This document shows positions 1 to 64,000 of a stretch of DNA of 64,000 bases, in pieces. The stretch is from Rhodobacter sp. Lineage in GTDB: Bacteria; Pseudomonadota; Alphaproteobacteria; Rhodobacterales; Rhodobacteraceae. Position 1 is the first letter of the stretch, and each line of letters begins with the position of its first letter. The stretch is from the NCBI GenBank assembly GCA_027484145.1, contig JAIXUH010000030.1:1-64000 (forward strand). Direction: 5' to 3'. A program made the position numbers and the translations under genes. The notes below the pieces were generated by a model. The model was not told the DNA's origin and made no database searches. It saw only the letters and a list, made by a program, of their open reading frames with translations.

Positions 1-1019
<1,019 letters not shown>

Positions 1020-1021
1020 TC

Positions 1022-1480
1022 ATGCAGATCGATGATACGGATCGCCGGATCCTGCGGCATTATCTGGCCGAGCCGTCGCTGGAGCGCGCCGCCTTGGCCG
1101 AGCGGGCGGGGGTGACGCCCGCGACGTTGTGGCGGCGGCTGGACAGGCTGCGTGAGGGCGGGGTGATCCGGGCGGAAGAGGCGGTGATCGACTGGCGGCG
1201 CATGGGCTATGAGGTGGAGGTGTCGTTGCGGTTCACGCTGGACAAGACCGACCCGCGCGCCTTTGACCAGTTCATTGCGGCAGCGCGCGAGGTGCCGGAG
1301 GTGATTGGCATCGAAACGTTTCTGGGGCGTGTCGATGTGCGTCTGACGGTGATTTCGCGCGATATGGCGCAGTATCAGGACATCTATCGCCGCCGCATCC
1401 TGACGCTGCCGCATATTGCCGAGCTGGAGGCGCTGATGCTGATTGCGACGATCAAGGATGAGGGGGGGCTGCCGCTGTGA
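1022..1480 (+). CDS. Lrp/AsnC family transcriptional regulator (first of an overlapping pair)
   Basis: A 152-residue DNA-binding regulator. It begins with the typical IDDTDRRILRHYL helix, has a winged HTH at about residues 20-45 (LAERAGVTPATLWRRLDRL) and a RAM-type ligand-binding alpha/beta domain over the rest, matching the usual Lrp size. The ATG at 1022 is preferred over an upstream in-frame ATG at 956 because it gives the canonical family N-terminus. Its stop overlaps the start of the second lrp-like gene (GTGA), so the two are translationally coupled and may form a hetero-oligomer. Position opposite ilvC suggests control of branched-chain amino acid genes; the actual ligand cannot be read from sequence. 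Confidence 0.88.
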   Translation: MQIDDTDRRILRHYLAEPSLERAALAERAGVTPATLWRRLDRLREGGVIRAEEAVIDWRRMGYEVEVSLRFTLDKTDPRAFDQFIAAAREVPEVIGIETFLGRVDVRLTVISRDMAQYQDIYRRRILTLPHIAELEALMLIATIKDEGGLPL

Positions 1481-1932
1481 TTGACCTTGATGATGCGGAT
1501 CGCGCGATTTTGCGCGCACTGTCGCGCGATGCCAGCCTGTCGGCGGGCGAGGTGGGGCGGCGGCTGGAGATGAGCCAGCCTGCGGCATGGCGGCGGGTGC
1601 GGCGGCTGGAGGAGGCGGGGATACTGGCGGGGCGGCGGGTGGCCGTGGACCGCGCGGCGCTGGGGTTCGGGGTGACGGTGTTTCTGGGGGTGAAGCTGGC
1701 GACGCGCGGGCGGGTCAGCCTTGAGGATTTCGAGCGCGCAGTGCAGGCGATTCCGGAGGTGCAGGTGGTGCAGCATGTGCTGGGGCTGTTCGATTACCGC
1801 CTGCGCGTGGTGGCGCGCGACATTGCCGATTTCGAGCGGGTGCTGCGGCGGCGGGTGATGACGCTGCCGGGGGTGGGCAACGTGGAGGCCAATGTGCTGC
1901 TGACCGAAGAGCGCCGGCCTGGGCCGATCTGA
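1477..1932 (+). CDS. Lrp/AsnC family transcriptional regulator (second of pair)
   Basis: A 151-residue Lrp/AsnC-type regulator starting at a GTG that overlaps the TGA of the previous gene. It begins IDLDDADRAILRAL, followed by the HTH (VGRRLEMSQPAAWRRVRRLEE, about residues 24-45) and a RAM domain (EVQVVQHVLGLFDYRL). It is a diverged paralogue of the first gene, arguing for an old duplication kept as a coupled pair. The gene ends one base before the stop codon of the convergent RTX gene, so no separate terminator is visible between them. Confidence 0.87.
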   Translation: MIDLDDADRAILRALSRDASLSAGEVGRRLEMSQPAAWRRVRRLEEAGILAGRRVAVDRAALGFGVTVFLGVKLATRGRVSLEDFERAVQAIPEVQVVQHVLGLFDYRLRVVARDIADFERVLRRRVMTLPGVGNVEANVLLTEERRPGPI

Positions 1933-3819
1933 TCAGACCAGCAGGAAGCTTTCCAGCGTGGGCACAAAACGGCTGTCGAAGGTGGCCACGACCTGCGAGG
2001 CGGTGGCGGCAAGACCATCATCATCCCACTGCAGGCTGCGGCTGGCGCTGTGCCAGACAAAGCGGCCATGGCTGCCGTCGGCCGCGCCTTGGGCCACAAG
2101 CCAGCTTGCATCGGGCAGGGGGCCTGCGGCCAGACCGAGGTCGGCGGCGCGAAACTCCAGCCGGTCGGCGCTGGTGAAATCCATGATGCGGTCGGTGTCG
2201 GTGGGATCGAGGTTCAGCACGAAATGGTCTGCCCCGCCGCCGCCCTTGAGCCGGTCGTTGCCGGCCCCGCCATCCAGCCGGTCATTCCCGCCGCCGCCAA
2301 AGAGGTCGTCCTTGTCGGCCTCGCCATAGAGGCGGTCATTGCCAGTGCCGCCGAACAGGCTGTCATCGCCGGTGCTGCCACCCAGAATGTCGTGGCCGCC
2401 CGCGCCATCGCCACGGTCATCGCCCGCGCCAAGCATGGCGATGTCGGCTGATGCGGTGCCAAGCCAGACATCATCCAGCGCGCTGCCCTGATAGCCACCA
2501 TGCCCGCCGATGAAGACCTGCAGGGTGCCGGTAGTGGTGGCGCCAAGCGCATCGGTGACGGTATAGGTCATCATTTGCAGGCCGGTGGCCAGATCGCCCG
2601 CCCGGAAGGTGAAGCTGCCGTCGCTGGCAAGCGTCAGGACCGAGCCCCGAGCGTTTACGAACTGACCGGGGGAGGCGGTCAGGGCATCGCCGTCGGGATC
2701 GCTGTCATTGGTCAGGACATTGCCGGCCAGCTGCCCGCGATAGACGAGCGAATAGCTGTCGGTGCCGGCGACGGGCGCGCCGTTGACGACGTTGAGCGTG
2801 ACATGTCCGGTGTCGCTGGCACCCAGCGGGTCGCTGACGGTGTAACCGATGCCGTCCCGCCCGGTGAATCCGGTAGGCGGCTGATAGACAAAGCTGCCAT
2901 CTGCGGCCAGCGTGAACGTGCCGCCCGCCGTGGTGGTCCACTGGCCGGGGGTGACGGTCAGTGCTCCGCCTTCCTCATCCCGGTCGGCCCCGGCCCCTGT
3001 CAGCACGTTGCCCGAGAAGGAGCGGTCATGCACGACCGTGAAGGTATCATCGACGGCAACAGGCGCGTCATTCTGGGCGGTCACGTTCAGGGTGACACGG
3101 CCGGTGTCGCGGGCGCCCAAGGTATCGAGCAGCGTATAGGCAAAGCTGTCAGCCCCGCTGAACCCGGTGCGCGGGGTATAGGTAAAGGTGCCATCGGCAA
3201 AGATTCTGACAAGCCCGCCCTGTGTGGAAAACACCGTGTGGTTGACCACATGCAGCGCATCGCCATCGGGGTCGCTGTCGGCCCCGGCGCCGTTGTCGGC
3301 CAGAAGCGAGCCGGACAAAACCGTGTCTTCGACTAAGGTAAAGCTGTCATCTGCGGCAATGGGGCGGTCATTTGCGCCGGCGGTCGGGGTGACGTTCAGG
3401 GTGACCGTGGTGGTGGTAAAGTTGAAATCGGCATCGACCAGCGTGTAGCTGAAGCTGTCTGTCCCGGAAAAGCCAAGGGCGGAGGTATATTGAAACTGTC
3501 CTGACGTGCCCAGCGTGACAAAGCCGCCTTCGGCGGTGGCCACGGCCGTGGCGGTTACGATCACCGGGTGGGGATAGGACACCGTGCCCTGAATGGTCAG
3601 GAACGACAGCACCCCGTTGACAAAGAACGCCCCCAGAAACCTGTCGCCATCGGATGCCAGCGAGGTAACGGTGCCTGCGACCCAGCCCAGCACCGTGCCA
3701 TCGGGGTCGACATCCACGCCAAAGCCGTTGTCAGTGCCAAGGTGGCCCGAAAAGGTGGTGGCGCTGGTGCCTTGGGGCAGGGTGAAGGTATCGGCGGCGG
3801 CAATCGGGACAATCGTCAT
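1933..3819 (-). CDS. Secreted protein with tandem cadherin-like domains and C-terminal RTX calcium repeats
   Basis: A 628-residue protein. Roughly residues 1-450 hold four or so tandem bacterial cadherin-like/Big_9 type domains, each with a DDSFTLVEDT-like start, an SDPDGDAL calcium segment and an FSGADSFAYTL strand. About 470-535 carry hemolysin-type nonapeptides (GGTGNDRLYGE, GGGGNDRLDGG). The tail ADHFVLNLDPTDTDRIMDF is the usual link to a type I secretion signal. The start MTIVPIAAAD at 3819 follows a strong GGAGG site; a longer reading to 3972 has no such support. No type I exporter genes are in the window. Likely a calcium-dependent extracellular or surface adhesin; the ligand is unknown. 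Confidence 0.8.
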   Translation of the reverse strand: MTIVPIAAADTFTLPQGTSATTFSGHLGTDNGFGVDVDPDGTVLGWVAGTVTSLASDGDRFLGAFFVNGVLSFLTIQGTVSYPHPVIVTATAVATAEGGFVTLGTSGQFQYTSALGFSGTDSFSYTLVDADFNFTTTTVTLNVTPTAGANDRPIAADDSFTLVEDTVLSGSLLADNGAGADSDPDGDALHVVNHTVFSTQGGLVRIFADGTFTYTPRTGFSGADSFAYTLLDTLGARDTGRVTLNVTAQNDAPVAVDDTFTVVHDRSFSGNVLTGAGADRDEEGGALTVTPGQWTTTAGGTFTLAADGSFVYQPPTGFTGRDGIGYTVSDPLGASDTGHVTLNVVNGAPVAGTDSYSLVYRGQLAGNVLTNDSDPDGDALTASPGQFVNARGSVLTLASDGSFTFRAGDLATGLQMMTYTVTDALGATTTGTLQVFIGGHGGYQGSALDDVWLGTASADIAMLGAGDDRGDGAGGHDILGGSTGDDSLFGGTGNDRLYGEADKDDLFGGGGNDRLDGGAGNDRLKGGGGADHFVLNLDPTDTDRIMDFTSADRLEFRAADLGLAAGPLPDASWLVAQGAADGSHGRFVWHSASRSLQWDDDGLAATASQVVATFDSRFVPTLESFLLV

Positions 3820-3986
3820 CTGATCCTCCGGCGGGTGAATGCAACGCAGGGTTTCATGCGCGGGCAAGGCCAGACAGGGACCAGGGTCTGATGATTGCGG
3901 CCCGGTTTTCAGACCTTGGTCTGACCCAGATTCCGGTTTTTCGGACCAAGCGAATGGGCTAGGCTGCGGCAAAAGGGAGAACCGCC

Positions 3987-5114
3987 ATGCCGGGATTGCA
4001 CGCCCATGTTGACCCTGATGGGTTGGAAGAGTTTTCGGTCGTCTTTACCGACCGCGCGCTGAACCATATGTCGGCCCGGTTTCAGGGTGTGATGCGCGAG
4101 GTCTCGGCCACGCTGCGCGAGGTTTACAACGGGTCGGCGGTGGCACTGGTGCCGGGCGGTGGCACCTATGCGATGGAGGCCGTGGCGCGGCAGTTCGGGC
4201 AGGGCCATGTGCTGGTGATCCGCAATGGCTGGTTCTCGTTTCGCTGGAGCCAGATTTTCGACGCGGGCGGGTTTGCGGCGGCCACGACCGTGGTGATGGC
4301 GCGCCAGACCGGCAATGGCGCGCAGGCGCCCTATGCGCCGCCGCTGGTGGACGAGGTGGTGGCCCGCATCCGCGAGACGCGGCCCGAGGCGGTGTTTGCG
4401 CCGCATGTGGAAACCAGTGCCGGGATCATCCTGCCCGATGATTACATCGCGCAGGTGGCGGCGGCGGCGCATGAGGTGGGCGCGCTGATGGTGCTGGATT
4501 GCATCGCGTCGGGCTGCATCTGGGTGGATATGCAGGCCACGGGCGTGGATGTGCTGATCTCGGCCCCGCAAAAGGGGTGGTCGGCCAGCCCTTCGGCGGG
4601 CGTGGTGGTGATGAGCCCGCGCGCCGAAGAACGGCTGGCGGCGACCACGTCGAACAGCTTTGCCATCGACCTGAAGAAATGGCGCAGCATCATGGCGGCC
4701 TATGAGGGCGGCGGGCATGCCTATCATGCCACCATGCCGACCGATGCGATTGTGGGCTTTCGTGATGCCATGGCCGAGACCAAGGCCATGGGCTTTGCCG
4801 AGGCCAAGGCGGCGCAATGGGCGCTGGGGCAGGCGGTGCGCGACTTGATGGCGCGCAAGGGCGTGATGTCGGTGGCGGCCGAAGGCTTTCAGGCGCCGGG
4901 GGTGGTGGTCAGCTATACCACCGACCCCGCCATCCAGAACGGGGCCAAGTTCCGCGAGCAGGGCTTGCAGATTGCGGCGGGCGTGCCGTTGCAGGTGGGC
5001 GAAGGCGAGGCGTTCAAGACCTTTCGGCTGGGCCTGTTCGGGCTGGACAAGCTGAAGGATGTGCCCGCCACGGTGGCCCGGCTGGAACGGGCGGTTGAGG
5101 CCGTGATGCCGTAA
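3987..5114 (+). CDS. Class V pyridoxal-phosphate aminotransferase
   Basis: A 375-residue PLP enzyme of the alanine-glyoxylate/serine-pyruvate aminotransferase superfamily. Visible are the PLP phosphate-binding loop VPGGGTYAMEA, the MVLDCIASGC segment with the ring-stacking Asp, and the Schiff-base Lys196 in the ISAPQKGW motif. It transfers the amino group of a small amino acid, probably to glyoxylate or pyruvate; the substrate cannot be fixed here. The start MPGLHAHVDPDG follows an AAAGGGAGAA site. It is a single gene divergent from the RTX gene, with a good hairpin terminator immediately downstream. Confidence 0.85.
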   Translation: MPGLHAHVDPDGLEEFSVVFTDRALNHMSARFQGVMREVSATLREVYNGSAVALVPGGGTYAMEAVARQFGQGHVLVIRNGWFSFRWSQIFDAGGFAAATTVVMARQTGNGAQAPYAPPLVDEVVARIRETRPEAVFAPHVETSAGIILPDDYIAQVAAAAHEVGALMVLDCIASGCIWVDMQATGVDVLISAPQKGWSASPSAGVVVMSPRAEERLAATTSNSFAIDLKKWRSIMAAYEGGGHAYHATMPTDAIVGFRDAMAETKAMGFAEAKAAQWALGQAVRDLMARKGVMSVAAEGFQAPGVVVSYTTDPAIQNGAKFREQGLQIAAGVPLQVGEGEAFKTFRLGLFGLDKLKDVPATVARLERAVEAVMP

Positions 5115-5121
5115 GATCGCG

Positions 5122-5146
5122 CAGGCGCGCTGTGACGGCGCGCCTG
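5122..5146 (+). terminator. Hairpin terminator after the aminotransferase
   Basis: CAGGCGCGC, loop TGTGACG, GCGCGCCTG: a perfect 9-bp stem beginning 8 bases after the aminotransferase stop, followed by TTCGCCTTT. It sits between convergent genes and could also stop transcription of the UbiH-like gene coming from the other side. Confidence 0.6.
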
Positions 5147-5157
5147 TTCGCCTTTGG

Positions 5158-6357
5158 TCAGCGCAGGCCAAGACCCGCGCGCATCAGCGTTTTTCGCACG
5201 GGGGCAACGGCATAAAGCGTGTTCAGCGCCCCCGCGCGCAGGTCGCGCAGGCCCTGTGCACCCACCATCGAGGCGCGGTTCAGCATATCGATGCCGGTCA
5301 CCCGCGCCTGCACATCAAGGTGCCGCTGGCGATGATAGGCGTCGAGCATTTTTTCCGAGCCGATGTCATCGGGCGCGGCCATGGCAAGGTCAAGCAGCGC
5401 GCGCAGATCGGCCAGCGACATGTTCAGCCCCTGCGCGCCGATGGGCGGGACCACATGCGCCGCCTCGGCCATCAGGGCGGTGCGTTCGCCCGACATGCGC
5501 GCCGCGATCTGGCTGATGATGGGCCAGACGGTCAGGCGGCTGGCAAGGGTCAGCGGGCCAAGGATGTGGCAGGACCGGGTGTTGATCTCCGCCTCGAACG
5601 AAGGCGTGGGCAGGGATTGCAGGCGCGCCACGTTGGGGCCGCTTTCCATCCAGACCACGGCGGAACAGGGCAGGCCATTGCGGTCGGGCAGCGGGACAAG
5701 GGTGAAAGGGCCGCCGGAACGGTGAACTTCGGTTGAGACGTTCTGGTGCGGGATGGGGTGGGTGACGGCAAAGGCAAGCGCCTTTTGACCATAGCGCAGG
5801 GTGCGGACGGGGATGCCAAGGGCCTGCCGCATTGCAGAGTTGCGGCCATCGGCGGCCACGACCATACGGGCGGTGATCCGGGTATCATCGGACAGGCTGA
5901 CGATCGCCTCGGTCTGGCGGGTCATCAGGCGGGTGGTGGCGACGCCGGGGCGAAAAGTGACGTTGGGCAGTTCAGACAGCCGCGCCACCATTTCGCGGCG
6001 CAACAGCCAGTTCGGCAGGTTCCAGCCAAAGGGCAGGTCCGACACGTCGCTGGCGTTGAAGTCCTTGACGATGCGGGGTTCGGGCGTGTCGCCGCCCGCA
6101 TCGACGATCCGCATCACCTGCAGGGGGGCGACGTGGGGGGCCAGCCGTTGCCACAGGCCCGCCTGTTCGAACAGCGAAACCGACGGCTGCAGAAAGGCGG
6201 TGGTGCGCAGATCGGCCCCCGCATCCTCGGCCGAGGTGACGGGCGGCGCCGGATCGACACAGACCACCGAAAAGCCGGCTGTGCCAAAGGCGGCTGCTGC
6301 GGACAGACCCGCGACACCGCCGCCCGAGATCAGGATATCTGTTTGAATTCGCGTCAT
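5158..6357 (-). CDS. UbiH/UbiF/COQ6 family FAD-dependent hydroxylase
   Basis: A 399-residue flavoprotein monooxygenase that hydroxylates the aromatic ring of ubiquinone precursors, at the cytoplasmic membrane face. The N-terminal ADP-binding fold reads ILISGGGVAGLSAAAAF (about residues 9-25). The DG motif appears as VVAADGRNSAMRQALGI. The GD motif is altered to ALMAEAAHVVPPIGAQGLN, so the usual Gly-Asp is Glu-Ala at that point, although the rest of the motif is intact. Length is normal for the family. Which ring position is hydroxylated cannot be decided. Upstream lies a small membrane protein on the same strand. Confidence 0.82.
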   Translation of the reverse strand: MTRIQTDILISGGGVAGLSAAAAFGTAGFSVVCVDPAPPVTSAEDAGADLRTTAFLQPSVSLFEQAGLWQRLAPHVAPLQVMRIVDAGGDTPEPRIVKDFNASDVSDLPFGWNLPNWLLRREMVARLSELPNVTFRPGVATTRLMTRQTEAIVSLSDDTRITARMVVAADGRNSAMRQALGIPVRTLRYGQKALAFAVTHPIPHQNVSTEVHRSGGPFTLVPLPDRNGLPCSAVVWMESGPNVARLQSLPTPSFEAEINTRSCHILGPLTLASRLTVWPIISQIAARMSGERTALMAEAAHVVPPIGAQGLNMSLADLRALLDLAMAAPDDIGSEKMLDAYHRQRHLDVQARVTGIDMLNRASMVGAQGLRDLRAGALNTLYAVAPVRKTLMRAGLGLR

Positions 6358-6428
6358 TCACGCCCCCGTTCATGGCGTGAAGATAGGCCCCCGGGCCGGG
6401 AATGCGAAGCGACAAAGCGCCCCACGGG

Positions 6429-6683
6429 TCAGGACTTGGAGGGGAAGGGCCAACAGATGCAGACGAACAGGATGAACATCACGGGCACGAGGGCCACGGC
6501 AGTTAGCGTCAGGGCGGCCAGACCCCACTTCATGATCGCCAGAACGACCAAGGTTACAAAGATGACCAGCAGGTAGAACACCGTGTTGATGTCGCGGCTG
6601 ATGTCACGCGCGATGAAGCCGACCAGCGGCAGCGACTCCAGAGTGCTTTTCTTTGCACGGGGCTGTGCGGTCGTGATGGACAT
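6429..6683 (-). CDS. Small two-helix membrane protein, unknown function
   Basis: An 84-residue protein. After a basic N-terminus (TTAQPRAKKSTL) it has two hydrophobic segments, about residues 34-52 (VFYLLVIFVTLVVLAI) and 56-78, so both ends probably face the same side of the inner membrane. The ATG at 6683 is preferred over a longer reading because an AGGAGAGG site precedes it. It is separated from the UbiH-like gene by 71 bp and may be cotranscribed. No family recognised. Confidence 0.6.
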   Translation of the reverse strand: MSITTAQPRAKKSTLESLPLVGFIARDISRDINTVFYLLVIFVTLVVLAIMKWGLAALTLTAVALVPVMFILFVCICWPFPSKS

Positions 6684-6764
6684 GGCGCCTCTCCTGACGA
6701 TACCGCCCTGCACATAGGTCGGGGGTGGCATAAGGCAAAGACGGCGGAATGCCGCATTTGAGAC

Positions 6765-7415
6765 TCAGCTTATCGTCAGGCGGCCCAGAAACGCCGACAG
6801 GTCTTCGGCATGGTGGTGGATGTGGGGAGCGGGTTCGGCCACCGGGGCGATGTGCACGGTTTGCAGACCCATCGCGTGCGGCACCGCCAGATTGCGGGCA
6901 TCATCTTCGAACATCGCGGCGCGGGTCGGGGTCAGGCCATCGGCGGCAAAGACCGTCTCGAAGGCCGCGCGTTCGGGTTTGGGGCGGAAACCGGCATGTT
7001 CCACGCCATAGACCGCATCGAACAGCCCGCTGAGGCCGCGCGCCTGCAAGACCTTGCCCGCATAGTGCGCATCGCCATTGGTAAAGACGATTCTGCGCCC
7101 CGGCAGGGCGGCAAGGCGCGCCGCCAGAACGGGGTCAGCCTCAAGCACGGAAAAGTCGATGTCATGCACATCGGCCAGATAATCCATCGGCTCGATCCCG
7201 TGTTCGTGCATCAGGCCCGCCAGCGTGGTGCCGTAAAGCTGCCAATAGTGCTGGCGCAGGTGGTTGGCATGGTCATGGTCAACGCCCAGATGCGCCATCA
7301 CCCACTGCGTCATTTTGACTTCGATCTGATCGAACAGCCGCATCCGGGGCGGGTAAAGCGTATTGTCGAGGTCGAAGACCCATGTATCGACATGCGAGAA
7401 GCTGTGTTTCACCAT
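6765..7415 (-). CDS. HAD superfamily phosphatase, pyrimidine 5'-nucleotidase type
   Basis: A 216-residue HAD hydrolase, probably a nucleotidase acting on pyrimidine monophosphates. Motif I is VFDLDNTLYPP (Asp15, Asp17), motif II is IVFTNGD, the motif III lysine is in FRPKPERAAF and motif IV is MFEDDARNLAVP. The FDLDNTLYP signature with the SDT1-like cap (YWQLYGTTLAGLM) is characteristic of the PYN subgroup. The start MVKHSFSH at 7415 fits the family; a long in-frame upstream extension crosses the oppositely oriented GntR gene and is not real. The downstream region before the small membrane gene is about 80 bp. Confidence 0.82.
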   Translation of the reverse strand: MVKHSFSHVDTWVFDLDNTLYPPRMRLFDQIEVKMTQWVMAHLGVDHDHANHLRQHYWQLYGTTLAGLMHEHGIEPMDYLADVHDIDFSVLEADPVLAARLAALPGRRIVFTNGDAHYAGKVLQARGLSGLFDAVYGVEHAGFRPKPERAAFETVFAADGLTPTRAAMFEDDARNLAVPHAMGLQTVHIAPVAEPAPHIHHHAEDLSAFLGRLTIS

Positions 7416-7535
7416 GGCCGGGCATGTAGCGCGACTGTGACGGCTGGGCAAGACATGCGGCGCGGGGTCCGCTTGCCAAGGCAGGGCGCGCGGCGGTAAC
7501 TTGCGACAGTAACAGGAATAAGACAGGACGGGCCG

Positions 7536-8174
7536 GTGCAGAAGGATGCCTATACGCTGATCCTTGAGGCGATCGAGGCGGGAACTTACAAGCCCGGTGA
7601 TCGGCTGGTGGAATCGGAACTCGCCGAACGGCTGGGCGTCAGCCGCACCCCGGTGCGCGAGGCGTTGCAGAGGCTGGAAACGCAGGCGATGCTGACGCGC
7701 GACGGGCGCAGCCTGATTGTGGCGTCGCTGGACCATAACCAATTGGCCGAGCTTTATGCCGTGCGGACCGAGTTGGAGGGGCTGGCGGCACGTCTGGCGG
7801 CGCGGCACGCAACGGATGAGGAAATCAGGGTGCTGCGCGGCATGGTCGAGGAAGACCGCAAGCTTCTGGGCGGCGATCCGCGCGCGCTGAGCCGGGCCAA
7901 CAAGCGGTTTCACCGGCAGATTCATCTGGCCAGCCACAACCGTTTTCTGGTGCAGCAACTGGACCTTGTGCACCGGTCGATGGCGCTGATGGCAACCACG
8001 TCGCTTGCCGCCGAAGGGCGCAGCGAAGTGGCCTTGGCCGAGCATCACCAGATCGTCGCCGCGATCGAGGCGCATGACGGCGAGGCCGCCTATCAGGCCC
8101 TGCGCGCCCATATCAGCCGCGCGTTCGAGACACGGTTGCGGGTGGATGCGGGTGAAATCCGGCTGAAGGGTTAG
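7536..8174 (+). CDS. GntR family transcriptional regulator (FadR/FCD subfamily)
   Basis: A 212-residue regulator. The N-terminal winged HTH is seen in YKPGDRLVESELAERLGVSRTPVREALQRLE (about residues 18-50, in pieces) and the C-terminal alpha-helical FCD ligand domain contains the ELYAVRTELEGLAARLA and FHRQIHLASHN motifs, whose His and Asp residues usually bind a metal and a carboxylic acid effector. The start is a GTG at 7536. It is divergent from the HAD gene and its last four bases overlap the stop of the convergent glycosyltransferase gene. Target genes are not evident. Confidence 0.85.
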   Translation: MQKDAYTLILEAIEAGTYKPGDRLVESELAERLGVSRTPVREALQRLETQAMLTRDGRSLIVASLDHNQLAELYAVRTELEGLAARLAARHATDEEIRVLRGMVEEDRKLLGGDPRALSRANKRFHRQIHLASHNRFLVQQLDLVHRSMALMATTSLAAEGRSEVALAEHHQIVAAIEAHDGEAAYQALRAHISRAFETRLRVDAGEIRLKG

Positions 8175-10096
8175 CCGCCCTTGGGCTCATCAAAGTCGCC
8201 ATGGGCGGTCTTGTCCCAGTAGAACGGGTTGCCCACGACCTCCCACGCGGCCTTGTAGGACGCAAGGGCGCCAAGCGGGAAGTACAGGTGCAGCGTCAGC
8301 ACCCACCAGCGGCTGATCGGTTGGCGCGACCGGTGCAGTGCAATCAGGCCGAGCGCGATATTCACAGACTCGGTCAGCACGAACAGGCCGAACAACCCGC
8401 GTGACGCCGCGTGCGGCAGGGCCTGTGCAAAGGGATGGTCCAGCCCCAGCCAGATCAGCCAGAACGACCAGAGCACTGGCGCCAGCAGAAACTGCGTCAG
8501 CGTGCAGACAAACAGCACCTGAAACCCGGCAAAACGCCATGCCCCCAACTGTCGCCACAGCAAGACCGGGTCACGCATATGGGTGGCCCAAGTCATCATA
8601 TAGCCCTTCAGCCAGCGTGATCGTTGCTTGACCCATGGCAGGGCGCGGCAGTTCGCCTCCTCCCGCGTCACGGTATCGATCAGTTCGGTCCGATAGCCAT
8701 GGCGATAAAGCCGGATGCCCAGATCGGCGTCTTCGGTCACATTATGGGCATCCCACGCGCCCACGGCCTCAAGCGCCGCGCGGCGGAAAAACAGCGTCGT
8801 GCCCCCCAATGGAATCGGCAGCCCAAGCCGCTGCAAACCCGGCAGAACCAGCCGGAACCATGTGGCATATTCAATGGTAAAGCAGCGAGACAGCCAGTTG
8901 GTGGTGGGGTTGTAGAAATCAAGCACGCCTTGCAGGCAGCCCACCTCGGCCCCGCGCTGATGAAACCGGTTGACCACGCGGCTGATCTGGTCAGGCTCGG
9001 GCGCATCTTCGGCGTCATAGACCCCGATGATGGACCCGCGGCACAGATCAAGCGCAAAGTTGAGGGCGCGCGGCTTGGTCTTGATCGTGCCCGCAGCCAC
9101 CGCCACCACCCGCATCCACGGCGGCAGGTCGGCATCGGCAAGGGCGGCCCGGGTCATCTTGTCGTCTTCCTCGACGATCAGCACGATATCCAGCAGATCA
9201 TGCGGGTAATCCAGACGCGAAAGCCGGCGGACAAGGCGCGGGGCGATGGAACTTTCCCGATAGAGCGCCACCATCACCGACACGACGGGCGGCCGCAAAA
9301 TGCGCGTCCGGTCAGGGGTGGGCGCGCGGTGCCAGCCACCCGCCGCCGCCGCCGCAAGCTTCAGAAGCGTCGACAGCATCAGCGTCAGCGCGGCCCAGCC
9401 CGTTATCGCCCAGACAAGCACCACAGGCCACAGCGCGCCAAGGGCGATGACGCCCGCCAGAACCAGCGCCAGCGGACCAAGCAACCGGTGGCCAGCCAGA
9501 TCACGGCAGCTTTCCGATGCCGCCACGCGGGTTTCAGCGGCCTGTGCCAAGGGGCCGCCGCGCAGACGCAGGATCGCCGTTTCGATGGCTGTCCCTGTCG
9601 CAATCACCGGGGCCACGGGCCCGAGCAGGGCTGAAAGATGCGGGCGATGGCGCTCAAACTCCTCCGGCCGCGCGGTGGCAACAACAGTCAGCCCACCCAT
9701 GCCGCGCCAGGGCAGCAGACCGTGCCGCAGGCAGAACGCGGCGCCGACCCGGTCCAGCAACCGCACATCGGCGGGTTGCGCCATAGGGTCGATCCGGTCG
9801 GTGGACCAATGCCGCGCCACGGCGTCGCCCAACACATCCTCTGGCAGCAGGCTGCGGGCCAGCAAGAAATCCGTCAGCCGCCCCGCGCGCCGGTTCTGTA
9901 CCGTCAGGGCGCTGACGATGTCATTGCCATCCACCAGTTGATCGCGCAACAGCGCCATCCCCAGCGTCTCGGCCCGAACCGGCCCCGCAACCGACAGGTC
10001 TTGCACCACCGGTGGATGGTGATGCCGAAAGGCAAGGCTCTGCGACGGTGCGGTCATGGCTGCCGATCTGTCAAACCCGTGGGTCCGCACGACCAT
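8171..10096 (-). CDS. Family 2 glycosyltransferase with N-terminal MshEN-like c-di-GMP sensing domain
   Basis: A 641-residue inner-membrane processive-type glycosyltransferase. Residues 44-67 and 73-96 form two 24-residue MshEN motifs separated by exactly five residues (NRRAG), the arrangement that binds cyclic di-GMP in MshE. Then come two TM helices (about 200-245), the GT2 fold with VSVMVALYRES, the YDAEDAPEP DxD, the VTEDADLGIRL acceptor motif, KQRSRWLKG (QxxRW), and several C-terminal TM helices ending FYWDKTAHG. It probably makes an exopolysaccharide. The first ATG (10096) is used; a start at 10057 is possible and would keep both motifs. Its 3' end overlaps the GntR gene by 4 bp. Confidence 0.8.
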   Translation of the reverse strand: MVVRTHGFDRSAAMTAPSQSLAFRHHHPPVVQDLSVAGPVRAETLGMALLRDQLVDGNDIVSALTVQNRRAGRLTDFLLARSLLPEDVLGDAVARHWSTDRIDPMAQPADVRLLDRVGAAFCLRHGLLPWRGMGGLTVVATARPEEFERHRPHLSALLGPVAPVIATGTAIETAILRLRGGPLAQAAETRVAASESCRDLAGHRLLGPLALVLAGVIALGALWPVVLVWAITGWAALTLMLSTLLKLAAAAAGGWHRAPTPDRTRILRPPVVSVMVALYRESSIAPRLVRRLSRLDYPHDLLDIVLIVEEDDKMTRAALADADLPPWMRVVAVAAGTIKTKPRALNFALDLCRGSIIGVYDAEDAPEPDQISRVVNRFHQRGAEVGCLQGVLDFYNPTTNWLSRCFTIEYATWFRLVLPGLQRLGLPIPLGGTTLFFRRAALEAVGAWDAHNVTEDADLGIRLYRHGYRTELIDTVTREEANCRALPWVKQRSRWLKGYMMTWATHMRDPVLLWRQLGAWRFAGFQVLFVCTLTQFLLAPVLWSFWLIWLGLDHPFAQALPHAASRGLFGLFVLTESVNIALGLIALHRSRQPISRWWVLTLHLYFPLGALASYKAAWEVVGNPFYWDKTAHGDFDEPKGG

Positions 10097-10253
10097 GGCA
10101 TGCAACTGGTTAACTGGCCGTTAAGCGCAACCCGCCCTGCAATTCCCCTTCCCGAAATATCTTCGGGGGGAAGCTTCGGCGCAGCCGGAGCGCAGGGGGG
10201 CAGACGGCCCCCCTTCTTTCACCGAATGCCCCGCAGCACCCCCCTCAAAAGAG
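10097..10253. other. Intergenic region with two hairpin-forming stretches
   Basis: Between carA and the glycosyltransferase, both minus-strand. It contains CCCGAAATATCTTCGGG (6-bp arms, AT-rich loop) near 10153 and a GGGGGG/CCCCCC pair at 10195-10213. Either could end carA transcription, but neither has a clear T-tract on the minus strand. No gene seen. Confidence 0.4.
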
Positions 10254-11405
10254 TCAGGCGCGGCGGGCCCGCATGGCTTCGGCAAAGCGATCAAACAAAT
10301 AATAGCTGTCTTGCGGGCCGGGCGAGGCTTCGGGGTGATACTGCACCGAAAAGATCGGCTTGCCATCAACCGCGATCCCGCAGTTCGAGCCATCAAACAA
10401 CGACACATGGGTCTCAGAGACGCCATCGGGCAGGGTCTGGCTGTCCACCGTAAAGCCATGGTTCATCGAGGTAATCTCGACCTTGCCGGTGGTCAGGTCT
10501 TTGACCGGATGGTTTGCGCCGTGGTGGCCGTGGTTCATCTTGACCGTGCGCGCGCCAAGCGCCAGCGCCAGCATCTGATGCCCAAGGCAGATACCGAACA
10601 ACGGCAAGTCGCGCGCCAGCACGCCCTGAATCATCGGCACGGCATAGGCGCCGGTCGCGGCGGGGTCGCCCGGGCCGTTCGACAGGAACACGCCTTCGGG
10701 GTTCAGGGCCAGCACATCCTCGGCGGTCGCGTTGGCAGGCAGCACCGTGACATCGCATCCGGCCGAGGCAAGGCAGCGCAGGATGTTGCGCTTGGCACCA
10801 TAGTCGATGGCCACGACGCGCAGGCCATCGCCCTCGCGCTTGGTATAGCCCTCGGGCCAGGCCCAGCGTTTTTCATCCCAGCGGTAAGATTGCGTGCAGG
10901 ACACATCCTTGGCCAGATCCAGCCCGACCAGACCCTTCCACGCGCGGGCGCGGGCGACCAAAGCGGCGATGTCGAATACGCCATCGGGGTTGTGGGCAAG
11001 GGCCACATGCGGCGCGCCCTGTTGGCGGATGGCACGGGTCAGGCGGCGGGTGTCGATGCCGCCAATACCGATCCGGCCCTTTTTCAGCACCCAATCGGTC
11101 AATTCGCCCGTCGCGCGCCAGTTCGACGGCTCGGTCGGGTCCCATTTCACCACCATGCCGGCGGCAACGGGTTCGGCGGTTTCGTCATCTTCGGGGGTGA
11201 CGCCCACGTTGCCGATATGGGGAAAGGTAAAGGTCACGACCTGCCCGGCATAGGACGGGTCTGTCATGATCTCCTGATAGCCGGTCATGGCTGTGTTGAA
11301 GACCAGTTCCGCCACCGTCTCGCCCGTGGCCCCAAAGCCGACACCGTAGAACAGGGTTCCGTCGGACAGCGCAAGGCAGGCGGTAGGCTTCTGCTGAGCT
11401 GGCAT
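10254..11405 (-). CDS. carA: Carbamoyl-phosphate synthase small (glutaminase) subunit
   Basis: A 383-residue subunit that hydrolyses glutamine and passes ammonia to CarB for arginine and pyrimidine synthesis. The N-terminal CPSase domain shows DGTLFYGVGFGATGETV and TGYQEIMTDPSYAGQ. The C-terminal class I glutamine amidotransferase domain has the catalytic Cys in FGICLGHQMLA and the His/Glu in VQYHPEASPGP. Length is normal. CarB is not in the window. The start ATG at 11405 follows GGGAGAGTCGC. Single gene divergent from the YqeY-like gene. Confidence 0.96.
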   Translation of the reverse strand: MPAQQKPTACLALSDGTLFYGVGFGATGETVAELVFNTAMTGYQEIMTDPSYAGQVVTFTFPHIGNVGVTPEDDETAEPVAAGMVVKWDPTEPSNWRATGELTDWVLKKGRIGIGGIDTRRLTRAIRQQGAPHVALAHNPDGVFDIAALVARARAWKGLVGLDLAKDVSCTQSYRWDEKRWAWPEGYTKREGDGLRVVAIDYGAKRNILRCLASAGCDVTVLPANATAEDVLALNPEGVFLSNGPGDPAATGAYAVPMIQGVLARDLPLFGICLGHQMLALALGARTVKMNHGHHGANHPVKDLTTGKVEITSMNHGFTVDSQTLPDGVSETHVSLFDGSNCGIAVDGKPIFSVQYHPEASPGPQDSYYLFDRFAEAMRARRA

Positions 11406-11586
11406 GGCGCGACTCTCCCTTTTGGCAAATCTGGCGGAACCTACGGGGGAAGGGGGGCGGGGTCAAGGCTTTGGCGCAAAAGGAATTATGTTGAAATACA
11501 ATGGTTTGCGAAAACTGGTGGTGGTTGTCCTGCGCCGCGATCACCTGTATTGTGCGCGCCACTGTCACCACGGGGAAAACCTTGCC

Positions 11587-12045
11587 ATGTCATTGCGCGA
11601 CCGACTGCAAACAGCGCTGAAGGAAGCGATGAAGGCGAAAGAGGCCGAACGGCTCTCGACGCTGCGGCTGATCAATGCCGCCATCAAGGACCGTGAGATT
11701 GCCGCGCGCGGCGAAAGCACGCCGCTGGAAGTGAATGATGCCGATATCATGGCCATCCTTGGCAAGATGGTAAAGCAGCGCAACGAAAGTGCGCGCGCCT
11801 ATGAGGAGGGCGGGCGGCTGGAGCTTGCGGAAAAGGAACTGAACGAAATCAAGGTGATCGAAGAGTTCCTGCCGCGTCAGTTGACCGGGGATGAGATCGA
11901 GGCCGCGATTGTTGCCGCCATTGCCGAGGCGGGGGCGGGCAGCATCCGCGACATGGGCAAGGTCATGGCCGTGCTGAAGGGCAAATACACCGGGCAGATG
12001 GATTTTGGCGCCGTGGGCCCGGCGGTCAAGGCGCGGCTGTCCTGA
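11587..12045 (+). CDS. GatB/YqeY domain protein
   Basis: A 152-residue YqeY-like protein, all alpha-helical, related to the tail domain of GatB that contacts tRNA; its in vivo role is not settled. Visible family features are SLRDRLQTALKEAMKAK at the start, STLRLINAAIKDREI, KQRNESARAYEEGGR and the C-terminal DMGKVMAVLKGKY. ATG at 11587 is chosen over an extension starting at 11404, which would cross the promoter region. It is divergent from carA. Confidence 0.88.
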   Translation: MSLRDRLQTALKEAMKAKEAERLSTLRLINAAIKDREIAARGESTPLEVNDADIMAILGKMVKQRNESARAYEEGGRLELAEKELNEIKVIEEFLPRQLTGDEIEAAIVAAIAEAGAGSIRDMGKVMAVLKGKYTGQMDFGAVGPAVKARLS

Positions 12046-12087
12046 CCATTTCGCGACGTGCCTGAGGGTCGGTGCCCTATTCTGCCG

Positions 12088-12579
12088 TCAGACCGGCGGC
12101 AGATCGCGCAGCGCGCGCGAAAGATCGTCAGACAGGGTCTTGCGTTCATCCTCGGACAGAAAGGCCCCGATCTCGACCACGCGCGGGCCACCGGAAAGGG
12201 TGACGTAATTGGGCACCTTGCCGCCCGTGGCATGCAGGGTGACGCGCACCCAATAAGGGTTGGCCTCCCAATCGTGCCGCTGTCCGCGCGGGCCATGGCG
12301 GGTCAGGGTCATTCGCGTGGGGGTCAGGGTCAGTTCTTCCAGAATTTCGGTATCGCGGTAACTGCGCCGCAGCGCGAACCAGATTGCCGCCACCGCTGAC
12401 ACAAGAAACGGCAGCAACCCCCATAACACCGGACTGCCCAGAACGGCCACCAGCGGCAGGCCGATCAGCGCCGCCGTGCCGCCGATGAACCACACGAACC
12501 CCCGCTGGCTGAGCGAGCGATAGGGCCACAGATGCAGGCGCGTCTCGGCGCCAGAGGGGGGAAGCCATTCATAGGGCAT
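12088..12579 (-). CDS. DUF2244 family membrane protein
   Basis: A 163-residue protein starting MPYEWLPPSGAE. Two adjacent TM helices (about residues 29-47 and 52-70) are followed by a soluble beta-rich domain ending in a helix (LSEDERKTLSDDLSRALRDL), the layout of DUF2244 proteins found widely in Rhodobacterales, often near cytochrome oxidase genes. Function unknown. It converges with the YqeY-like gene, with 42 bp between them. Confidence 0.75.
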   Translation of the reverse strand: MPYEWLPPSGAETRLHLWPYRSLSQRGFVWFIGGTAALIGLPLVAVLGSPVLWGLLPFLVSAVAAIWFALRRSYRDTEILEELTLTPTRMTLTRHGPRGQRHDWEANPYWVRVTLHATGGKVPNYVTLSGGPRVVEIGAFLSEDERKTLSDDLSRALRDLPPV

Positions 12580-12712
12580 GATGGCGGGAATGTAGGGAAC
12601 GTGAGGGCAAAGGAAAGGGCCATCATGGGCTTTGTGCCCTGCCGTGCCGGTATGTGCCGTTTTACCGCAAGCCTTTGGGCGGCGTGGGGTTTTCGGGCCC
12701 GGCTTTTCGCGC

Positions 12713-13636
12713 CTATGCGGTGGCGACCGCCGTGGCCAGTTCCCCGCGAAGCCAGCGGGTGCGGGGGTTTTCGTCATTGCGCCGATGCCAGAACACCGAG
12801 ACGGGAAAGCTGCGCACTGCGAGGGGCGGTTGGGCCGTGACAAGGCCGAAGGCGGGGCCAAAGCCAAGCGCCACGCGGGCGGGCAGGGTCAGCAGGGCGC
12901 CAGAGGCGGCTACGGCGGCCATTGCGGGCAGGAATGCGGGCAAGCCCAGCAGGATATGGCGCCTGCGGCCCATCGCCTCAAGCGCGTGATCGACCACGCC
13001 GCGCAGATCGCCGCCCGGCGACACCAGCACATGGTTGGCCGCGCAATAGCTGTCGAGGTCGATCATCGGGGCATGGGGCAGCACATCGGGCCGCCCGGTC
13101 ACCAGAAAGCCTTCCTGATAGAGCCTTGTGCCAAGGATGCTATCGGGGTGATCCCACAAAAAGCCAAGCGCCAGATCGGCGCGGCCATCGGTCAGCGCGT
13201 CGATGGCATCGGCGCGGCCCAAGGGCAAAACCGACAGCCGCAACCCCGGTGCCGCCTGACGCAGGCGCGCGGCCAAGGGCGGGACCAAGACCGCCTGTTC
13301 GGCATCAAGGGCTGCGATGCGGACAATGCCCTGCGCCAGTGCGGGGTCAAACCGGCGGGCCGTGCCCAGGGCGTGGCGCAACGCCTCGACCGCTTGGGTG
13401 ACCGGGGCTTCGAGTGCAAGGGCCGTGGCGGTAGGTTCCATCCCGTGCGGGCGGCGCAGGAACAGCGGGTCGCCAAAGACATCACGCAAGCGTTTCAGGG
13501 CCTGACTGATGGCCGATTGCGTGAGCCCAAGGTCTGTTGCCACATCTGCCGCCTTGCGGTGCCGCAACAGGCCCAGAAACACCAGCAAAAGCGTCAGGTC
13601 CAGCCGTCTGATTTCTGAATTGCTTAAGTCAGACAT
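12713..13636 (-). CDS. LysR family transcriptional regulator
   Basis: A 307-residue regulator of the NodD/SyrM-like branch. The N-terminal HTH lies in LDLTLLLVFLGLLRHRKAADVATDLGLTQSAISQAL (pieces between residues 12-50), followed by the linker helix and a substrate-binding domain ending FWHRRNDENPRTRWLRGEL. It is divergent from an NAD(P)-reductase/GFA/DJ-1 unit 70 bp away and probably controls it. The shared intergenic region has an AT-rich stretch (TTCCAATTCGTTTTATC) that could hold a LysR box. Confidence 0.87.
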   Translation of the reverse strand: MSDLSNSEIRRLDLTLLLVFLGLLRHRKAADVATDLGLTQSAISQALKRLRDVFGDPLFLRRPHGMEPTATALALEAPVTQAVEALRHALGTARRFDPALAQGIVRIAALDAEQAVLVPPLAARLRQAAPGLRLSVLPLGRADAIDALTDGRADLALGFLWDHPDSILGTRLYQEGFLVTGRPDVLPHAPMIDLDSYCAANHVLVSPGGDLRGVVDHALEAMGRRRHILLGLPAFLPAMAAVAASGALLTLPARVALGFGPAFGLVTAQPPLAVRSFPVSVFWHRRNDENPRTRWLRGELATAVATA

Positions 13637-13706
13637 GATTCCAATTCGTTTTATCTGATGTTGTGGCGGGCCTAGTCTTGCGTCAATCAGCAAAGCGGGG
13701 GCCGCG

Positions 13707-14336
13707 ATGAAGATCGGCATAATCGGAACCGGGAATGTGGGCGGCGCGATTGCGCGCGGTTTGCGGGGCAAGGGGCATTCGGTCACCTTGGGCGCGCGGG
13801 ATTTGGACGGGGCAGAGGTGCAAAGGCTGGCGCAACAGGCCGATGCGGTGCTTGCCCTGCCGGATGTGGCGGCGCGGGGGGCCGAGATTGTTGTGCTGGC
13901 GCTGCCTTGGGGCGTGGCCGAAGCGGCGGTGGCCGCGCTGGGCGATCTGACGGGCAAGATCGTGGTGGATTGCATGAACCCAATCGGGCGGGGGCCTGCG
14001 GGCCTGCAGCTGCTGGTCGGTCACAGCACGTCGGGCGGCGAGATCGTGCAAAGCTGGTTGCCGGGTGCGCGGGTGGTCAAGACCCTCAATCAGGTCGGGG
14101 CCGAGATGATGGCCGACAACCACCATTTGGCCCATCGCCCGGTGATGTTCATGGCGGGCGATGATGCAGAGGCCAAGGGTGCCGTGGGCCAGATGCTGAC
14201 GGATATGGGGTTTGAGGCGCTGGATGCGGGCGGGATCGCGCTGTCGCGCCTGCTGGAGCCCCTTGGCCTTGTCTGGATCAATCAGGCGCTGGTGCGCGGC
14301 AAGGGCCGCAACTGGGCCTTTGCCGCGATATCCTAA
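13707..14336 (+). CDS. NADP-dependent reductase, F420-oxidoreductase/NAD-binding-2 type
   Basis: A 209-residue Rossmann-fold protein starting MKIGIIGTGNVGGAIARGL, the dinucleotide-binding GxGxxG motif, followed by VTLGARD (a Ser/Thr-Arg region suited to NADP) and the VVDCMNP segment seen in F420:NADP oxidoreductase-like proteins. In bacteria without F420 such proteins act as NADPH-dependent reductases of unknown substrate. First gene of a plus-strand unit with the GFA and DJ-1-like genes, opposite the LysR regulator. Confidence 0.78.
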   Translation: MKIGIIGTGNVGGAIARGLRGKGHSVTLGARDLDGAEVQRLAQQADAVLALPDVAARGAEIVVLALPWGVAEAAVAALGDLTGKIVVDCMNPIGRGPAGLQLLVGHSTSGGEIVQSWLPGARVVKTLNQVGAEMMADNHHLAHRPVMFMAGDDAEAKGAVGQMLTDMGFEALDAGGIALSRLLEPLGLVWINQALVRGKGRNWAFAAIS

Positions 14337-14349
14337 AGGGAGAACACCA

Positions 14350-14727
14350 ATGGAAAACAGACTTTCGGCAAGCTGTCATTGCGGTGCCGTGCGGCTGGAC
14401 CTTGCGGCCTCGGCCGCCGGGGTGCTGGCGTGCCATTGTGGCGACTGCCAGAAAATGCACGGCAATTTCAATGCCTTTCTGGCCGTTCCTGTCGCTGATG
14501 TGCGCCTGCAGGGCGCAGAGGCGCTGGTATGGTATCAGTCATCCGCAGATGCCCGCCGCGCCTTTTGCGGCACCTGTGGCGCGCGCGTGCTGAAGGAGGT
14601 GACGCCCGCCGGGCGCTGGCTGATTTCGGCCGGGCTGATCGACGGGCCAACCGGCAGGCACATCATCAAGAACCTTTGGGCGCAAGCCAAGCCCGATTGG
14701 TATGACTTGCCCGCCGCCCCGGCCTGA
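14350..14727 (+). CDS. GFA family (CENP-V-like) zinc protein
   Basis: A 125-residue single-domain GFA protein. Zinc ligands are visible as SCHCGAV, ACHCGDCQ and FCGTCGARV. The family was named for glutathione-dependent formaldehyde activation, but most members have unproved function and may handle thiol adducts. It follows the reductase by 13 bp and precedes the DJ-1-like protein, so a stress or electrophile response is plausible (inference). Confidence 0.85.
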   Translation: MENRLSASCHCGAVRLDLAASAAGVLACHCGDCQKMHGNFNAFLAVPVADVRLQGAEALVWYQSSADARRAFCGTCGARVLKEVTPAGRWLISAGLIDGPTGRHIIKNLWAQAKPDWYDLPAAPA

Positions 14728-14776
14728 CCTGCGCCACCCCGAACCCCAGACATGCCCCCCAGAAAAGGAGACGACC

Positions 14777-15514
14777 ATGACGGCTGCGCTTGATCTGCAC
14801 TCACGCAAGAAGGTTCTGCTGATTGCCGCCAACCCCGGTGTATCGCCCACGACGGGCTGGCCCGTCGGGTTCTGGTGGGCGGAACTGACCCACCCCTATT
14901 GGACCTTTACCGAAGCGGGGTATGAGGTTGACATCGCCTCGCCCCAAGGCGGGAACTTGGTGGCAGATGGGTATTCCGACCCCGAGGATGCATCCGGCTA
15001 TTCGGCGCATGACCTGATTTCGCTTGGCTTCAAGACCTCGGCCCGGCATGCGGCGATGTTGCGCGGCACCCGGTCAATTGCCGATGTGCGGCTGGCCGAT
15101 TACGACGCGATCTTTGTGGCCGGTGGGCAGGCGCCCATGGTGACGATGATCGACGACGCGGCACTGCACGGCTTTGTGGCGCAGGCCTATGAGGCGGGCA
15201 AGGTGGTGGCGGTGGTCTGCCATGGCACATGCATCTTGCTGAAGGTGCGGCTCTCGACCGGTGACCTGCTGGCCAAGGGCAAGACATGGACCGGATTTGC
15301 CAATGCGGAAGAGGCTTTTGCCGACAGTTTCGTGGGCAAGAAGATTCAGCCGTTCTGGATTGAAGATGAGGCGAAGGCGCTGGAGGATACCAATTTTGTT
15401 GTCAACAGCCCGTTCAAGGCCTTTGCCCTGCGTGATGGAAACCTGATCACCGGGCAGCAGCAGTTTTCCGGGGCAGCAGCGGCGGAACTGGTGGTGCAGG
15501 CCTTGGGGCGCTGA
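14777..15514 (+). CDS. DJ-1/PfpI superfamily protein, type 1 glutamine amidotransferase-like
   Basis: A 245-residue protein. The nucleophile elbow is VVCHGTCILL, with Cys before the His-Gly, and the conserved acid is in the WWAELTHPYWTF segment. PFWIEDEAKALEDTNF and NLITGQQQFSG match Hsp31-like class I GATase domains. Members act as glyoxalases, deglycases or chaperones. Start ATG at 14777 follows AAAAGGAGACG, a strong site. Likely the last gene of the LysR-linked unit; it converges with the hydrolase at a 10-bp gap. Confidence 0.82.
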   Translation: MTAALDLHSRKKVLLIAANPGVSPTTGWPVGFWWAELTHPYWTFTEAGYEVDIASPQGGNLVADGYSDPEDASGYSAHDLISLGFKTSARHAAMLRGTRSIADVRLADYDAIFVAGGQAPMVTMIDDAALHGFVAQAYEAGKVVAVVCHGTCILLKVRLSTGDLLAKGKTWTGFANAEEAFADSFVGKKIQPFWIEDEAKALEDTNFVVNSPFKAFALRDGNLITGQQQFSGAAAAELVVQALGR

Positions 15515-15524
15515 GCCCCGCCCC

Positions 15525-17471
15525 CTACTTGGCCGGAAGCACCCATTTGGGTTTCAGCGTGTCGATGCACTGGGTCGCCAAAGGCTGATCAGGGCGTTCG
15601 ACAAAGGCCAGACCGATATCCTTGGCGCATTGCGAAAACACAAGGGCGGCATGGCCCGCTTCGGGGAAGCCAAGCGCGGTGGCCCGGGACAGGCCTTGGG
15701 CTGCCAAAAGCGCCTCTTCGGTCGAGGTCTGGGTGTCGTTGAAGCCGTAGAGCACCAGCGATGGAATGTCGCTGGTCACGGCGTCATGAAAGCCGGGGGT
15801 GGGCAAGGCGGGCGGAATGAATGCGCACAGGTCATAGATGCTGCCATCGACATTGTCGGATTTGGCCAGAAACTTGAACTTCAGCCCGTCCACCACCTGC
15901 AGCATCGTCTCGCGCGTGTTGAAGGGGATGTCTTCGGTGCAGGCGACGACCATCAGGTCTAGCATATCGATGATCGGCTTGTACAGGGTGCGCGCCTCTT
16001 TCGAGACGGCGGCAAAAACCTCGGCCACGTCGCCATCGGTCAACTGATCCAAGAGCGCCAAGGTCGGGTCGATGTCGGTGGCGGGCAGATGATCGACAAT
16101 CAGCGCGCGCAGGGTGGCACGGTCTGGGGTCTGGCGGGCCAGACCGGCATAGGCAGAGGCAAAGCGGAGCATCTCTTCCTTGGAGCGGGTGGTGACCATG
16201 GCATCGGTCATCGCCTTGTCCAGCCGCGTGGCAAGGCTGGTCACCCCTTGGGCCGATTTTGCCAGTGACCCCGCCAGCGTGGCAAGGGCATAGCCGTTCA
16301 GGCGGTCTTTATACTGGGCCGCGATGGCCTCTTCCAGCAGCAGGCGCGCGATCACGGTCTGATCCGGGGTCAGACGGTCGGCAAAGGGTTTCAAGAGGGC
16401 GGCGGCATCGGGTGCGCGCGCCGTGCTGCCTGCGGACAACTGGTCATAGGTGCCGGTTTCGCCCCGATCCCATTCGGTGACGATCAGGGGGATATGGCCG
16501 GTTGTGTTTGGCCAGTGGCCAAAGGAATTGCGGTCCTCGAACAGCTTGATCAGCGTTTTGACATTGATTTCCGGCCGCCCGCGCGCGGCGGGGATCGGGT
16601 TCTGTTCCAGCTTGACCGCGACGCGCTGGATCGTTGCCTCCAGATCAGGGAAGGCGGCGGTACAGGTGGCGTCGGCTGCGCATTGGTTGACCACCTGCTG
16701 CACGCCTTCCTGCACGGGCAGGATGTTGGTGTCATAGGCGCGCGCATTGGGAGGAAACACGCTGTCGATCACCACCGAGCGCACACCTTCGGGGGCCGAG
16801 CGCATGACCTCAAGCGCCAGTTTGGTGCCGTAAGAGATGCCGTAGATGTTGTAGTCACCGTAGCCAAGCGCCTGCATCACGGCGCGCACATCCTTGGCGT
16901 TCTGCACCGTGTTATAGGCCGAAAGGTTGCGGCCACTGTTCTTCAACTCGTCTGTGCAGGTGCTGAAGATGGTTTGGATCTTGGGCCCGTCCAGTTTGTC
17001 GCGCTGAAAGAGGTCAACAAGGCTGTTCTCGAAGGTTCCAAAACAGGTGACCATGTCGGACGAAACGCCCGCCGCGCGCTGATCGAACGTGACCACATCG
17101 CGCCGCGCGCGGTGGCCTTCGAAGATGGGCACAACGATCCCGGCCAGATCGCGGACCGCCCCGCCACCCGGCCCGCCGTGCAGATAGATCAGCGGGTCAG
17201 GGGCCGGGCTTTGGGTATGCGCCTTAAGGATCGCAAAGCTTAGGTTGATGCGGGGGCCATCGGGTTGGCCATGATCTTCGGGCAAATTCACCCGGCCGCA
17301 GATCACGGTCTTGCCCTCGACCTCTGCTGCGGGCAGGGGGCGGGGACAGGCCTCGATCGTGACCGGATAGGCGGCGGTGGCGCCACCGGCGGCGATGACG
17401 GGAAAGGCATTTTCGACGGGTTCGGCGGACAACAGCGCCAGAATCGTTGCAATGATCTGTTCACCCGTCAT
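15525..17471 (-). CDS. Alpha/beta hydrolase, tripeptidyl aminopeptidase-like
   Basis: A 648-residue hydrolase. The oxyanion region is IYLHGGPGGGAV, the nucleophile elbow is IYGISYGTKLAL (Ser), and the C-terminal TAP-like part holds SLVLYGFNDTQTS (Asp) and FPEAGHAALVF (His). Paired cysteines (CFGTF, CTDEL, CAADATC) suggest an extracytoplasmic enzyme, and the N-terminus is moderately hydrophobic but a clean signal peptide is not obvious. Probably releases short peptides from exported or imported substrates. The next gene upstream encodes a small exported protein on the same strand. Confidence 0.78.
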   Translation of the reverse strand: MTGEQIIATILALLSAEPVENAFPVIAAGGATAAYPVTIEACPRPLPAAEVEGKTVICGRVNLPEDHGQPDGPRINLSFAILKAHTQSPAPDPLIYLHGGPGGGAVRDLAGIVVPIFEGHRARRDVVTFDQRAAGVSSDMVTCFGTFENSLVDLFQRDKLDGPKIQTIFSTCTDELKNSGRNLSAYNTVQNAKDVRAVMQALGYGDYNIYGISYGTKLALEVMRSAPEGVRSVVIDSVFPPNARAYDTNILPVQEGVQQVVNQCAADATCTAAFPDLEATIQRVAVKLEQNPIPAARGRPEINVKTLIKLFEDRNSFGHWPNTTGHIPLIVTEWDRGETGTYDQLSAGSTARAPDAAALLKPFADRLTPDQTVIARLLLEEAIAAQYKDRLNGYALATLAGSLAKSAQGVTSLATRLDKAMTDAMVTTRSKEEMLRFASAYAGLARQTPDRATLRALIVDHLPATDIDPTLALLDQLTDGDVAEVFAAVSKEARTLYKPIIDMLDLMVVACTEDIPFNTRETMLQVVDGLKFKFLAKSDNVDGSIYDLCAFIPPALPTPGFHDAVTSDIPSLVLYGFNDTQTSTEEALLAAQGLSRATALGFPEAGHAALVFSQCAKDIGLAFVERPDQPLATQCIDTLKPKWVLPAK

Positions 17472-17532
17472 GTCATGCTCCGTTCATGGCTTGGGGGGAA
17501 GGCCGCCGTCGCGGGGCAACGGCGGCGCCTTG

Positions 17533-18036
17533 TCAGTTCATTTCGACCCAATCCGAAATTTCGGACCCGTCGGCGGGCACTGTACAGGCCACGCGGCGCG
17601 CGCCGGTCTTTTCCTTCATGATGATCTCGTAATAACCGTTGCCGAAATCGCTGACCTTTTCAACCTTGGCAGGCGCACCCAAGATTTGGAGGCACTTGTT
17701 GATGGCAGTCTTGGGCGCACCTTGGTCGGCGTGGTCGCCATGGTCATGGTCGCCCTGAACATCGATCCCGAGGAACTTTTTCTTGCCGTCAAAGGTGCAG
17801 TTGAACAAGATCGGCGACGGCTCGTCGGTCTGGCCATAGACGTAGAACTTGCCATGCGATTTTTCGACCGGCAGCAGGATCAGGTCGCCGACCGAGGTGT
17901 TCAGCTTGACCGCAGCCTCTTCGCCGCAATACTGCGCGAGTTTGCCTTCGGCGACGATCTTGGCGGCAGCGGGCGAGGCCATCAGAATGGCAAGCGTTGC
18001 TGCGGCAATAAAGCGGGGGGTTGATCTGGGGCCCAT
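17533..18036 (-). CDS. Small exported protein with His/Asp-rich segment
   Basis: A 167-residue protein with a clear Sec signal peptide (basic start MGPRSTPRF, hydrophobic core, cleavage likely after SPAAA near residue 25). The mature part contains an aspartate/histidine cluster, QGDHDHGDHADQG, that could bind a metal, and three cysteines. No family recognised. It lies 61 bp upstream of the peptidase-like gene on the same strand and may be cotranscribed. Confidence 0.65.
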   Translation of the reverse strand: MGPRSTPRFIAAATLAILMASPAAAKIVAEGKLAQYCGEEAAVKLNTSVGDLILLPVEKSHGKFYVYGQTDEPSPILFNCTFDGKKKFLGIDVQGDHDHGDHADQGAPKTAINKCLQILGAPAKVEKVSDFGNGYYEIIMKEKTGARRVACTVPADGSEISDWVEMN

Positions 18037-18399
18037 CGTGACACCTTGCTTTGTGCGGGTTGATATGGCGGGGCAAGCCCCCGGTCCACGAACAACTTAT
18101 GCGCGCAAGGCATGGGGCGGACTATCCGAAACGCGAAACCGGCAAGGAATGCTGCGCACATCGCCCGAGACAAGGAGACCGGCGATGCATCGCGGCCCAG
18201 ATGAAAGGGCCCCGGCGCATACCGGGGCCCATGGTGTTTGGTGTGGGTCGCAGCCGAAGGCGGCGGTCCGGCAACCGGAAAAGCCCATGCCGACAAGCCT
18301 TCCAAGGGTCGTGGCTTGTGGGTGTCCGGGAAAGCAGGACAGAATGAACCAATGCACGAGGACGCCTTGGCCTTTTGGCCCATTAACACCTGGTCTGGA
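18037..18399. other. Gene-free interval between two minus-strand genes
   Basis: This 363-bp interval contains the hairpin at 18207-18230 and presumably the promoter of the small exported protein. Overlapping reading frames exist here, but none has a ribosome site or recognisable composition. Nothing else seen. Confidence 0.5.
18207..18230 (-). terminator. Hairpin terminator after the amphi-Trp gene
   Basis: GGGCCCCGG, six-base loop, CCGGGGCCC: a perfect 9-bp GC-rich stem. On the minus strand it is followed by TTTC. It lies about 170 bp downstream of the amphi-Trp gene, the closest gene it could serve. Confidence 0.5.
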
Positions 18400-18735
18400 T
18401 CAGGCTTTCTCAGCGACGGCTTCGTCGGAAGCCTTGGGTTCGTCGCCTTCGGTCACGTCTTCGTCGTCGTCACCATCTTCGTCGTCGTCGCCTTCATCTT
18501 CCTCGTCGTCTTCGCTTTCGGCTTCGGACCAGGTCAGCTGAAACTCGAGCTCAATCTCGCCATCTTCGCGCTCATGCGCGATCGACATCACGGCATCCTG
18601 CGGGATCATGACCTCTTCGCCCTCGATATGGATGCTGAAGGCGCTGCCGGATTCCAGAGCGTCAGCAAGACGACGAAGTTCGGCAACAAAGGCGGACACA
18701 TCGTGGGTGACTTCAACGTCGCGATCTTTGGGCAT
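18400..18735 (-). CDS. Amphi-Trp domain protein with acidic tail
   Basis: A 111-residue protein. Residues 1-70 match the amphi-Trp domain: an amphipathic helix (FVAELRRLADALESG), then strands ending in the aromatic EIELEFQLTW. Residues about 72-100 are almost pure Asp/Glu (EDDEEDEGDDDEDGDDD), an unusually acidic tail. The start ATG at 18735 follows AAAAGGACC. Role unknown; the charge suggests interaction with a basic partner, metal binding, or nucleic-acid mimicry (inference). Confidence 0.7.
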   Translation of the reverse strand: MPKDRDVEVTHDVSAFVAELRRLADALESGSAFSIHIEGEEVMIPQDAVMSIAHEREDGEIELEFQLTWSEAESEDDEEDEGDDDEDGDDDEDVTEGDEPKASDEAVAEKA

Positions 18736-19078
18736 GGTGCGGTCCTTTTGTGCGGGTTGCGAGACCCGATGCTGGCCCGGAGGACGCAACGCCGTCGTGA
18801 CGTGATCATGGCGGGAGCAATAAGATTTGAAGACGCTTTGGCGCGGGCTGTGCGCGCGTCCACCCTGACTTGCACGACCGTTGCCGTCAGCCCGGGCCGC
18901 CCGGGGAGATTTCCGCAAGCGACGATTTTTCAATGCAGGGACCAGTTGCGGCAGACGAAGTTGAACGGAGCAGGCCGAGAGGTCAACGCGCCCTTGCTGC
19001 CCCTGAGACTCTGATCTGAAAATGAAAATGGCCCCCGGGAGGGAGCCATTTCCGTATAGTGCGACCTTTCGGTCATTT
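18736..19078. other. Gene-free interval
   Basis: Between the amphi-Trp gene and ctaD, both on the minus strand. It holds the ctaD terminator at 19026-19051 and probably the amphi-Trp promoter. The open frame running through it lacks codon structure and a start signal. Confidence 0.5.
19026..19051 (-). terminator. Rho-independent terminator of ctaD
   Basis: On the minus strand AAATGGC, then a C/G-rich inner part, then GCCATTT, followed by TCATTTTC. The stem forms 28 bases after the ctaD stop codon. Strong stem and T-rich tail. Confidence 0.75.
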
Positions 19079-20749
19079 TCAGTGGGCGTGGCCCTTGTCC
19101 CAGTCGGACTGTTTGGGCAGTTGCTCAAACGTGTGTTCCGGCGGGGGCGAAGGCAGGGTCCATTCCAGCGTGTCGGCGTATTCGTTCCAGTAGTTGTTCT
19201 CGGTCACGCGGGCGCCGAAACGCAGCGTGTAGAAGATGATCCCGAGGAAGAAGATGAACGACGCGAAGGACAGGAAAGCACCGATCGACGAGAACCAGTT
19301 CCAGTAGGCGAACGCCTCCGGATAGTCGATGTAGCGGCGCGGCATGCCCTGACGACCAAGGAAGTGCTGCGGGAAGAAGGTCAGGTTCGAGCCGATGAAC
19401 ATCATCCAGAAGTGCAGCTTGCCTGCCCATTCCGGATACTGCCGGCCCGACATCTTGCCGATCCAGAAGTAGATGCCCGCGAAGATGCCGAACACGGCAC
19501 CCAGAGACATAACATAGTGGAAGTGCGCCACGACATAGTAGGTGTCGTGATAGGCGCGGTCGACACCGGCCTGCGACAGCACGATGCCGGTCACACCACC
19601 GACGGTGAACAGGAACAGGAAGCCGAAGGCCCAGAGCATCGGGGTTTTCAACTCGATCGAGCCGCCCCACATGGTGGCAATCCACGAGAAGATCTTGATG
19701 CCGGTGGGCACCGCGATGACCATGGTGGCCAGCATGAAGTAGGACTGCTGGGTCAGCGACATGCCGACGGTGTACATGTGGTGCGCCCAGACGACAAAGC
19801 CCAGAACACCGATGGCAACCATCGCATAGACCATCGGCAGATAGCCGAAGATCGGCTTTTTCGAGAAGGTCGCGATCACCTGGCTGATGATGCCGAAGGC
19901 GGGCAGCACGATGATGTACACCTCGGGGTGGCCGAAGAACCACAGGATGTGCTGATAGAGGATCGGGTCGCCGCCGCCCGAGGGATCAAAGAAGGTGGTC
20001 CCGAAGTTGCGGTCGGTCAGCAGCATGGTGATGGCGCCCGCCAGAACCGGCAGGGCCAGCAGGATCAGCCACGAGGTGACAAAGATCGACCATGCGAACA
20101 GCGGCACCTTGTGCATCGTCATGCCCGGCGCGCGCATGTTCAGGAAGGTGGTGATCATGTTGATGGCGCCAAGAATCGACGAGGCACCCGACAGGTGCAC
20201 GGCGAAGATTGCAAGGTCCATCGAATAGCCGCCCTCGGTGGTCGACAGCGGCGGATACAGCACCCAGCCTACGCCCGAGCCCAACTGGTCATTGCCGCCC
20301 GGCGAGAACACCGACGCGATGGCGAGCGAGGTTCCGGCAACGAACATCCAGTAGGACAGGTTGTTCATCCGCGGGAACGCCATATCCGGCGCGCCGATCT
20401 GCAACGGCATGAAATAGTTGCCAAAACCGCCGAACAGCGCCGGGATGACCACGAAGAACATCATCAGGATGCCGTGGCCGGTGATCAGCACGTTCCACAA
20501 GTGGCCGTTGGGCGTGCACTGGTCGGTGGTGGTGGCCACCAGACGGGCCCCTTCGGCGCACATATACTGCACGCCCGGTTCCATCAGTTCCATCCGCATG
20601 TAGACGGTAAAGATGACCGAGATCAGGCCGACAAAACCCCCGGTAAAGAGGTAAAGGATCCCGATATCTTTGTGGTTCGTCGACATGAACCAGCGGGTAA
20701 AGAACCCACGCTGGTCGTGGTCGTGGCCATGGATGGCTGCGTCCGCCAT
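19079..20749 (-). CDS. ctaD: Cytochrome c oxidase subunit I (aa3 type)
   Basis: A 556-residue polytopic membrane protein carrying heme a, heme a3 and CuB; the catalytic proton-pumping subunit of the terminal oxidase. Signature segments are [15 protein letters not shown] at the N-terminus, [18 protein letters not shown] with the CuB His and cross-linked Tyr, [10 protein letters not shown] (CuB His pair) and [13 protein letters not shown] (heme a/a3 His). Start ATG at 20749 gives the normal length; in-frame sequence further upstream has no coding character. It stands alone here, with the other subunits elsewhere, as is common in Rhodobacterales. A perfect FNR-type box lies 138 bp upstream. Confidence 0.97.
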
Positions 20750-21071
20750 TGGCGTCTCCCGTTTTTCTTGTTGCCGCCAGGTGGTTTGCCACCCGGTATG
20801 TTCCCTTTTCCTCCGGTCTCCGCAGAACGGAGTCGGGGCGATGGCTATGGAAATAGCCCAGTGAGGACAAAGGGGCAACGGCGGAAATTGATCCAGATCA
20901 AGCGCAAACGTCGCAGGGTCTTGCATCCGGGCCATGCGATACGGGGTGAGGCGGGGCCTGTTCGGGTGGCGTTTGGCCCGAAAGCTGTGGAGGAAGCGCC
21001 GTGCGGGCTGGCCAGACGGCTGCGGATGCGGCAAAAGTCGGCACAACGGCGGGCAGTCAGGGGAGGCGGGC
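20750..21071. other. Divergent promoter region, ctaD / AGE epimerase
   Basis: A 322-bp gene-free region between divergent starts. Besides the FNR-type box it shows no repeat or hairpin of note. An open frame extends the epimerase upstream but lacks a ribosome site and the extension is not typical of the family. Confidence 0.5.
20888..20901. promoter_or_regulatory. FNR/FnrL-type box
   Basis: TTGATCCAGATCAA matches the TTGAT-N4-ATCAA consensus of FNR/CRP-family oxygen regulators exactly. It lies 138 bp upstream of the ctaD ATG and 170 bp upstream of the epimerase ATG. In Rhodobacter relatives FnrL is the oxygen-responsive member of this family, so oxygen control of the aa3 oxidase is the natural reading (inference). 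Confidence 0.65.
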
Positions 21072-22346
21072 ATGGGGCATTTCGGCGGGGGTTGGGTTGG
21101 CGGCAGCGGCACGCGGTTCGTGGCGCGCCCGGCGCACCGGCTTTGGTTGCTGGGGCAGGCGCAGGACCTGTTCGGGTTTTTCCAGCGCAATGCGCTGAAC
21201 CCCAAGGGCGGGTTTTACACGCTGTCGGATGACGGAACACCCAACCCGCCGCAGGCCGGGCATGATGGGCCGGAGCAGCAGATCCATGAATGCACGCGGA
21301 TGGTGCATTGCTTTGCCATCGCGCATCTGTTGGGTCTGCCGGGGGCGGACAGGTTTGTCGATCAGGGGATGAGGCAGATCTGGGGGCGCTTTCGCGATGT
21401 GCGCCATGGCGGGTATGTCTGGGGCGTGGATGACAGCGGCACCACCAATCCGACCAAGCAGGCTTATGGTCATGCTTTTGTGTTGCTGGCCGCGTCCTCG
21501 GCCAAGGTGGTGGGCCACCCCGATGCCGACCGGTTGCTGGGCGATATCACCGAGGTGTTGCTGACCCGGTTCTGGGACGCAAAGGCCGGGGCCACGACCG
21601 AGGAATATGCCGCTGACTGGTCGCCTTTGGGCGATTATCGCGGCCAGAATTCCAACATGCACCTGACCGAGGCGCTGATGGCGGCGTTTGAGGCGACGGG
21701 GCGGGCGGATTATCTGGCGATGGCCGAAAGCATCGCAAACCTAATCATCAACTGCCATGCCCGCGCCGAAAACTGGCGCGTGGCCGAGCATTTTGACAGC
21801 CAGTGGAACGTGGACCGCGACTATGCCGGGGACCCGATGTTCCGCCCGCGTGGCACCACGCCGGGGCATGCGCTGGAATGGTCGCGCCTGCTGTTGCAGT
21901 TGTGGGAACTGGGTAGGCGGCAACATGGCTGGATGCTGGAGGCCGCGCAGGAGCTGTTCCTGAAAACGGTGCAGATCGGCTGGGACAAGGCTGCGGGTGG
22001 GTTCTTCTATACGCTGGGCTGGGACGACAAGCCCGATCAGGCCGACCGGTTCTGGTGGCCCTGTGCCGAAGGAATCGGGGCGGCGGCCTGCCTTGGCGCG
22101 GTGACGGGTGATGCGCGCTATGAGGACTGGTATCGGCGCATCTGGGGCTTTGCCGATGCCCACCTGATTGACCGCCAGAATGGCGGCTGGTTTCCGGAAC
22201 TGGGGCCGGACCTGGCACCCCTGTCACGGGTGTTTCATGGCCGGCCTGACCTTTACCATGCCGTGCAGGCCTGCCTGATCCCGCTGGTGCCCGCCGATGG
22301 CAGCGTGACAAAAGGGTTGGCCGCGCGGGGGCTGAGCCTGACCTGA
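21072..22346 (+). CDS. AGE family epimerase/isomerase
   Basis: A 424-residue (alpha/alpha)6-barrel protein of the N-acylglucosamine 2-epimerase/mannose isomerase superfamily. Indicative segments are [77 protein letters not shown] and KADLYHA-like [10 protein letters not shown] at the C-terminus, carrying the conserved catalytic His residues. It most likely interconverts aldose/ketose sugars such as mannose and fructose. The ATG at 21072 follows GGGAGGCGGG. It is divergent from ctaD. Confidence 0.83.
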
Positions 22347-22354
22347 GCGCGTGT

Positions 22355-22375
22355 GCAGGGGGGCAGGCCCCCTGC
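22355..22375. terminator. Bidirectional hairpin between convergent genes
   Basis: GCAGGGGG, loop GCAGG, CCCCCTGC: an 8-bp perfect stem between the convergent epimerase and cytochrome c genes. There is no T-tract on either side, so terminator activity is only probable. Confidence 0.4.
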
Positions 22376-22383
22376 GCAACGGT

Positions 22384-22794
22384 TCACTGCGCCGGTTTGA
22401 CGGAGGCGAGATAGGCCGCCACGTCTGCCCCTTTGCTTTTCAGCTTGAAGCTCATCTTCGACTTGGCCTTGTCGTTGCCCGTGTTGGCCCTTAGCCATGC
22501 GGTCGGGTCGGCGATGTATTCGGCCAAGGATGCCTCGTCCCACACCCGGCCATCCTTGCCTGCGGCCACCAGATCGTCGCCATAGGCGTAACCTTCCAGC
22601 GCACCGATCTGCCGCCCGATCACGCCGTAAAGGTTCGGCGCGGTCTTGCCGCCCTTTTGAATCTCGGTGCCCGCATCATCGATGATGGCATGGCAGGCTT
22701 TGCACTTTTTGAACTCGGCCTCGCCCACAGCGGCGTCACCGGCAAAAGCCGGGGCGGCCAGAAGCGTGGCGATGGCGATCAGGGCGTATTTCAT
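22384..22794 (-). CDS. Class I c-type cytochrome (c2/c550-like)
   Basis: A 136-residue periplasmic electron carrier. A signal peptide (MKYALIAIATLLAAPAFA) is followed by the CKACH heme-binding motif at residues 31-35 and the axial Met in KSKMSFKLKS near residue 112. PNLYGVIGRQIGALEGYAYG is the typical cytochrome c2 loop. It may shuttle electrons from bc1 to the oxidase. Start ATG at 22794 chosen over an upstream frame because it gives the signal peptide. Confidence 0.9.
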   Translation of the reverse strand: MKYALIAIATLLAAPAFAGDAAVGEAEFKKCKACHAIIDDAGTEIQKGGKTAPNLYGVIGRQIGALEGYAYGDDLVAAGKDGRVWDEASLAEYIADPTAWLRANTGNDKAKSKMSFKLKSKGADVAAYLASVKPAQ

Positions 22795-22878
22795 GACTCT
22801 GTCCTGTGGCAATTGCGAAACCCCACGGGTGATGCCGCGTCATGGCCTGCGGTGCAAGCTGGAGAAAGGTCGCATGGA

Positions 22879-23574
22879 TCAGACCGCGCAGGTGGGGCTA
22901 TCGATGCCGCTGGGGGCAAGTCCGCCATCGGGGAAAAAGCGCGGGAAGGTCGCCATAAGGGCGGCGTCCAGATCGGCGAGTGTGACCGGAAGGCCGAGGT
23001 CGACAAGGCTGGTCACGCCATGGTCGCGGATGCCGCAGGGCACAATGCCGGAAAAATGCGACAGGTCCGGTTCCACGTTGATCGAGATGCCGTGAAAGCT
23101 GACCCAGCGGCGCAGCTTGACGCCGATGGCGGCGATCTTGTCCTCGGCCGGGGTGCCGTCGGCATTGGCGGGGCGGTCGGGGCGCACGACCCAGACGCCG
23201 ACACGGCCGGGGCGGATTTCGCCGCGCACGTTGAATTCGGCCAAGGCGGCGATGGCCCAGTTTTCCATGGCGCGCACAAAGCAATGCACGTCGCGGCCCC
23301 GTGCGCCGACGTTCAGCATGCAGTAGATCACCCGCTGGCCCGGCCCGTGATAGGTGTATTGCCCGCCACGCCCCACGTCGAACACGGGAAAGCGGTCTGG
23401 CTGGGTCAGATCCTGGGCCTTGGCGCTGGTGCCTGCGGTGTAAAGGGGCGGATGCTCCAAGAGCCAGATCGCCTCGTCCGCGGTGCCTGCGGCGATGGCG
23501 GCCGCACGGTCCTCCATCGCGGCCAAGGTGGCGCGATAGTCGGACAGACCGGGAAGATGGCGCCATTCGGGCAT
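22879..23574 (-). CDS. lipB: Octanoyl-[acyl-carrier-protein]:protein octanoyltransferase
   Basis: A 231-residue enzyme that transfers octanoate from ACP to lipoyl domains in lipoate synthesis. Visible are [13 protein letters not shown], the [12 protein letters not shown] motif, the catalytic Lys in [21 protein letters not shown] and the catalytic Cys in SGIVPCGI. Length is normal. A single gene between cytochrome c and a divergent peptidoglycan-binding protein. Confidence 0.95.
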
Positions 23575-23673
23575 GGTTTGCGGCCTTTGGTCAGGAATTT
23601 GCCACTGGTCAAGTCACGGGTTCGTGTTAGGCTGCGGTTGTATTTTATGCCCTCCACCCGCAGGAGACTTGTG

Positions 23674-25269
23674 ATGAAATTGAAAGCAATTGCAACAGTC
23701 GGCATCATTGCCAGCCTTTCGTTTGCCCCCGCCCAGCCCGCGCAGGCCGATGCGGGCGATGCGATTGCCGGGGCGCTGATCGGTGGCCTGATCGGCCATG
23801 CCATCGCCAAGGATCAGCAAAAGCGCCGCTCACAGGGCACGACGCAGCGGCGGTCGACCAAATCGAAGTCACCGGGCATTTCATCGGCACAGCGCGAACA
23901 GAACCGCGAAGTGCAGACGGCGCTGAACATGTTCGGCTTTCCGGTTGGCACGCCGGATGGTGCGATCGGGCCAAAAAGCCGGGCCGCGATTTCGGCGTAT
24001 CAGGCCACCATCGGCTATCCGCCGACGGGGCAGTTGACAGATTATGAGCGCACCTTGCTGGTCACCACCTATCACCGTGCGGTGGCCGGGGGGCCGGTGG
24101 TTGCGCAGACGGTGGCGACGCATCCCTTGGGGATGAAGGGCATGCTGCTGGTGCAGCGCGACGAAATGGCTGGTGTGACCGTGGCGCAGCCGGTGCAGCC
24201 GGTGATGCCGCAGTTGGTGGCGCCGGTGGCCACGGCGCCGCAGCCGCAACTGGTGGTGACGCCCGCGCCCCTGGCCCCGGCCCCCACGCGCGGCGGCGCT
24301 GTGGCTGCGGCGGCTGGCACGGTTGCGGCACTGCCCGCCCTGATGCCCGAGGCCGCGCCGGCCGAAACGGTGGCGGCCGAGCCGGCCTTGCCCTCGTTCA
24401 TGGGGACAGGCGTGGCGACGGTGTCGCTGGCCAGCCATTGCAACAAGATCAGCCTGATGACCAATACCAACGGCGGCTATGTGACGGCGGCCACCATGAC
24501 CGATGCCACCTTTGCGTTGGGCGAGCAGTTCTGCCTTGCGCGGACCTATGCCATGGCGACGGGCGAGGAACTGGCGGCCAAGGTGGCCGGGTTTACCCCC
24601 GAACAGATTGCCCAGCAATGCGCGGCCTTTGGTCCGGTTCTGGCCAGCCATGTCGCGGCCCTGTCCGAACAGCCGCGCGATGCTGTGGTGACGGCAGTGC
24701 AGGGATTTGTCGGGACATCCGGCATGTCACCGGCGCAACTGGCGGGCACAGCAAAGGTTTGCCTTGGCGTTGGCTATACGACCGATGCGATGGATGTTGC
24801 CGTCGGCTCGGCCCTGCTGCTGACAGCTTTGGGCGAGGCGGGTTACAGCGAATTGCTGGGCCATCACCTGAGCCAGGGCTTTGGCGCGACGGTGCGGCCC
24901 GATCTGGCACTGGACTGGTATCAGATGGGGCTGGATGCGATGGGCGGGGGCAAGGCCGTGTTTGCGCCGGGTCTGACAGACCGCCCGGATGTGATTCGCA
25001 AGGCGGCCTTCACCATTGCCGGGCGCGCCGGAGAGTTGGCCCCCTTGGCGGTGTCGCTGCCGCAGTTCGCGATTGCTGATCCTGCGGCCCCGGCCCCGTC
25101 CGAGGCGGTGCCGCAAGAGGTGGCCGCAGCACCCGCCGTGCTGCCCGCGGTGACGGCCCCGGCTGCCGCTGTCGCAGCGGCGGATCCGGCCGCGTCGGCA
25201 CAGGCCGCAGCGGGCGCGCGGGCCGTGATGTCGGCGGCGCGGCTGCCGTTCCTGCTGCTGGGGCAGTGA
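23674..25269 (+). CDS. Exported peptidoglycan-binding domain protein
   Basis: A 531-residue protein. It has a signal peptide (MKLKAIATVGIIASL..., cleavage near AQPAQA), a glycine-zipper-like GDAIAGALIGGLIGHAIA, then a PG_binding_1 domain at about residues 75-125 (VQTALNMFGFPVGTPDGAIGPKSRAAISAYQ). A long Pro/Ala/Val linker follows, then a C-terminal domain of unknown type with a few cysteines and another Ala/Pro-rich tail. ATG at 23674 follows AGGAGACTTGTG. Likely periplasmic or wall-associated; no enzymatic motif seen. Confidence 0.75.
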   Translation: MKLKAIATVGIIASLSFAPAQPAQADAGDAIAGALIGGLIGHAIAKDQQKRRSQGTTQRRSTKSKSPGISSAQREQNREVQTALNMFGFPVGTPDGAIGPKSRAAISAYQATIGYPPTGQLTDYERTLLVTTYHRAVAGGPVVAQTVATHPLGMKGMLLVQRDEMAGVTVAQPVQPVMPQLVAPVATAPQPQLVVTPAPLAPAPTRGGAVAAAAGTVAALPALMPEAAPAETVAAEPALPSFMGTGVATVSLASHCNKISLMTNTNGGYVTAATMTDATFALGEQFCLARTYAMATGEELAAKVAGFTPEQIAQQCAAFGPVLASHVAALSEQPRDAVVTAVQGFVGTSGMSPAQLAGTAKVCLGVGYTTDAMDVAVGSALLLTALGEAGYSELLGHHLSQGFGATVRPDLALDWYQMGLDAMGGGKAVFAPGLTDRPDVIRKAAFTIAGRAGELAPLAVSLPQFAIADPAAPAPSEAVPQEVAAAPAVLPAVTAPAAAVAAADPAASAQAAAGARAVMSAARLPFLLLGQ

Positions 25270-25371
25270 CCCCGGCCGCTGTGGAATGGTCCGGCGGCAA
25301 GGGGGGCCGAAAAATCCCCCTTTCCTTCGCCGGTCGGCTTCGCTAAAAGCCCGCCATCCAAGGCGTGACAT

Positions 25372-25458
25372 GCGGATGTGGCGGAATTGGTAGACGCGCA
25401 GCGTTGAGGTCGCTGTTCCTTAACCGGAGTGAAAGTTCGAGTCTTTTCATCCGCACCA
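25372..25458 (+). tRNA. tRNA-Leu (GAG)
   Basis: An 87-nt cloverleaf with acceptor GCGGATG/CATCCGC, anticodon stem CAGCG/CGCTG enclosing loop TTGAGGT, a long class II variable arm, a GTTCGAG T-loop, and encoded CCA. Anticodon GAG at 25406-25408 reads CUC and CUU. Confidence 0.95.
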
Positions 25459-25479
25459 CGACTTTGGGTCGTCGATCAA

Positions 25480-25506
25480 GGGGCGTCCTGCGAAAGCGGG
25501 CGCCCC
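25480..25506 (+). terminator. Terminator after tRNA-Leu
   Basis: GGGGCGTCC pairs with GGGCGCCCC around a GC-GAAA-GC tetraloop top, followed by TTTCGC. It begins 21 nt after the tRNA 3' end. Confidence 0.65.
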
Positions 25507-25735
25507 TTTCGCGTTGGGCGGCAAGCGATACATCCGAAAGAACGCCATACCGCTGGAAAACGCACGGGTTCATCTTTCTGTCCTTAACTCAGTCTTAGCC
25601 GATCCGTTTTAGGATAAGCAGGTCTGCCGAAATGGCGGGGCTGGTTTCCCTGAATGGGGGCGGACTCTGTCGTTGGGGCAGGCCAATCTGATTGGCCAGA
25701 CGACTGATGTCCGCCGGATATGTGGTGGGCGCAGG

Positions 25736-28700
25736 ATGGCGACGTATAACGGTACCATATTCAACGACTCGCAGACCGGCACCACGTCGGCTGATGATTT
25801 TTATGCTGGTTTTGGCAACGATACCGTTAACGCGAACGCCGGAAACGACACCGTTTTTGCCGGGGACGGCCAAGATGTTGTGTTTGGTGGGGCCGGCCTA
25901 GACACGATCTATGGCGGCAACAACGAAGACTCCCTTCAGGGCAACGACGACGCCGACCTTGTCGACGGTGGCGCGGGCAGTGACACGCTGGACGGCAACG
26001 CCGGCAATGACACGCTGATCGGCGGCAGTGGCTATGACATTTTCTATGGAGGTGACGGCAATGACAGCCTTGTCGGCGCGGACGACACCTATGATGATTT
26101 CTATGGCGGTGCCGGGAACGACACGATTCAGGCCGGGAACGCCGGGGACGACTGGGCGTGGGGACAAGACGGCAACGACTCGATTTCCATGGGCGCGGGC
26201 AATGACCTTGCCTATGGCGGGACGGGCAACGACACCCTGAACGGTCAGGACGGCAACGACACGCTGGACGGCGGCACCGGGACCGATCTGATTTTTGGCG
26301 GCAACGGGATTGACCTGCTGAGCGGCGGCGCTGGCAGTGACACCATTGACGGCGGCGCGGATGCCGACTCGATCTTTGGTGCGACGGGCGCAGACTCGCT
26401 GGTCGGCGGCACCGGGAACGATGTGGTTCATGGTGACTATATCGTCGGGATTCCGTTGACCAACGTTCCTTCGGGCGCGAATGGGGCGGCGGCGTCTTGG
26501 ACGGTGGTCAACAGCAGCACGACCCCGGTCGATATCTACTGGATCAACACATCCGGCACCCCTGTGTTGATAACCACAGTCGCGGCAGGGGCGACATCTG
26601 TTGTGTCAACCTGGGAGAACCAGAACTTTGCCATCTATGAGGGTGGCACGACGAATATTGTCGATATTGTGCTGGGGCCTGCCACATCGACCTATACGGT
26701 TGACCCTACCTTCAACGACACTCTGAGCGGTGGCGACGGGGCTGACCAGATCCGGGGCGAGCTGGGCAATGACCTGATCTATGGCGGCAACGACAACGAC
26801 TCGATCTATGGCGCGGTCGGCAATGACACCGCGTTCGGCGGTCTGGGCAACGACTACGTCGAGATGGGCGACGGCAACGACAGCTTTGGCAACTTCAACG
26901 ACGACGGTGGTAACGACACGATCTTTGGTGGCGTCGGCAACGACTACATCATCTCGGGCGGCAATGACGACATGGTCTATGGCGGCACCGGGGATGACAC
27001 GCTGTCGGCTGGCGAAGGCAGCGACAGCATCTATGGCGGTGATGGCAACGATGCCTTCAGCGTCACCGACGACCACCAGTATGACTACATCGAAGGCGGC
27101 GCGAACTGGGACAGCATCTATTTCGCAAACTGGATCGGCACACAGGGGGTGACGGTTACCTTTACGGGAACCGACGTCGGCACCTATGATTTTGTCGGCA
27201 CCGCAGGCTATGGCAACTTTACCCAGATGGAAGCCATCGGCGGCACCGAATACGCCGATACGCTGGATGGCAGCCTCGATACCAATGGTATGGGCCTTTA
27301 TGCCTATGGCGGCGCCGACATGGTTGTGGGCGGCGGCGGTGCAAACTGGCTGTATGGCGGCGAGGGCAACGATACGCTGTCTGGCGGGGCCGGGTCCGAC
27401 ACGGTGCAAGGTGACGGCGGCAACGATTCGATCATTGGCGGCAGTGGCGACGACAGCGTGACGGGTGGTGATGGCGATGACATCATCGACGGACGGCAGG
27501 CCACATCCAACACGCAGCAACTGACCAACGGCAGCTTTAGCGGCGGCAATACCGGATGGACCGAAACCGGCAACGGCCTTTTTAGCGGCAGTGTCTATCT
27601 GTTTGATGCCACGGGCACCGGCACGCTGACCCATACGGCAACGCTGACTGGGTTGCAGAACGGTCCGGGGACGGGCGGCGCACGGATTTCGTTCGATCTG
27701 GCATGGAGCGATCCGACGCCTGCGTCAACCGCAGGTTCGACAACGGTCGAGGTGCGGATTAACGGCGTCACCTATGCCACAATCACCACGCCGAACGGTG
27801 ACGGCACGCAAGCGACGATCACCTATTCCAACGGCGCCAGCGGGCCGCTGACGTTGGTTGGCGAAACGAACGCTTATAGCGGCGCGACCACGAACATCAT
27901 GATCACGCTGCCCACATCCGTTCCGGATTCGGGCACGCTGACTTTCTTTACCAATGCGGTGGGCAGCGACGATGTGGCGCTGTCGAATTTCACCGTGGTG
28001 ACCGAGGTTGCGGGCACCAGCGGCAACGACACCTTCTCGGGCGGGCTTGGCGCGGACACGATCACGGGCGGCGACGGGACAGATCTGTTGTCAGGCGATG
28101 ATGGCAATGACTCGATCGAGGGCGATGCCGACAGCGACACCATCTATGGTGGTCTGGGTGATGACGCCATTTTGGGCGGCACGGGCAACGACTCGCTGTT
28201 TGGTGATGGCGGCAACGACAACATCCAGTTTGGCACCGGCAACGACACCGTTTTTGGTGGCGATGGCAACGATGCGATCGACGATGTGTTCGTCACCTAT
28301 GAGATGGGCAATACGCTGATCTATGGGGGTGCCGGGCTCGATACGATCTGGCATGGCGGCGGTGACGACACAGTCTTTGGTGGCGATGGCAACGACTATA
28401 TCGACGATCATTCGGGCAGCGTCGATCCGACCGGAAATTCGTCGCTGTCGGGCGATGCGGGCGATGACACGATCTGGGCGGGTCTGGGTCAGGACACGCT
28501 GGTTGGTGGCGCGGGCAATGACGCGCTGTACGGGCAAGACGACAACGACCTGTTCATCTTTTCCAACGATTACGGCATCGACACGGTCTATGGTGGCACC
28601 GGCTATGACGTGCTGGATTTCACCGCCGTAACCGGGCCTGTCAGCGGCACCATCAATTTCTTCGAGGTCGAGGAAATCCGCGCCGGCAGCCTTGGCGAAA

Positions 28701-31700
28701 GCTGGCAGTGGACGGGCACGTCGACCGGCATCAACTTCATCGGCGGCACCGGCAATGACACGGTCGCGGGCGGATCGGGCAACGACAGCATTCTGGGGGC
28801 GGCCGGAACCGACAGTCTGGATGGCGGGTCGGGCAATGACACCATCAATGGCGGCAATGACAACGACACGCTGCGCGGTGGTGCTGGCTCTGACAGCCTG
28901 CTTGGCGGCGCAGGTAATGATTGGGTGACCGACGAGAACGACCCGGCCAACCCCTTGCTGACAGGTGGTGCCGATACAGTCTCGCTCGGCGATGGCAACG
29001 ACGTGTTCGTCGGAAGCGGGAGGAACCCGGCTGACAATGACCTGATCTATGGGGATCTGGGAAATGACACCATTACCGTGCAGCAATCCTTTGACACGGT
29101 TTACGGTGGCGATGGCGCAGATGTCATTTCGAACCTGAACGAAGATCCGTCTTATACAGACGCGCTTTATGGCGATGCCGGCAACGATACGATCACAAGT
29201 GCCAATGGCAACGATAGTTTGTTTGGTGGCACCGGCAGCGACCTTCTGACGGGCGGCACCGGCAATGACACTCTTTCGGGTGGCGATGACAGCGACGAAT
29301 TCCGCATCGCGCAGGGCGATGGCATCGACAGCATCGTGGGCGGTGAAGGCGGGCAGGATTACGATTACCTGACCTTTACCGGCGCATCCCCCGTCAGCGT
29401 GACCTTCACCGGGGCCGAAGCGGGCAGCTATACCTATGCAGGCGGCGGATCGGGCACGTTCAGCCAGATCGAGGATGTCTCGGGCGGCAGCGGCAACGAC
29501 ACGATTGATGCGACCGCGGCAACTACCGCCATCGTGCTGCGCGGCGGGCTGGGCAATGACAGCCTGACCGGCGGCAGCGGCAACGACGGCATGATGGCGG
29601 GCGACGGCAACGACACGCTGACCGGCAACCTTGGCGATGACACGCTGAACGGCGATGGCGGCAACGACATCTTGTATGGTGGCGATGGCGCAGACTGGTT
29701 GCTGACCGGATCGGGCGATGACAGCGCCTTTGGCGGTGCGGGCAACGATTACATCTCGGACATGGATGGGGCATCGTCGCTGGATGGTGGCGATGGCAAC
29801 GACACAATCTTTGGCGGGGCCGGGGCGGATACGCTGTCCGGCGGTGGCGCCAATGACAGCCTTGCGGGCGGCGATGGCGCGGACAGCCTGCATGGTGGCA
29901 TGGGCGCAGACACGCTGGATGGCGGCGCCGATAATGACACGCTGGATCTGACCACGGCCGATGCGGCCAATGACATCGCCTATGGCGGCGATGGCAACGA
30001 CACGATCATGTCGCGGGTTGATCTGGATGGCGGGGCGGATTCGCTATACGGCGGGGCTGGGCGCGATGTCCTGGTGGCCGGGGCGGGCGATCTGGTTGAC
30101 GGCGGCAGCACGGGCGACGATTTCGATACGCTGGACCTGTCGTCGGTGCCCTCTGTCGGGGCCACCATCACCCTGAGCGGGACCGGGGCCGGAACCGCCA
30201 CCAGCAACGGCCAGACGCTGACCTTTACCGAGATCGAAGCGATCACCGGCACGGCGCAGGCCGATATCATTAATGCCGCCGCCGATACCGGCGGGATGAC
30301 CCTTTCGGCGGGGGCGGGCAATGACAGTGTCACGGGTGGAAGTGGCGCGGATATTCTGGATGGCGGCGCCAATGATGACACGCTGAACGGTGGCGTCGGC
30401 TCTGATTCCCTCTATGGCGGCGATGGCAACGACCTGCTGATCAGTGATAGCACAGACACCACTGCCGCGCAGAATCTGCTTTCGGGCGGAGCGGGCAACG
30501 ACACGATCCGCGTTGGCGGCAGCTTCAACGGCGACGACACCATTCAGGGCGGCGACGGCACTGATACGCTGGAACTGCTGCCCGCAGACAATCGCGCGCT
30601 TTCCGTCGATATGACTCTTGGCAACGTGGTTGACTGGAACGCTGGCGGACAGGTCTACACCGGCATCGAAAACATCACCACCGGCGGCGGCAATGACACC
30701 ATCATCGGCGATGGTGCAAACAACGTGCTGTCCAGCGGCGCCGGAAACGACAGCGTTTCTGGTGGGCTTGGCAACGACTCGCTGGATGGCGGGGCAGGGG
30801 CGGACCGTCTGGATGGCGGCACCGGGGCGGATACCCTTTCGGGCGGCAATGATGCCGACACGATCGTTGGCGGCGCGGGCGACGTGGTCGTGGGCGGCGA
30901 GGGTGGCACCGACAGCGACGTGCTGATGCTGAACTGGGCCGATGTGCAAAGCATCACCTATGGCGGCGGCACGAACGAGGCGGGCACGGTCACATTCACC
31001 AGTGCCTCGGGCGGCGGCACGCTGACCTTCTCGCAGATCGAAAGCATCCGATACACGGGCGCGGTTGACGGCACTTCGGGCAACGAGACGATTGGCGCTG
31101 GCTTTGTCGATGCCGAAGGTGATGCGGTCGATGGCGTGGACGGTGACAATGACATCATCTCTGCCGGTGCCGGAAATGACTCGGTCACGGCGGGTGCAGG
31201 CAATGACACGGTCTTTGGCGGCCTTGGCGATGACACGCTGCTGGGCGGCGCGGGCAATGACGCGGCTTATGGGGCCGAAGGTCAGGACCGCATTTATTTG
31301 CAGGGCGGGTCGGACAGCGCCTTTGGCGGCGACAACTACGACACCTTCTACTTGGGCAATTCCACCGGGTCGCATGTCATTGATGGCGGCAGCACTGGGC
31401 AGGAAACCGATGTCCTGACCTTTACCGATGCCAGCGGTGGCACCGGCGGCACCGTGATCTGGACCGGCAATGAAGCCGGCACGGCCACGGCGGGCGGCGG
31501 TACCAGCACCTTCAACGACATCGAACAGGTCGAAGGGTCGCAATACGCCGATACCTTTGATGCATCGGCCACCACCAACGGCACCATGATCTTTGGCGGG
31601 GCGGGCAACGACAGCATCACCGGCGGTTCGGGCAACGACTATGTCACGGGCGGCGCGGACAATGACACCCTGTCGGGTGGTGACGGCGACGATGTGCTGC

Positions 31701-34700
31701 GCGGCGGGTCTGGCAACGACCTGCTTGAGGGCGGCGCGGGCGATGACGTGCTTAACTTCGACGATGGCACCGACACGGTTTATGGCGGCACGGGCAACGA
31801 CACCATCGATGCTTTTGACATGTTCAGCGGCGGGTCCAAGACCGTCTACGGTGGGGATGGCAGCGACGAGGTATTTGGCCTTGGCGATGCCGACAGCATT
31901 GACGGCGGGGCGGGCACTGACCTCCTCTATGGCGGCGGTGCGGCTGACGTTGTGCTTGGGGGCGACGGCGCCGATGAGCTTTATGGTGGCAGCGGCGATG
32001 ATACCCTGTCCGGGGGGGCGGGCAATGACGTACTCTCGGCGGACGATGGCACCGACCGGGTGCAATTCAGCGGCCCGGTCGAGGAATACCGCTTTGACTA
32101 TGGCCCGAATGGCGAACTGATCGTCATCGACCTTGTCGATGGCCGTGATGGCACCGATACTCTGACCGGCTTTGAACAGGCCGATTTCGGCGGCACGGTG
32201 TTCCAGATCGTGACTGGCGATGACGGCACCAACACCACGCTGCAAGGGCCGGACAACGGCACGCAAACGCTGATCATCGCGCATGACGGCACCGATTGGG
32301 GTGGCGGCCACGCAACCAGCGACGCCATTTTCGGCGGCGCGGGCGTGGACACGTTGGATGGCGGCGATGGCAACGATACGCTGGTCGGCGAAGGCGACGG
32401 CGACCTGTTGCGCGGCGATGGCGGGGCCGACGACATCTATGGCGGCACGGGCGACGACACGTTGCAGGGCGGCGCGGGCGATGATGCCTTGGCTGCGGGT
32501 GATGGCACCGATCGCGCGACCTTCTCGGGGCCGGTCGAGGAATACCGCTTTGACTATGGCCCGAATGGCGAACTGATCGTCATCGACCTTGTCGATGGCC
32601 GTGATGGCACCGACACCCTGACCGGGTTCGAACAGGCCGATTTCGGCGGCACGGTGTTCCAGATCGTCACCGGTGATGACGGCACCAACACCACGCTGCA
32701 AGGGCCGGACAACGGCTCACAAACCCTCATTATCGCGCATGACGGCACCGACTGGGGCGGCGGGCACGCGACCAGTGACGCCATTTTTGGCGGCGCGGGG
32801 GTTGATACGCTGGATGGCGGCGATGGCAACGATACGCTGATCGGCGAAGGCGACGGCGACCTGCTGCGCGGCGATGGCGGGGCCGACGACATCTATGGCG
32901 GTACGGGCAATGACACGCTTCTGGGTGGAGACGGCGCAGACTCACTGGATGGCGGGGATGACAACGACAGCCTTGTTGGCGGGCTGGATAACGACAGCCT
33001 GACGGGCGGCAGCGGCAACGATACGCTGGCGGGCGGCGACGGGGCCGATGTGGCTTCCGGCGGCCTTGGCGATGACTCGGTCAAGGGTGACGCGGGCAAC
33101 GATACGCTTTTTGGCGGGGATGGCACCGATACGCTGCGCGGCGGTGTGGGGGATGATCAGCTTTCCGGTGATGTGGGGCAGGATGAGCTGATCGCCGGTG
33201 AGGGCAATGATTCCCTTTACGGCGGCACGGGCGACGACACGCTGCAGGGCAGCGAAGGCAATGACGTGCTGGCAGCCGGTGATGGCACCGACCGGGCGCG
33301 GTTTACTGGCCCGGTCGAGGAATACCGCTTTGACTATGGCCCGAATGGCGAGCTGATCGTCATCGACCTTGTCGATGGCCGTGATGGCACCGATACGCTG
33401 AGCGGCTTTGAACAGGCCGACTTTGGCGGCACGGTGTTCCAGATCGTCACCGGCGATGACGGCACCAACACCACGCTGCAAGGGCCGGACAACGGCTCAC
33501 AAACCCTCATCATCGCGCATGACGGCACCGATTGGGGCGGCGGCCATGCGACCAGTGACGCCATTTTCGGCGGCGCGGGCATGGACACGCTGGACGGCGG
33601 CGACGGCGACGACACGCTGATCGGCGAGGGCGAGGACGACCTGCTGCGCGGCGATGGCGGCAACGACGCGATCTTTGGCGGCACCGGCGATGACACGCTG
33701 CAGGGCGGCGCTGGAAATGACACGCTGGATGGCGGCGACGGGGCTGACGACCTGTCGGGCGGCGATGGCAATGACTCGCTGACCGGCGGCTCCTCCGGTG
33801 CTGACACGCTGTTCGGCGGTGCGGGCGACGATACGATCTTGGGCACGGCCGACAGCAACGAGATGTTCGGCGACGACGGCCATGACAGCATCGAGGGTGG
33901 TGATGGCGCCGATGCCGTGTTTGGCGGCGCGGGCGACGATCAGGTCTATGGCGGCCTTGCGGACGATGCCATTTTTGGCGGTGACGGGACCGACAGCCTG
34001 TATGGCGGCGATGACAATGACATCATCGCGGGTGATGCGGGCGACGACATTCTGGATGGGGGTGACGGCGCCGATACGATGACCGGTGGTGCGGGCAACG
34101 ACTCGCTCAGCGGCAACGACGGGCAAGATGTCTTTGCGTTCGAAGTCGGCAGCGGGGCCGATACGGTCAACGACTTTGACATGACCCGCATCGGCGGCCG
34201 GACCGTTGACCAGTTTGACGTGACGGGTCTGACCAACGCAAACGGTGATCCGCTGACATGGCGCGATGTCACCGTCACCGATACCAACGGCGATGGTACC
34301 GGTCATGCCGTGATGACCTTTGCCAATGGCGAAAGCGTTGTGCTGGAGGGCGTTTCGCAAAGTGACGCCTCGGGCAAAAGCAACATGGCGGCCATGGGCA
34401 TTCCCTGCTTTGTCGAAGGCACGCCTATCCTGACGCCAACGGGCTGGCGCGCGGTCGAGGATTTGCGCGCAGGCGATCTGGTGCAAACCGTGCATGGAAC
34501 GGCCGCGCCGATTCTGTGGGCGGGCGGGCGCAGTCTTGATCGCGACGATCTGGCCGCGCGTCCGGGCCTTTATCCGGTGCGAATCGCCAAGGGCGCGCTG
34601 GGGAATCGCAAAGTGCTTATGCTTTCACCACAGCATGCGGTTCTGATGCGCCTGAATAGCGGCGAAGAGGTGCTTGTGCGGGCAGCGCATCTGGCCGAGT

Positions 34701-35053
34701 TCGGTCATGGCGGGTTCCGTGTGGCGCGTGGCGTGCCGGGCATCCGGTATTGCCACCTGCTGTTGCCGCAGCATGCCGTGCTGAATGCCGATGGCGCGGC
34801 GGCGGAAAGCCTGTATCCGGGCCGTATCGCCCTGTCTGCATTGACAGAACCTGCGCAAACCGCGGTGGCGCAGGCGATCTTGCAGCAATCCGGCATGACC
34901 TGCGATCCGCGCCACCCGCCGTTGCCGCTGGCCGAACTTTACGGCCCGCGCATCCGGCGCAAACTGTCGGGGGCCGAGGTGGCACAAGCCTTTGCCGAGG
35001 GTGCGCTTTTGCCGTTTGCCCAAGAAGCGGGCAATATGGAGCGCGCGGCCTGA
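25736..35053 (+). CDS. Giant RTX protein with VHL-like, jelly-roll-like and C-terminal Hint domains
   Basis: A 3105-residue secreted protein, mostly hemolysin-type nonapeptides (GGxGxDxΦx) that fold as calcium-loaded beta rolls. Inserted modules break the array: a VHL-beta-like domain at about residues 241-326 (VVNSSTTPVDIYWI and ENQNFAIYEGG), a jelly-roll-like domain at about 592-758, and at least five short beta modules (TFTGAEAGSYTYAGG type). Three near-identical 124-residue units follow at about 2113-2650. The C-terminus is a Hint_2 domain starting at Cys2891 (IPCFVEGTPILTPTGW) with the block-B-like His2967 (LSPQHAVL). The ATG at 25736 (MATYNGT) is preferred. It is probably exported by type I secretion and autoprocessed (inference); no exporter lies nearby. 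Confidence 0.85.
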   Translation: MATYNGTIFNDSQTGTTSADDFYAGFGNDTVNANAGNDTVFAGDGQDVVFGGAGLDTIYGGNNEDSLQGNDDADLVDGGAGSDTLDGNAGNDTLIGGSGYDIFYGGDGNDSLVGADDTYDDFYGGAGNDTIQAGNAGDDWAWGQDGNDSISMGAGNDLAYGGTGNDTLNGQDGNDTLDGGTGTDLIFGGNGIDLLSGGAGSDTIDGGADADSIFGATGADSLVGGTGNDVVHGDYIVGIPLTNVPSGANGAAASWTVVNSSTTPVDIYWINTSGTPVLITTVAAGATSVVSTWENQNFAIYEGGTTNIVDIVLGPATSTYTVDPTFNDTLSGGDGADQIRGELGNDLIYGGNDNDSIYGAVGNDTAFGGLGNDYVEMGDGNDSFGNFNDDGGNDTIFGGVGNDYIISGGNDDMVYGGTGDDTLSAGEGSDSIYGGDGNDAFSVTDDHQYDYIEGGANWDSIYFANWIGTQGVTVTFTGTDVGTYDFVGTAGYGNFTQMEAIGGTEYADTLDGSLDTNGMGLYAYGGADMVVGGGGANWLYGGEGNDTLSGGAGSDTVQGDGGNDSIIGGSGDDSVTGGDGDDIIDGRQATSNTQQLTNGSFSGGNTGWTETGNGLFSGSVYLFDATGTGTLTHTATLTGLQNGPGTGGARISFDLAWSDPTPASTAGSTTVEVRINGVTYATITTPNGDGTQATITYSNGASGPLTLVGETNAYSGATTNIMITLPTSVPDSGTLTFFTNAVGSDDVALSNFTVVTEVAGTSGNDTFSGGLGADTITGGDGTDLLSGDDGNDSIEGDADSDTIYGGLGDDAILGGTGNDSLFGDGGNDNIQFGTGNDTVFGGDGNDAIDDVFVTYEMGNTLIYGGAGLDTIWHGGGDDTVFGGDGNDYIDDHSGSVDPTGNSSLSGDAGDDTIWAGLGQDTLVGGAGNDALYGQDDNDLFIFSNDYGIDTVYGGTGYDVLDFTAVTGPVSGTINFFEVEEIRAGSLGESWQWTGTSTGINFIGGTGNDTVAGGSGNDSILGAAGTDSLDGGSGNDTINGGNDNDTLRGGAGSDSLLGGAGNDWVTDENDPANPLLTGGADTVSLGDGNDVFVGSGRNPADNDLIYGDLGNDTITVQQSFDTVYGGDGADVISNLNEDPSYTDALYGDAGNDTITSANGNDSLFGGTGSDLLTGGTGNDTLSGGDDSDEFRIAQGDGIDSIVGGEGGQDYDYLTFTGASPVSVTFTGAEAGSYTYAGGGSGTFSQIEDVSGGSGNDTIDATAATTAIVLRGGLGNDSLTGGSGNDGMMAGDGNDTLTGNLGDDTLNGDGGNDILYGGDGADWLLTGSGDDSAFGGAGNDYISDMDGASSLDGGDGNDTIFGGAGADTLSGGGANDSLAGGDGADSLHGGMGADTLDGGADNDTLDLTTADAANDIAYGGDGNDTIMSRVDLDGGADSLYGGAGRDVLVAGAGDLVDGGSTGDDFDTLDLSSVPSVGATITLSGTGAGTATSNGQTLTFTEIEAITGTAQADIINAAADTGGMTLSAGAGNDSVTGGSGADILDGGANDDTLNGGVGSDSLYGGDGNDLLISDSTDTTAAQNLLSGGAGNDTIRVGGSFNGDDTIQGGDGTDTLELLPADNRALSVDMTLGNVVDWNAGGQVYTGIENITTGGGNDTIIGDGANNVLSSGAGNDSVSGGLGNDSLDGGAGADRLDGGTGADTLSGGNDADTIVGGAGDVVVGGEGGTDSDVLMLNWADVQSITYGGGTNEAGTVTFTSASGGGTLTFSQIESIRYTGAVDGTSGNETIGAGFVDAEGDAVDGVDGDNDIISAGAGNDSVTAGAGNDTVFGGLGDDTLLGGAGNDAAYGAEGQDRIYLQGGSDSAFGGDNYDTFYLGNSTGSHVIDGGSTGQETDVLTFTDASGGTGGTVIWTGNEAGTATAGGGTSTFNDIEQVEGSQYADTFDASATTNGTMIFGGAGNDSITGGSGNDYVTGGADNDTLSGGDGDDVLRGGSGNDLLEGGAGDDVLNFDDGTDTVYGGTGNDTIDAFDMFSGGSKTVYGGDGSDEVFGLGDADSIDGGAGTDLLYGGGAADVVLGGDGADELYGGSGDDTLSGGAGNDVLSADDGTDRVQFSGPVEEYRFDYGPNGELIVIDLVDGRDGTDTLTGFEQADFGGTVFQIVTGDDGTNTTLQGPDNGTQTLIIAHDGTDWGGGHATSDAIFGGAGVDTLDGGDGNDTLVGEGDGDLLRGDGGADDIYGGTGDDTLQGGAGDDALAAGDGTDRATFSGPVEEYRFDYGPNGELIVIDLVDGRDGTDTLTGFEQADFGGTVFQIVTGDDGTNTTLQGPDNGSQTLIIAHDGTDWGGGHATSDAIFGGAGVDTLDGGDGNDTLIGEGDGDLLRGDGGADDIYGGTGNDTLLGGDGADSLDGGDDNDSLVGGLDNDSLTGGSGNDTLAGGDGADVASGGLGDDSVKGDAGNDTLFGGDGTDTLRGGVGDDQLSGDVGQDELIAGEGNDSLYGGTGDDTLQGSEGNDVLAAGDGTDRARFTGPVEEYRFDYGPNGELIVIDLVDGRDGTDTLSGFEQADFGGTVFQIVTGDDGTNTTLQGPDNGSQTLIIAHDGTDWGGGHATSDAIFGGAGMDTLDGGDGDDTLIGEGEDDLLRGDGGNDAIFGGTGDDTLQGGAGNDTLDGGDGADDLSGGDGNDSLTGGSSGADTLFGGAGDDTILGTADSNEMFGDDGHDSIEGGDGADAVFGGAGDDQVYGGLADDAIFGGDGTDSLYGGDDNDIIAGDAGDDILDGGDGADTMTGGAGNDSLSGNDGQDVFAFEVGSGADTVNDFDMTRIGGRTVDQFDVTGLTNANGDPLTWRDVTVTDTNGDGTGHAVMTFANGESVVLEGVSQSDASGKSNMAAMGIPCFVEGTPILTPTGWRAVEDLRAGDLVQTVHGTAAPILWAGGRSLDRDDLAARPGLYPVRIAKGALGNRKVLMLSPQHAVLMRLNSGEEVLVRAAHLAEFGHGGFRVARGVPGIRYCHLLLPQHAVLNADGAAAESLYPGRIALSALTEPAQTAVAQAILQQSGMTCDPRHPPLPLAELYGPRIRRKLSGAEVAQAFAEGALLPFAQEAGNMERAA
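32073..32445 (+). repeat. 373-bp direct repeat, copy 1 of 3
   Basis: First copy of a unit inside the giant RTX gene, encoding PVEEYRFDYGPNGELIVIDL and the following beta segment, then RTX nonapeptides. It is nearly identical in DNA to copies at 32529 and 33309, with no length change over the whole unit. Confidence 0.85.
32529..32901 (+). repeat. 373-bp direct repeat, copy 2 of 3
   Basis: Second copy, offset 456 bp from copy 1. Only scattered synonymous or conservative changes are seen by eye. Confidence 0.85.
33309..33681 (+). repeat. 373-bp direct repeat, copy 3 of 3
   Basis: Third copy, offset 780 bp from copy 2. The distal RTX part differs slightly (EDDLLRGDGGNDAIFGG). Confidence 0.85.
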
Positions 35054-35070
35054 TTGGAGACAATCAGGCC
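35047..35070 (+). terminator. Hairpin overlapping the stop codon of the giant RTX gene
   Basis: GGCCTGATTG, loop GAGA, CAATCAGGCC: a perfect 10-bp stem with a GNRA tetraloop. It includes the TGA stop codon (35051-35053) and lacks a strong T-tract, so it may stabilise the 9-kb mRNA 3' end as much as terminate it. Confidence 0.6.
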
Positions 35071-35263
35071 CGCCACCCCTTGATTTGCTGGTGTTGGCGA
35101 TGCCGCATATGGTGGCGAAAGCGGCGCAAAATGACCGATTGTCGTGCGGCGGGCGTGCGATGCCCAAAAACATGACAAGTCGGTTGCATTGTTTTGCTGC
35201 ATTGGCTTTAGTCCAACCAACGAGCGCAGGACACCTGCCGGACCATACGGGGAGTTAAGCGCG

Positions 35264-36364
35264 GTGAGCGTAAGCCACACGGACGCATTCGTTGCCTTCG
35301 AGCACGTTCAAAAGAGCTATGACGGCGTCAGCCTTGTGGTGAAAGACCTGAACCTGAGCATTGCGAAGGGCGAGTTCCTGACCATGCTTGGCCCGTCGGG
35401 TTCGGGCAAGACGACCTGCCTGATGATGCTGGCCGGGTTTGAAACGGCGACCAATGGCGAAATTCGTCTGGCGGGCCGCCCGATCAATCAGGTGCCGCCC
35501 CACAAGCGTGGGATCGGCATGGTGTTCCAGAACTATGCGCTGTTCCCGCATATGACCGTGGGCGAGAACCTGTCCTTTCCGCTGGAAGTGCGTGGCATGG
35601 GCAAGTCCGAGCGTGAGGACAAGGTCAAGCGCGCGCTGGACATGGTGCAGATGGGGGCCTTTATCAACCGTCGCCCGGCCCAGCTTTCGGGCGGCCAGCA
35701 GCAGCGCATTGCCCTTGCACGTGCCTTGGTGTTTGACCCCGAACTGGTGCTGATGGATGAACCTTTGGGCGCGCTGGACAAGCAGTTGCGCGAACATATG
35801 CAGTTCGAAATCAAGCATCTGCACGAACGGCTTGGCGTGACCGTGGTTTACGTGACCCATGATCAGGGCGAGGCGCTGACGATGTCAGACCGCATTGCCG
35901 TGTTCAACGATGGCAAGATCCAGCAGCTGGCCCCGCCCGCGGATTTGTATGAACGCCCCGATAACAGCTTTGTTGCTGGATTTATCGGTGAAAACAACAA
36001 GTTGCCGGGCGTTATTGAAGAGCTTTCGGGCGACAAGGCGCTGGTGCGTCTGGCCACGGGTGAGTTGATCGACGCAACCCCCGTGAATGTGACCGCAAAG
36101 GGGCAGAAAACACTTGTGTCGATCCGCCCTGAGCGGGTTGAATTCAAGCCCGAGATGATGCCCGTGGGCGCCCATACCATTGGCGCCGAGGTGATCGAGG
36201 TCATCTACATGGGCGACATCCTGCGGGCGCGTCTGAAGATGGCAGGATCGGACGATTTTGTGATCAAGATGCGCAACACCTTGGGCCAGACCAAACTGGC
36301 CGAGGGTCAAAAGATCAACGTGGGCTGGCATCCGCAGGATGCCCGCGCACTTGACCCAGTCTGA
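35264..36364 (+). CDS. ABC transporter ATP-binding protein, polyamine (PotA) type
   Basis: A 366-residue ATPase energising polyamine uptake. Walker [10 protein letters not shown] (residues 43-51), the Q-loop [14 protein letters not shown], signature [15 protein letters not shown], Walker [13 protein letters not shown] and a C-terminal TOBE domain ([13 protein letters not shown]) are all present. The start is GTG at 35264, after ACGGGGAG. First gene of an operon with a binding protein and two permeases. The order ATPase first and binding protein second is typical of Rhodobacterales polyamine-type transporters; the substrate is inferred from family only. Confidence 0.9.
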
Positions 36365-36429
36365 ACCGGGGGGCCTTGGCCATTCATCCGGACGGAAAAA
36401 AGACGACACGCAACTAGGGAGACTACAGA

Positions 36430-37497
36430 ATGAAAAAAATCCTGATCCTGTCTACCGCCCTGTCCAGCCTTGCCTTTGCGGCACAGGCTGACGTGACGGT
36501 GATGTCTTGGGGCGGCGCTTACGGCGAAGCCCAGACCGAAGCACACGTAAAGCCGTGGTCTGCCGCCACCGGCAACGCCGCGATCATGACCGACAGCGAC
36601 AACCCCGCACCAGCCATTAAGGCGATGGTCGAAGCGGGCAACGTCACCGTTGACGTGGCCTCGGTGGAATACGCTGACGCCATCCGTCTGTGCGACGAAG
36701 GCGTACTGGAACCGATCGACGCGGCCGCCTTGCCTGCTGGTGCCGATGGCACCCCGGCTGCCGATGACTTCCTGGCCGGTGCCGTGACAGAGTGCGGCGT
36801 ATCGACCGACATCTGGTCGAACGTGTTCGCCTATGACACCACCAAGTTCCCCGAAGGCCCGAAAACCGCTGCAGATTTCTTTGATCTGGAAAAGTTCCCG
36901 GGCAAGCGCGGCCTGAAGAAGGGCGCAAAAGCCGTTCTGGAATTCGCCCTGCTGGGTGATGGCGTGCCGGCGGCCGAAGTCTACGCCGTTCTGGACACGC
37001 CCGAAGGTGTGGACCGCGCGTTTGCCAAACTCGACACCATCAAGTCGGAAGTGGTCTGGTGGGAAGCTGGCGCTCAGCCGCCGCAACTGCTGGCTGACGG
37101 CGAAGTCGCCATGTCCACCGCCTATAACGGCCGTATCTTTGCCGCCGTTGTGAACGAGGGCAAGCCCTTCCAGATCGTCTGGGATGGTCAGATCTATGAA
37201 AACGAAATGTACGTTGTTCCGAAGGGCGCACCGAACAAAGATCTGGCGATGGAATTCATCAAATACGCCACCTCGACCGAAGGTCTGCGCGCGCAAGCGA
37301 CCCAGATTTCCTACGGCCCGGCGCGTAAATCGTCGATGAAGGAAGAACTGATCTTCAAGGACGGCAAGACCGTCATGGCCCCACACCTGCCGACCGCCCC
37401 GGAAAATCTGGGCAACGCGCTGGAAACCTCGTCCACCTTCTGGGTCGACCATGACGCAGAACTGAACGAGCGCTTCCAGGCCTGGCTGGCGCAGTAA
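36430..37497 (+). CDS. Periplasmic polyamine-type substrate-binding protein
   Basis: A 355-residue protein with a clear signal peptide (MKKILILSTALSSLAFAAQA, cleavage after residue 20). The mature protein starts DVTVMSWGGAYGEAQ and has the PotD/PotF-like layout with VDVASVEYADAI and WWEAGAQPPQLLADGEVAM. It binds the solute and hands it to the two permeases that follow. A strong hairpin separates it from the permeases and may favour high expression of this component. Confidence 0.88.
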   Translation: MKKILILSTALSSLAFAAQADVTVMSWGGAYGEAQTEAHVKPWSAATGNAAIMTDSDNPAPAIKAMVEAGNVTVDVASVEYADAIRLCDEGVLEPIDAAALPAGADGTPAADDFLAGAVTECGVSTDIWSNVFAYDTTKFPEGPKTAADFFDLEKFPGKRGLKKGAKAVLEFALLGDGVPAAEVYAVLDTPEGVDRAFAKLDTIKSEVVWWEAGAQPPQLLADGEVAMSTAYNGRIFAAVVNEGKPFQIVWDGQIYENEMYVVPKGAPNKDLAMEFIKYATSTEGLRAQATQISYGPARKSSMKEELIFKDGKTVMAPHLPTAPENLGNALETSSTFWVDHDAELNERFQAWLAQ

Positions 37498-37545
37498 TCG
37501 CGCAAAGAGCGGGGGGCACAGGTCCCCTGCATCGGGCCAAGAAAT

Positions 37546-37573
37546 CCGGGCGCGACGTCACCGTCGCGCCCGG
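37546..37573 (+). promoter_or_regulatory. Intercistronic 12-bp hairpin inside the ABC operon
   Basis: CCGGGCGCGACG, loop TCAC, CGTCGCGCCCGG: a perfect 12-bp GC stem between the binding-protein gene and the first permease. It has no T-tract. Placement fits an mRNA stabiliser or attenuator that keeps binding-protein mRNA above permease mRNA (inference). Confidence 0.6.
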
Positions 37574-37595
37574 TGTCCAAGAAAGGGAGTCCGGC

Positions 37596-38849
37596 ATGGC
37601 CGTCGCCGCCACTGAACTGTTGAAAACGGCCGATGGCCGCCCGCTGCGCGAGGCGCTGATCGCGGCGCAGGCGCGGGCCAAGCGCAAGGCGTTTTTGCTG
37701 GTCCTGCCACTGCTGATCTTTGTACTGCTGACCTTTCTGATCCCGATCGGCTATATGTTGAAGCGATCGGTCGAACATGACGGCTTTTCAAAATCGGCGC
37801 CAACACTGGTAGCGTGGTTTGCCGAAAATGCTGACGTCGATTATACCAACCCACCCGAGGCAGCCTATGCGGCCTTGGTAACCGACCTTGCCAAGATGCA
37901 GGTCGACAAAAACACCGGCATCGCGGGCACCCGGATCAACTATACCGTTCCGGGCACGATCAGCCTGTTCAAGGCCGGCGCGCGGGCCGCAAAGGACCTG
38001 CAACCCCCGTACAAAGAGGCCTTGCTGGCGCTGGACCCGGAGTGGGGCATGCCCAAGCTGTGGCGCGGCATGCATGATGCGGCCACGAATTACACGACCG
38101 ACTTTTACCGGGTGGCCGCCGACCGCAAGCTGACCGACAATGGCTGGCAAGCGGGCACCGACAAGGAACGGATCTACGTCTATCTCTTTGTCAAAACCTT
38201 TATCGTTTCGGCCATCATCACGGTGATCTGCCTGCTCTTGGCCTTTCCGGTGGCGCATCTCCTGGCAACGCTCCCGATGTCGAAAGCATCGCTGCTGATG
38301 ATCCTTGTGCTGCTGCCGTTCTGGACATCGCTTCTGGTGCGCACGACAAGCTGGATCGCGCTGTTGCAGGAACAAGGCATCGTCAATGATGCGCTGGTCT
38401 GGATGGGCGTGCTAAGTGACGAGACGCGCCTGTCGATGATGTACAACATGACCGGCACCATTGTGGCGATGACTCATGTGCTGCTGCCCTTCATGATCCT
38501 GCCGCTCTATTCGGTGATGCGGGTGATCCCGCCGTCTTATGCGCGGGCGGCCCGGTCGTTGGGCGCAACCAGCTGGACAACATTCCGCCGGGTTTACCTG
38601 CCGCAGACCCTGCCCGGCATTGCGGCAGGGTCGCTGTTGGTCTTTATCCTTGCCGTGGGCTATTACATCACGCCGGCGCTGGTGGGCGGGGCGGATGGGC
38701 AGCTGATCTCGAACCTGATCAGCTTTCACATGACAAAATCGAACTGGTCGCTGGCCGCGGCATTGGCCGCGATGCTGCTGGCGGCCATTCTGGTGCTGTA
38801 TTGGCTGTATGACCGGCTGATCGGCATTGACCGTCTGAAACTGGGCTGA
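37596..38849 (+). CDS. ABC transporter permease, PotB type with long periplasmic insert
   Basis: A 417-residue inner-membrane permease. One TM helix lies at about residues 30-52 (AFLLVLPLLIFVLLTFLIPIGYML). A soluble stretch of about 130 residues follows, then the five-helix BPD permease core with the EAA-like loop RAARSLGATSWTTFRRVYLPQTLPG. The insert after the first helix makes it much longer than a classical PotB (near 280 residues), a variant common in alphaproteobacteria. ATG at 37596 follows GAAAGGGAG. Confidence 0.87.
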   Translation: MAVAATELLKTADGRPLREALIAAQARAKRKAFLLVLPLLIFVLLTFLIPIGYMLKRSVEHDGFSKSAPTLVAWFAENADVDYTNPPEAAYAALVTDLAKMQVDKNTGIAGTRINYTVPGTISLFKAGARAAKDLQPPYKEALLALDPEWGMPKLWRGMHDAATNYTTDFYRVAADRKLTDNGWQAGTDKERIYVYLFVKTFIVSAIITVICLLLAFPVAHLLATLPMSKASLLMILVLLPFWTSLLVRTTSWIALLQEQGIVNDALVWMGVLSDETRLSMMYNMTGTIVAMTHVLLPFMILPLYSVMRVIPPSYARAARSLGATSWTTFRRVYLPQTLPGIAAGSLLVFILAVGYYITPALVGGADGQLISNLISFHMTKSNWSLAAALAAMLLAAILVLYWLYDRLIGIDRLKLG

Positions 38850-38861
38850 GGGGAACACGCC

Positions 38862-39833
38862 ATGGCACTGCCCACTTACGCCTCACCGCTGGAACGGATC
38901 TGGCATTACACCTATCTGGTGATCTGCACGCTGATCTTTATCTTCCTGATCGCGCCGATCCTTGTCGTGATCCCGCTGTCGTTCAACGCCGAGCCCTATT
39001 TCACCTTTACCGAAAAGATGCTGACCTTTGATCCCGCAGGCTATTCGCTGCGCTGGTATGACACCTTGCTGACCCTTGGCCACCCGGCACCCGAAGGCCC
39101 GCGCGACAACGCGTGGTGGACGGCCGTGTGGGAACGCGCAACCTGGGTGCAGGCGGCGAAGAATTCGTTCTGGGTCGGCCTGTGGGCCACCATTCTGGCC
39201 ACGGTTCTGGGCACGATTGCGGCCCTTGGCCTGTCGCGGCCCGAAATGCCCTATCGCCGCCTGATCATGGCGATCCTGATCAGCCCGATGATCGTGCCGA
39301 TCATCATCATCGCGGTGGGGATGAGCTTTTTCTATGCGCAGGCCTGTGTCTCACCGGATACAGCGCTGGGGTCTGTGGCGGGGGTGGTGCTGTCGGAAAA
39401 GGGCTGCCTCGTGAACTCGCACCTTGGGGTCATCGTTGCCCATGCCGTGCTGGGGATTCCCTTTGTCATCATCACCGTCACGGCCACGCTATCGGGCTTT
39501 GACCAATCGCTGATCCGTGCGGCGCATTCGCTGGGGGCCAACCCGCGCACCACGTTCTTCAAGGTGGTGATGCCGCTGATCCTGCCGGGCATCATCTCGG
39601 GCGCGCTCTTTGCCTTTGTGACCTCGTTCGATGAAGTGGTGGCGGTGCTGTTCATCGCAGGTCCCGATCAGCAGACCATTCCGCGCCAGATGTTCAACGG
39701 CATCCGCGAGGCGATTTCGCCTGCCATTCTGGCCGTGGCGACCATTCTGGTGATCGTGTCGGTCCTGCTCTTGGCCACGGTCGAGTTGCTGCGGCGGCGA
39801 TCAGACCGCCTGCGCGGGGTCACCGGAAGCTGA
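38862..39833 (+). CDS. ABC transporter permease, PotC type
   Basis: A 323-residue permease. It has the usual N-terminal TM helix (YLVICTLIFIFLIAPILVVI), a short loop, the BPD core and the EAA motif RAAHSLGANPRTTFFKVVMPLILPG. It forms a heterodimer channel with the PotB-type subunit. It starts 12 bp after the previous stop and is the last gene of the operon. Two hairpins follow it. Confidence 0.88.
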   Translation: MALPTYASPLERIWHYTYLVICTLIFIFLIAPILVVIPLSFNAEPYFTFTEKMLTFDPAGYSLRWYDTLLTLGHPAPEGPRDNAWWTAVWERATWVQAAKNSFWVGLWATILATVLGTIAALGLSRPEMPYRRLIMAILISPMIVPIIIIAVGMSFFYAQACVSPDTALGSVAGVVLSEKGCLVNSHLGVIVAHAVLGIPFVIITVTATLSGFDQSLIRAAHSLGANPRTTFFKVVMPLILPGIISGALFAFVTSFDEVVAVLFIAGPDQQTIPRQMFNGIREAISPAILAVATILVIVSVLLLATVELLRRRSDRLRGVTGS

Positions 39834-39852
39834 GGTCGACCGGCCGGGGATG

Positions 39853-39874
39853 AAATTTCTGCCTGCAGAAATTT
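39853..39874. terminator. Hairpin 1 between convergent genes
   Basis: AAATTTCTGC, CT, GCAGAAATTT: a 10-bp palindrome just downstream of the PotC-type gene. It contains T-runs on both strands. Confidence 0.55.
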
Positions 39875-39876
39875 GT

Positions 39877-39897
39877 CCGGATTTTTGAAAAATCCGG
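39877..39897. terminator. Hairpin 2 between convergent genes
   Basis: CCGGATTTTT, G, AAAAATCCGG: a near-perfect palindrome two bases after the previous one. Together they separate the ABC operon from the AEC transporter gene and can act on both strands. Confidence 0.6.
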
Positions 39898-39919
39898 GGT
39901 CCAGGCGGAGCCGGTGTGC

Positions 39920-40858
39920 CTATGGCAGAATGTGAAGCCAGACCCAGATCGTGCCGATCGACAGCGCGGTGGCAATCAGCACAGCCGAGGCATTCACCCG
40001 CTTGGCCACGCCATACATATGGGCAAAGAGATAGGCATTGACGCCCGGTGCCATCGCGGCCGTCATGACCGCCGAACGTAGGCCATCAGTGCTGATGTCG
40101 AACACGAACCTGCCCATGAGCCACGTCACACCGGGGTGCACGACCAGCGAGCAAAGGCAGACCATGGCAATGGTAGCGCGGTCGCCTTCGGGGCGATAGC
40201 GGAACAGAACCCCGCCGAGGCCGAAAAGCGCCGTCGGAATCGCGGCGCGGACCATCATGTCGAGGCCGGACCAGAAGGCGCCGGGCAAAGGCAAGGGCGC
40301 GATGTTTGCAACAAAACCCAAGGCTATGCCAATCACAAGAGGCTGTGAAAACACCGCCCGGACAATCTGGCGGGCCAAAGCCGGGGCCGAAAGCCCCTGA
40401 CCGCGGGTGCGGGCCCATTCCATCAACCCGATGCCAAAGCTGTAAAGCAACGGCGAATGGATCGAGATGATGGCATAGTTGCCTTGCAGCGCCTCGGGGC
40501 CATAGGCCCGCTCGGTGATGGGCAGGCCGAGCAACAGCGAGTTCGAGAAGAGGCAGGCAAAGCCAATGGCGACACTGTCGGTCAGGGGGCGGCGAAAGAC
40601 GAGCATCGCCCCCAGAAAGCCCGCGGCAAAACCACTGAAGGCCCCCAAATAAAACGAGATCAACAGGCCCGCATCATAGGCAGAGGACAGGTCAAGCTGG
40701 GAGATGGATTTGAACAACAGGCAGGGCACCGCGAAATTCTGGGCAAAGCGCATAAGCCCGTCCACGGCGCTGTCCGAGAAGAGGCCCGAGCGCGCCGCCA
40801 CATAGCCAAAGCCGATCACCAGAAAAACCGGAAGGATGACGTCGAGCAGCGCGCTCAT
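39920..40858 (-). CDS. AEC (auxin efflux carrier) family transporter
   Basis: A 312-residue inner-membrane transporter with about ten TM helices and the family's internal repeat (VILPVFLVIGFGYVAARSGL at the start, FSQPLVIGIALGFVANI in the second half). Bacterial AEC proteins export small organic anions such as malate or malonate; the substrate is unknown. Its start overlaps the stop of the metallo-hydrolase by ATGA, so it is the last gene of the minus-strand operon. Confidence 0.85.
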   Translation of the reverse strand: MSALLDVILPVFLVIGFGYVAARSGLFSDSAVDGLMRFAQNFAVPCLLFKSISQLDLSSAYDAGLLISFYLGAFSGFAAGFLGAMLVFRRPLTDSVAIGFACLFSNSLLLGLPITERAYGPEALQGNYAIISIHSPLLYSFGIGLMEWARTRGQGLSAPALARQIVRAVFSQPLVIGIALGFVANIAPLPLPGAFWSGLDMMVRAAIPTALFGLGGVLFRYRPEGDRATIAMVCLCSLVVHPGVTWLMGRFVFDISTDGLRSAVMTAAMAPGVNAYLFAHMYGVAKRVNASAVLIATALSIGTIWVWLHILP

Positions 40859-41670
40859 CCGCGCGTCTCGATCACCATGCCGTCATGCGCGGGGCGGATA
40901 TGGGGCGGCAGTTCGCTTTCCAGTTCCGCAAAATCCAGATCGTTGTGCATGTTGGTCAGCACCGCGCGCTGCGGCATGGCCCGCGCGATCCAGTCCAGCG
41001 TCATGGCAAGGTGGGCATGGGTGGGGTGCGGTTTGCGGCGTAGCGCATCCACGATCCAGACCTCCAGACCCATCAGGTGGGGCCACATGGGTTCGGGGAT
41101 GGCGACGGCATCGGGCAGATAGGCCAGCCCGCCGATGCGAAAGCCAAGCGCATCCATCGCGCCGTGTTCGCAAAGGAAGGGGGTCAGCACCACATCACCC
41201 CCGGCGCCCGAAACGGTCACATCGCCGTTGATTGTGTGCATGTCGAGGATGGGCGGGTAGGGCGAGCCTTCGGGTTGCACGAAGGCATAGCCAAAGCGGG
41301 AAAACAGCGCCTCTTGCGTCGGGCCATCGGCCCAGACGGGCAGGCGGCGGCGGATGTTGAACACCACCTGACGCAGGTCATCAATGCCGTGGGTATGGTC
41401 GGCATGGGCATGGGTAAAGACAACGCCATCCAGAACGCCGACGCGGGCATCGAGCAACTGGTCACGCATATCGGGCGAGGTGTCGATCAGGACGCGGGTG
41501 ATGCCCGCCGGGCCTATACGCTCGACCAGCATCGAGCAGCGGCGGCGGCGGTTCTTGGGGTTGGCCGGGTCACAGGCGCCCCAGTCGGCCCCCATGCCGT
41601 CGCCGCCCAGACGCGGCACGCCGCCGGAGGAGCCGCAGCCAAGGATGGTAAAGCGCAACTGCCCCATCAT
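40855..41670 (-). CDS. MBL-fold metallo-hydrolase (PhnP-like)
   Basis: A 271-residue metallo-beta-lactamase fold enzyme. The N-terminus FTILGCGSSGGVPRLGG and the metal site FTHAHADHTHGIDD (HxHxDH) are typical of the PhnP-like phosphodiesterases. Two cysteines near the N-terminus (GACDPANPKNRRRRCS) match the structural zinc region. Start ATGATG at 41668-41670 overlaps the TatD stop. It is coupled to TatD and the AEC gene, a grouping that fits small phosphodiester or nucleotide repair (inference). Confidence 0.85.
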   Translation of the reverse strand: MMGQLRFTILGCGSSGGVPRLGGDGMGADWGACDPANPKNRRRRCSMLVERIGPAGITRVLIDTSPDMRDQLLDARVGVLDGVVFTHAHADHTHGIDDLRQVVFNIRRRLPVWADGPTQEALFSRFGYAFVQPEGSPYPPILDMHTINGDVTVSGAGGDVVLTPFLCEHGAMDALGFRIGGLAYLPDAVAIPEPMWPHLMGLEVWIVDALRRKPHPTHAHLAMTLDWIARAMPQRAVLTNMHNDLDFAELESELPPHIRPAHDGMVIETRG

Positions 41671-42467
41671 GCCGCCTGCGCCGTGCGCGCGGCGCGGGTG
41701 AACAGGCGGTCAAAGTTGGCCGTGGTTTGCGCGGCAAAGGCGGCTTCGGTCATGCCGAAAAGCTGTGCGCCGGCCTTGGCGGTAAAGGCCGTATAGGCTG
41801 GTTCGTTGCGCTTGCCGCGATGGGGCGGGGGGGCAAGATATGGGCTGTCGGTTTCCAGAAGGATACGGTCCACCGGGGCCCTGGCGAAAATGTCGCGCAA
41901 TTCCTGACTTTTCGGGAAGGCGGTGATGCCCGACATCGACAGGTAAAACCCAAGCTCCAGCGCCGCCATACCAAGGGCTTCGGAGCTGGAAAAGCAATGC
42001 ATCACGCAAGGATAGGGGCGTTCCTTGAAGCCTTCGGTCAGGATGCGCGCCATGTCATCATCTGCTGCACGGGCGTGGATGATCAGGGGCAGCCCGGTTT
42101 CCTGCGCGGCCTGAATGTGAATGCGCAGTGAGGCCTGCTGCACGGCAGCGCTTTCGGCGGTGTAGTGGTAGTCAAGCCCGGTTTCTCCGATGCCCACGAA
42201 CTTTGGGTGGCGCGCAAGATTGACCAGATGATCGACTGTGACGAGCGGTTCTTCATGTGCGCGCATCGGATGAACGCCTGCGGCGTAGAACACGCCATCA
42301 TACCGGTCGGCGATACCGCGGACGTGGGCTTCCTTGTCCATGCGCGTGCAGATCGTGACCATGCGGGTCACGCCTGCGGCACGGGCGCGGGCGATGATGT
42401 CATCCAGTTCACCGTCGAAATCGGGGAAGTCCAGATGGCAATGGCTGTCTACGATCTCAGGGGGCAT
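41667..42467 (-). CDS. TatD family hydrolase
   Basis: A 266-residue metal-dependent TIM-barrel nuclease/hydrolase. The metal-binding motif is VDSHCHLDF at the N-terminus. GIGETGLDYHY, IIHARAADDD, MHCFSSS and LLETDSPYLAPPPHRGKRNEP follow in family order. It sits directly after holB in the operon, the standard tmk-holB-tatD arrangement in many bacteria. This is the housekeeping TatD rather than a defence-associated one. Confidence 0.93.
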   Translation of the reverse strand: MPPEIVDSHCHLDFPDFDGELDDIIARARAAGVTRMVTICTRMDKEAHVRGIADRYDGVFYAAGVHPMRAHEEPLVTVDHLVNLARHPKFVGIGETGLDYHYTAESAAVQQASLRIHIQAAQETGLPLIIHARAADDDMARILTEGFKERPYPCVMHCFSSSEALGMAALELGFYLSMSGITAFPKSQELRDIFARAPVDRILLETDSPYLAPPPHRGKRNEPAYTAFTAKAGAQLFGMTEAAFAAQTTANFDRLFTRAARTAQAA

Positions 42468-42474
42468 GGGCGGC

Positions 42475-43602
42475 TCACCTTTGGGCGAGCATCCCCGCCG
42501 TCTCGTCGATTTTCAGAACCATATCCATGAGAAGTGCGGCAGGGTCAAGGTTGACCGCCTTGCCGCGCCGCGCCCGCAGCGAAAGCGACTGTGCCAGATA
42601 GGCCCAAGCCCGGGCTGCCTGTTCATCGGGCGCAAGACGGGCGAAAAGTGCCGCTTCGCCGGGCGCGGCTTCGGGCGGAAGTTGGCGGCGGACCCCGGCA
42701 CGCGCGAGGCGCGCCAGAAACAGGTCGAGCAGTGTGACGATCAGATCAAACCGGTCCTCGGCGCCCTTGCCCGCACCCGTTTCTGCCAGCGCAAGCGCAC
42801 GGGGGCGGTCCAGCCGGGGCAGGCCGGCAAAGATCGAGATCAGGGTGGCATAGGTTTTCAGCCCGTCCAGATTGGTCAGGCGAAACGCCTCGCCCACTGA
42901 ACCGCCTGCCAACTCGCCCAAGGGCTGTACCTCGTCTGGTTCCACCGCGCCGCCCGCTTGTTCCAGCGCCCGCGCCAAGGGTTCCGGGGCAAGGGGCGTC
43001 AGCCGCAACTCGCGGCAGCGCGAGCGGATGGTGGGCAGCAGGCGGTGCGGTTGATGGGCGATGACCAGAAAGGTCACCTCGGCGGGCGGTTCTTCCAGCA
43101 ATTTCAGCAGCGCATTGGCAGCGCCTGTGTTCAGATCATCGGCGGCGTCGATGATCGCGACGCGGCGTCCCCCATCGGCGGCGGAGAGTGCAAAGAAGGA
43201 TTTCATCTTGCGCACCTCATCCACCCGGATATCGGCAGACAGTGCGGTTTCCTTGTCGTTGAGCCCGCGCCGCAGCAAGAACAGACGTGGTTCGGCGAGT
43301 TGCGCCATGCGCCGCGCAACCGGGTTTTCGGGAGAGATGTCCAGCGTTTCGGGGGGCGGTGGGGCGAACATGCCGCCGTCATTCGGGGGTGTCGCCAACA
43401 GGAACCGCGCCAGCCGCCACACAAGGGTGGCCTTTCCCACGCCCTTGGCCCCGGTGATCAGCCAGCCGTGGTGCAGACGGCCAGAGTTGAAGGCGCGCAG
43501 AAAATCGGCCTCGGGCACGTCATGGCCAAACAGGCGTTGTGTTTCGCGCGGGTGGGGCGCGCCTTCGATGCAATCGGGGGGCAGGATGTCGGGGGTGGCC
43601 AT
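42475..43602 (-). CDS. holB: DNA polymerase III subunit delta'
   Basis: A 375-residue clamp-loader subunit. The N-terminus RLFGHDVPEADFLRAFNSGRLHH and the P-loop region ITGAKGVGKATLVWRLARFL lead into the delta' core, with VAIIDAADDLNTGAANALLKLLEEPP and TVRSRC-like PTIRSRCRELRL. It loads the sliding clamp together with gamma/tau and delta. Its ATG overlaps the tmk stop by one base. Confidence 0.92.
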   Translation of the reverse strand: MATPDILPPDCIEGAPHPRETQRLFGHDVPEADFLRAFNSGRLHHGWLITGAKGVGKATLVWRLARFLLATPPNDGGMFAPPPPETLDISPENPVARRMAQLAEPRLFLLRRGLNDKETALSADIRVDEVRKMKSFFALSAADGGRRVAIIDAADDLNTGAANALLKLLEEPPAEVTFLVIAHQPHRLLPTIRSRCRELRLTPLAPEPLARALEQAGGAVEPDEVQPLGELAGGSVGEAFRLTNLDGLKTYATLISIFAGLPRLDRPRALALAETGAGKGAEDRFDLIVTLLDLFLARLARAGVRRQLPPEAAPGEAALFARLAPDEQAARAWAYLAQSLSLRARRGKAVNLDPAALLMDMVLKIDETAGMLAQR

Positions 43603-44225
43603 CAGGCCCCCGCAACCAGCGAGCGCACGGCGGCCATGACATCCACCGCCACCGCATCGGGGTGGCGAGCGCCATTGATCACGTGAAACCGTGCGTGGCG
43701 GGCGGCAAGGTCCAGAAACCCCGCACGGGCGCGGGACTGAAAGGCAAGGCCCATATCCTCGAACCGCATTTCCGCCCCGGCACGCGCCGTGGCCCGTGCA
43801 AGGCCTTCGGCGGGGTCAAGGTCGATCAGGATGGTCAGGTCCGGCTCGACCCCGATCATCAGGCTGTGCAGCGCATCGACGGTGGCGGTCAGGTCACCGC
43901 GCGTGACGCCCTGAAAGATGCGGGTGCTGTCGGCAAAGCGGTCGGTGATCACCACTTCGCCGCGCGCAAGGGCGGGCCGGATGGTCTTTTCCAGATGGTC
44001 GCGGCGCGCAGCGGTGAACAGCAGGATTTCGGTTTCAGCCGACCAGCGGTCAGACTCACCCTCCAGCACAAGGCGGCGGATTTCCTCGGCCCCGGTGCTG
44101 CCGCCGGGTTCGCGGGTCAAGGTCACGGTCAGGCCCATGTCGCGCAGTGCAGCAGCAAGGCTGCGCGCCTGCGTTGATTTGCCCGACCCGTCGATGCCTT
44201 CGAAGCTGATGAAATGGCCTACCAT
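43602..44225 (-). CDS. tmk: Thymidylate kinase
   Basis: A 207-residue kinase making dTDP from dTMP. The P-loop is FEGIDGSGKSTQARSL (residues 8-23), TREPGGSTGAEEIRRL is the catalytic DRX/E loop region, and the LID follows DRFADSTRIFQG. ATG at 44225 preferred over a GTG one codon upstream. It lies 12 bp after the carboxypeptidase stop, in the same operon. Confidence 0.94.
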   Translation of the reverse strand: MVGHFISFEGIDGSGKSTQARSLAAALRDMGLTVTLTREPGGSTGAEEIRRLVLEGESDRWSAETEILLFTAARRDHLEKTIRPALARGEVVITDRFADSTRIFQGVTRGDLTATVDALHSLMIGVEPDLTILIDLDPAEGLARATARAGAEMRFEDMGLAFQSRARAGFLDLAARHARFHVINGARHPDAVAVDVMAAVRSLVAGA

Positions 44226-44237
44226 CACCGTGGCTTC

Positions 44238-45392
44238 TCAGGAAGCCGGGGCCTCGTCAAGGTATCTGGCCCGCAGCGCCTGCACGGCCGTCATCAGGCG
44301 CTTGCCAAAGCCACCACGCGCGACGTCAGCCTCGATCACAAGAGGCACGCGGGCATCGGGCAGATCGGGGACATGGATAATCATTTCGCCCACTTGCGTG
44401 CCAGCGGTCAGAGGGGCCTTCAGCGGGCCGGTATAGATGACTTCGGCCGTCGTGCCCTCTTGCACCAGCGCGGGCACCAGAAGGCGAACATCGGCCGACG
44501 GAACCAAGCCGACGGTATCCGCCGCCCCCATCCAGACATCCGCCGATACCACGCGCGTGCCCGCCTTGATCAGTGTCTTTTCGGTAAACTGGCGAAAGGC
44601 CCAACTGACGATGCGCTCGGCCTCTTCGGCGCGTTCCTGCTCCGTGGCCAGCCCTGTGATGACAAAGATCACCCGGCGGTCGCCTTGCTTGGCCGACCCG
44701 ACAAGGCCATAGCCTGCCTCGGACGTATGGCCGGTTTTCAGGCCATCCGCCCCAACGCCAAGCGCAAGCAGCGGGTTGCGGTTGTTGGCATTGGCCGGGG
44801 CACGGTCTTTGTAGTTGAAAGTGGTTTCCGAGAAGATCGGGTAATACTCGGGGAATTCGGTGATCAGGCGTTTGGCAACAATGCCCAGATCGCGCATCGA
44901 CATGCGGTGTTCGGGCGCGGGCCAGCCCGAACTGTTGGCAAAGACCGAGTTTTGCATGCCGAGCGCTTGTGCGCGTTGCGTCATCTGCTGGGCAAAGGCC
45001 TCTTCCGTGCCCGCCAGCCCTTCGGCCACCACCACGCAGGCATCATTGCCGGAATTGACGATCATGCCATGGATCAACTCATTTACCGTGGGGCGATCGG
45101 TTTCCTGCAGGAACATGGTCGATCCGCCCATTTCCTTTGCCCGGGTCGACACGGCAAAGGTCGTCTCCATCGTTACGCGGCCATCGCGCAGGGCCTCGAA
45201 CAGCATGTTGATCGTCATCAGCTTGGACATTGATGCCGGGGGTAGGGGGGTATCGGCGTTCTTGTCCATCAGCACCGTGCTGGTCGTCACGTCATAGACC
45301 CACGCCGCCGTCGCACGCGTCTCGAAGGCCTGCGCCATGCTGGCGAAGCAAATGAGGATCAGGGTCAGGACGGGGCGCAGTCGGTGCAGCAT
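44238..45392 (-). CDS. D-alanyl-D-alanine carboxypeptidase (PBP5/6 type)
   Basis: A 384-residue penicillin-binding protein trimming peptidoglycan stem peptides. A signal peptide (RPVLTLILICFASMAQAF) is followed by SxxK in LPPASMSKLMTI, SxN in MIVNSGNDACVVV and KTG in DGLKTGHTSEAGYG. A C-terminal PBP5 domain and an amphipathic anchor helix (FGKRLMTAVQALRARYL) complete it. It is 15 bp downstream of the SPOR lipoprotein gene. Confidence 0.93.
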   Translation of the reverse strand: MLHRLRPVLTLILICFASMAQAFETRATAAWVYDVTTSTVLMDKNADTPLPPASMSKLMTINMLFEALRDGRVTMETTFAVSTRAKEMGGSTMFLQETDRPTVNELIHGMIVNSGNDACVVVAEGLAGTEEAFAQQMTQRAQALGMQNSVFANSSGWPAPEHRMSMRDLGIVAKRLITEFPEYYPIFSETTFNYKDRAPANANNRNPLLALGVGADGLKTGHTSEAGYGLVGSAKQGDRRVIFVITGLATEQERAEEAERIVSWAFRQFTEKTLIKAGTRVVSADVWMGAADTVGLVPSADVRLLVPALVQEGTTAEVIYTGPLKAPLTAGTQVGEMIIHVPDLPDARVPLVIEADVARGGFGKRLMTAVQALRARYLDEAPAS

Positions 45393-45407
45393 GAAGCCTC
45401 CGGCAGG

Positions 45408-46301
45408 TCAGCGTTTCAGGAAATAGGCGTCAGGAAAGCCAAGGCCCTTGACCTTGGTCAGGGTGGCCGCATCGCCACGCGAAATGACCGACCAAAGCGC
45501 CTTGCCTTGGCTTTCTTCGCGCCGCACCTCGCCCGACAGGCCCGCCTTTTTCAGCGTGTCTGCCGCGCGATTGGCATTCGCCTCGACCGAGAAGATGCCG
45601 ATCTGGATCGACCGGCCACCGCTGGCCGCCGGGGCGGCCGGTGTGGCGGGGGCCGCAGGTTTGGGCGGGGCAGCGGCAATCGGGCCTGAGGTGACCGGGG
45701 CGGCGGGGGCCAACGGTTTGGTTTCAACCGCCTTGCCATCGGCGCGGTCAATCGCGGCCGCGGCCCCGGCGATCGGGTCGATGGACTTGGTCTCGACCGT
45801 TTCCGAACTGTCGAGGATGGGTTTGGTCGCGTCGGTCTGCACTTCGGCCTCGTCCCGGCGCAGGGCCGTCACATTGATTTCGGTCGGCTGACCGGCAAGG
45901 ATGCCTAGCGCCGCCGCCGCATCAGAGGAAATCTGCAATTTCGGGCCGGGGTTCTCGATCTCGCGCCGGAACAGGGCGCCAATGACGAACTTGCCATTGG
46001 CCTTGTTGCGGATGATCACCCGCTCGGGGTCTTTGGTATCAGGCGAGGCGACCCAGACGCCGCCCAAGGACGGCCGGCCATCCCACAGAGACTGATCGGT
46101 GGTCTGGAATACCTCAGGCGCTTCGACGTCACGGTCGACCAGACGCGTCGATTTTGCCGTAGGCGCGGCCGCGGTCTGCGTGGCGGCCCCCACGTCGGAT
46201 GCCTTGCCACCCTTAAACGGGCCGCCGCCGTTCACGCAACCTGTCAATGCCGTTGCCGCAACCGTCATCAGGATCATGCCCCTGATCTTTGCCTGTGCCA
46301 T
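45408..46301 (-). CDS. SPOR domain lipoprotein
   Basis: A 297-residue protein with a lipoprotein signal ending in a lipobox (LMTVAATALTGC). A long Ala/Pro linker leads to a C-terminal SPOR domain (SIQIGIFSVEANANRAADTL to GFPDAYFLKR, about residues 225-297), which binds denuded glycan strands at the septum. The middle contains an RlpA-like low-similarity stretch (RVIIRNKANGKFVIGALFR and SDAAAALGI), so a double-psi-barrel relic is possible. First gene of the seven-gene operon; it fits with the carboxypeptidase next to it. Confidence 0.82.
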   Translation of the reverse strand: MAQAKIRGMILMTVAATALTGCVNGGGPFKGGKASDVGAATQTAAAPTAKSTRLVDRDVEAPEVFQTTDQSLWDGRPSLGGVWVASPDTKDPERVIIRNKANGKFVIGALFRREIENPGPKLQISSDAAAALGILAGQPTEINVTALRRDEAEVQTDATKPILDSSETVETKSIDPIAGAAAAIDRADGKAVETKPLAPAAPVTSGPIAAAPPKPAAPATPAAPAASGGRSIQIGIFSVEANANRAADTLKKAGLSGEVRREESQGKALWSVISRGDAATLTKVKGLGFPDAYFLKR

Positions 46302-46530
46302 TTCAGCCCCCGATCAACGCAGGTTTGTCCCGCGCTTGTCCCGTTTTCCGCGCCAGATGCGCCGCCTCTGCCCGAAGCAAACCATGATTTGCGTTCGCAT
46401 CATATCGCTCTGCGGCAGTCGTGGAAAGGGCAGAGGGAAGGATCGGCAAGGAACCCACACATAGGTGAGCAAAAGTGTATGATGCCACCCGCTTGAATTC
46501 CGTCCACGGGGCGGCTAAGGCACGTGCCAC

Positions 46531-46620
46531 GGAAGTGTGGCCGAGTGGTTTAAGGCTCTAGTCTTGAAAACTAGCGTGCGGGGAACCGTACCGTGGGTTC
46601 GAATCCCACCGCTTCCGCCA
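46531..46620 (+). tRNA. tRNA-Ser (UGA)
   Basis: A 90-nt class II tRNA. Acceptor GGAAGTG/CGCTTCC, D-arm GTGGCCGAGTGG, anticodon stem CTAGT/ACTAG with loop CTTGAAA, long variable arm, T-loop GTTCGAATC and encoded CCA. Anticodon TGA at 46565-46567. Confidence 0.95.
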
Positions 46621-47199
46621 ATTGCCCTCAAGAAAGCGTTCTCCCGATCCGGCTGCGGCTGGATTTTTCCGTTGTTTTCGGGGGTTATAGCGGATGGGCT
46701 GAGCACTGCCCTCGGTGCTAACTGGCCGAAAAGCGGTCTCTGGTGCCTTACATTCTCTGAAGCTGATGACTGCGCGGATTTAGTGTTCAGCTTGTAAGAG
46801 GCTGAAAAGAAACAGGTTTGCGGAGTGCCGGATCGAAGTTGGATCGGAGTCGCGTCTGCGTCTGATGCGACTGTGGTCGAACTTTCGCTGTTCGCCTTGG
46901 AGCCTCGGTTTGAGCGGCGGGTGCGGGCGGGAAAACGGACGTTCGCTGGTTGTTTAGCTAAAGTCTACAATGCGGGACAAAGCTTCCTTGGCAGTCCGGT
47001 AAAGCGCCGGCCCAATCAAACTGACTGAGCCGCGCCCCAGTTAGTTTGGTGGAGTGCCGTTTTCGTTAAAAGGTTGCTTGAAATCGAACACCCCTGATGA
47101 TGGACGATCGACATGCAGAGCCCGTTCCGCCTGGTGCGGGGACTGAACAACTGCGCCCAAGTGTGACCCTCCTGAGCTTCGTGTCAGCACACTGCGGGG
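46621..47199. other. Gene-poor region downstream of tRNA-Ser
   Basis: About 580 bp with no convincing gene. It includes an imperfect inverted repeat around 47018-47053 (AAACTGACTG and CAGTTAGTTT, one mismatch) separated by a GC core. Base composition is lower in GC than the flanking operon. This looks like scar DNA next to a tRNA, as at an island edge. Confidence 0.5.
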
Positions 47200-47349
47200 T
47201 CAGACCGGTGCGGCGGACTGTTGAGTGGGTTTATCGACAGGCTCGCCGAAGGTAAGATAGATGATGGCCAGCAGCATCAGGGCCGCGCCGAAGTAAGCCA
47301 TGACCGAAATCCGCTCGCCGAGAAAGAGCGCTGCACCCCGCGCCATCTC
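47200..47349 (-). pseudogene. 3' stump of an EamA/DMT family transporter
   Basis: Reading the minus strand gives an in-frame fragment ALFLGERISVMAYFGAAL, then a hydrophobic helix and a polar tail ending SAAPV and TGA. This is the last helix and C-terminus of a ten-helix drug/metabolite transporter. The frame is blocked by a stop just upstream and no other transporter segment remains, so the gene is truncated to roughly its final 45 residues. Confidence 0.65.
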
Positions 47350-47574
47350 ACTTTTCAAGCGTCCGCATCACATCGCGATAGGGCGGCCATCGCTCGACTA
47401 TTTTTTGATGAAACCCCGTTCAGACTCCGTTTTTGACTGACGGCCAAGGACAGGAGACGCAGACGGGATTTCGATCAGTTTGTTGAGAAATGGGGTGAAA
47501 TGCCAAGGGACCATGGTTGACCTGGCACGGTTCTGCCTCAGGCGCGTATGCCTTACCTTTGTGGATTGCCGGAC

Positions 47575-48018
47575 TCAGGCCATGCCAAGCGGCGGACCGG
47601 TGATCTTCATGTGATGCGCGCGGGCCGAGGCCTCGATCTCAAGCACGTCCTCAGGGATGCGGAACTGGCCGCGCGCCATGTCGGCAAAGAAGCCTTCAAA
47701 GCCGCCGGGGGTCAGCACGATGAGATGGCGGCTGGGCTGGCCGCCGATCACGCGAAATGTATGCTCCGATCCGCGCGGCACAAAGGCAGTCTCGCCCGGC
47801 CCCTTCACAAAACGCACCCCCTCCACCCAGAATTCACATTGGCCAGTCAGCACGATGACGATCTCGTCTTCACGCTCGTGGATGTGGCGCGCGGGCTGAG
47901 TGGTCACTGGGGCGGTGCTATCCAGGATCGACATTGCGCCGCGCGATTGCTTGGGCGACAGGATTGTTCTGTAGGTGACGCCCAGCCATTCGATCGTATC
48001 CGCTTGTTCGGTATCCAT
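47575..48018 (-). CDS. Cupin domain protein
   Basis: A 147-residue single cupin. Motif 1 is ARHIHEREDEIVIVLTGQCEFWVEG (His-x-His with Glu) and motif 2 is PRGSEHTFRVIG, giving the metal-binding set. The C-terminal part GGFEGFFADMARG occurs in small quercetinase-like cupins. It is divergent from a LysR regulator 114 bp away, which probably controls it. Substrate unknown. Confidence 0.82.
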   Translation of the reverse strand: MDTEQADTIEWLGVTYRTILSPKQSRGAMSILDSTAPVTTQPARHIHEREDEIVIVLTGQCEFWVEGVRFVKGPGETAFVPRGSEHTFRVIGGQPSRHLIVLTPGGFEGFFADMARGQFRIPEDVLEIEASARAHHMKITGPPLGMA

Positions 48019-48132
48019 AATGTGTTTTCCATTCTTTCCTGTGGCGGATCAGATGTTTGATCCCTGCTGACAGACATAGGGTACGGTGATACATTTGATA
48101 AATCGATTGATGCTATAAGAGGTATCGGCCCG

Positions 48133-49086
48133 ATGAATTTACGTAGCTTCGATCTGAACCTACTCATGGTGCTGGATGCGCTTTTACGCGAAGGTTCAAC
48201 CGTCAAGGCAGGCGAGCGGGTCGGCCTGTCGCAGCCTGCAGTATCGGGGGCGCTGGCGCGGTTGCGCCATGCGCTAGATGACCCCTTGTTCATTCGCCAT
48301 GGGCAGGGGCTGGTTCCCACTGATTTTGCGCGCGCGCTTGCGATGCCGCTGCGGGCCGAACTTGACCGGTTGGAAGCATTGCTGGCACCGCCGCCAACAT
48401 TCGACCCATCGGCCGCGTCGATGACCTTCCGCCTCGCGGGCAGCGACTTCTTTGGCGAAATCCTGATGCCCGCACTTGCACCGTTCCTGAAGTCGGCGCC
48501 GGGGCTGGGCGTGCAACTGATCGATCTGGTGCCCGACCGTTACATCGACACCTTGGAACGCTACGAGGCCGACATCGCGCTGATCCCCGATGAGGATCTG
48601 CCTGACTGGCTTGAGAAGCGGCCACTGTTCCGGTCACCCTTTACGCTCATCGCGCGCCGGGACCACCGCGAGATTGCCGCCGCCGGGGTTGCGCCGGGCG
48701 ACGCTTTGCCGCTCGACCTGTTCTGTGCGTTGTCACATGTCCTGTTCTCGCCGCGGGGTGCGATGACTGTCGGCACCGATGCTGCCCTTGAACGAATCGG
48801 CCGCAAGCGCCGGGTGATCATGTCGCTGCCAACCTTCGCCGGGGTGTGCCGGACAGTCAGCAGCAGCGATGCGGTCGCCATGGTTCCGCTGCAATTCGCG
48901 CAGTCTGTGTCGGGGTATCTGGGTCTGACTCTCCACCCTCCGTCGATGCCGACCCCTGTGCCGCTGATCATCGCTGCCTGGCACCGGCGCGCCTCGGCCA
49001 ATCCCGCGCATCGCTGGCTGCGCGGCCTGGTCTCCAGCGTCCTTGAGCCTCTGGATGTGTCTGGAGCCGACTTGGAGAGCGCATGA
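48133..49086 (+). CDS. LysR family transcriptional regulator
   Basis: A 317-residue NodD-like LysR protein. The start LRSFDLNLLMVLDALLREGSTVKAGERVGLSQPAVSGALARL (in pieces) carries the HTH at residues 18-45, and the C-terminal effector domain ends AWHRRASANPAHRWLRGLV. It is divergent from the cupin gene, and the shared AT-rich region contains TGATACATTTGATAAATCG, a plausible site. Downstream it is followed by 170 bp without a gene before the convergent GcvT-like gene. Confidence 0.87.
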   Translation: MNLRSFDLNLLMVLDALLREGSTVKAGERVGLSQPAVSGALARLRHALDDPLFIRHGQGLVPTDFARALAMPLRAELDRLEALLAPPPTFDPSAASMTFRLAGSDFFGEILMPALAPFLKSAPGLGVQLIDLVPDRYIDTLERYEADIALIPDEDLPDWLEKRPLFRSPFTLIARRDHREIAAAGVAPGDALPLDLFCALSHVLFSPRGAMTVGTDAALERIGRKRRVIMSLPTFAGVCRTVSSSDAVAMVPLQFAQSVSGYLGLTLHPPSMPTPVPLIIAAWHRRASANPAHRWLRGLVSSVLEPLDVSGADLESA

Positions 49087-49258
49087 CGATAGCGCTGGCC
49101 GGACGCGCAGAAGACCGTTTTCTGTCTGCCTGAAGACCCCCAACCCGCACCAAGAAAGCTGGTTGTCCGCGGCAATAGTGAAAGATCCTTGCGTGGAAGA
49201 CTTGCCGACTGCTTTTCTTCCTACTGACCGGCAGCTTTGGGCCGGCTGCACCCAGTCA

Positions 49259-50362
49259 TCAAGACTTCAACCGCATGCCTTTGGGATCGAAGAATGCCTT
49301 TCGGACAACGGTCGCAGGCTTGCCGAGGACGCTGACTTCAACGCCCTCAATGGCAAATTTCCTCTCGACATGAGCCGTGGCCAGCACCGCGCCCACCGAA
49401 TAGCCATGGTCGGAATAGGTGATACGGCCGATCTCTCGGTCCTCGGCCATCACTGGTGTCTGGGCAGGAATGGGGGTCTCACCTGTCAGCCTTAACCCGA
49501 CCCAAGAGGTCTTGGCGCCCGCGTCGCGGGTCCGCAACAGCGCTTCGCGGCCGATGAAATCGCCTTTGTCGAACTTGATGAAAGCGTCGGTGCCGACATG
49601 GAAGGGGGTGATGCTTTCGTCCATGTCGATGCCATGGGCAGGATACAGCTTTTCGAGCCCGAGGGTGAACATCGCGTTCACGCCGTAAGGACGCAGGCCA
49701 TAGTTCCCCCCGGTGCGGAAGAGCGCATTCCAGACCCCCGCCGCCTCATCTGCAGGAACGAAGAGCTCGAAGCCCAACTCCCCGGTGACACCAGTGCGCG
49801 AGATCATCACCCTTGTTCCGTCGAGGTGCCCCCATGTGAAGTTCCAGCGCTTCAGGGCCGTCAGGTCGGCGTCTTCGATAAGTCCCCGCAAAAGGGCGCG
49901 GGAATTCGGGCCCTGGATGGTCGGAAAGGCCACGGCGGCGGTGATGTCGGTGACATAGGCGCGGCGGCTGCCTGCATGCTCGGCCACCCAGTCGCGGATC
50001 TTCAGCCGGTTGCGCGAGCCTGTGACGATCAGGAAATGCTCCGTCCCCAGCCGAAAGACGGTCAGGTCATCCATGATCCCCCCGTCCGGCGCGCAGACGC
50101 TGGTATAGCACGCCTGGCCCGGGACCATTTTCGCTACATCGTTGACGACCACATGATTGACTAGCGCTTCGGCCTCCGGACCCTTGACGTCGATTTTTCC
50201 CATGGTCGAGAGGTCCTGAACGCCGACATGGGTGCGGGTGTTCAGATGCTCCGCATTTACGTCACCATAGCTGTGGACATTCAAAAAGCCGCCGCCCACA
50301 GGGCCCATCTGGGCTCCAAGGGCTGACGCGAGGGCGTAAAACGGCGTACGGCGCAATGTCAT
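49259..50362 (-). CDS. GcvT-like aminomethyltransferase (folate-dependent)
   Basis: A 367-residue protein of the glycine-cleavage T / dimethylglycine oxidase family, which moves a one-carbon unit from an amino-methyl donor to tetrahydrofolate. Visible segments are GVQDLSTMGKIDVKGPEAEALVNHVV, SRTGVTGELGFELFVP (folate site) and YPAHGIDMDESITPFHVG. The start MTLRRTPFYAL at 50362 has an AAAGGAGGCACC site. No gcvH or gcvP lies nearby, so it may serve a demethylase such as for sarcosine, dimethylglycine or a methylated osmolyte (inference). Confidence 0.83.
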   Translation of the reverse strand: MTLRRTPFYALASALGAQMGPVGGGFLNVHSYGDVNAEHLNTRTHVGVQDLSTMGKIDVKGPEAEALVNHVVVNDVAKMVPGQACYTSVCAPDGGIMDDLTVFRLGTEHFLIVTGSRNRLKIRDWVAEHAGSRRAYVTDITAAVAFPTIQGPNSRALLRGLIEDADLTALKRWNFTWGHLDGTRVMISRTGVTGELGFELFVPADEAAGVWNALFRTGGNYGLRPYGVNAMFTLGLEKLYPAHGIDMDESITPFHVGTDAFIKFDKGDFIGREALLRTRDAGAKTSWVGLRLTGETPIPAQTPVMAEDREIGRITYSDHGYSVGAVLATAHVERKFAIEGVEVSVLGKPATVVRKAFFDPKGMRLKS

Positions 50363-50494
50363 GGGTGCCTCCTTTGTCGGTTCAACCTGCCAATACAAAG
50401 CACAGCCGTCAGCCCCAAGGGCGACACGCTAAGGCAGCTTACGCACTTTCGCCCCGCATGGCGTGAATGAACACTTTGGACCCGGTGTGCTGCT

Positions 50495-51094
50495 TCATTC
50501 CAGATTGACGCCTCTGAGGCGCGGAGCATGGACGTGTGTTTGGACAAGGAATGCAGCAGCTACGCCCGCGACAGCGCCGAACAGGTGGGCCTCCCAAGAG
50601 ACACCCGGTTGACCCGGCAGAATGCCCCAGAGAATGGAGCCATACAACGCACCGACCACCAGTGAGGCAGCCAGCGTGATCAGCGAGCGATCCACCAAGC
50701 CGCGCGCCACAAGGAAGCCGAACCAGCCGAAGACCAGCCCTGACGCACCGACATGGATGGCGGAACTTCCGAACAGCCAGACGAGACCGCCGCCGAGGCC
50801 GATCACCACTGCGTTCACAGGCAGCAAGGCCCGCGTGGTCGTGGCCACCAGCAGCCCACCCAGCACCAAGAGCGGTGCCGTATTCGCCATCAGGTGTGCG
50901 AAGCTTCCGTGCAGGAGGGGCATCGCGATAACGCCATCCAACCCGCTGAGGTGCCTGGGGATCAGGCCGAAGGCCGGATTCAAGCCGTAGCCTGTGATCC
51001 AATTGACGACGTGGACCGCCCAAAGCAATGCGACAAAGGCTACAAGCGCCGCGGCGCGCTGCAAGAATGCGCGCATGAGATCATGTTTCGTCAT
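50495..51094 (-). CDS. Rhomboid family intramembrane serine protease
   Basis: A 199-residue six-helix membrane protease. The catalytic Ser is in [15 protein letters not shown] (GASG), the catalytic His in [12 protein letters not shown], and [18 protein letters not shown] gives the His-Asn oxyanion helix. Start ATG at 51094 ([10 protein letters not shown]) puts a short basic tail before helix 1; an in-frame extension to 51196 is possible. It is 132 bp upstream of the GcvT-like gene, same strand. Confidence 0.88.
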
Positions 51095-51276
51095 GTCTGC
51101 GAACGTATACGTCTCCACAGCGTCTTCAACGGCTTTCGCGCGCAGCACAGAAATCCGACGCTGAAGGCGGGAGTTAGAGGCGACCAACTTTTTCACGCCT
51201 CACGCGAAGCAAATGGCTGCTTCTGGATAGCTGCAACGCGGCATGCGATTGACTTCTCTTTGGCAGCTCTGGGCCG

Positions 51277-51669
51277 TCAATGTAGGACAACTGATTTGCG
51301 AGTTTGTTGCGCCCATTCCGTCGGAAAGGGCTCCAGCACCCTTGCAAGCGTCAGTTCCGCCCCATGCGTCCGCTCCAGGATCGCCTCGACGATGTCCGGC
51401 GCTAGCAATGTCAGCCGCATCACGCGGGTCAGATACGACGGTGTGATGCCCTCACGTTCCGCAAGTTCAGCGAAGGTCGTGAACTCGCCCGACTCCAGCA
51501 TTCGCTTCCACCGGAACGCGCGTGCCAGCGCCTTGATCAACGTGTTGTCGCTTGCCGACGACTGCGGCGCGCCCTCGGGCAACTGCATTTCCTTGCGCCC
51601 ACCGCGCTTTACGAGGCGAAACGGTACATGCACCGTGACAGTGTCGGGAACAAGCCGCGCATCGGTCAT
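51277..51669 (-). CDS. Recombinase-associated HTH protein
   Basis: A 130-residue basic protein. The central part has an HTH look ([24 protein letters not shown], in pieces, about residues 63-87) and the C-terminus continues [16 protein letters not shown]. Such proteins commonly follow large serine recombinases in alphaproteobacterial mobile elements and may direct or limit recombination. Its ATG overlaps the recombinase stop (ATGA). Last gene of the six-gene cassette. Confidence 0.7.
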
Positions 51670-52973
51670 GCTGCGGCACCTTTGCTGACCGTCATCTCGC
51701 GCGACAATCCTGCCAGCCCGTCTGTTCGCAGCCGCAAGTTCAGCCCTTTGGCGCCTATGTCGACGCGCTCCACCAGCAGTGCCACAATGCGCGCCTGTTC
51801 AGCCGGGAACAACTCGTCCCACAGCAGGTCAAGGCGGGTCAGCGAATCCCGCGCTTCGGTTTCGGTGATGAAACCATCCTGTGCGCGGGCTGTCTTCCAA
51901 GTGCCCGCGACGATCTCAGGCTGGCGGAACACCGCACGCAACTGGTTGACGACGGCAGCCTCAATGTCACCCGCTGGCACACGGCCAATGGGACATGACC
52001 CGGCCCCATGCTTCAGAACAGTCTGGCTGACGTAGTAGCGGTACATCCTGCCGCCATTTCGGGTGTGCGTTGGCGAGAACGCTGCCGCATCTGGACCATA
52101 GAGCAGCCCCTTCAACAGCGCAGGCGTGTCGGCGCGGGTTCGGGCTGCACGTTTGCGCGGGCTTTCCGTCAGGATGGCGTGCACCCTGTCCCATACATAG
52201 CGTTCGATGATCGCCGAATGCTCGCCGGGATAGCTGGTGCCCTTGTGGACAGCCTCGCCGATGTAGACCCGGTTGTTCAGCATCCGGTAGATGAACTTCT
52301 TGTCGATCCGGTGGCCACGGGCGGTGGTGACGCCCCGTTCGGCCAGTTCCCGCGCCAGCACCGTGCCGGAACCAATTTCGATGAACCGCGCAAAGACCCA
52401 ACGCACATGGGCGGCATCGGCAGGGTTTTCGACCAGCTTGCGGTTCTTGACCTCGTAGCCAAGCGGCGGGCAGCCGCCCATCCAAATGCCCTTCATCCGG
52501 CTGGCGCGGACCTTGTCGCGGATGCGTTCGGCCGTCACCTCGCGTTCGAACTGGGCGAAGGACAGAAGGATGTTCAGCGTCAGCCGCCCCATAGAGGTGG
52601 TGGTGTTGAACGATTGGGTGACGCTGACGAAGGTCACGCCGTTGCGGTCGAACACCTCGACCAGCTTGGAAAAGTCCATCAGCGAGCGTGACAGGCGATC
52701 AATCTTGTAGACGACCACCACGTCAACCAGCCCATCCTCGATGTCGGCCATCAACCGCCTCAGGCCGGGGCGTTCCAGCGTGCCGCCCGAGATGCCACCG
52801 TCGTCGTACTGATCGCGCACCAGCACCCACCCCTCGGATCGTTGGCTGGCGATGTAGGAGTCACAAGCCTCCCGTTGGGCGTGCAGGCTGTTGAACTCCT
52901 GTTCCAAACCTTCTTCCGAGGATTTGCGGGTGTAGACCGCGCAGCGCAGTTTGCGGACGACGGGTTTGTTCAT
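51666..52973 (-). CDS. Large serine recombinase
   Basis: A 435-residue site-specific recombinase. The resolvase domain (residues 9-155) has the catalytic Ser18 in [11 protein letters not shown], then [11 protein letters not shown] and [16 protein letters not shown]. The recombinase domain follows ([39 protein letters not shown]), with a zinc-ribbon-like or coiled C-terminal part. It inserts or excises DNA between short att sites. It is embedded in an operon with a primase and DUF2924 and both of its ends overlap neighbours by ATGA. Confidence 0.9.
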
Positions 52974-53425
52974 GCCGTCCTCCGATGGTTTTTCAGCCCG
53001 AAGAACACCCAGCCGTTCCACCGCGTGCCGGTGATGGCGCGGGCAATGGCAGAAAGCGACTGGTATGGCCGCCCCTGCCATTCGAACCCGTCGGCTGTCA
53101 CAGTGACGATCTGTTCGACACCCTGCCATTCGCGCAGCAGCCTTGTGCCGGTGATCGGGCGGTCACGATCAGCGCGGATGCGGCGCGTGGTGATATTGCC
53201 GCCATCAAGCTGTTCGCCCAAAGCTTCCAGCCGCCGGATCGTCTCAGGCTTCAGCCCGCCATAGGCCAGTTCCTGAATGCGGTAGGCCAAGCGGGATTCA
53301 AGGTAGCGGCGATTGAAAGGTGGCGGTTCGGTCGCAAACAACTCGCGCCACTTGGCCTTCAACTCGGGCGTCGAGGTGGTCTTCAGCGCGGCCAGTCGCG
53401 CGGGGATGGGATCGTGGTTCGTCAT
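52970..53425 (-). CDS. DUF2924 protein
   Basis: A 151-residue protein of the DUF2924 family, found almost always next to large serine recombinases in alphaproteobacteria. Typical segments are LKAKWRELFATEPPPFNRRY, LESRLAYRIQELAYGGL, and the C-terminal YQSLSAIARAITGTRWNGWVFFG, a SAP/homeodomain-like DNA-binding end. It is probably an accessory DNA-binding factor. Coupled by ATGA to the recombinase. Confidence 0.85.
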   Translation of the reverse strand: MTNHDPIPARLAALKTTSTPELKAKWRELFATEPPPFNRRYLESRLAYRIQELAYGGLKPETIRRLEALGEQLDGGNITTRRIRADRDRPITGTRLLREWQGVEQIVTVTADGFEWQGRPYQSLSAIARAITGTRWNGWVFFGLKNHRRTA

Positions 53426-53625
53426 GCGGTTCTCCGATGCGTTGGAGTTGCATGTGCGCTCTGGTCGGGCGAAGAGTGTAGCGAACTTTCTCCAACGTCG
53501 TCAGAGAGTTGACTTGACTGGCGCATCCGCAGCCGGATCAGGCCAAGGGCCAGAAGCCCGCACAACTCAGCCCGTCGCTGGGCGTGGGTCATCAGAAAGG
53601 GGGGCAGGGGGTTGGGGCGCTTCAT
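53422..53625 (-). CDS. Small basic protein of the recombinase cassette
   Basis: A 67-residue protein. The core THAQRRAELCGLLALGLIRLRMRQSSQ is an amphipathic helix pair; the tail is Ser/His-rich. No domain recognised, but ATGA overlaps at both ends with the primase and DUF2924 genes make it a real translated member of the cassette. Confidence 0.65.
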   Translation of the reverse strand: MKRPNPLPPFLMTHAQRRAELCGLLALGLIRLRMRQSSQLSDDVGESSLHSSPDQSAHATPTHRRTA

Positions 53626-55973
53626 GGCAGATCATTCCCCGAACGCAGTGCGATGCCTGACCATCCCCGGATACGAGGGGTGCGCATTGAACTAAAGCCT
53701 CTGGTCCGAAGTTCTTCGCCAAATGACCGCTGAGAGCCGGCCTCGATCCCGCGGTTTTCAGACCACGTCTTCCACGAGGCATAGAGATCGGAGGATCGTG
53801 CCCAATGTGCGGATGACAATTGGCAAGCATCATCAATCCATTGCCCGATCAGGTCTTCATCCTCGAAATAGGCATTTGCGGCCTTTTGCACGATGGCTGG
53901 GGGGGAAAGCCCGATCTGTTGCCAGGCGCGACAACCGTCCAACATCCAGTTGATGATCCCGTCTTTCTCCATCTTCAACTTGGAAACGAGATCCTTGTCC
54001 CGCTTTTCAGGCGGGATCGTCACGTCGAAAGGAATAAGGTGCAGCCGACGCCGCATCGCCTCTCCGACGCCCCGAAGGCGGGGCCTGCTATTGCCGGCGA
54101 CGATGATCTTGAAAGTCGGGTCAATCTCGAAAAAATCCCGGTGCAGAAATCGCACGCGCAGCCGGTCACCCCCAGTGATTGCTTTGATCCGTGACTCTGC
54201 CCAGGCTTTTCCGTGCTCGGTTTCGCTCACAATCGCCACGCGCGCTTTCGCTATCCCGGCAAGGTCAGTAGGGTGGCGGTCGCCAGTACCCGCGGTAAAG
54301 GTATCCAGTGCTGCTGTGGCTGCGTAATCGCCCAGAAGGTGTTCCAGGACGGCCAGAAATACGCTTTTTCCGTTTGCGCCTGTTCCGCAGAAGAAGAAGT
54401 AGACCTGTTCGATCATTGAGCCGGTCAAGCAATATCCGCAGAGGCGCTGCAGATATGAGATCAGCTCCGGACTACCATCAGTGATCTCAGCTATGAAGCG
54501 GCGCCAGATCGGGCATTCGCCTTCAGGCGATGCTCCAGCCAGTCGCGTATGGCGATGGCTGGGCTCATGCCGGGCCAAGCTTCCAGTTTCTAGGTCCAGG
54601 ATTCCTTTCGGGGTATTGATGACCATAGGGCCGACGTCCCAGGTCTGCTCAGCCGTCACGAAGATCGGATCCGTCCGAGATAACCGCTCAACCGACATCA
54701 TGGTGCGTTCACTGGAAATGCGAGCGGCGGCCTTCTTATCTTGAACCTGAAGCGCCACAGCGCGGCAGGTGTGGCGGATGCAATCTCGCACTTGGTTCAA
54801 ATTGTCCGGTTGCCAAACTGATCCGGACCACCGCATCCAGCCCCCGCGTGATGGCGCGAAACGGAAGTGGTTATGAAATCTCTCAGCAAAGCGATGTGCG
54901 AGATCGTCTTCGCTGCAGCTGACGGGTTTTTGTCCAGGATCAAGCTGGTCGTTGGTCAGAGTGGGGAACGGCCCCAACCCTGCGTGGCTTTGCGAGACAA
55001 CGGTGTTGTCCGGCAGTGGACCGTATTGTTCAATGTCTTTCGCCTGCAAGGACGCAAAGCTTGCGGCAAGCTTTCCTTCATCCCATGGCGGAATGATGCA
55101 GGCTGCGTTGTGTCCACGAACGCGCTCCCATGCATCACCGAGCGATATTCGGCTTGAGCGGACCATGTAAAGCCAATGGCCAATGACCTTCCCGACAGCG
55201 TCGTGACGCGTCACTTCGTCGATGGCGCCGGCTCTGATTGTCTTGGTGAACAGGCCAACGGCAGAGGTTTTGGTGGCGTGAGATCGGCCGGTGTCGATGG
55301 CGAAGCCGATGCCAGCGAACGCAGGCATGTTTTCGACACGGACTTCCAATTCAGAAAGGTCGTAGGTCTGGTCGCGATGCGCCAGGATCTTGACCTCGGA
55401 AAGCACGCCGTGTTTTCCATGGACGCTACCTGCCACCCGGATGGGCTGGTGCAAACTGTCGAAGGATGGGTCGCCCCCCACGCGGCTCTCGATCAATGCC
55501 CGCAGTTTGGCTAGTCGTTGGAGATCTGCTCCATCCGCGGGCTGGGCAAGCCTCCAGTACGCATGAATCTTGGCCTCTCCTTCGATCGTGCGCCCCCCGG
55601 AGCCGACCACAAGCGTCGCTTCGCCCAGATGCGCTTCGAGGTGGGCCAGCTTTTCAGAAATGTTGCCAGCGTCCAGGTCAACCAGCACAACAGCAGACTG
55701 AACGACATCGCCCGCCCTCGCTCTCCCCGGCTCTGCAACCGTTCCTGGGACAACAAACGCGCCGCGTCCCCGGAGTGCTTCTTGATCTGAGCGGGCGATC
55801 AGCGTGTCCGCTGCATCTTGAGGCGAGACAAAAGGCGTGCTGGGCTTGGACCCAGGAACACCCTTTTCGGCGATGAACCGGATGGGCACAAAGCCGTTTA
55901 GTCCAGAGAAGACGACGTCGCAGTAGATGCGAACATTCCCGGGGTCACATTTAGGGATTGGCGGGTTCATCAT
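53622..55973 (-). CDS. P4/D5-type primase-helicase
   Basis: A 783-residue replication protein. The N-terminal half is a primase-polymerase-like region (VVLVDLDAGN, HAYWRLAQPADGADL, DSLHQPIRVAGSVH). The D5_N linker starts near residue 340, and the C-terminal half is a superfamily 3 helicase with Walker A FFFCGTGANGKSVFL (about residue 530) and FKIIVAGNSRPRLRG (motif C/sensor). It opens and primes the element's own origin, as in P4-like satellites and plasmids. ATGA overlap with the HTH gene upstream. Confidence 0.87.
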   Translation of the reverse strand: MMNPPIPKCDPGNVRIYCDVVFSGLNGFVPIRFIAEKGVPGSKPSTPFVSPQDAADTLIARSDQEALRGRGAFVVPGTVAEPGRARAGDVVQSAVVLVDLDAGNISEKLAHLEAHLGEATLVVGSGGRTIEGEAKIHAYWRLAQPADGADLQRLAKLRALIESRVGGDPSFDSLHQPIRVAGSVHGKHGVLSEVKILAHRDQTYDLSELEVRVENMPAFAGIGFAIDTGRSHATKTSAVGLFTKTIRAGAIDEVTRHDAVGKVIGHWLYMVRSSRISLGDAWERVRGHNAACIIPPWDEGKLAASFASLQAKDIEQYGPLPDNTVVSQSHAGLGPFPTLTNDQLDPGQKPVSCSEDDLAHRFAERFHNHFRFAPSRGGWMRWSGSVWQPDNLNQVRDCIRHTCRAVALQVQDKKAAARISSERTMMSVERLSRTDPIFVTAEQTWDVGPMVINTPKGILDLETGSLARHEPSHRHTRLAGASPEGECPIWRRFIAEITDGSPELISYLQRLCGYCLTGSMIEQVYFFFCGTGANGKSVFLAVLEHLLGDYAATAALDTFTAGTGDRHPTDLAGIAKARVAIVSETEHGKAWAESRIKAITGGDRLRVRFLHRDFFEIDPTFKIIVAGNSRPRLRGVGEAMRRRLHLIPFDVTIPPEKRDKDLVSKLKMEKDGIINWMLDGCRAWQQIGLSPPAIVQKAANAYFEDEDLIGQWIDDACQLSSAHWARSSDLYASWKTWSENRGIEAGSQRSFGEELRTRGFSSMRTPRIRGWSGIALRSGNDLP

Positions 55974-56197
55974 TGCTGACCCCCCGTGGTAACGCGCATC
56001 AAATCTTCAAAGGCGAAGACGTCGCTGGCCCTGTAGTAGATGCGGCCGCCAATTTTGATGTAAGCCAGACCGTAATTGCCAGACCGCCACCTTTGCAGTG
56101 TTCGGATTGACCTTTGCCAGCGCGCAGCAACGAGGTGTTCGGCAACAAGTTGTCGCGGATCTGGGTCTTTCCAATCGTAATCGTTTGTCTTGCTCAT
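55970..56197 (-). CDS. MerR-like HTH / excisionase-type DNA-binding protein
   Basis: A 75-residue protein with a helix-turn-helix core (LVAARWQRSIRTLQRWRSGN) and a wing (GLAYIKIGGRIYYRASDVFAFE), the layout of small HTH_17/AlpA-like factors that regulate excision or replication in P4-like elements. It is the first gene of the cassette and its upstream DNA has three AAGCGTGAC repeats that could be its sites. Confidence 0.75.
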   Translation of the reverse strand: MSKTNDYDWKDPDPRQLVAEHLVAARWQRSIRTLQRWRSGNYGLAYIKIGGRIYYRASDVFAFEDLMRVTTGGQQ

Positions 56198-56290
56198 CTG
56201 TTCGCCCCAGCAGCTTGGCCTTGCGGCATGTGGCTATGGTGCGCCATTGCTGAGGGAGCTGCAGTTGCGGGGGCGTGACATCGGCGGCCG

Positions 56291-56373
56291 AAGCGTGACG
56301 CGAAAGACCTGTTTTGGTTCGCGAAATCGTGTGTCAAGCGACCAAGCGTGACAGAACGACGGTAAAGCGTGAC
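56291..56373 (+). repeat. Three AAGCGTGAC direct repeats upstream of the cassette
   Basis: Identical 9-mers at 56291-56299, 56344-56352 and 56365-56373 (starts 53 and 21 bp apart), in the 223-bp gap between the HTH gene and the end of the QueC-like gene. Candidate operators or iterons for the HTH or replication proteins. Confidence 0.5.
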
Positions 56374-56420
56374 AAGGCCGCAAGAATGGCGGGCATCTAG
56401 GGAATCTTGCAGAGGCTCGG

Positions 56421-58286
56421 CTACCGATCTGACGTTTTGAGGTCAGGCGAAAGTCGATAGCCGCGACTGCCTCGTTGAATCAGCGCATCATCAGGAAGTG
56501 GTTCATCCGTCAAAGCGAACCATGCCTCGGACACGTCGCTTTTGCAGCGCCAGACAAGCTGTCGGACGTTTTCCTTTGTTGTCCGGACATCCGCGGCGAT
56601 ATCTCCGGACGCGACAAATCTGGCACCGGCTGCCGGGGTTTGTTTGGCGTGATCTTCATCGAGATAGTGTCGGAGAACATGGACGACATGCGCTTTCTTG
56701 CCACGAACGGTCGTAATGTCTCGGATGTCGACACCGTAGCTGCCCCCTTCTTGAAAGAAGGTCGCCCGTAAAGGAAGACATGGCCCTGTCTCAAGGTCAT
56801 TGAGATCGCCGCCGCCCAAGGCGAGGGCATGGGCTGCCATTCCAAACGTTACTGCTGCCGCTGGCTGAAGTTCGAGGCCCTTTTCGGGTGCAACCATATG
56901 CTGGACCAACAACGAACTGCTTGGCACCGTTTGCTGCGCCAACGCGTCCGCATAGATCTTGTAAGCATTTTCCAAGACGCGCATCGTGCTTGCTGCGTGC
57001 CGCTGATGCAGCGCAAAGACCTTACGCATGATGTCGGCCGGGTTTTCTTCTGGATATCCCTCCGAAATCCGACTGACATCTTGGGCAAAGCGTCCAGTAA
57101 ATGTTCGGAAGTCAGAGGCTGCCAATTCCCGTGCATGACGCGTCCAGTCCACAGCAAGAGTGCGTCCGCGATCAGTGTGTCTCTCACCCGTCAGGACGTC
57201 AAATCGGTACATTTCGCTCGGATCGTATTGCTCTAGACCTGCGGCCAACATCGCAAAGCGACGATCGATGCACTGGCTGCAACGGGAACAATGGGTTATG
57301 AGAGTATCTTGATCGCGAACACTGGTGCAACTAACGCTGTGTCGGATGGCGTCGGTCCCATCGCACTGCGCAATCCTTTGGACCACTTCCGTTTTTGTCA
57401 GCCATGCATATGGGTTCTGGATTGTCGCGGCAGTTGGCAAGATGCACTGGTGCAGCGCATCGATCAAATGGAGCGACCGTGGATGCGTGGTCCGCGTTGC
57501 CATCGCGCCGATGACCTGATCGCTGAAGGGAAGGTTGTGGCTGATGATGCCATTTTCAAAAAAGGTTATGCGCTTGGCACCGAACATCTGGGCCACGACC
57601 TGAGCGACCGCAGCAAACAGGAATGACCGGGACCGCTGTGTCGTCTCCTTTGCTTCCTGTCCAACCCGATGTGCCGGGACATGGATGTGCAGGATGCGCC
57701 GGCCAAATCTGTCGGATAGCCATTTGCTGAGATTGACCTGATGCGGGATCGTCTTCTGGGCTGACCGATGTGTGACGAAGATAAGGTTTTCGGATGTGGA
57801 CTCGAGGCGCTCAAGCGCGCCCGCGAAAGAGTCGAGCCCACCTGAAAACAGGACCACTTCATCCGCCTGAAACCCGTCCGTTTCTTGGTCGAAATCGAAC
57901 CAGTTCTGATCACCGGGAGGGTCTCGGCGCTGGACAAATCGAAAAGAAGCACTGTCCTCCATCAGGAAATCAACGGCCGCAACGAGGGCATCGTTGACGT
58001 GAGGGCGTGACCAGAGGTCTGGCAGTCGCACAGGAATTTGAAACTCAAACTGACGGCGCCAATCCGCACCCATATCGGGTCGCGTTGTCCCGCCACGGGT
58101 TTGCGTGCCATCCGTCGCGAAGATCGCGCAGGCGATGTCGAGAAGGTCCAAGCAGACAGCTTCGGGCTGGACCAGCGTCGCGGCCAGAATCTTGTCGGTC
58201 CCGATCGTGAACGTTGGCTCGGTTCCGTTGATGCGGACAAAGAGTGGGGTGGCACGTCCGCCTATGTCGACCCTCACGTCATTCAT
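56421..58286 (-). CDS. QueC-like PP-loop protein of a Qat-like unit
   Basis: A 621-residue protein. A 140-residue N-terminal domain precedes a QueC-like ATPase core: PP-loop VVLFSGGLDSFAGA (SGGLDS at 148-153), FENGIISHNLPFS, and the QueC zinc set Cys320, Cys333, Cys336, Cys339 (THCSRCSQC). About 270 residues follow with no clear domain. True QueC is near 230 residues, so this is the large defence-associated form seen as QatC and in type IV CBASS, which attach a deazaguanine to a protein N-terminus. First ATG (58286) used; a GTG lies at 58295. It overlaps the partner gene. No queD, queE or queF nearby. Confidence 0.75.
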   Translation of the reverse strand: MNDVRVDIGGRATPLFVRINGTEPTFTIGTDKILAATLVQPEAVCLDLLDIACAIFATDGTQTRGGTTRPDMGADWRRQFEFQIPVRLPDLWSRPHVNDALVAAVDFLMEDSASFRFVQRRDPPGDQNWFDFDQETDGFQADEVVLFSGGLDSFAGALERLESTSENLIFVTHRSAQKTIPHQVNLSKWLSDRFGRRILHIHVPAHRVGQEAKETTQRSRSFLFAAVAQVVAQMFGAKRITFFENGIISHNLPFSDQVIGAMATRTTHPRSLHLIDALHQCILPTAATIQNPYAWLTKTEVVQRIAQCDGTDAIRHSVSCTSVRDQDTLITHCSRCSQCIDRRFAMLAAGLEQYDPSEMYRFDVLTGERHTDRGRTLAVDWTRHARELAASDFRTFTGRFAQDVSRISEGYPEENPADIMRKVFALHQRHAASTMRVLENAYKIYADALAQQTVPSSSLLVQHMVAPEKGLELQPAAAVTFGMAAHALALGGGDLNDLETGPCLPLRATFFQEGGSYGVDIRDITTVRGKKAHVVHVLRHYLDEDHAKQTPAAGARFVASGDIAADVRTTKENVRQLVWRCKSDVSEAWFALTDEPLPDDALIQRGSRGYRLSPDLKTSDR

Positions 58287-59061
58287 TTGAGTCACGCTTC
58301 AGTTTGAGTTCCGAAACGATCTTCTTCATTGCCACAGCGCCGAATTCTGCGGCAGCCTTTGTCGTGATCGTCTTGTCCTCATAAAGTCTCTTGCCGGCCC
58401 AACCTGGTGCGAACTCTTGAATGATGCGCGTGGCTTCGGTTGTGTACTGGGCGAGATTGCTGTCAAAGGCTGATCGCGCCTCAACCGATGCAAAGCGCCT
58501 ACCTTGGCCGATCTCGGTGGACAGAACCCGAGACAGCCAAGAGGAAAGGCTGCTGGCAACAACGCGGCCAAAAAATGCTCGGCTGAACGCGGCGATCCCA
58601 TTGCGTGTAGACAGGTCTCGCAGCGCCAATTAGACATCGGCAGGCGTGGGGTCGAAAAGCCCTGGCAACCGGGCGTTGATATGATCGTTGAGCACACCGA
58701 CCAAACTGCGACCTGCCAGTTGCCCAAGATCTGTTCGGAGTTTTGAGCCGCGCGCCACTTCATCGAGCCTGCGCGTCAGCGCCACGATAACGGCAAATTG
58801 GTCTGGCGTATTGCCGACGGTTAAGCCGATTTGACGAAGAGCATCTCCCAAATCTGCTGCACGAGCGGCACGAGGGACGAGGAAGGATAGACGAACAGCT
58901 TCGACAAATGTTTCATCCCGAGCGGCAACAAGCAGGTCACGTTCTGCAGCGCTGGCGCTGAGGGCTGCAACGGCGGCATCCGTCCCGCCACCCGTGAGGG
59001 CATCTGCAACGGCCGCCCATTTGAGGGACTTGGGAAGCACCACGAGATGAACATGCCCCAT
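58279..59061 (-). pseudogene. QatB-like partner gene interrupted by one in-frame TAA
   Basis: From the ATG at 59061 the frame encodes 143 residues (MGHVHLVVLP...), stops at TAA (58630-58632), and continues in the same frame for about 116 codons to a TGA at 58279-58281, overlapping the QueC-like start. Both parts read as one protein of about 260 residues: helical N-terminus, LSFLVPRAARAADLGDALRQ, then AFFGRVVASSLSSWLSRVLS and IIQEFAPGWAGKRLYED in the second half. It begins Met-Gly, so Met removal exposes Gly. It may be a decayed gene, a recoded gene, or two proteins with TTG reinitiation at 58629. The similarity to QatB is from memory of the family layout, not a search. Confidence 0.55.
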
Positions 59062-59254
59062 AGCCGTCAAGTTCTCCCGCTGTGGTTGTTTTCGATAGCT
59101 GAAGCGGACGACAGGCTTCTGTCAACGCGGCAAATACTCGAACGCCCATCGAAAACGCTGGACCAAGCGAATGACACGATGACGCTTCTAAGGGTAAATT
59201 ACCTTTATACTGCCACATGCGCGCGTGTAGAGAGTTTCAGGTATTCTTGGTTTC

Positions 59255-59294
59255 TTGCGTCATTGCGTCATTGCGTCATTGCGTCATTCCGTCA
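59255..59294. repeat. 8-bp tandem repeat array (5 units)
   Basis: Four exact TTGCGTCA units and one TTCCGTCA unit, head to tail without spacers. It sits 194 bp upstream of the Met-Gly gene start, on the promoter side. Confidence 0.85.
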
Positions 59295-59381
59295 TGGCGC
59301 AGAGCGAACTGGTGTGCTGCTCATGTATCGTCGACCCTGCTAGACCCGTGGATCGCCGCCCCGCTCTTTCCGTGTCGGCAG

Positions 59382-59417
59382 ATGTCGTCAGTTGTCGCCT
59401 TATGTCGTCAGTTGTCG
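59382..59417. repeat. 16-bp direct repeat pair
   Basis: ATGTCGTCAGTTGTCG at 59382-59397 and 59402-59417 (20-bp period), followed by the related TTTGTCGCTTATCG. Possible iterons or recombinase sites. Confidence 0.75.
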
Positions 59418-59516
59418 TGATTTGTCGCTTATCGTAGTTATTTCAATGGGATACGCCGTGTGCTGTGCTCTCCCCAGCCGCGGTGTGACCCGCGGGTTGT
59501 TCTCCCAGGGGGGGCC

Positions 59517-60800
59517 ATGAACGGATCTGCAGAGCTGAGCATCACCTACCGGCCGATTGGCGATCTGATCCCTTATGCGCGGAATGCCCGTACCCATTCG
59601 GAGGCGCAGGTGGCGATGATTGCGGGGTCGATCCGGTAGTTTGGCTTTACCAACCCGGTGCTGGTCGATGGCGAGAGCGGCATCATCGCGGGGCACGGCC
59701 GGGTGATGGCGGCGGGCAAGCTGGGGATGGGATCGGTGCCGGTGATCGAACTGGCGCATCTGACCCCGGCGCAAAAGCGGGCCTATATTCTGGCCGACAA
59801 CGAGCTGGCGGAACAGGCGGGCTGGGACCGCGAGTTGCTGGCGCTGGAACTGGGCGATCTGCGCGACATGGCGGTCGATCTCGGCAGCCTTGGCTTTGAC
59901 GCGGCGGAGTTGGACGCGCTGTTCCGGCATGCGGCGGGGGATGCGCGGGAGGATGACGTGCCGCCTTTGCCGGTGGTGCCGGTGTCGCGGCCGGGCGATC
60001 TGTGGCTCTTGGGGAACCACCGGCTGATCTGCGGCGATGCAACGGATGCTGACACCGTGACGCGGGTGCTGGGTGGGGTTGTGCCGCTTCTGATGGTCAG
60101 CGATCCGCCCTATGGCGTGGCCTACGATCCGGCATGGCGCAACGCGGTGGGGGCGGCCAAGACCCAGCGGGTGGGCAAGGTGCTGAACGATCACCGGGCC
60201 GATTGGCGCGAGGCCTGGGCGCTGTTTCCCGGCGATGTGGCTTACGTCTGGCATGGCGCACTGCATGCCACCACCGTGGCCGAAAGCCTGACCGCCACCG
60301 GCTTTGCCATCCGCAGCCAGATCATCTGGGCCAAGGAACGGCTGGTGCTGAGCCGGGGTGATTATCACTGGCAGCATGAGCCGTGCTGGTATGCCGTGCG
60401 CACCAGCGGCAAGGGCCATTGGGCGGGGGATCGCAAGCAGACCACGGTGTGGAACATCGCCAGCCGCGATCAGGATGCAGCGACGGTCCATGGCACGCAA
60501 AAGCCGGTGGACTGCATGCGCCGGCCGATGCTGAACAATTCCAGCCCCGGTCAGGCGGTCTATGAGCCATTCTGCGGGTCGGGCAGCAGCCTGATCGCGG
60601 CGGAAACCTGCGGGCGGCATAGCCTCGCGGTGGAGTTGGACCGGGCCTACGTCGATGTGTCGGTGCAGCGGTGGCAGGCGTTCACCGGCAAGCAGGCGAC
60701 GCTGGAGGGTGATGGGCGGGGTTGGGCAGAGGTGGCAGAGACGCGTCAGGTGGACGTGGCGGAGGAGCGTCAGGCGGACGCGGCGGAGGTGATGGCATGA
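59517..60800 (+). pseudogene. ParB-like/DNA methyltransferase gene with in-frame TAG
   Basis: From ATG 59517 the frame runs MNGSAELSITYRPIGDL... to codon 40, then TAG at 59637-59639, then continues open to 60800. The first part plus FTNPVLVDG and IIAGHGRVMAAGKLG form a ParB N-terminal domain. The rest is a beta-class methyltransferase, with catalytic SDPPYGVAYD and later the SAM motif FCGSGSSLIAAE. Where TAG stands, relatives usually have Gln (SIRQFGFTNP), so a single CAG to TAG change explains it. The part downstream of the stop has no good start codon. Common in prophages, where it methylates the element's DNA. Confidence 0.75.
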
Positions 60801-61045
60801 TGGTGGGGGCGGCAAACAGACCCCCGGGGGGTGGTCAAATCCTCAGCACTTTTGGCCTTGGGACTGGCACGGGTCGCTCACCTTTTACACGCGCGAATTT
60901 GGCCATGGGGGTGTCTGGTGGGGCAGGGCCGCAATTGCCGCGCAAAGACAAACGCTTGGCATCGCACTCGCCATGGATCGACCCGCGTAACAGTCGACCA
61001 ACTGCGGGGCTGGCCAATGACCCACGCTGACCATCAAGGGGGCTT
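60801..61045. other. Short interval in the phage-like module, no confident gene
   Basis: About 245 bp between the methyltransferase and the first terminase gene. An open frame from the ATG at 60797 (ATGA overlap, 77 codons, MMVGAANRPPGGGQ) exists, but its composition gives no domain and only the overlap supports it. Confidence 0.35.
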
Positions 61046-61048
61046 GTG

Positions 61049-61513
61049 ATGAAAGGCCGCAAACCCAAGCCAACGCACCTCAAGCTCCTCGAAGGCAATC
61101 CCGGGCGGCGGCCCATCAACGGGGCCGAGCCGCAGCCCACCGCGGGCCTGCCCACCTGTCCGGCGCACCTGAATCCCTCGGCCAAGGCGGAATGGAAGCG
61201 GCTGGTGGCCGAATTGCAGGCCATCGGCATCCTGACCCGGATCGACCGTGCGGCGCTGGCGGGCTATTGCCAGTCCTGGGGCCGCTGGGTCGAAGCCGAA
61301 CGCAAGCTGGCCGACACGCCACCGCTGATCCGCACGCCTGCAGGCTATGTGCAGCTGTCGCCCTGGCTCACCATCGCCAACCGCGAACGCGAGTTGATGC
61401 TGCGCTTCATGGCCGAACTGGGCCTGACGCCGTCATCGCGCACCCGGCTGGCGGTGCAGCCGCCGGTGAAGAAGCCGTGGGAGTTTGATGCCTTGGACAA
61501 GTTCCTGAGCTGA
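61049..61513 (+). CDS. P27 family phage terminase small subunit (copy 1)
   Basis: A 154-residue protein. The family start GRKPKPTHLKLLEGNPGRRP is followed by PTCPAHLNPSAKAEWKRLV and the helical core IDRAALAGYCQSWGRWVEAE. It recognises phage DNA for packaging in complex with a large terminase. ATG at 61049 is chosen over a GTG one codon upstream; GGGGGCTTGTG precedes. No large subunit follows within the window. Confidence 0.85.
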   Translation: MKGRKPKPTHLKLLEGNPGRRPINGAEPQPTAGLPTCPAHLNPSAKAEWKRLVAELQAIGILTRIDRAALAGYCQSWGRWVEAERKLADTPPLIRTPAGYVQLSPWLTIANRERELMLRFMAELGLTPSSRTRLAVQPPVKKPWEFDALDKFLS

Positions 61514-61526
61514 GGGAGGGATCGCA

Positions 61527-61997
61527 ATGCCCTGTGCCCCGATGATCTTCTCCGCCCAGCAGCGCGCCGAGGTGGAAACGCTGGCGGCGGTGCTGACCGC
61601 GCAGCAGATGGCGGATTACTTCGGCATCGGGCGGACCACGTTCTTTGCGCTGATGGACCGCGACCCGGATGTCGCAGAACGGTATAAAAGGGGCCGTGCC
61701 CGGGCGGTGGGGGCGGTGGCGCAAAGCCTGGTGGCCAAGGCGCGGGCCGGCAATGTCACGGCAATGATCTTCTACCTCAAGACCCAAGGCGGCTGGCGCG
61801 AGACGAGCCAGATCGACCACATCCTTGCGGGGTCTGCCGGTGATGCGGGGGAGGATGCGCGCCGCATACTGGCTGAACGGCTCGATATGATCGTCGCTCG
61901 ACAGGCGGCTCTTGCTTCGGATCAAAAGATGCCGGCGATCCCCAGCGAAACATCGGATGCACCAGCGCTGGAGGCCACATGGCCCAATCCCGCCTGA
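61527..61997 (+). CDS. Phage-associated HTH protein (terminase small subunit-like)
   Basis: A 156-residue protein with an N-terminal HTH (VETLAAVLTAQQMADYFGIGRTTFFALMDRD, in pieces, about residues 15-45) and a helical remainder (KARAGNVTAMIFYLKTQGGW). The last motif is typical of small phage DNA-packaging or replication proteins. It lies 13 bp after the first terminase gene. GAGGGAGGG before the ATG supports the start. Confidence 0.7.
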   Translation: MPCAPMIFSAQQRAEVETLAAVLTAQQMADYFGIGRTTFFALMDRDPDVAERYKRGRARAVGAVAQSLVAKARAGNVTAMIFYLKTQGGWRETSQIDHILAGSAGDAGEDARRILAERLDMIVARQAALASDQKMPAIPSETSDAPALEATWPNPA

Positions 61998-62197
61998 TGT
62001 CGCTCATCGAAAGCGCCACCAACGTGATCGTGGGCCTTGGCCTTGCAGTGATCACCCAGTTGCTGATCTTCCCGCTTTACGGGCTGCACCTTGACCTGAC
62101 CGACAACCTGCGGATCGCGCTGGTCTTCACCGGTATCTCGCTGTTGCGCGGCTATGCCCTGCGCCGGGTCTTTGTCCACTTTGGTGCCCGGACATGA
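61979..62197 (+). CDS. Small two-helix phage membrane protein
   Basis: A 72-residue protein with two TM helices (NVIVGLGLAVITQLLIFPLYG and IALVFTGISLLRGYALRRVF region). Similar short proteins occur before terminase genes in alphaproteobacterial prophages (DUF7220-like). It overlaps the previous gene by 19 bp and the next by ATGA. Confidence 0.7.
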   Translation: MAQSRLMSLIESATNVIVGLGLAVITQLLIFPLYGLHLDLTDNLRIALVFTGISLLRGYALRRVFVHFGART

Positions 62198-62772
62198 AGC
62201 GCGGACCCAAGCCCATGCCCACAGCCCTGCGGCGCATGCAGGGCAACCTCGGCAAGCGCGGCTATAACCATGACGAGCCGGTGCCACCCGATGCCATGCC
62301 CGACTGCCCGCCGCATCTGAACAGCATCGCGCGGGCTGAATGGGACCGGCTGGCGACCGATCTCTACCGCATGGGCGTGCTGACAGCGGTCGACCGCACG
62401 GCTTTGGCCGCCTATTGCCAATGCTACGGCCGCTGGGTCGAGGCCGAGGAACGCTTGGGCAGCACGCCGATGCTGCTGAAGACCAACACCGGCTACGTCC
62501 AGCAATCACCGTGGCTCTCGATCGCCAACAAGCAGATGGAGTTGATGGGGCGCTACATGGCCGAACTCGGCCTGACCCCGGCATCGCGGTCGCGGGTGGC
62601 GGCTTATGCCGAAGTCCCCAACGACCCGGTGCGCAAGATCGAGATGGTGATCGTCTACAAGGGCGACGATGGCCAGATTTACGAAAAGCCGCTGAACGGC
62701 GAAGGCCCGGCAAAGCTGCGGGACCCTGCCTCTCAGCCTGCCGAGACCTACCTCCTCAGCGGCGACCTCTAG
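62194..62772 (+). CDS. P27 family phage terminase small subunit (copy 2)
   Basis: A 192-residue relative of the gene at 61049: RGPKPMPTALRRMQGNLGKR, DCPPHLNSIARAEWDRLA, VDRTALAAYCQCYGRWVEAE and a longer C-terminal tail (IEMVIVYKGDDGQIYEKP). The two copies are clearly diverged homologues, so both may be inherited rather than recently duplicated, or one came from a different phage. No large terminase follows; a resolvase comes next. Confidence 0.85.
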   Translation: MKRGPKPMPTALRRMQGNLGKRGYNHDEPVPPDAMPDCPPHLNSIARAEWDRLATDLYRMGVLTAVDRTALAAYCQCYGRWVEAEERLGSTPMLLKTNTGYVQQSPWLSIANKQMELMGRYMAELGLTPASRSRVAAYAEVPNDPVRKIEMVIVYKGDDGQIYEKPLNGEGPAKLRDPASQPAETYLLSGDL

Positions 62773-62871
62773 GAAAAGTGAACCTCGCCAATAGTTTGAC
62801 TACACTACCTCACAACATCCCCGTACACATCTGCGCAACGAACGTTAGGCAGGTGTGAACAGGGGGCGGAT

Positions 62872-63576
62872 GTGGCGGCAGGGCAGCGGCTGGTGGCGTA
62901 TGAGCGGGTCTCGACAGCTCGACAGGGGGCGAGCGGGCTGGGGTTGGAAGCGCAGCGCCGGGTCAACGCTGACTATGCCGCTTCAAGGGGCGCCGAGGTT
63001 CTGGCGACCTTCACCGAAGTGGAAAGCGGCCGCAAAGCCAACCGCCCCGAATTGATCAAAGCGCTGCACCTGGCCAAAGTCACCGGCGCCACCTTGGTCA
63101 TCGCCAAACTGGACCGGCTCAGCCGCAACGCCGCCTTCCTCCTCGCCCTGCGCGACAGCGGCGTGCACTTCGTGGCCGTCGACATGCCCGAGGCCAACGA
63201 CCTGACCGTCGGCATCATGGCGCTGGTGGCTCAAGCTGAACGCGAAGCCACCTCGCGCCGCACCAAAGACGCCCTCGCCGTGGCAAAGGCGCGCGGTGTC
63301 AAGCTGGGTAACCCCAACGGAGCAGAAAGCCTCAGGCGCGCGGGTAAGGGCGCTGTGGCGCTTAGGACCACGGTCACAGCCAACGCGACGGCCTTCGCGG
63401 AGGACCTAGCACCGGTGCATGCCGATATCCGTACCTCTGGCCACAGCACGCTGCGCGCCATCGCCGCCGAACTGACGCGCCGCGGCATCAAGACCCGCCG
63501 CGGTGGCCAGAGGCAGGTGGGGAATGTAAAGAAACTGCTGGAAAGGACTCGAGTGATGGCGCTGGCAGTGCCATAG
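62872..63576 (+). CDS. Serine recombinase/resolvase
   Basis: A 234-residue small serine recombinase. Catalytic Ser14 is in VAYERVSTARQ, then LVIAKLDRLSRNAAFLL and the E-helix LVAQAEREATSRRTKDAL. The C-terminal HTH region (AIAAELTRRGIKTRRGGQ) is of the recombinase type. Start GTG at 62872. It probably resolves or inverts DNA of the element; a res site could lie in the 99-bp gap before it. Confidence 0.88.
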   Translation: MAAGQRLVAYERVSTARQGASGLGLEAQRRVNADYAASRGAEVLATFTEVESGRKANRPELIKALHLAKVTGATLVIAKLDRLSRNAAFLLALRDSGVHFVAVDMPEANDLTVGIMALVAQAEREATSRRTKDALAVAKARGVKLGNPNGAESLRRAGKGAVALRTTVTANATAFAEDLAPVHADIRTSGHSTLRAIAAELTRRGIKTRRGGQRQVGNVKKLLERTRVMALAVP

Positions 63577-63648
63577 TGCCCACGAAACATAGGGGCGGCG
63601 AGTTCGTTTGTCTGCGGCTCAAATTGCATGTGATCACTTGGTTGGCTG

Positions 63649-64000
63649 ATGGATTTCTCACTACCTCAGAATGGCGTCGTTGTTTTTGGTTTTGACTCAG
63701 CCTGGACAGATAATCCCAAAGCCCCAGGTGCCATCTGTGCAATCACATTCGATGCAATGGGTCATGCTGGATTTCTTGAGCCCCGCTTGACGTCTTTCCC
63801 GGAGGCCCTGCGCTTTATTGAATCCGTTCGCAATGACTACGCCGTAAGCCTTGTCGCTCTTGATCAACCAACGATCGTACCTAACCTCTCGGGAAGCCGT
63901 CCGGTGGACCAGGTAGCGGAGTCTCTCGTTTCCTTTGTTGGTGGCGGCGTACAGCCAGCCAATCGCGGTAAGGTCGGCATGTTTTGCGACAACGCTCCAA
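63649..64000 (+). CDS. DUF429 protein (3'-truncated by window end)
   Basis: The open frame from the ATG at 63649 runs off the window after 117 codons. It begins MDFSLPQNGVVVFGFDSAWT, then DNPKAPGAICAITFD and VALDQPTIVPN, the conserved start of the DUF429 family, an RNase H-like fold with catalytic Asp residues. Such genes are often found at island edges. Start by first ATG; no strong ribosome site seen. Confidence 0.7.
   Translation, partial: MDFSLPQNGVVVFGFDSAWTDNPKAPGAICAITFDAMGHAGFLEPRLTSFPEALRFIESVRNDYAVSLVALDQPTIVPNLSGSRPVDQVAESLVSFVGGGVQPANRGKVGMFCDNAP

What the first reader, a model, noticed from the sequence alone, without database searches (positions are those of the whole stretch)
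56421..59061. Orphan QueC-like plus partner unit resembling Qat BC without A and D
A 621-residue QueC-like protein with PP-loop SGGLDS and a QueC zinc Cys set overlaps a partner gene of about 260 codons. Qat defence has four genes (ATPase, B, QueC-like C, TatD-like D). Here only B-like and C-like parts are present, next to a P4-type replication/recombination cassette, and no other queuosine genes are near. It could be a minimal or degraded Qat-like or CBASS-like system. No two-gene system of this kind is known to me.
Basis: partly seen in the sequence, partly recalled or inferred. Interest (0 to 1): 0.82.

Follow-up and report, generated by a model that had tools for sequence, protein, structure and literature searches.

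The report
Two-gene QatB–QatC-like mobile defence unit
The window carries one copy, with its first gene broken, of a widespread and apparently undescribed two-gene relative of the Qat anti-phage system, in which a QueC-like enzyme probably attaches a still unknown group to the N-terminal glycine of its partner protein.

Summary
C (56421-58286, minus strand, 621 aa) is a QatC-type enzyme: PADLOC QatC E=2.8e-50; best Foldseek match is solved QatC, E=1.1e-15. Intact relatives exist.

It is not a broken qatABCD locus. Of 117 non-redundant long-C loci, 115 have B just upstream. None has QatD; QatA is found in none, apart from one KAP-like ORF on the other strand. Long C groups apart from QatC, scores under NCBI's QatC cut-off and has an extra C-terminal module. 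No library searched recognises B.

All 112 readable B starts encode Met-Gly, matching the N-terminal glycine essential in QatB (PMC13279940). Nineteen of 36 carrier genomes, the window's included, lack QueC, QueD and QueE by the models used, so CDG is an unlikely co-substrate.

Best reading: a natural QatBC-only system, cargo of prophage-like and P4-type elements. Defence is inferred, not shown. The window copy is probably inactive unless the stop is bypassed or is a sequencing error.

The parts
56421..58286 (-). C: QatC-type QueC-family protein, 621 aa (ATG; GTG 58295 alternative)
57828..57845 (-). SGGLDS ATP (PP-loop) motif, residues 148-153
   Evidence: coordinates computed from ATG 58286
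57480..57497 (-). TRTTHP, residues 264-269; T264 and T266 align with the P. aeruginosa QatC Thr pair T278/T280
57270..57329 (-). Zinc cysteines C320, C333, C336, C339
56424..56780 (-). Extra C-terminal module, about residues 503-621, predicted winged-helix-like
   Evidence: secondary structure of the model; sequence support weak
58633..59061 (-). B, first part: ATG with Met-Gly-His start, 143 codons
58630..58632 (-). In-frame TAA interrupting B (codon 144)
58279..58629 (-). B, second part: same frame after the stop, 116 codons plus stop
59255..59299 (.). 8-bp tandem repeat, 5.6 copies, upstream of B
59373..59427 (.). 10-bp tandem repeat, 5.5 copies, upstream of B
53622..55973 (-). Context: D5-type (P4-like) replication protein, 447 bp downstream of C
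   Evidence: PF08706, PF19263; 25 of 107 relatives have a D5 relative 66-450 bp downstream of C
52970..53425 (-). Context: DUF2924 protein
   Evidence: PF11149
51666..53129 (-). Context: serine recombinase
   Evidence: PF00239, PF07508, PF13408
59658..60800 (+). Context: DNA methylase, divergent neighbour of B
   Evidence: PF01555

Best explanation
The locus is one member, with a nonsense-interrupted B, of a two-gene Qat-type system that naturally consists of B and C only. C is a QatC-type PP-loop ATP-dependent ligase with an added C-terminal module. It binds B, whose short flexible N-terminus begins Met-Gly-His. After the methionine is removed, C activates a carboxylate-bearing small molecule with ATP and joins it to the N-terminal glycine of B; the modified or activated B-C complex then restricts phages. 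The pair travels as cargo on prophage-like and P4-type elements. Shown here: pairing, lack of A and D, conserved active site and N-terminal glycine, predicted folds, mobile context. Inferred: complex formation, the conjugation reaction, phage restriction. The co-substrate is probably not CDG, because many carrier genomes seem unable to make it. The window copy most likely does not work unless the TAA is read through, bypassed by re-initiation, or a sequencing error.
For: C matches QatC by profile and predicted fold (QatC 9y01_B E=1.1e-15; QueC 1.2e-4; Cap9 2e-3). ATP loop, Zn cysteines and Thr site conserved in 104 rows (T266 in 104; T264 Thr in 97, Ser in 7). B lies just upstream of C on one strand in 115 of 117 loci; 112 of 112 readable B starts give Gly2. 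Solved QatB is the only one of 50 listed Foldseek hits of the B model (intact relative L026) with high probability, 0.99, TM 0.50/0.58. QatA/QatD profiles recover 13/13 and 14/14 left-out controls but find no QatD and no adjacent QatA here. Published (PMC13279940, parts 1-3 of 6 read): QatB and QatC alone protect against lambda; QatB Gly2, the QatC ATP site and the Thr pair are essential. Mobile context. QueC, QueD and QueE absent by the models used in 19 of 36 carriers.
Against: No phage assay or biochemistry was possible. B is not recognised as QatB by sequence: a canonical QatB HMM hits none, profile-profile probability is 7%, NCBIfam QatB hits 3 of 101 members at E 0.02 or worse. B lacks the long disordered tail and the TS of MGTS. 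The Foldseek E-value for B, 0.17, is not significant alone. Among 50,697 phage records the only matches to C are two weak ones (28% over a third of C), so the viral evidence rests on predicted viral contigs. The window's B is broken. QatC's own reaction is unproven even in the published system.
Confidence: 0.6

Rival explanations
1. B-C controls its own mobile element (replication, copy number or lysogeny): the C tail binds DNA near B or the D5 gene and the B-C complex switches the module.
For: In 25 of 107 loci a D5 relative starts 66-450 bp after C on the same strand; predicted winged-helix-like tail; tandem repeats upstream of B in the window and in five near relatives.
Against: Only 6 of 58 D5 relatives with enough upstream sequence carry the pair; the pair also occurs without a D5 relative in the fetched flank (69 of 107); repeats are not general (4 of 105 by exact 9-mers); tail types vary.
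Confidence: 0.15
2. True deazaguanylation as in Cap9: C joins CDG to B, the CDG being imported or supplied by a phage that makes 7-deazaguanines.
For: Same enzyme family and N-terminal glycine; Libby et al. (PMC13329287, parts 1-3 of 5 read) propose carboxydeazaguanylation for QatC; 12 of 36 carrier genomes have QueC.
Against: CDG-reading Tyr/Asp replaced by Thr, and changing the Thr pair to Tyr/Asp abolished Qat defence in print (PMC13279940); 19 of 36 carriers lack QueC, QueD and QueE by the models used.
Confidence: 0.15
3. The unit is a toxin-antitoxin-like or other stability module of the element, not an anti-phage system.
For: Two overlapping genes on mobile elements; patchy (5 of 385 class genomes have B); decayed copies exist.
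Against: Neither protein matches a toxin or antitoxin family beyond single weak hits; both the enzyme family and the start of B match a known defence pair.
Confidence: 0.07
4. A remnant of an ordinary qatABCD locus.
For: A and D are missing and B is broken.
Against: Relatives with intact B and C lack A and D too; separate group in the tree; B is a different sequence family.
Confidence: 0.02

Closest known systems
qatABCD and its QatB-QatC core (PDB 9ZEE/9ZEF, 9VLK, 9Y01)
   Same: QatC-type fold with extensions around a QueC core, SGGxDS, four Zn cysteines, Thr pair at the substrate site; helical partner encoded just upstream and starting Met-Gly; published: B and C alone suffice against lambda.
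   Different: No QatA or QatD; long C is mostly 600-725 aa with an extra variable C-terminal module; B is a separate sequence family with MGHxRLGxLP and no long disordered tail; the six long C scored lie below NCBI's QatC cut-off.
Type IV CBASS Cap9 with its CD-NTase
   Same: QueC-family enzyme acting, by inference here, on an N-terminal glycine of its partner.
   Different: Cap9 is about 185 aa and keeps the Tyr/Asp CDG site (PMC13329287, PMC13279940); its partner is a CD-NTase.
Canonical QueC
   Same: Core fold, ATP and Zn motifs.
   Different: About 220 aa (PMC13329287), other substrate motifs; the window genome has no QueC over cut-off.

Membership tests
qatABCD | QatC core fold with N- and C-terminal extensions | tested here: met
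   AF2 model pLDDT 91.5, pTM 0.77; QatC 9y01_B E=1.1e-15, target TM 0.72, 429 columns
qatABCD | SGGxDS, four Zn Cys, Thr pair at the substrate site | tested here: met
   first Thr is Ser in 7 of 104 rows
qatABCD | NCBIfam QatC curated cut-off (280 bits) | tested here: not met
   window 195.9; five other long C 187.6-223.1; two canonical controls 359.3 and 513.9
qatABCD | QatB partner of the known family | tested here: inconclusive
   sequence: no; fold: QatB prob 0.99, TM 0.50/0.58, E 0.17
qatABCD | Partner N-terminal MGTS | tested here: not met
   Met-Gly in 112/112 readable starts; third residue His 109, Asn 2, Gly 1
qatABCD | Long (30-90 aa) disordered N-terminal tail of B | tested here: not met
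   only residues 1-7 under pLDDT 50, first helix at 13, in intact relative L026
qatABCD | Adjacent QatA KAP ATPase | tested here: not met
   not in 117 loci but for one KAP-like ORF in L054, opposite strand; none in the window genome
qatABCD | Adjacent QatD TatD-like nuclease | tested here: not met
   0 of 117 loci; one genome match, 77.6 bits against a cut-off of 230, about 14 kb away
qatABCD | Anti-phage activity | not testable with these tools
   needs plaque assays
Type IV CBASS | Tyr/Asp CDG-reading pair in the QueC protein | tested here: not met
   Thr at the aligned positions
Type IV CBASS | CD-NTase partner | tested here: not met
   window halves and relatives match no such family in Pfam, NCBIfam, PADLOC or PHROGs
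Canonical QueC | TIGR00364 cut-off | tested here: not met
   20.7 bits vs 150.3

The most novel reading that the evidence does not exclude
A natural, widespread QatBC-only immune family, carried by prophage-like and satellite elements in several phyla, in which a QatC-type enzyme joins a non-deazaguanine metabolite to the N-terminal glycine of a new partner family, with exchangeable C-terminal modules as sensor or output. The absence of CDG-making genes in many carriers would then exclude 7-deazaguanine as the general QatC co-substrate.
Probability: 0.4. Interest if true: 0.82.

Novelty: new variant of a known kind. Interest (0 to 1): 0.62.

Why it matters
Published work found by deletion that QatB and QatC alone can protect, and left open what QatC attaches to QatB (PMC13279940). 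Here nature shows the same reduction as a recurring two-gene family with its own partner protein, unseen by the annotation libraries searched. The invariant Met-Gly start in a partner that looks unlike QatB by sequence strengthens the N-terminal modification idea from independent data, and carriers without the CDG pathway give a direct way to test which co-substrate is used.

Tried and rejected
Broken qatABCD locus: rejected by survey, tree and genome search. Ordinary QueC and Cap9: rejected. A recurring third gene after C: 24 of 108 loci have a same-strand ORF of 80 aa or more starting -60 to 120 bp from the C end; the printed starts look unrelated, but they were not compared by program. RNA element: only a tRNA in 46000-64000. 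Sigma-70 promoters and terminators: no more than in shuffles. Tandem repeats upstream of B as a general operator: exact 9-mers three times or more in 4 of 105 loci, one of them a run of C; controls 1 of 208. D5 scan with one sequence found nothing, redone with alignment A7. Winged helix by sequence: PDB search gives nothing better than E 0.028; Trans_reg_C in 4 of 56 tails, best E 0.0022. PHROGs on C was not completed.

Rows dropped before counts: of loci L014-L187 (174), those with C under 560 aa (cut, broken or short, among them plasmid L187, which has a C fragment and no B) and L021-L024 (canonical or third type) were left out, leaving 156, then 117 at 90% identity. The search for related loci kept the best 80 of 233 relatives, 80 of 158 and 80 of 573. 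Neighbour Pfam scan: 124 of 164 chosen ORFs, from 17 of 22 chosen loci. The start check was off by one; the clean count is. In one of the 112 starts there (L116) the expected codon is not ATG, GTG or TTG and the nearest start, also Met-Gly, was taken. Five loci had no readable start (three cut by the contig end, one with N, one beginning inside B).

Full report
Observation. On the minus strand the window holds C (56421-58286, 621 aa from ATG; GTG 58295 is an alternative) and, upstream and overlapping it by 8 nt, B (58279-59061). B spans 261 codons in one frame, stop included, but is cut by an in-frame TAA at 58632-58630, codon 144. A profile of 101 relatives matches the window over positions 1-259 of 260 with one TAA inside. 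In most relatives B is one uninterrupted frame.

What C is. PADLOC names it QatC (E=2.8e-50). NCBIfam QatC scores 195.9 bits, under its cut-off of 280; TIGR00364 QueC 20.7 against 150.3; PF06508 25.5 against 22. The PDB sequences hit are QatC 9vlk and 9zee. The AF2 model (pLDDT 91.5) has solved QatC as best Foldseek match, E=1.1e-15, target TM 0.72; QueC (1.2e-4) and Cap9 (2e-3) follow. In the 104 rows of A3 SGGxDS, four cysteines, R218, R220, T266, T267, H268 and P269 are invariant; T264 is Thr in 97 and Ser in 7. Counting on the alignment to 9zee, T264 and T266 are T278/T280 of P. aeruginosa QatC, and R220 its R233. Gao et al. (PMC13279940, parts 1-3 of 6 read) report that the Thr pair replaces the CDG-reading Tyr/Asp and is essential for defence, and that R233 contacts ATP.

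Extra module. Canonical QatC in the 14 control loci is 417-457 aa. The 117 non-redundant long C range from 583 to 922 aa, 109 of them 600-724. In the window the model from about residue 503 on shows strands, three helices and more strands, winged-helix-like to my eye; sequence support is thin and no fold comparison of the tail alone was made. Tails differ: 80 of 117 end in a GYRL-type motif, 13 match an LxxHL-type pattern, 24 are other, some looking like variants of the first two. Module exchange is my inference.

What B is. No family in Pfam, PADLOC, PHROGs or NCBIfam covers the 101 B relatives; NCBIfam QatB matches 3 members, best E 0.02. A canonical QatB HMM hits none; profile-profile gives 7%; no PDB sequence matches better than E 0.077. 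The AF2 model of the intact relative L026 (pLDDT 93.5) is helical, and solved QatB is the only one of 50 listed Foldseek hits with high probability (0.99; TM 0.50/0.58), though its E-value is 0.17. B is probably a distant QatB homologue or analogue. With a profile lacking the first 15 residues, B bodies were found in 116 of 117 loci, 115 of them just upstream of C on the same strand; in L065 the C frame is over-extended, and L153 begins inside C. Of 112 loci with a readable start (97 ATG, 8 TTG, 7 GTG) all encode Gly as residue 2 and 109 His as residue 3 (one start, L116, is off the expected codon). The consensus begins MGHxRLGxLPxxRxW. Of the 11 canonical QatB taken as annotated, 9 also begin Met-Gly.

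A two-gene family, not a remnant. QatA and QatD HMMs from 14 canonical loci recover every left-out control (13/13 and 14/14). In the 117 long-C loci they find no QatD and one KAP-like ORF, in L054 on the other strand; 84 of the 117 have at least 2.5 kb on both sides. In a quick tree of 134 rows long C (118), canonical QatC (14) and a third type (2) each fall on one side of a branch (SH-aLRT 86, 89, 100; the first two are below the star level of 95). A B-first search found B in 5 of 385 class genomes: the window and three full-length copies have long C beside them, while the fifth is a decayed B with no C in its 3.3-kb stretch. So the family is patchy. A phylum could be read for 65 of 117: Pseudomonadota 57, Acidobacteriota 3, Verrucomicrobiota 3, Planctomycetota 1, Thermodesulfobacteriota 1; a Leptospira plasmid has it too.

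Context. The window unit lies between a D5-DUF2924-serine recombinase module and a methylase followed by terminase small subunit genes. Of 107 relatives of at least 8 kb, 60 have a related serine recombinase, 55 DUF2924, 43 the methylase and 38 D5; in 25 the D5 gene is 66-450 bp downstream of C on the same strand. Part of this set comes from predicted viral contigs, which biases it. Among 124 neighbour ORFs, 7 match Resolvase, 7 Phage_integrase and 4 D5_N. Conversely only 6 of 58 D5 relatives with enough upstream sequence carry the pair, so it looks like cargo. Against a phage home: in 50,697 phage records only two weak matches to C occur. In L315 and L316 recombinase, DUF2924 and methylase are 73-79% identical to the window's, but D5 is 43-45%; the matching C proteins (L033, L040) are 44% and 42%.

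Substrate clue. The window genome (100% complete) has no QueC over cut-off (two weak matches of 24 bits), no QueD, no QueE of the TIGR04508 type, no QatA and no KAP ATPase. Of 38 genomes searched 36 carry long C (in G050 and G698 the gene is broken); two handles, L038 and L098, were not held. Of the 36, 12 have QueC over cut-off and 20 no QueD match; 19 lack both, and all 19 also lack the QueE type searched. Controls ring in the same genus: G007 has QueC and QueD side by side. Limits: the QueD model misses G702 and G064, which have QueC and QueE; other QueE types were not searched; completeness is not told for many of these genomes; import or phage supply of 7-deazaguanines is not excluded. 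With the Thr pair this argues that CDG is not the general co-substrate. G004, with a canonical Qat locus (L023), also lacks all three.

Mechanism. From published Qat work plus the features above: C binds B, ATP activates an acid, the amine of Gly2 of B is acylated, and the B-C complex blocks phage. Only anatomy and conservation are shown here. The window copy probably does not work, since everything after residue 143 of B is lost from the main product; read-through, or re-initiation at the TTG right after the stop, is possible but untested.

Literature. Searches showed me no description of a BC-only family (35 papers hold 'qatc', 30 listed, most unrelated). Of two further QatBC papers cited by Gao et al., one was looked up and is not held, the other was not looked up. 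Libby et al. (PMC13329287, parts 1-3 of 5 and passages read) report that about a third of their QatC cluster neighbours qatA and qatD, which leaves room for this family, but the text I read does not discuss it.

Noticed in passing
window 59255-59299 and 59373-59427: Two short tandem arrays (8-bp x5.6, 10-bp x5.5) upstream of B; near relatives L026, L029, L109, L111 and L119 have 9-bp arrays there, in L026 and L029 two arrays in opposite orientation. Possible operators or iterons.
   Followed up: partly
L022:8738-12444 and L024:9575-13266: A third QueC-family arrangement: 187-188-aa protein starting MSDGPHxSLP, 454-455-aa QatC-like protein (105-123 bits to NCBIfam QatC), HTH plus IrrE-type peptidase protein, and a further ORF. 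May be another undescribed system.
   Followed up: partly
L315, L316 versus window 51277-60800: Recombinase, DUF2924 and methylase 73-79% identical but D5 43-45% and C 42-44%, as if the B-C-D5 block evolves or is exchanged separately.
   Followed up: partly
L019, L045/L108, L131, L132, L038, L204/L205, L187: Other decayed or partial copies: C split in L019, L045/L108, L131, L132; B split in L132 and L038; B fragments without C in L204/L205; C fragment without B in plasmid L187.
   Followed up: partly
L039 (contig length 1211499, as G019:C292): Record titled Oceanobacillus, but the same-sized contig belongs to a genome of the window's own family; perhaps a mislabelled assembly.
   Followed up: no
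window 61046-61513 and 62194-62772: Two terminase small-subunit genes (PF05119) near each other, followed by a second resolvase at 62872-63576.
   Followed up: no
L054:7691-9046: A KAP-ATPase-like ORF (451 aa, E=5.6e-16 to QatA) on the strand opposite a long-C pair.
   Followed up: no
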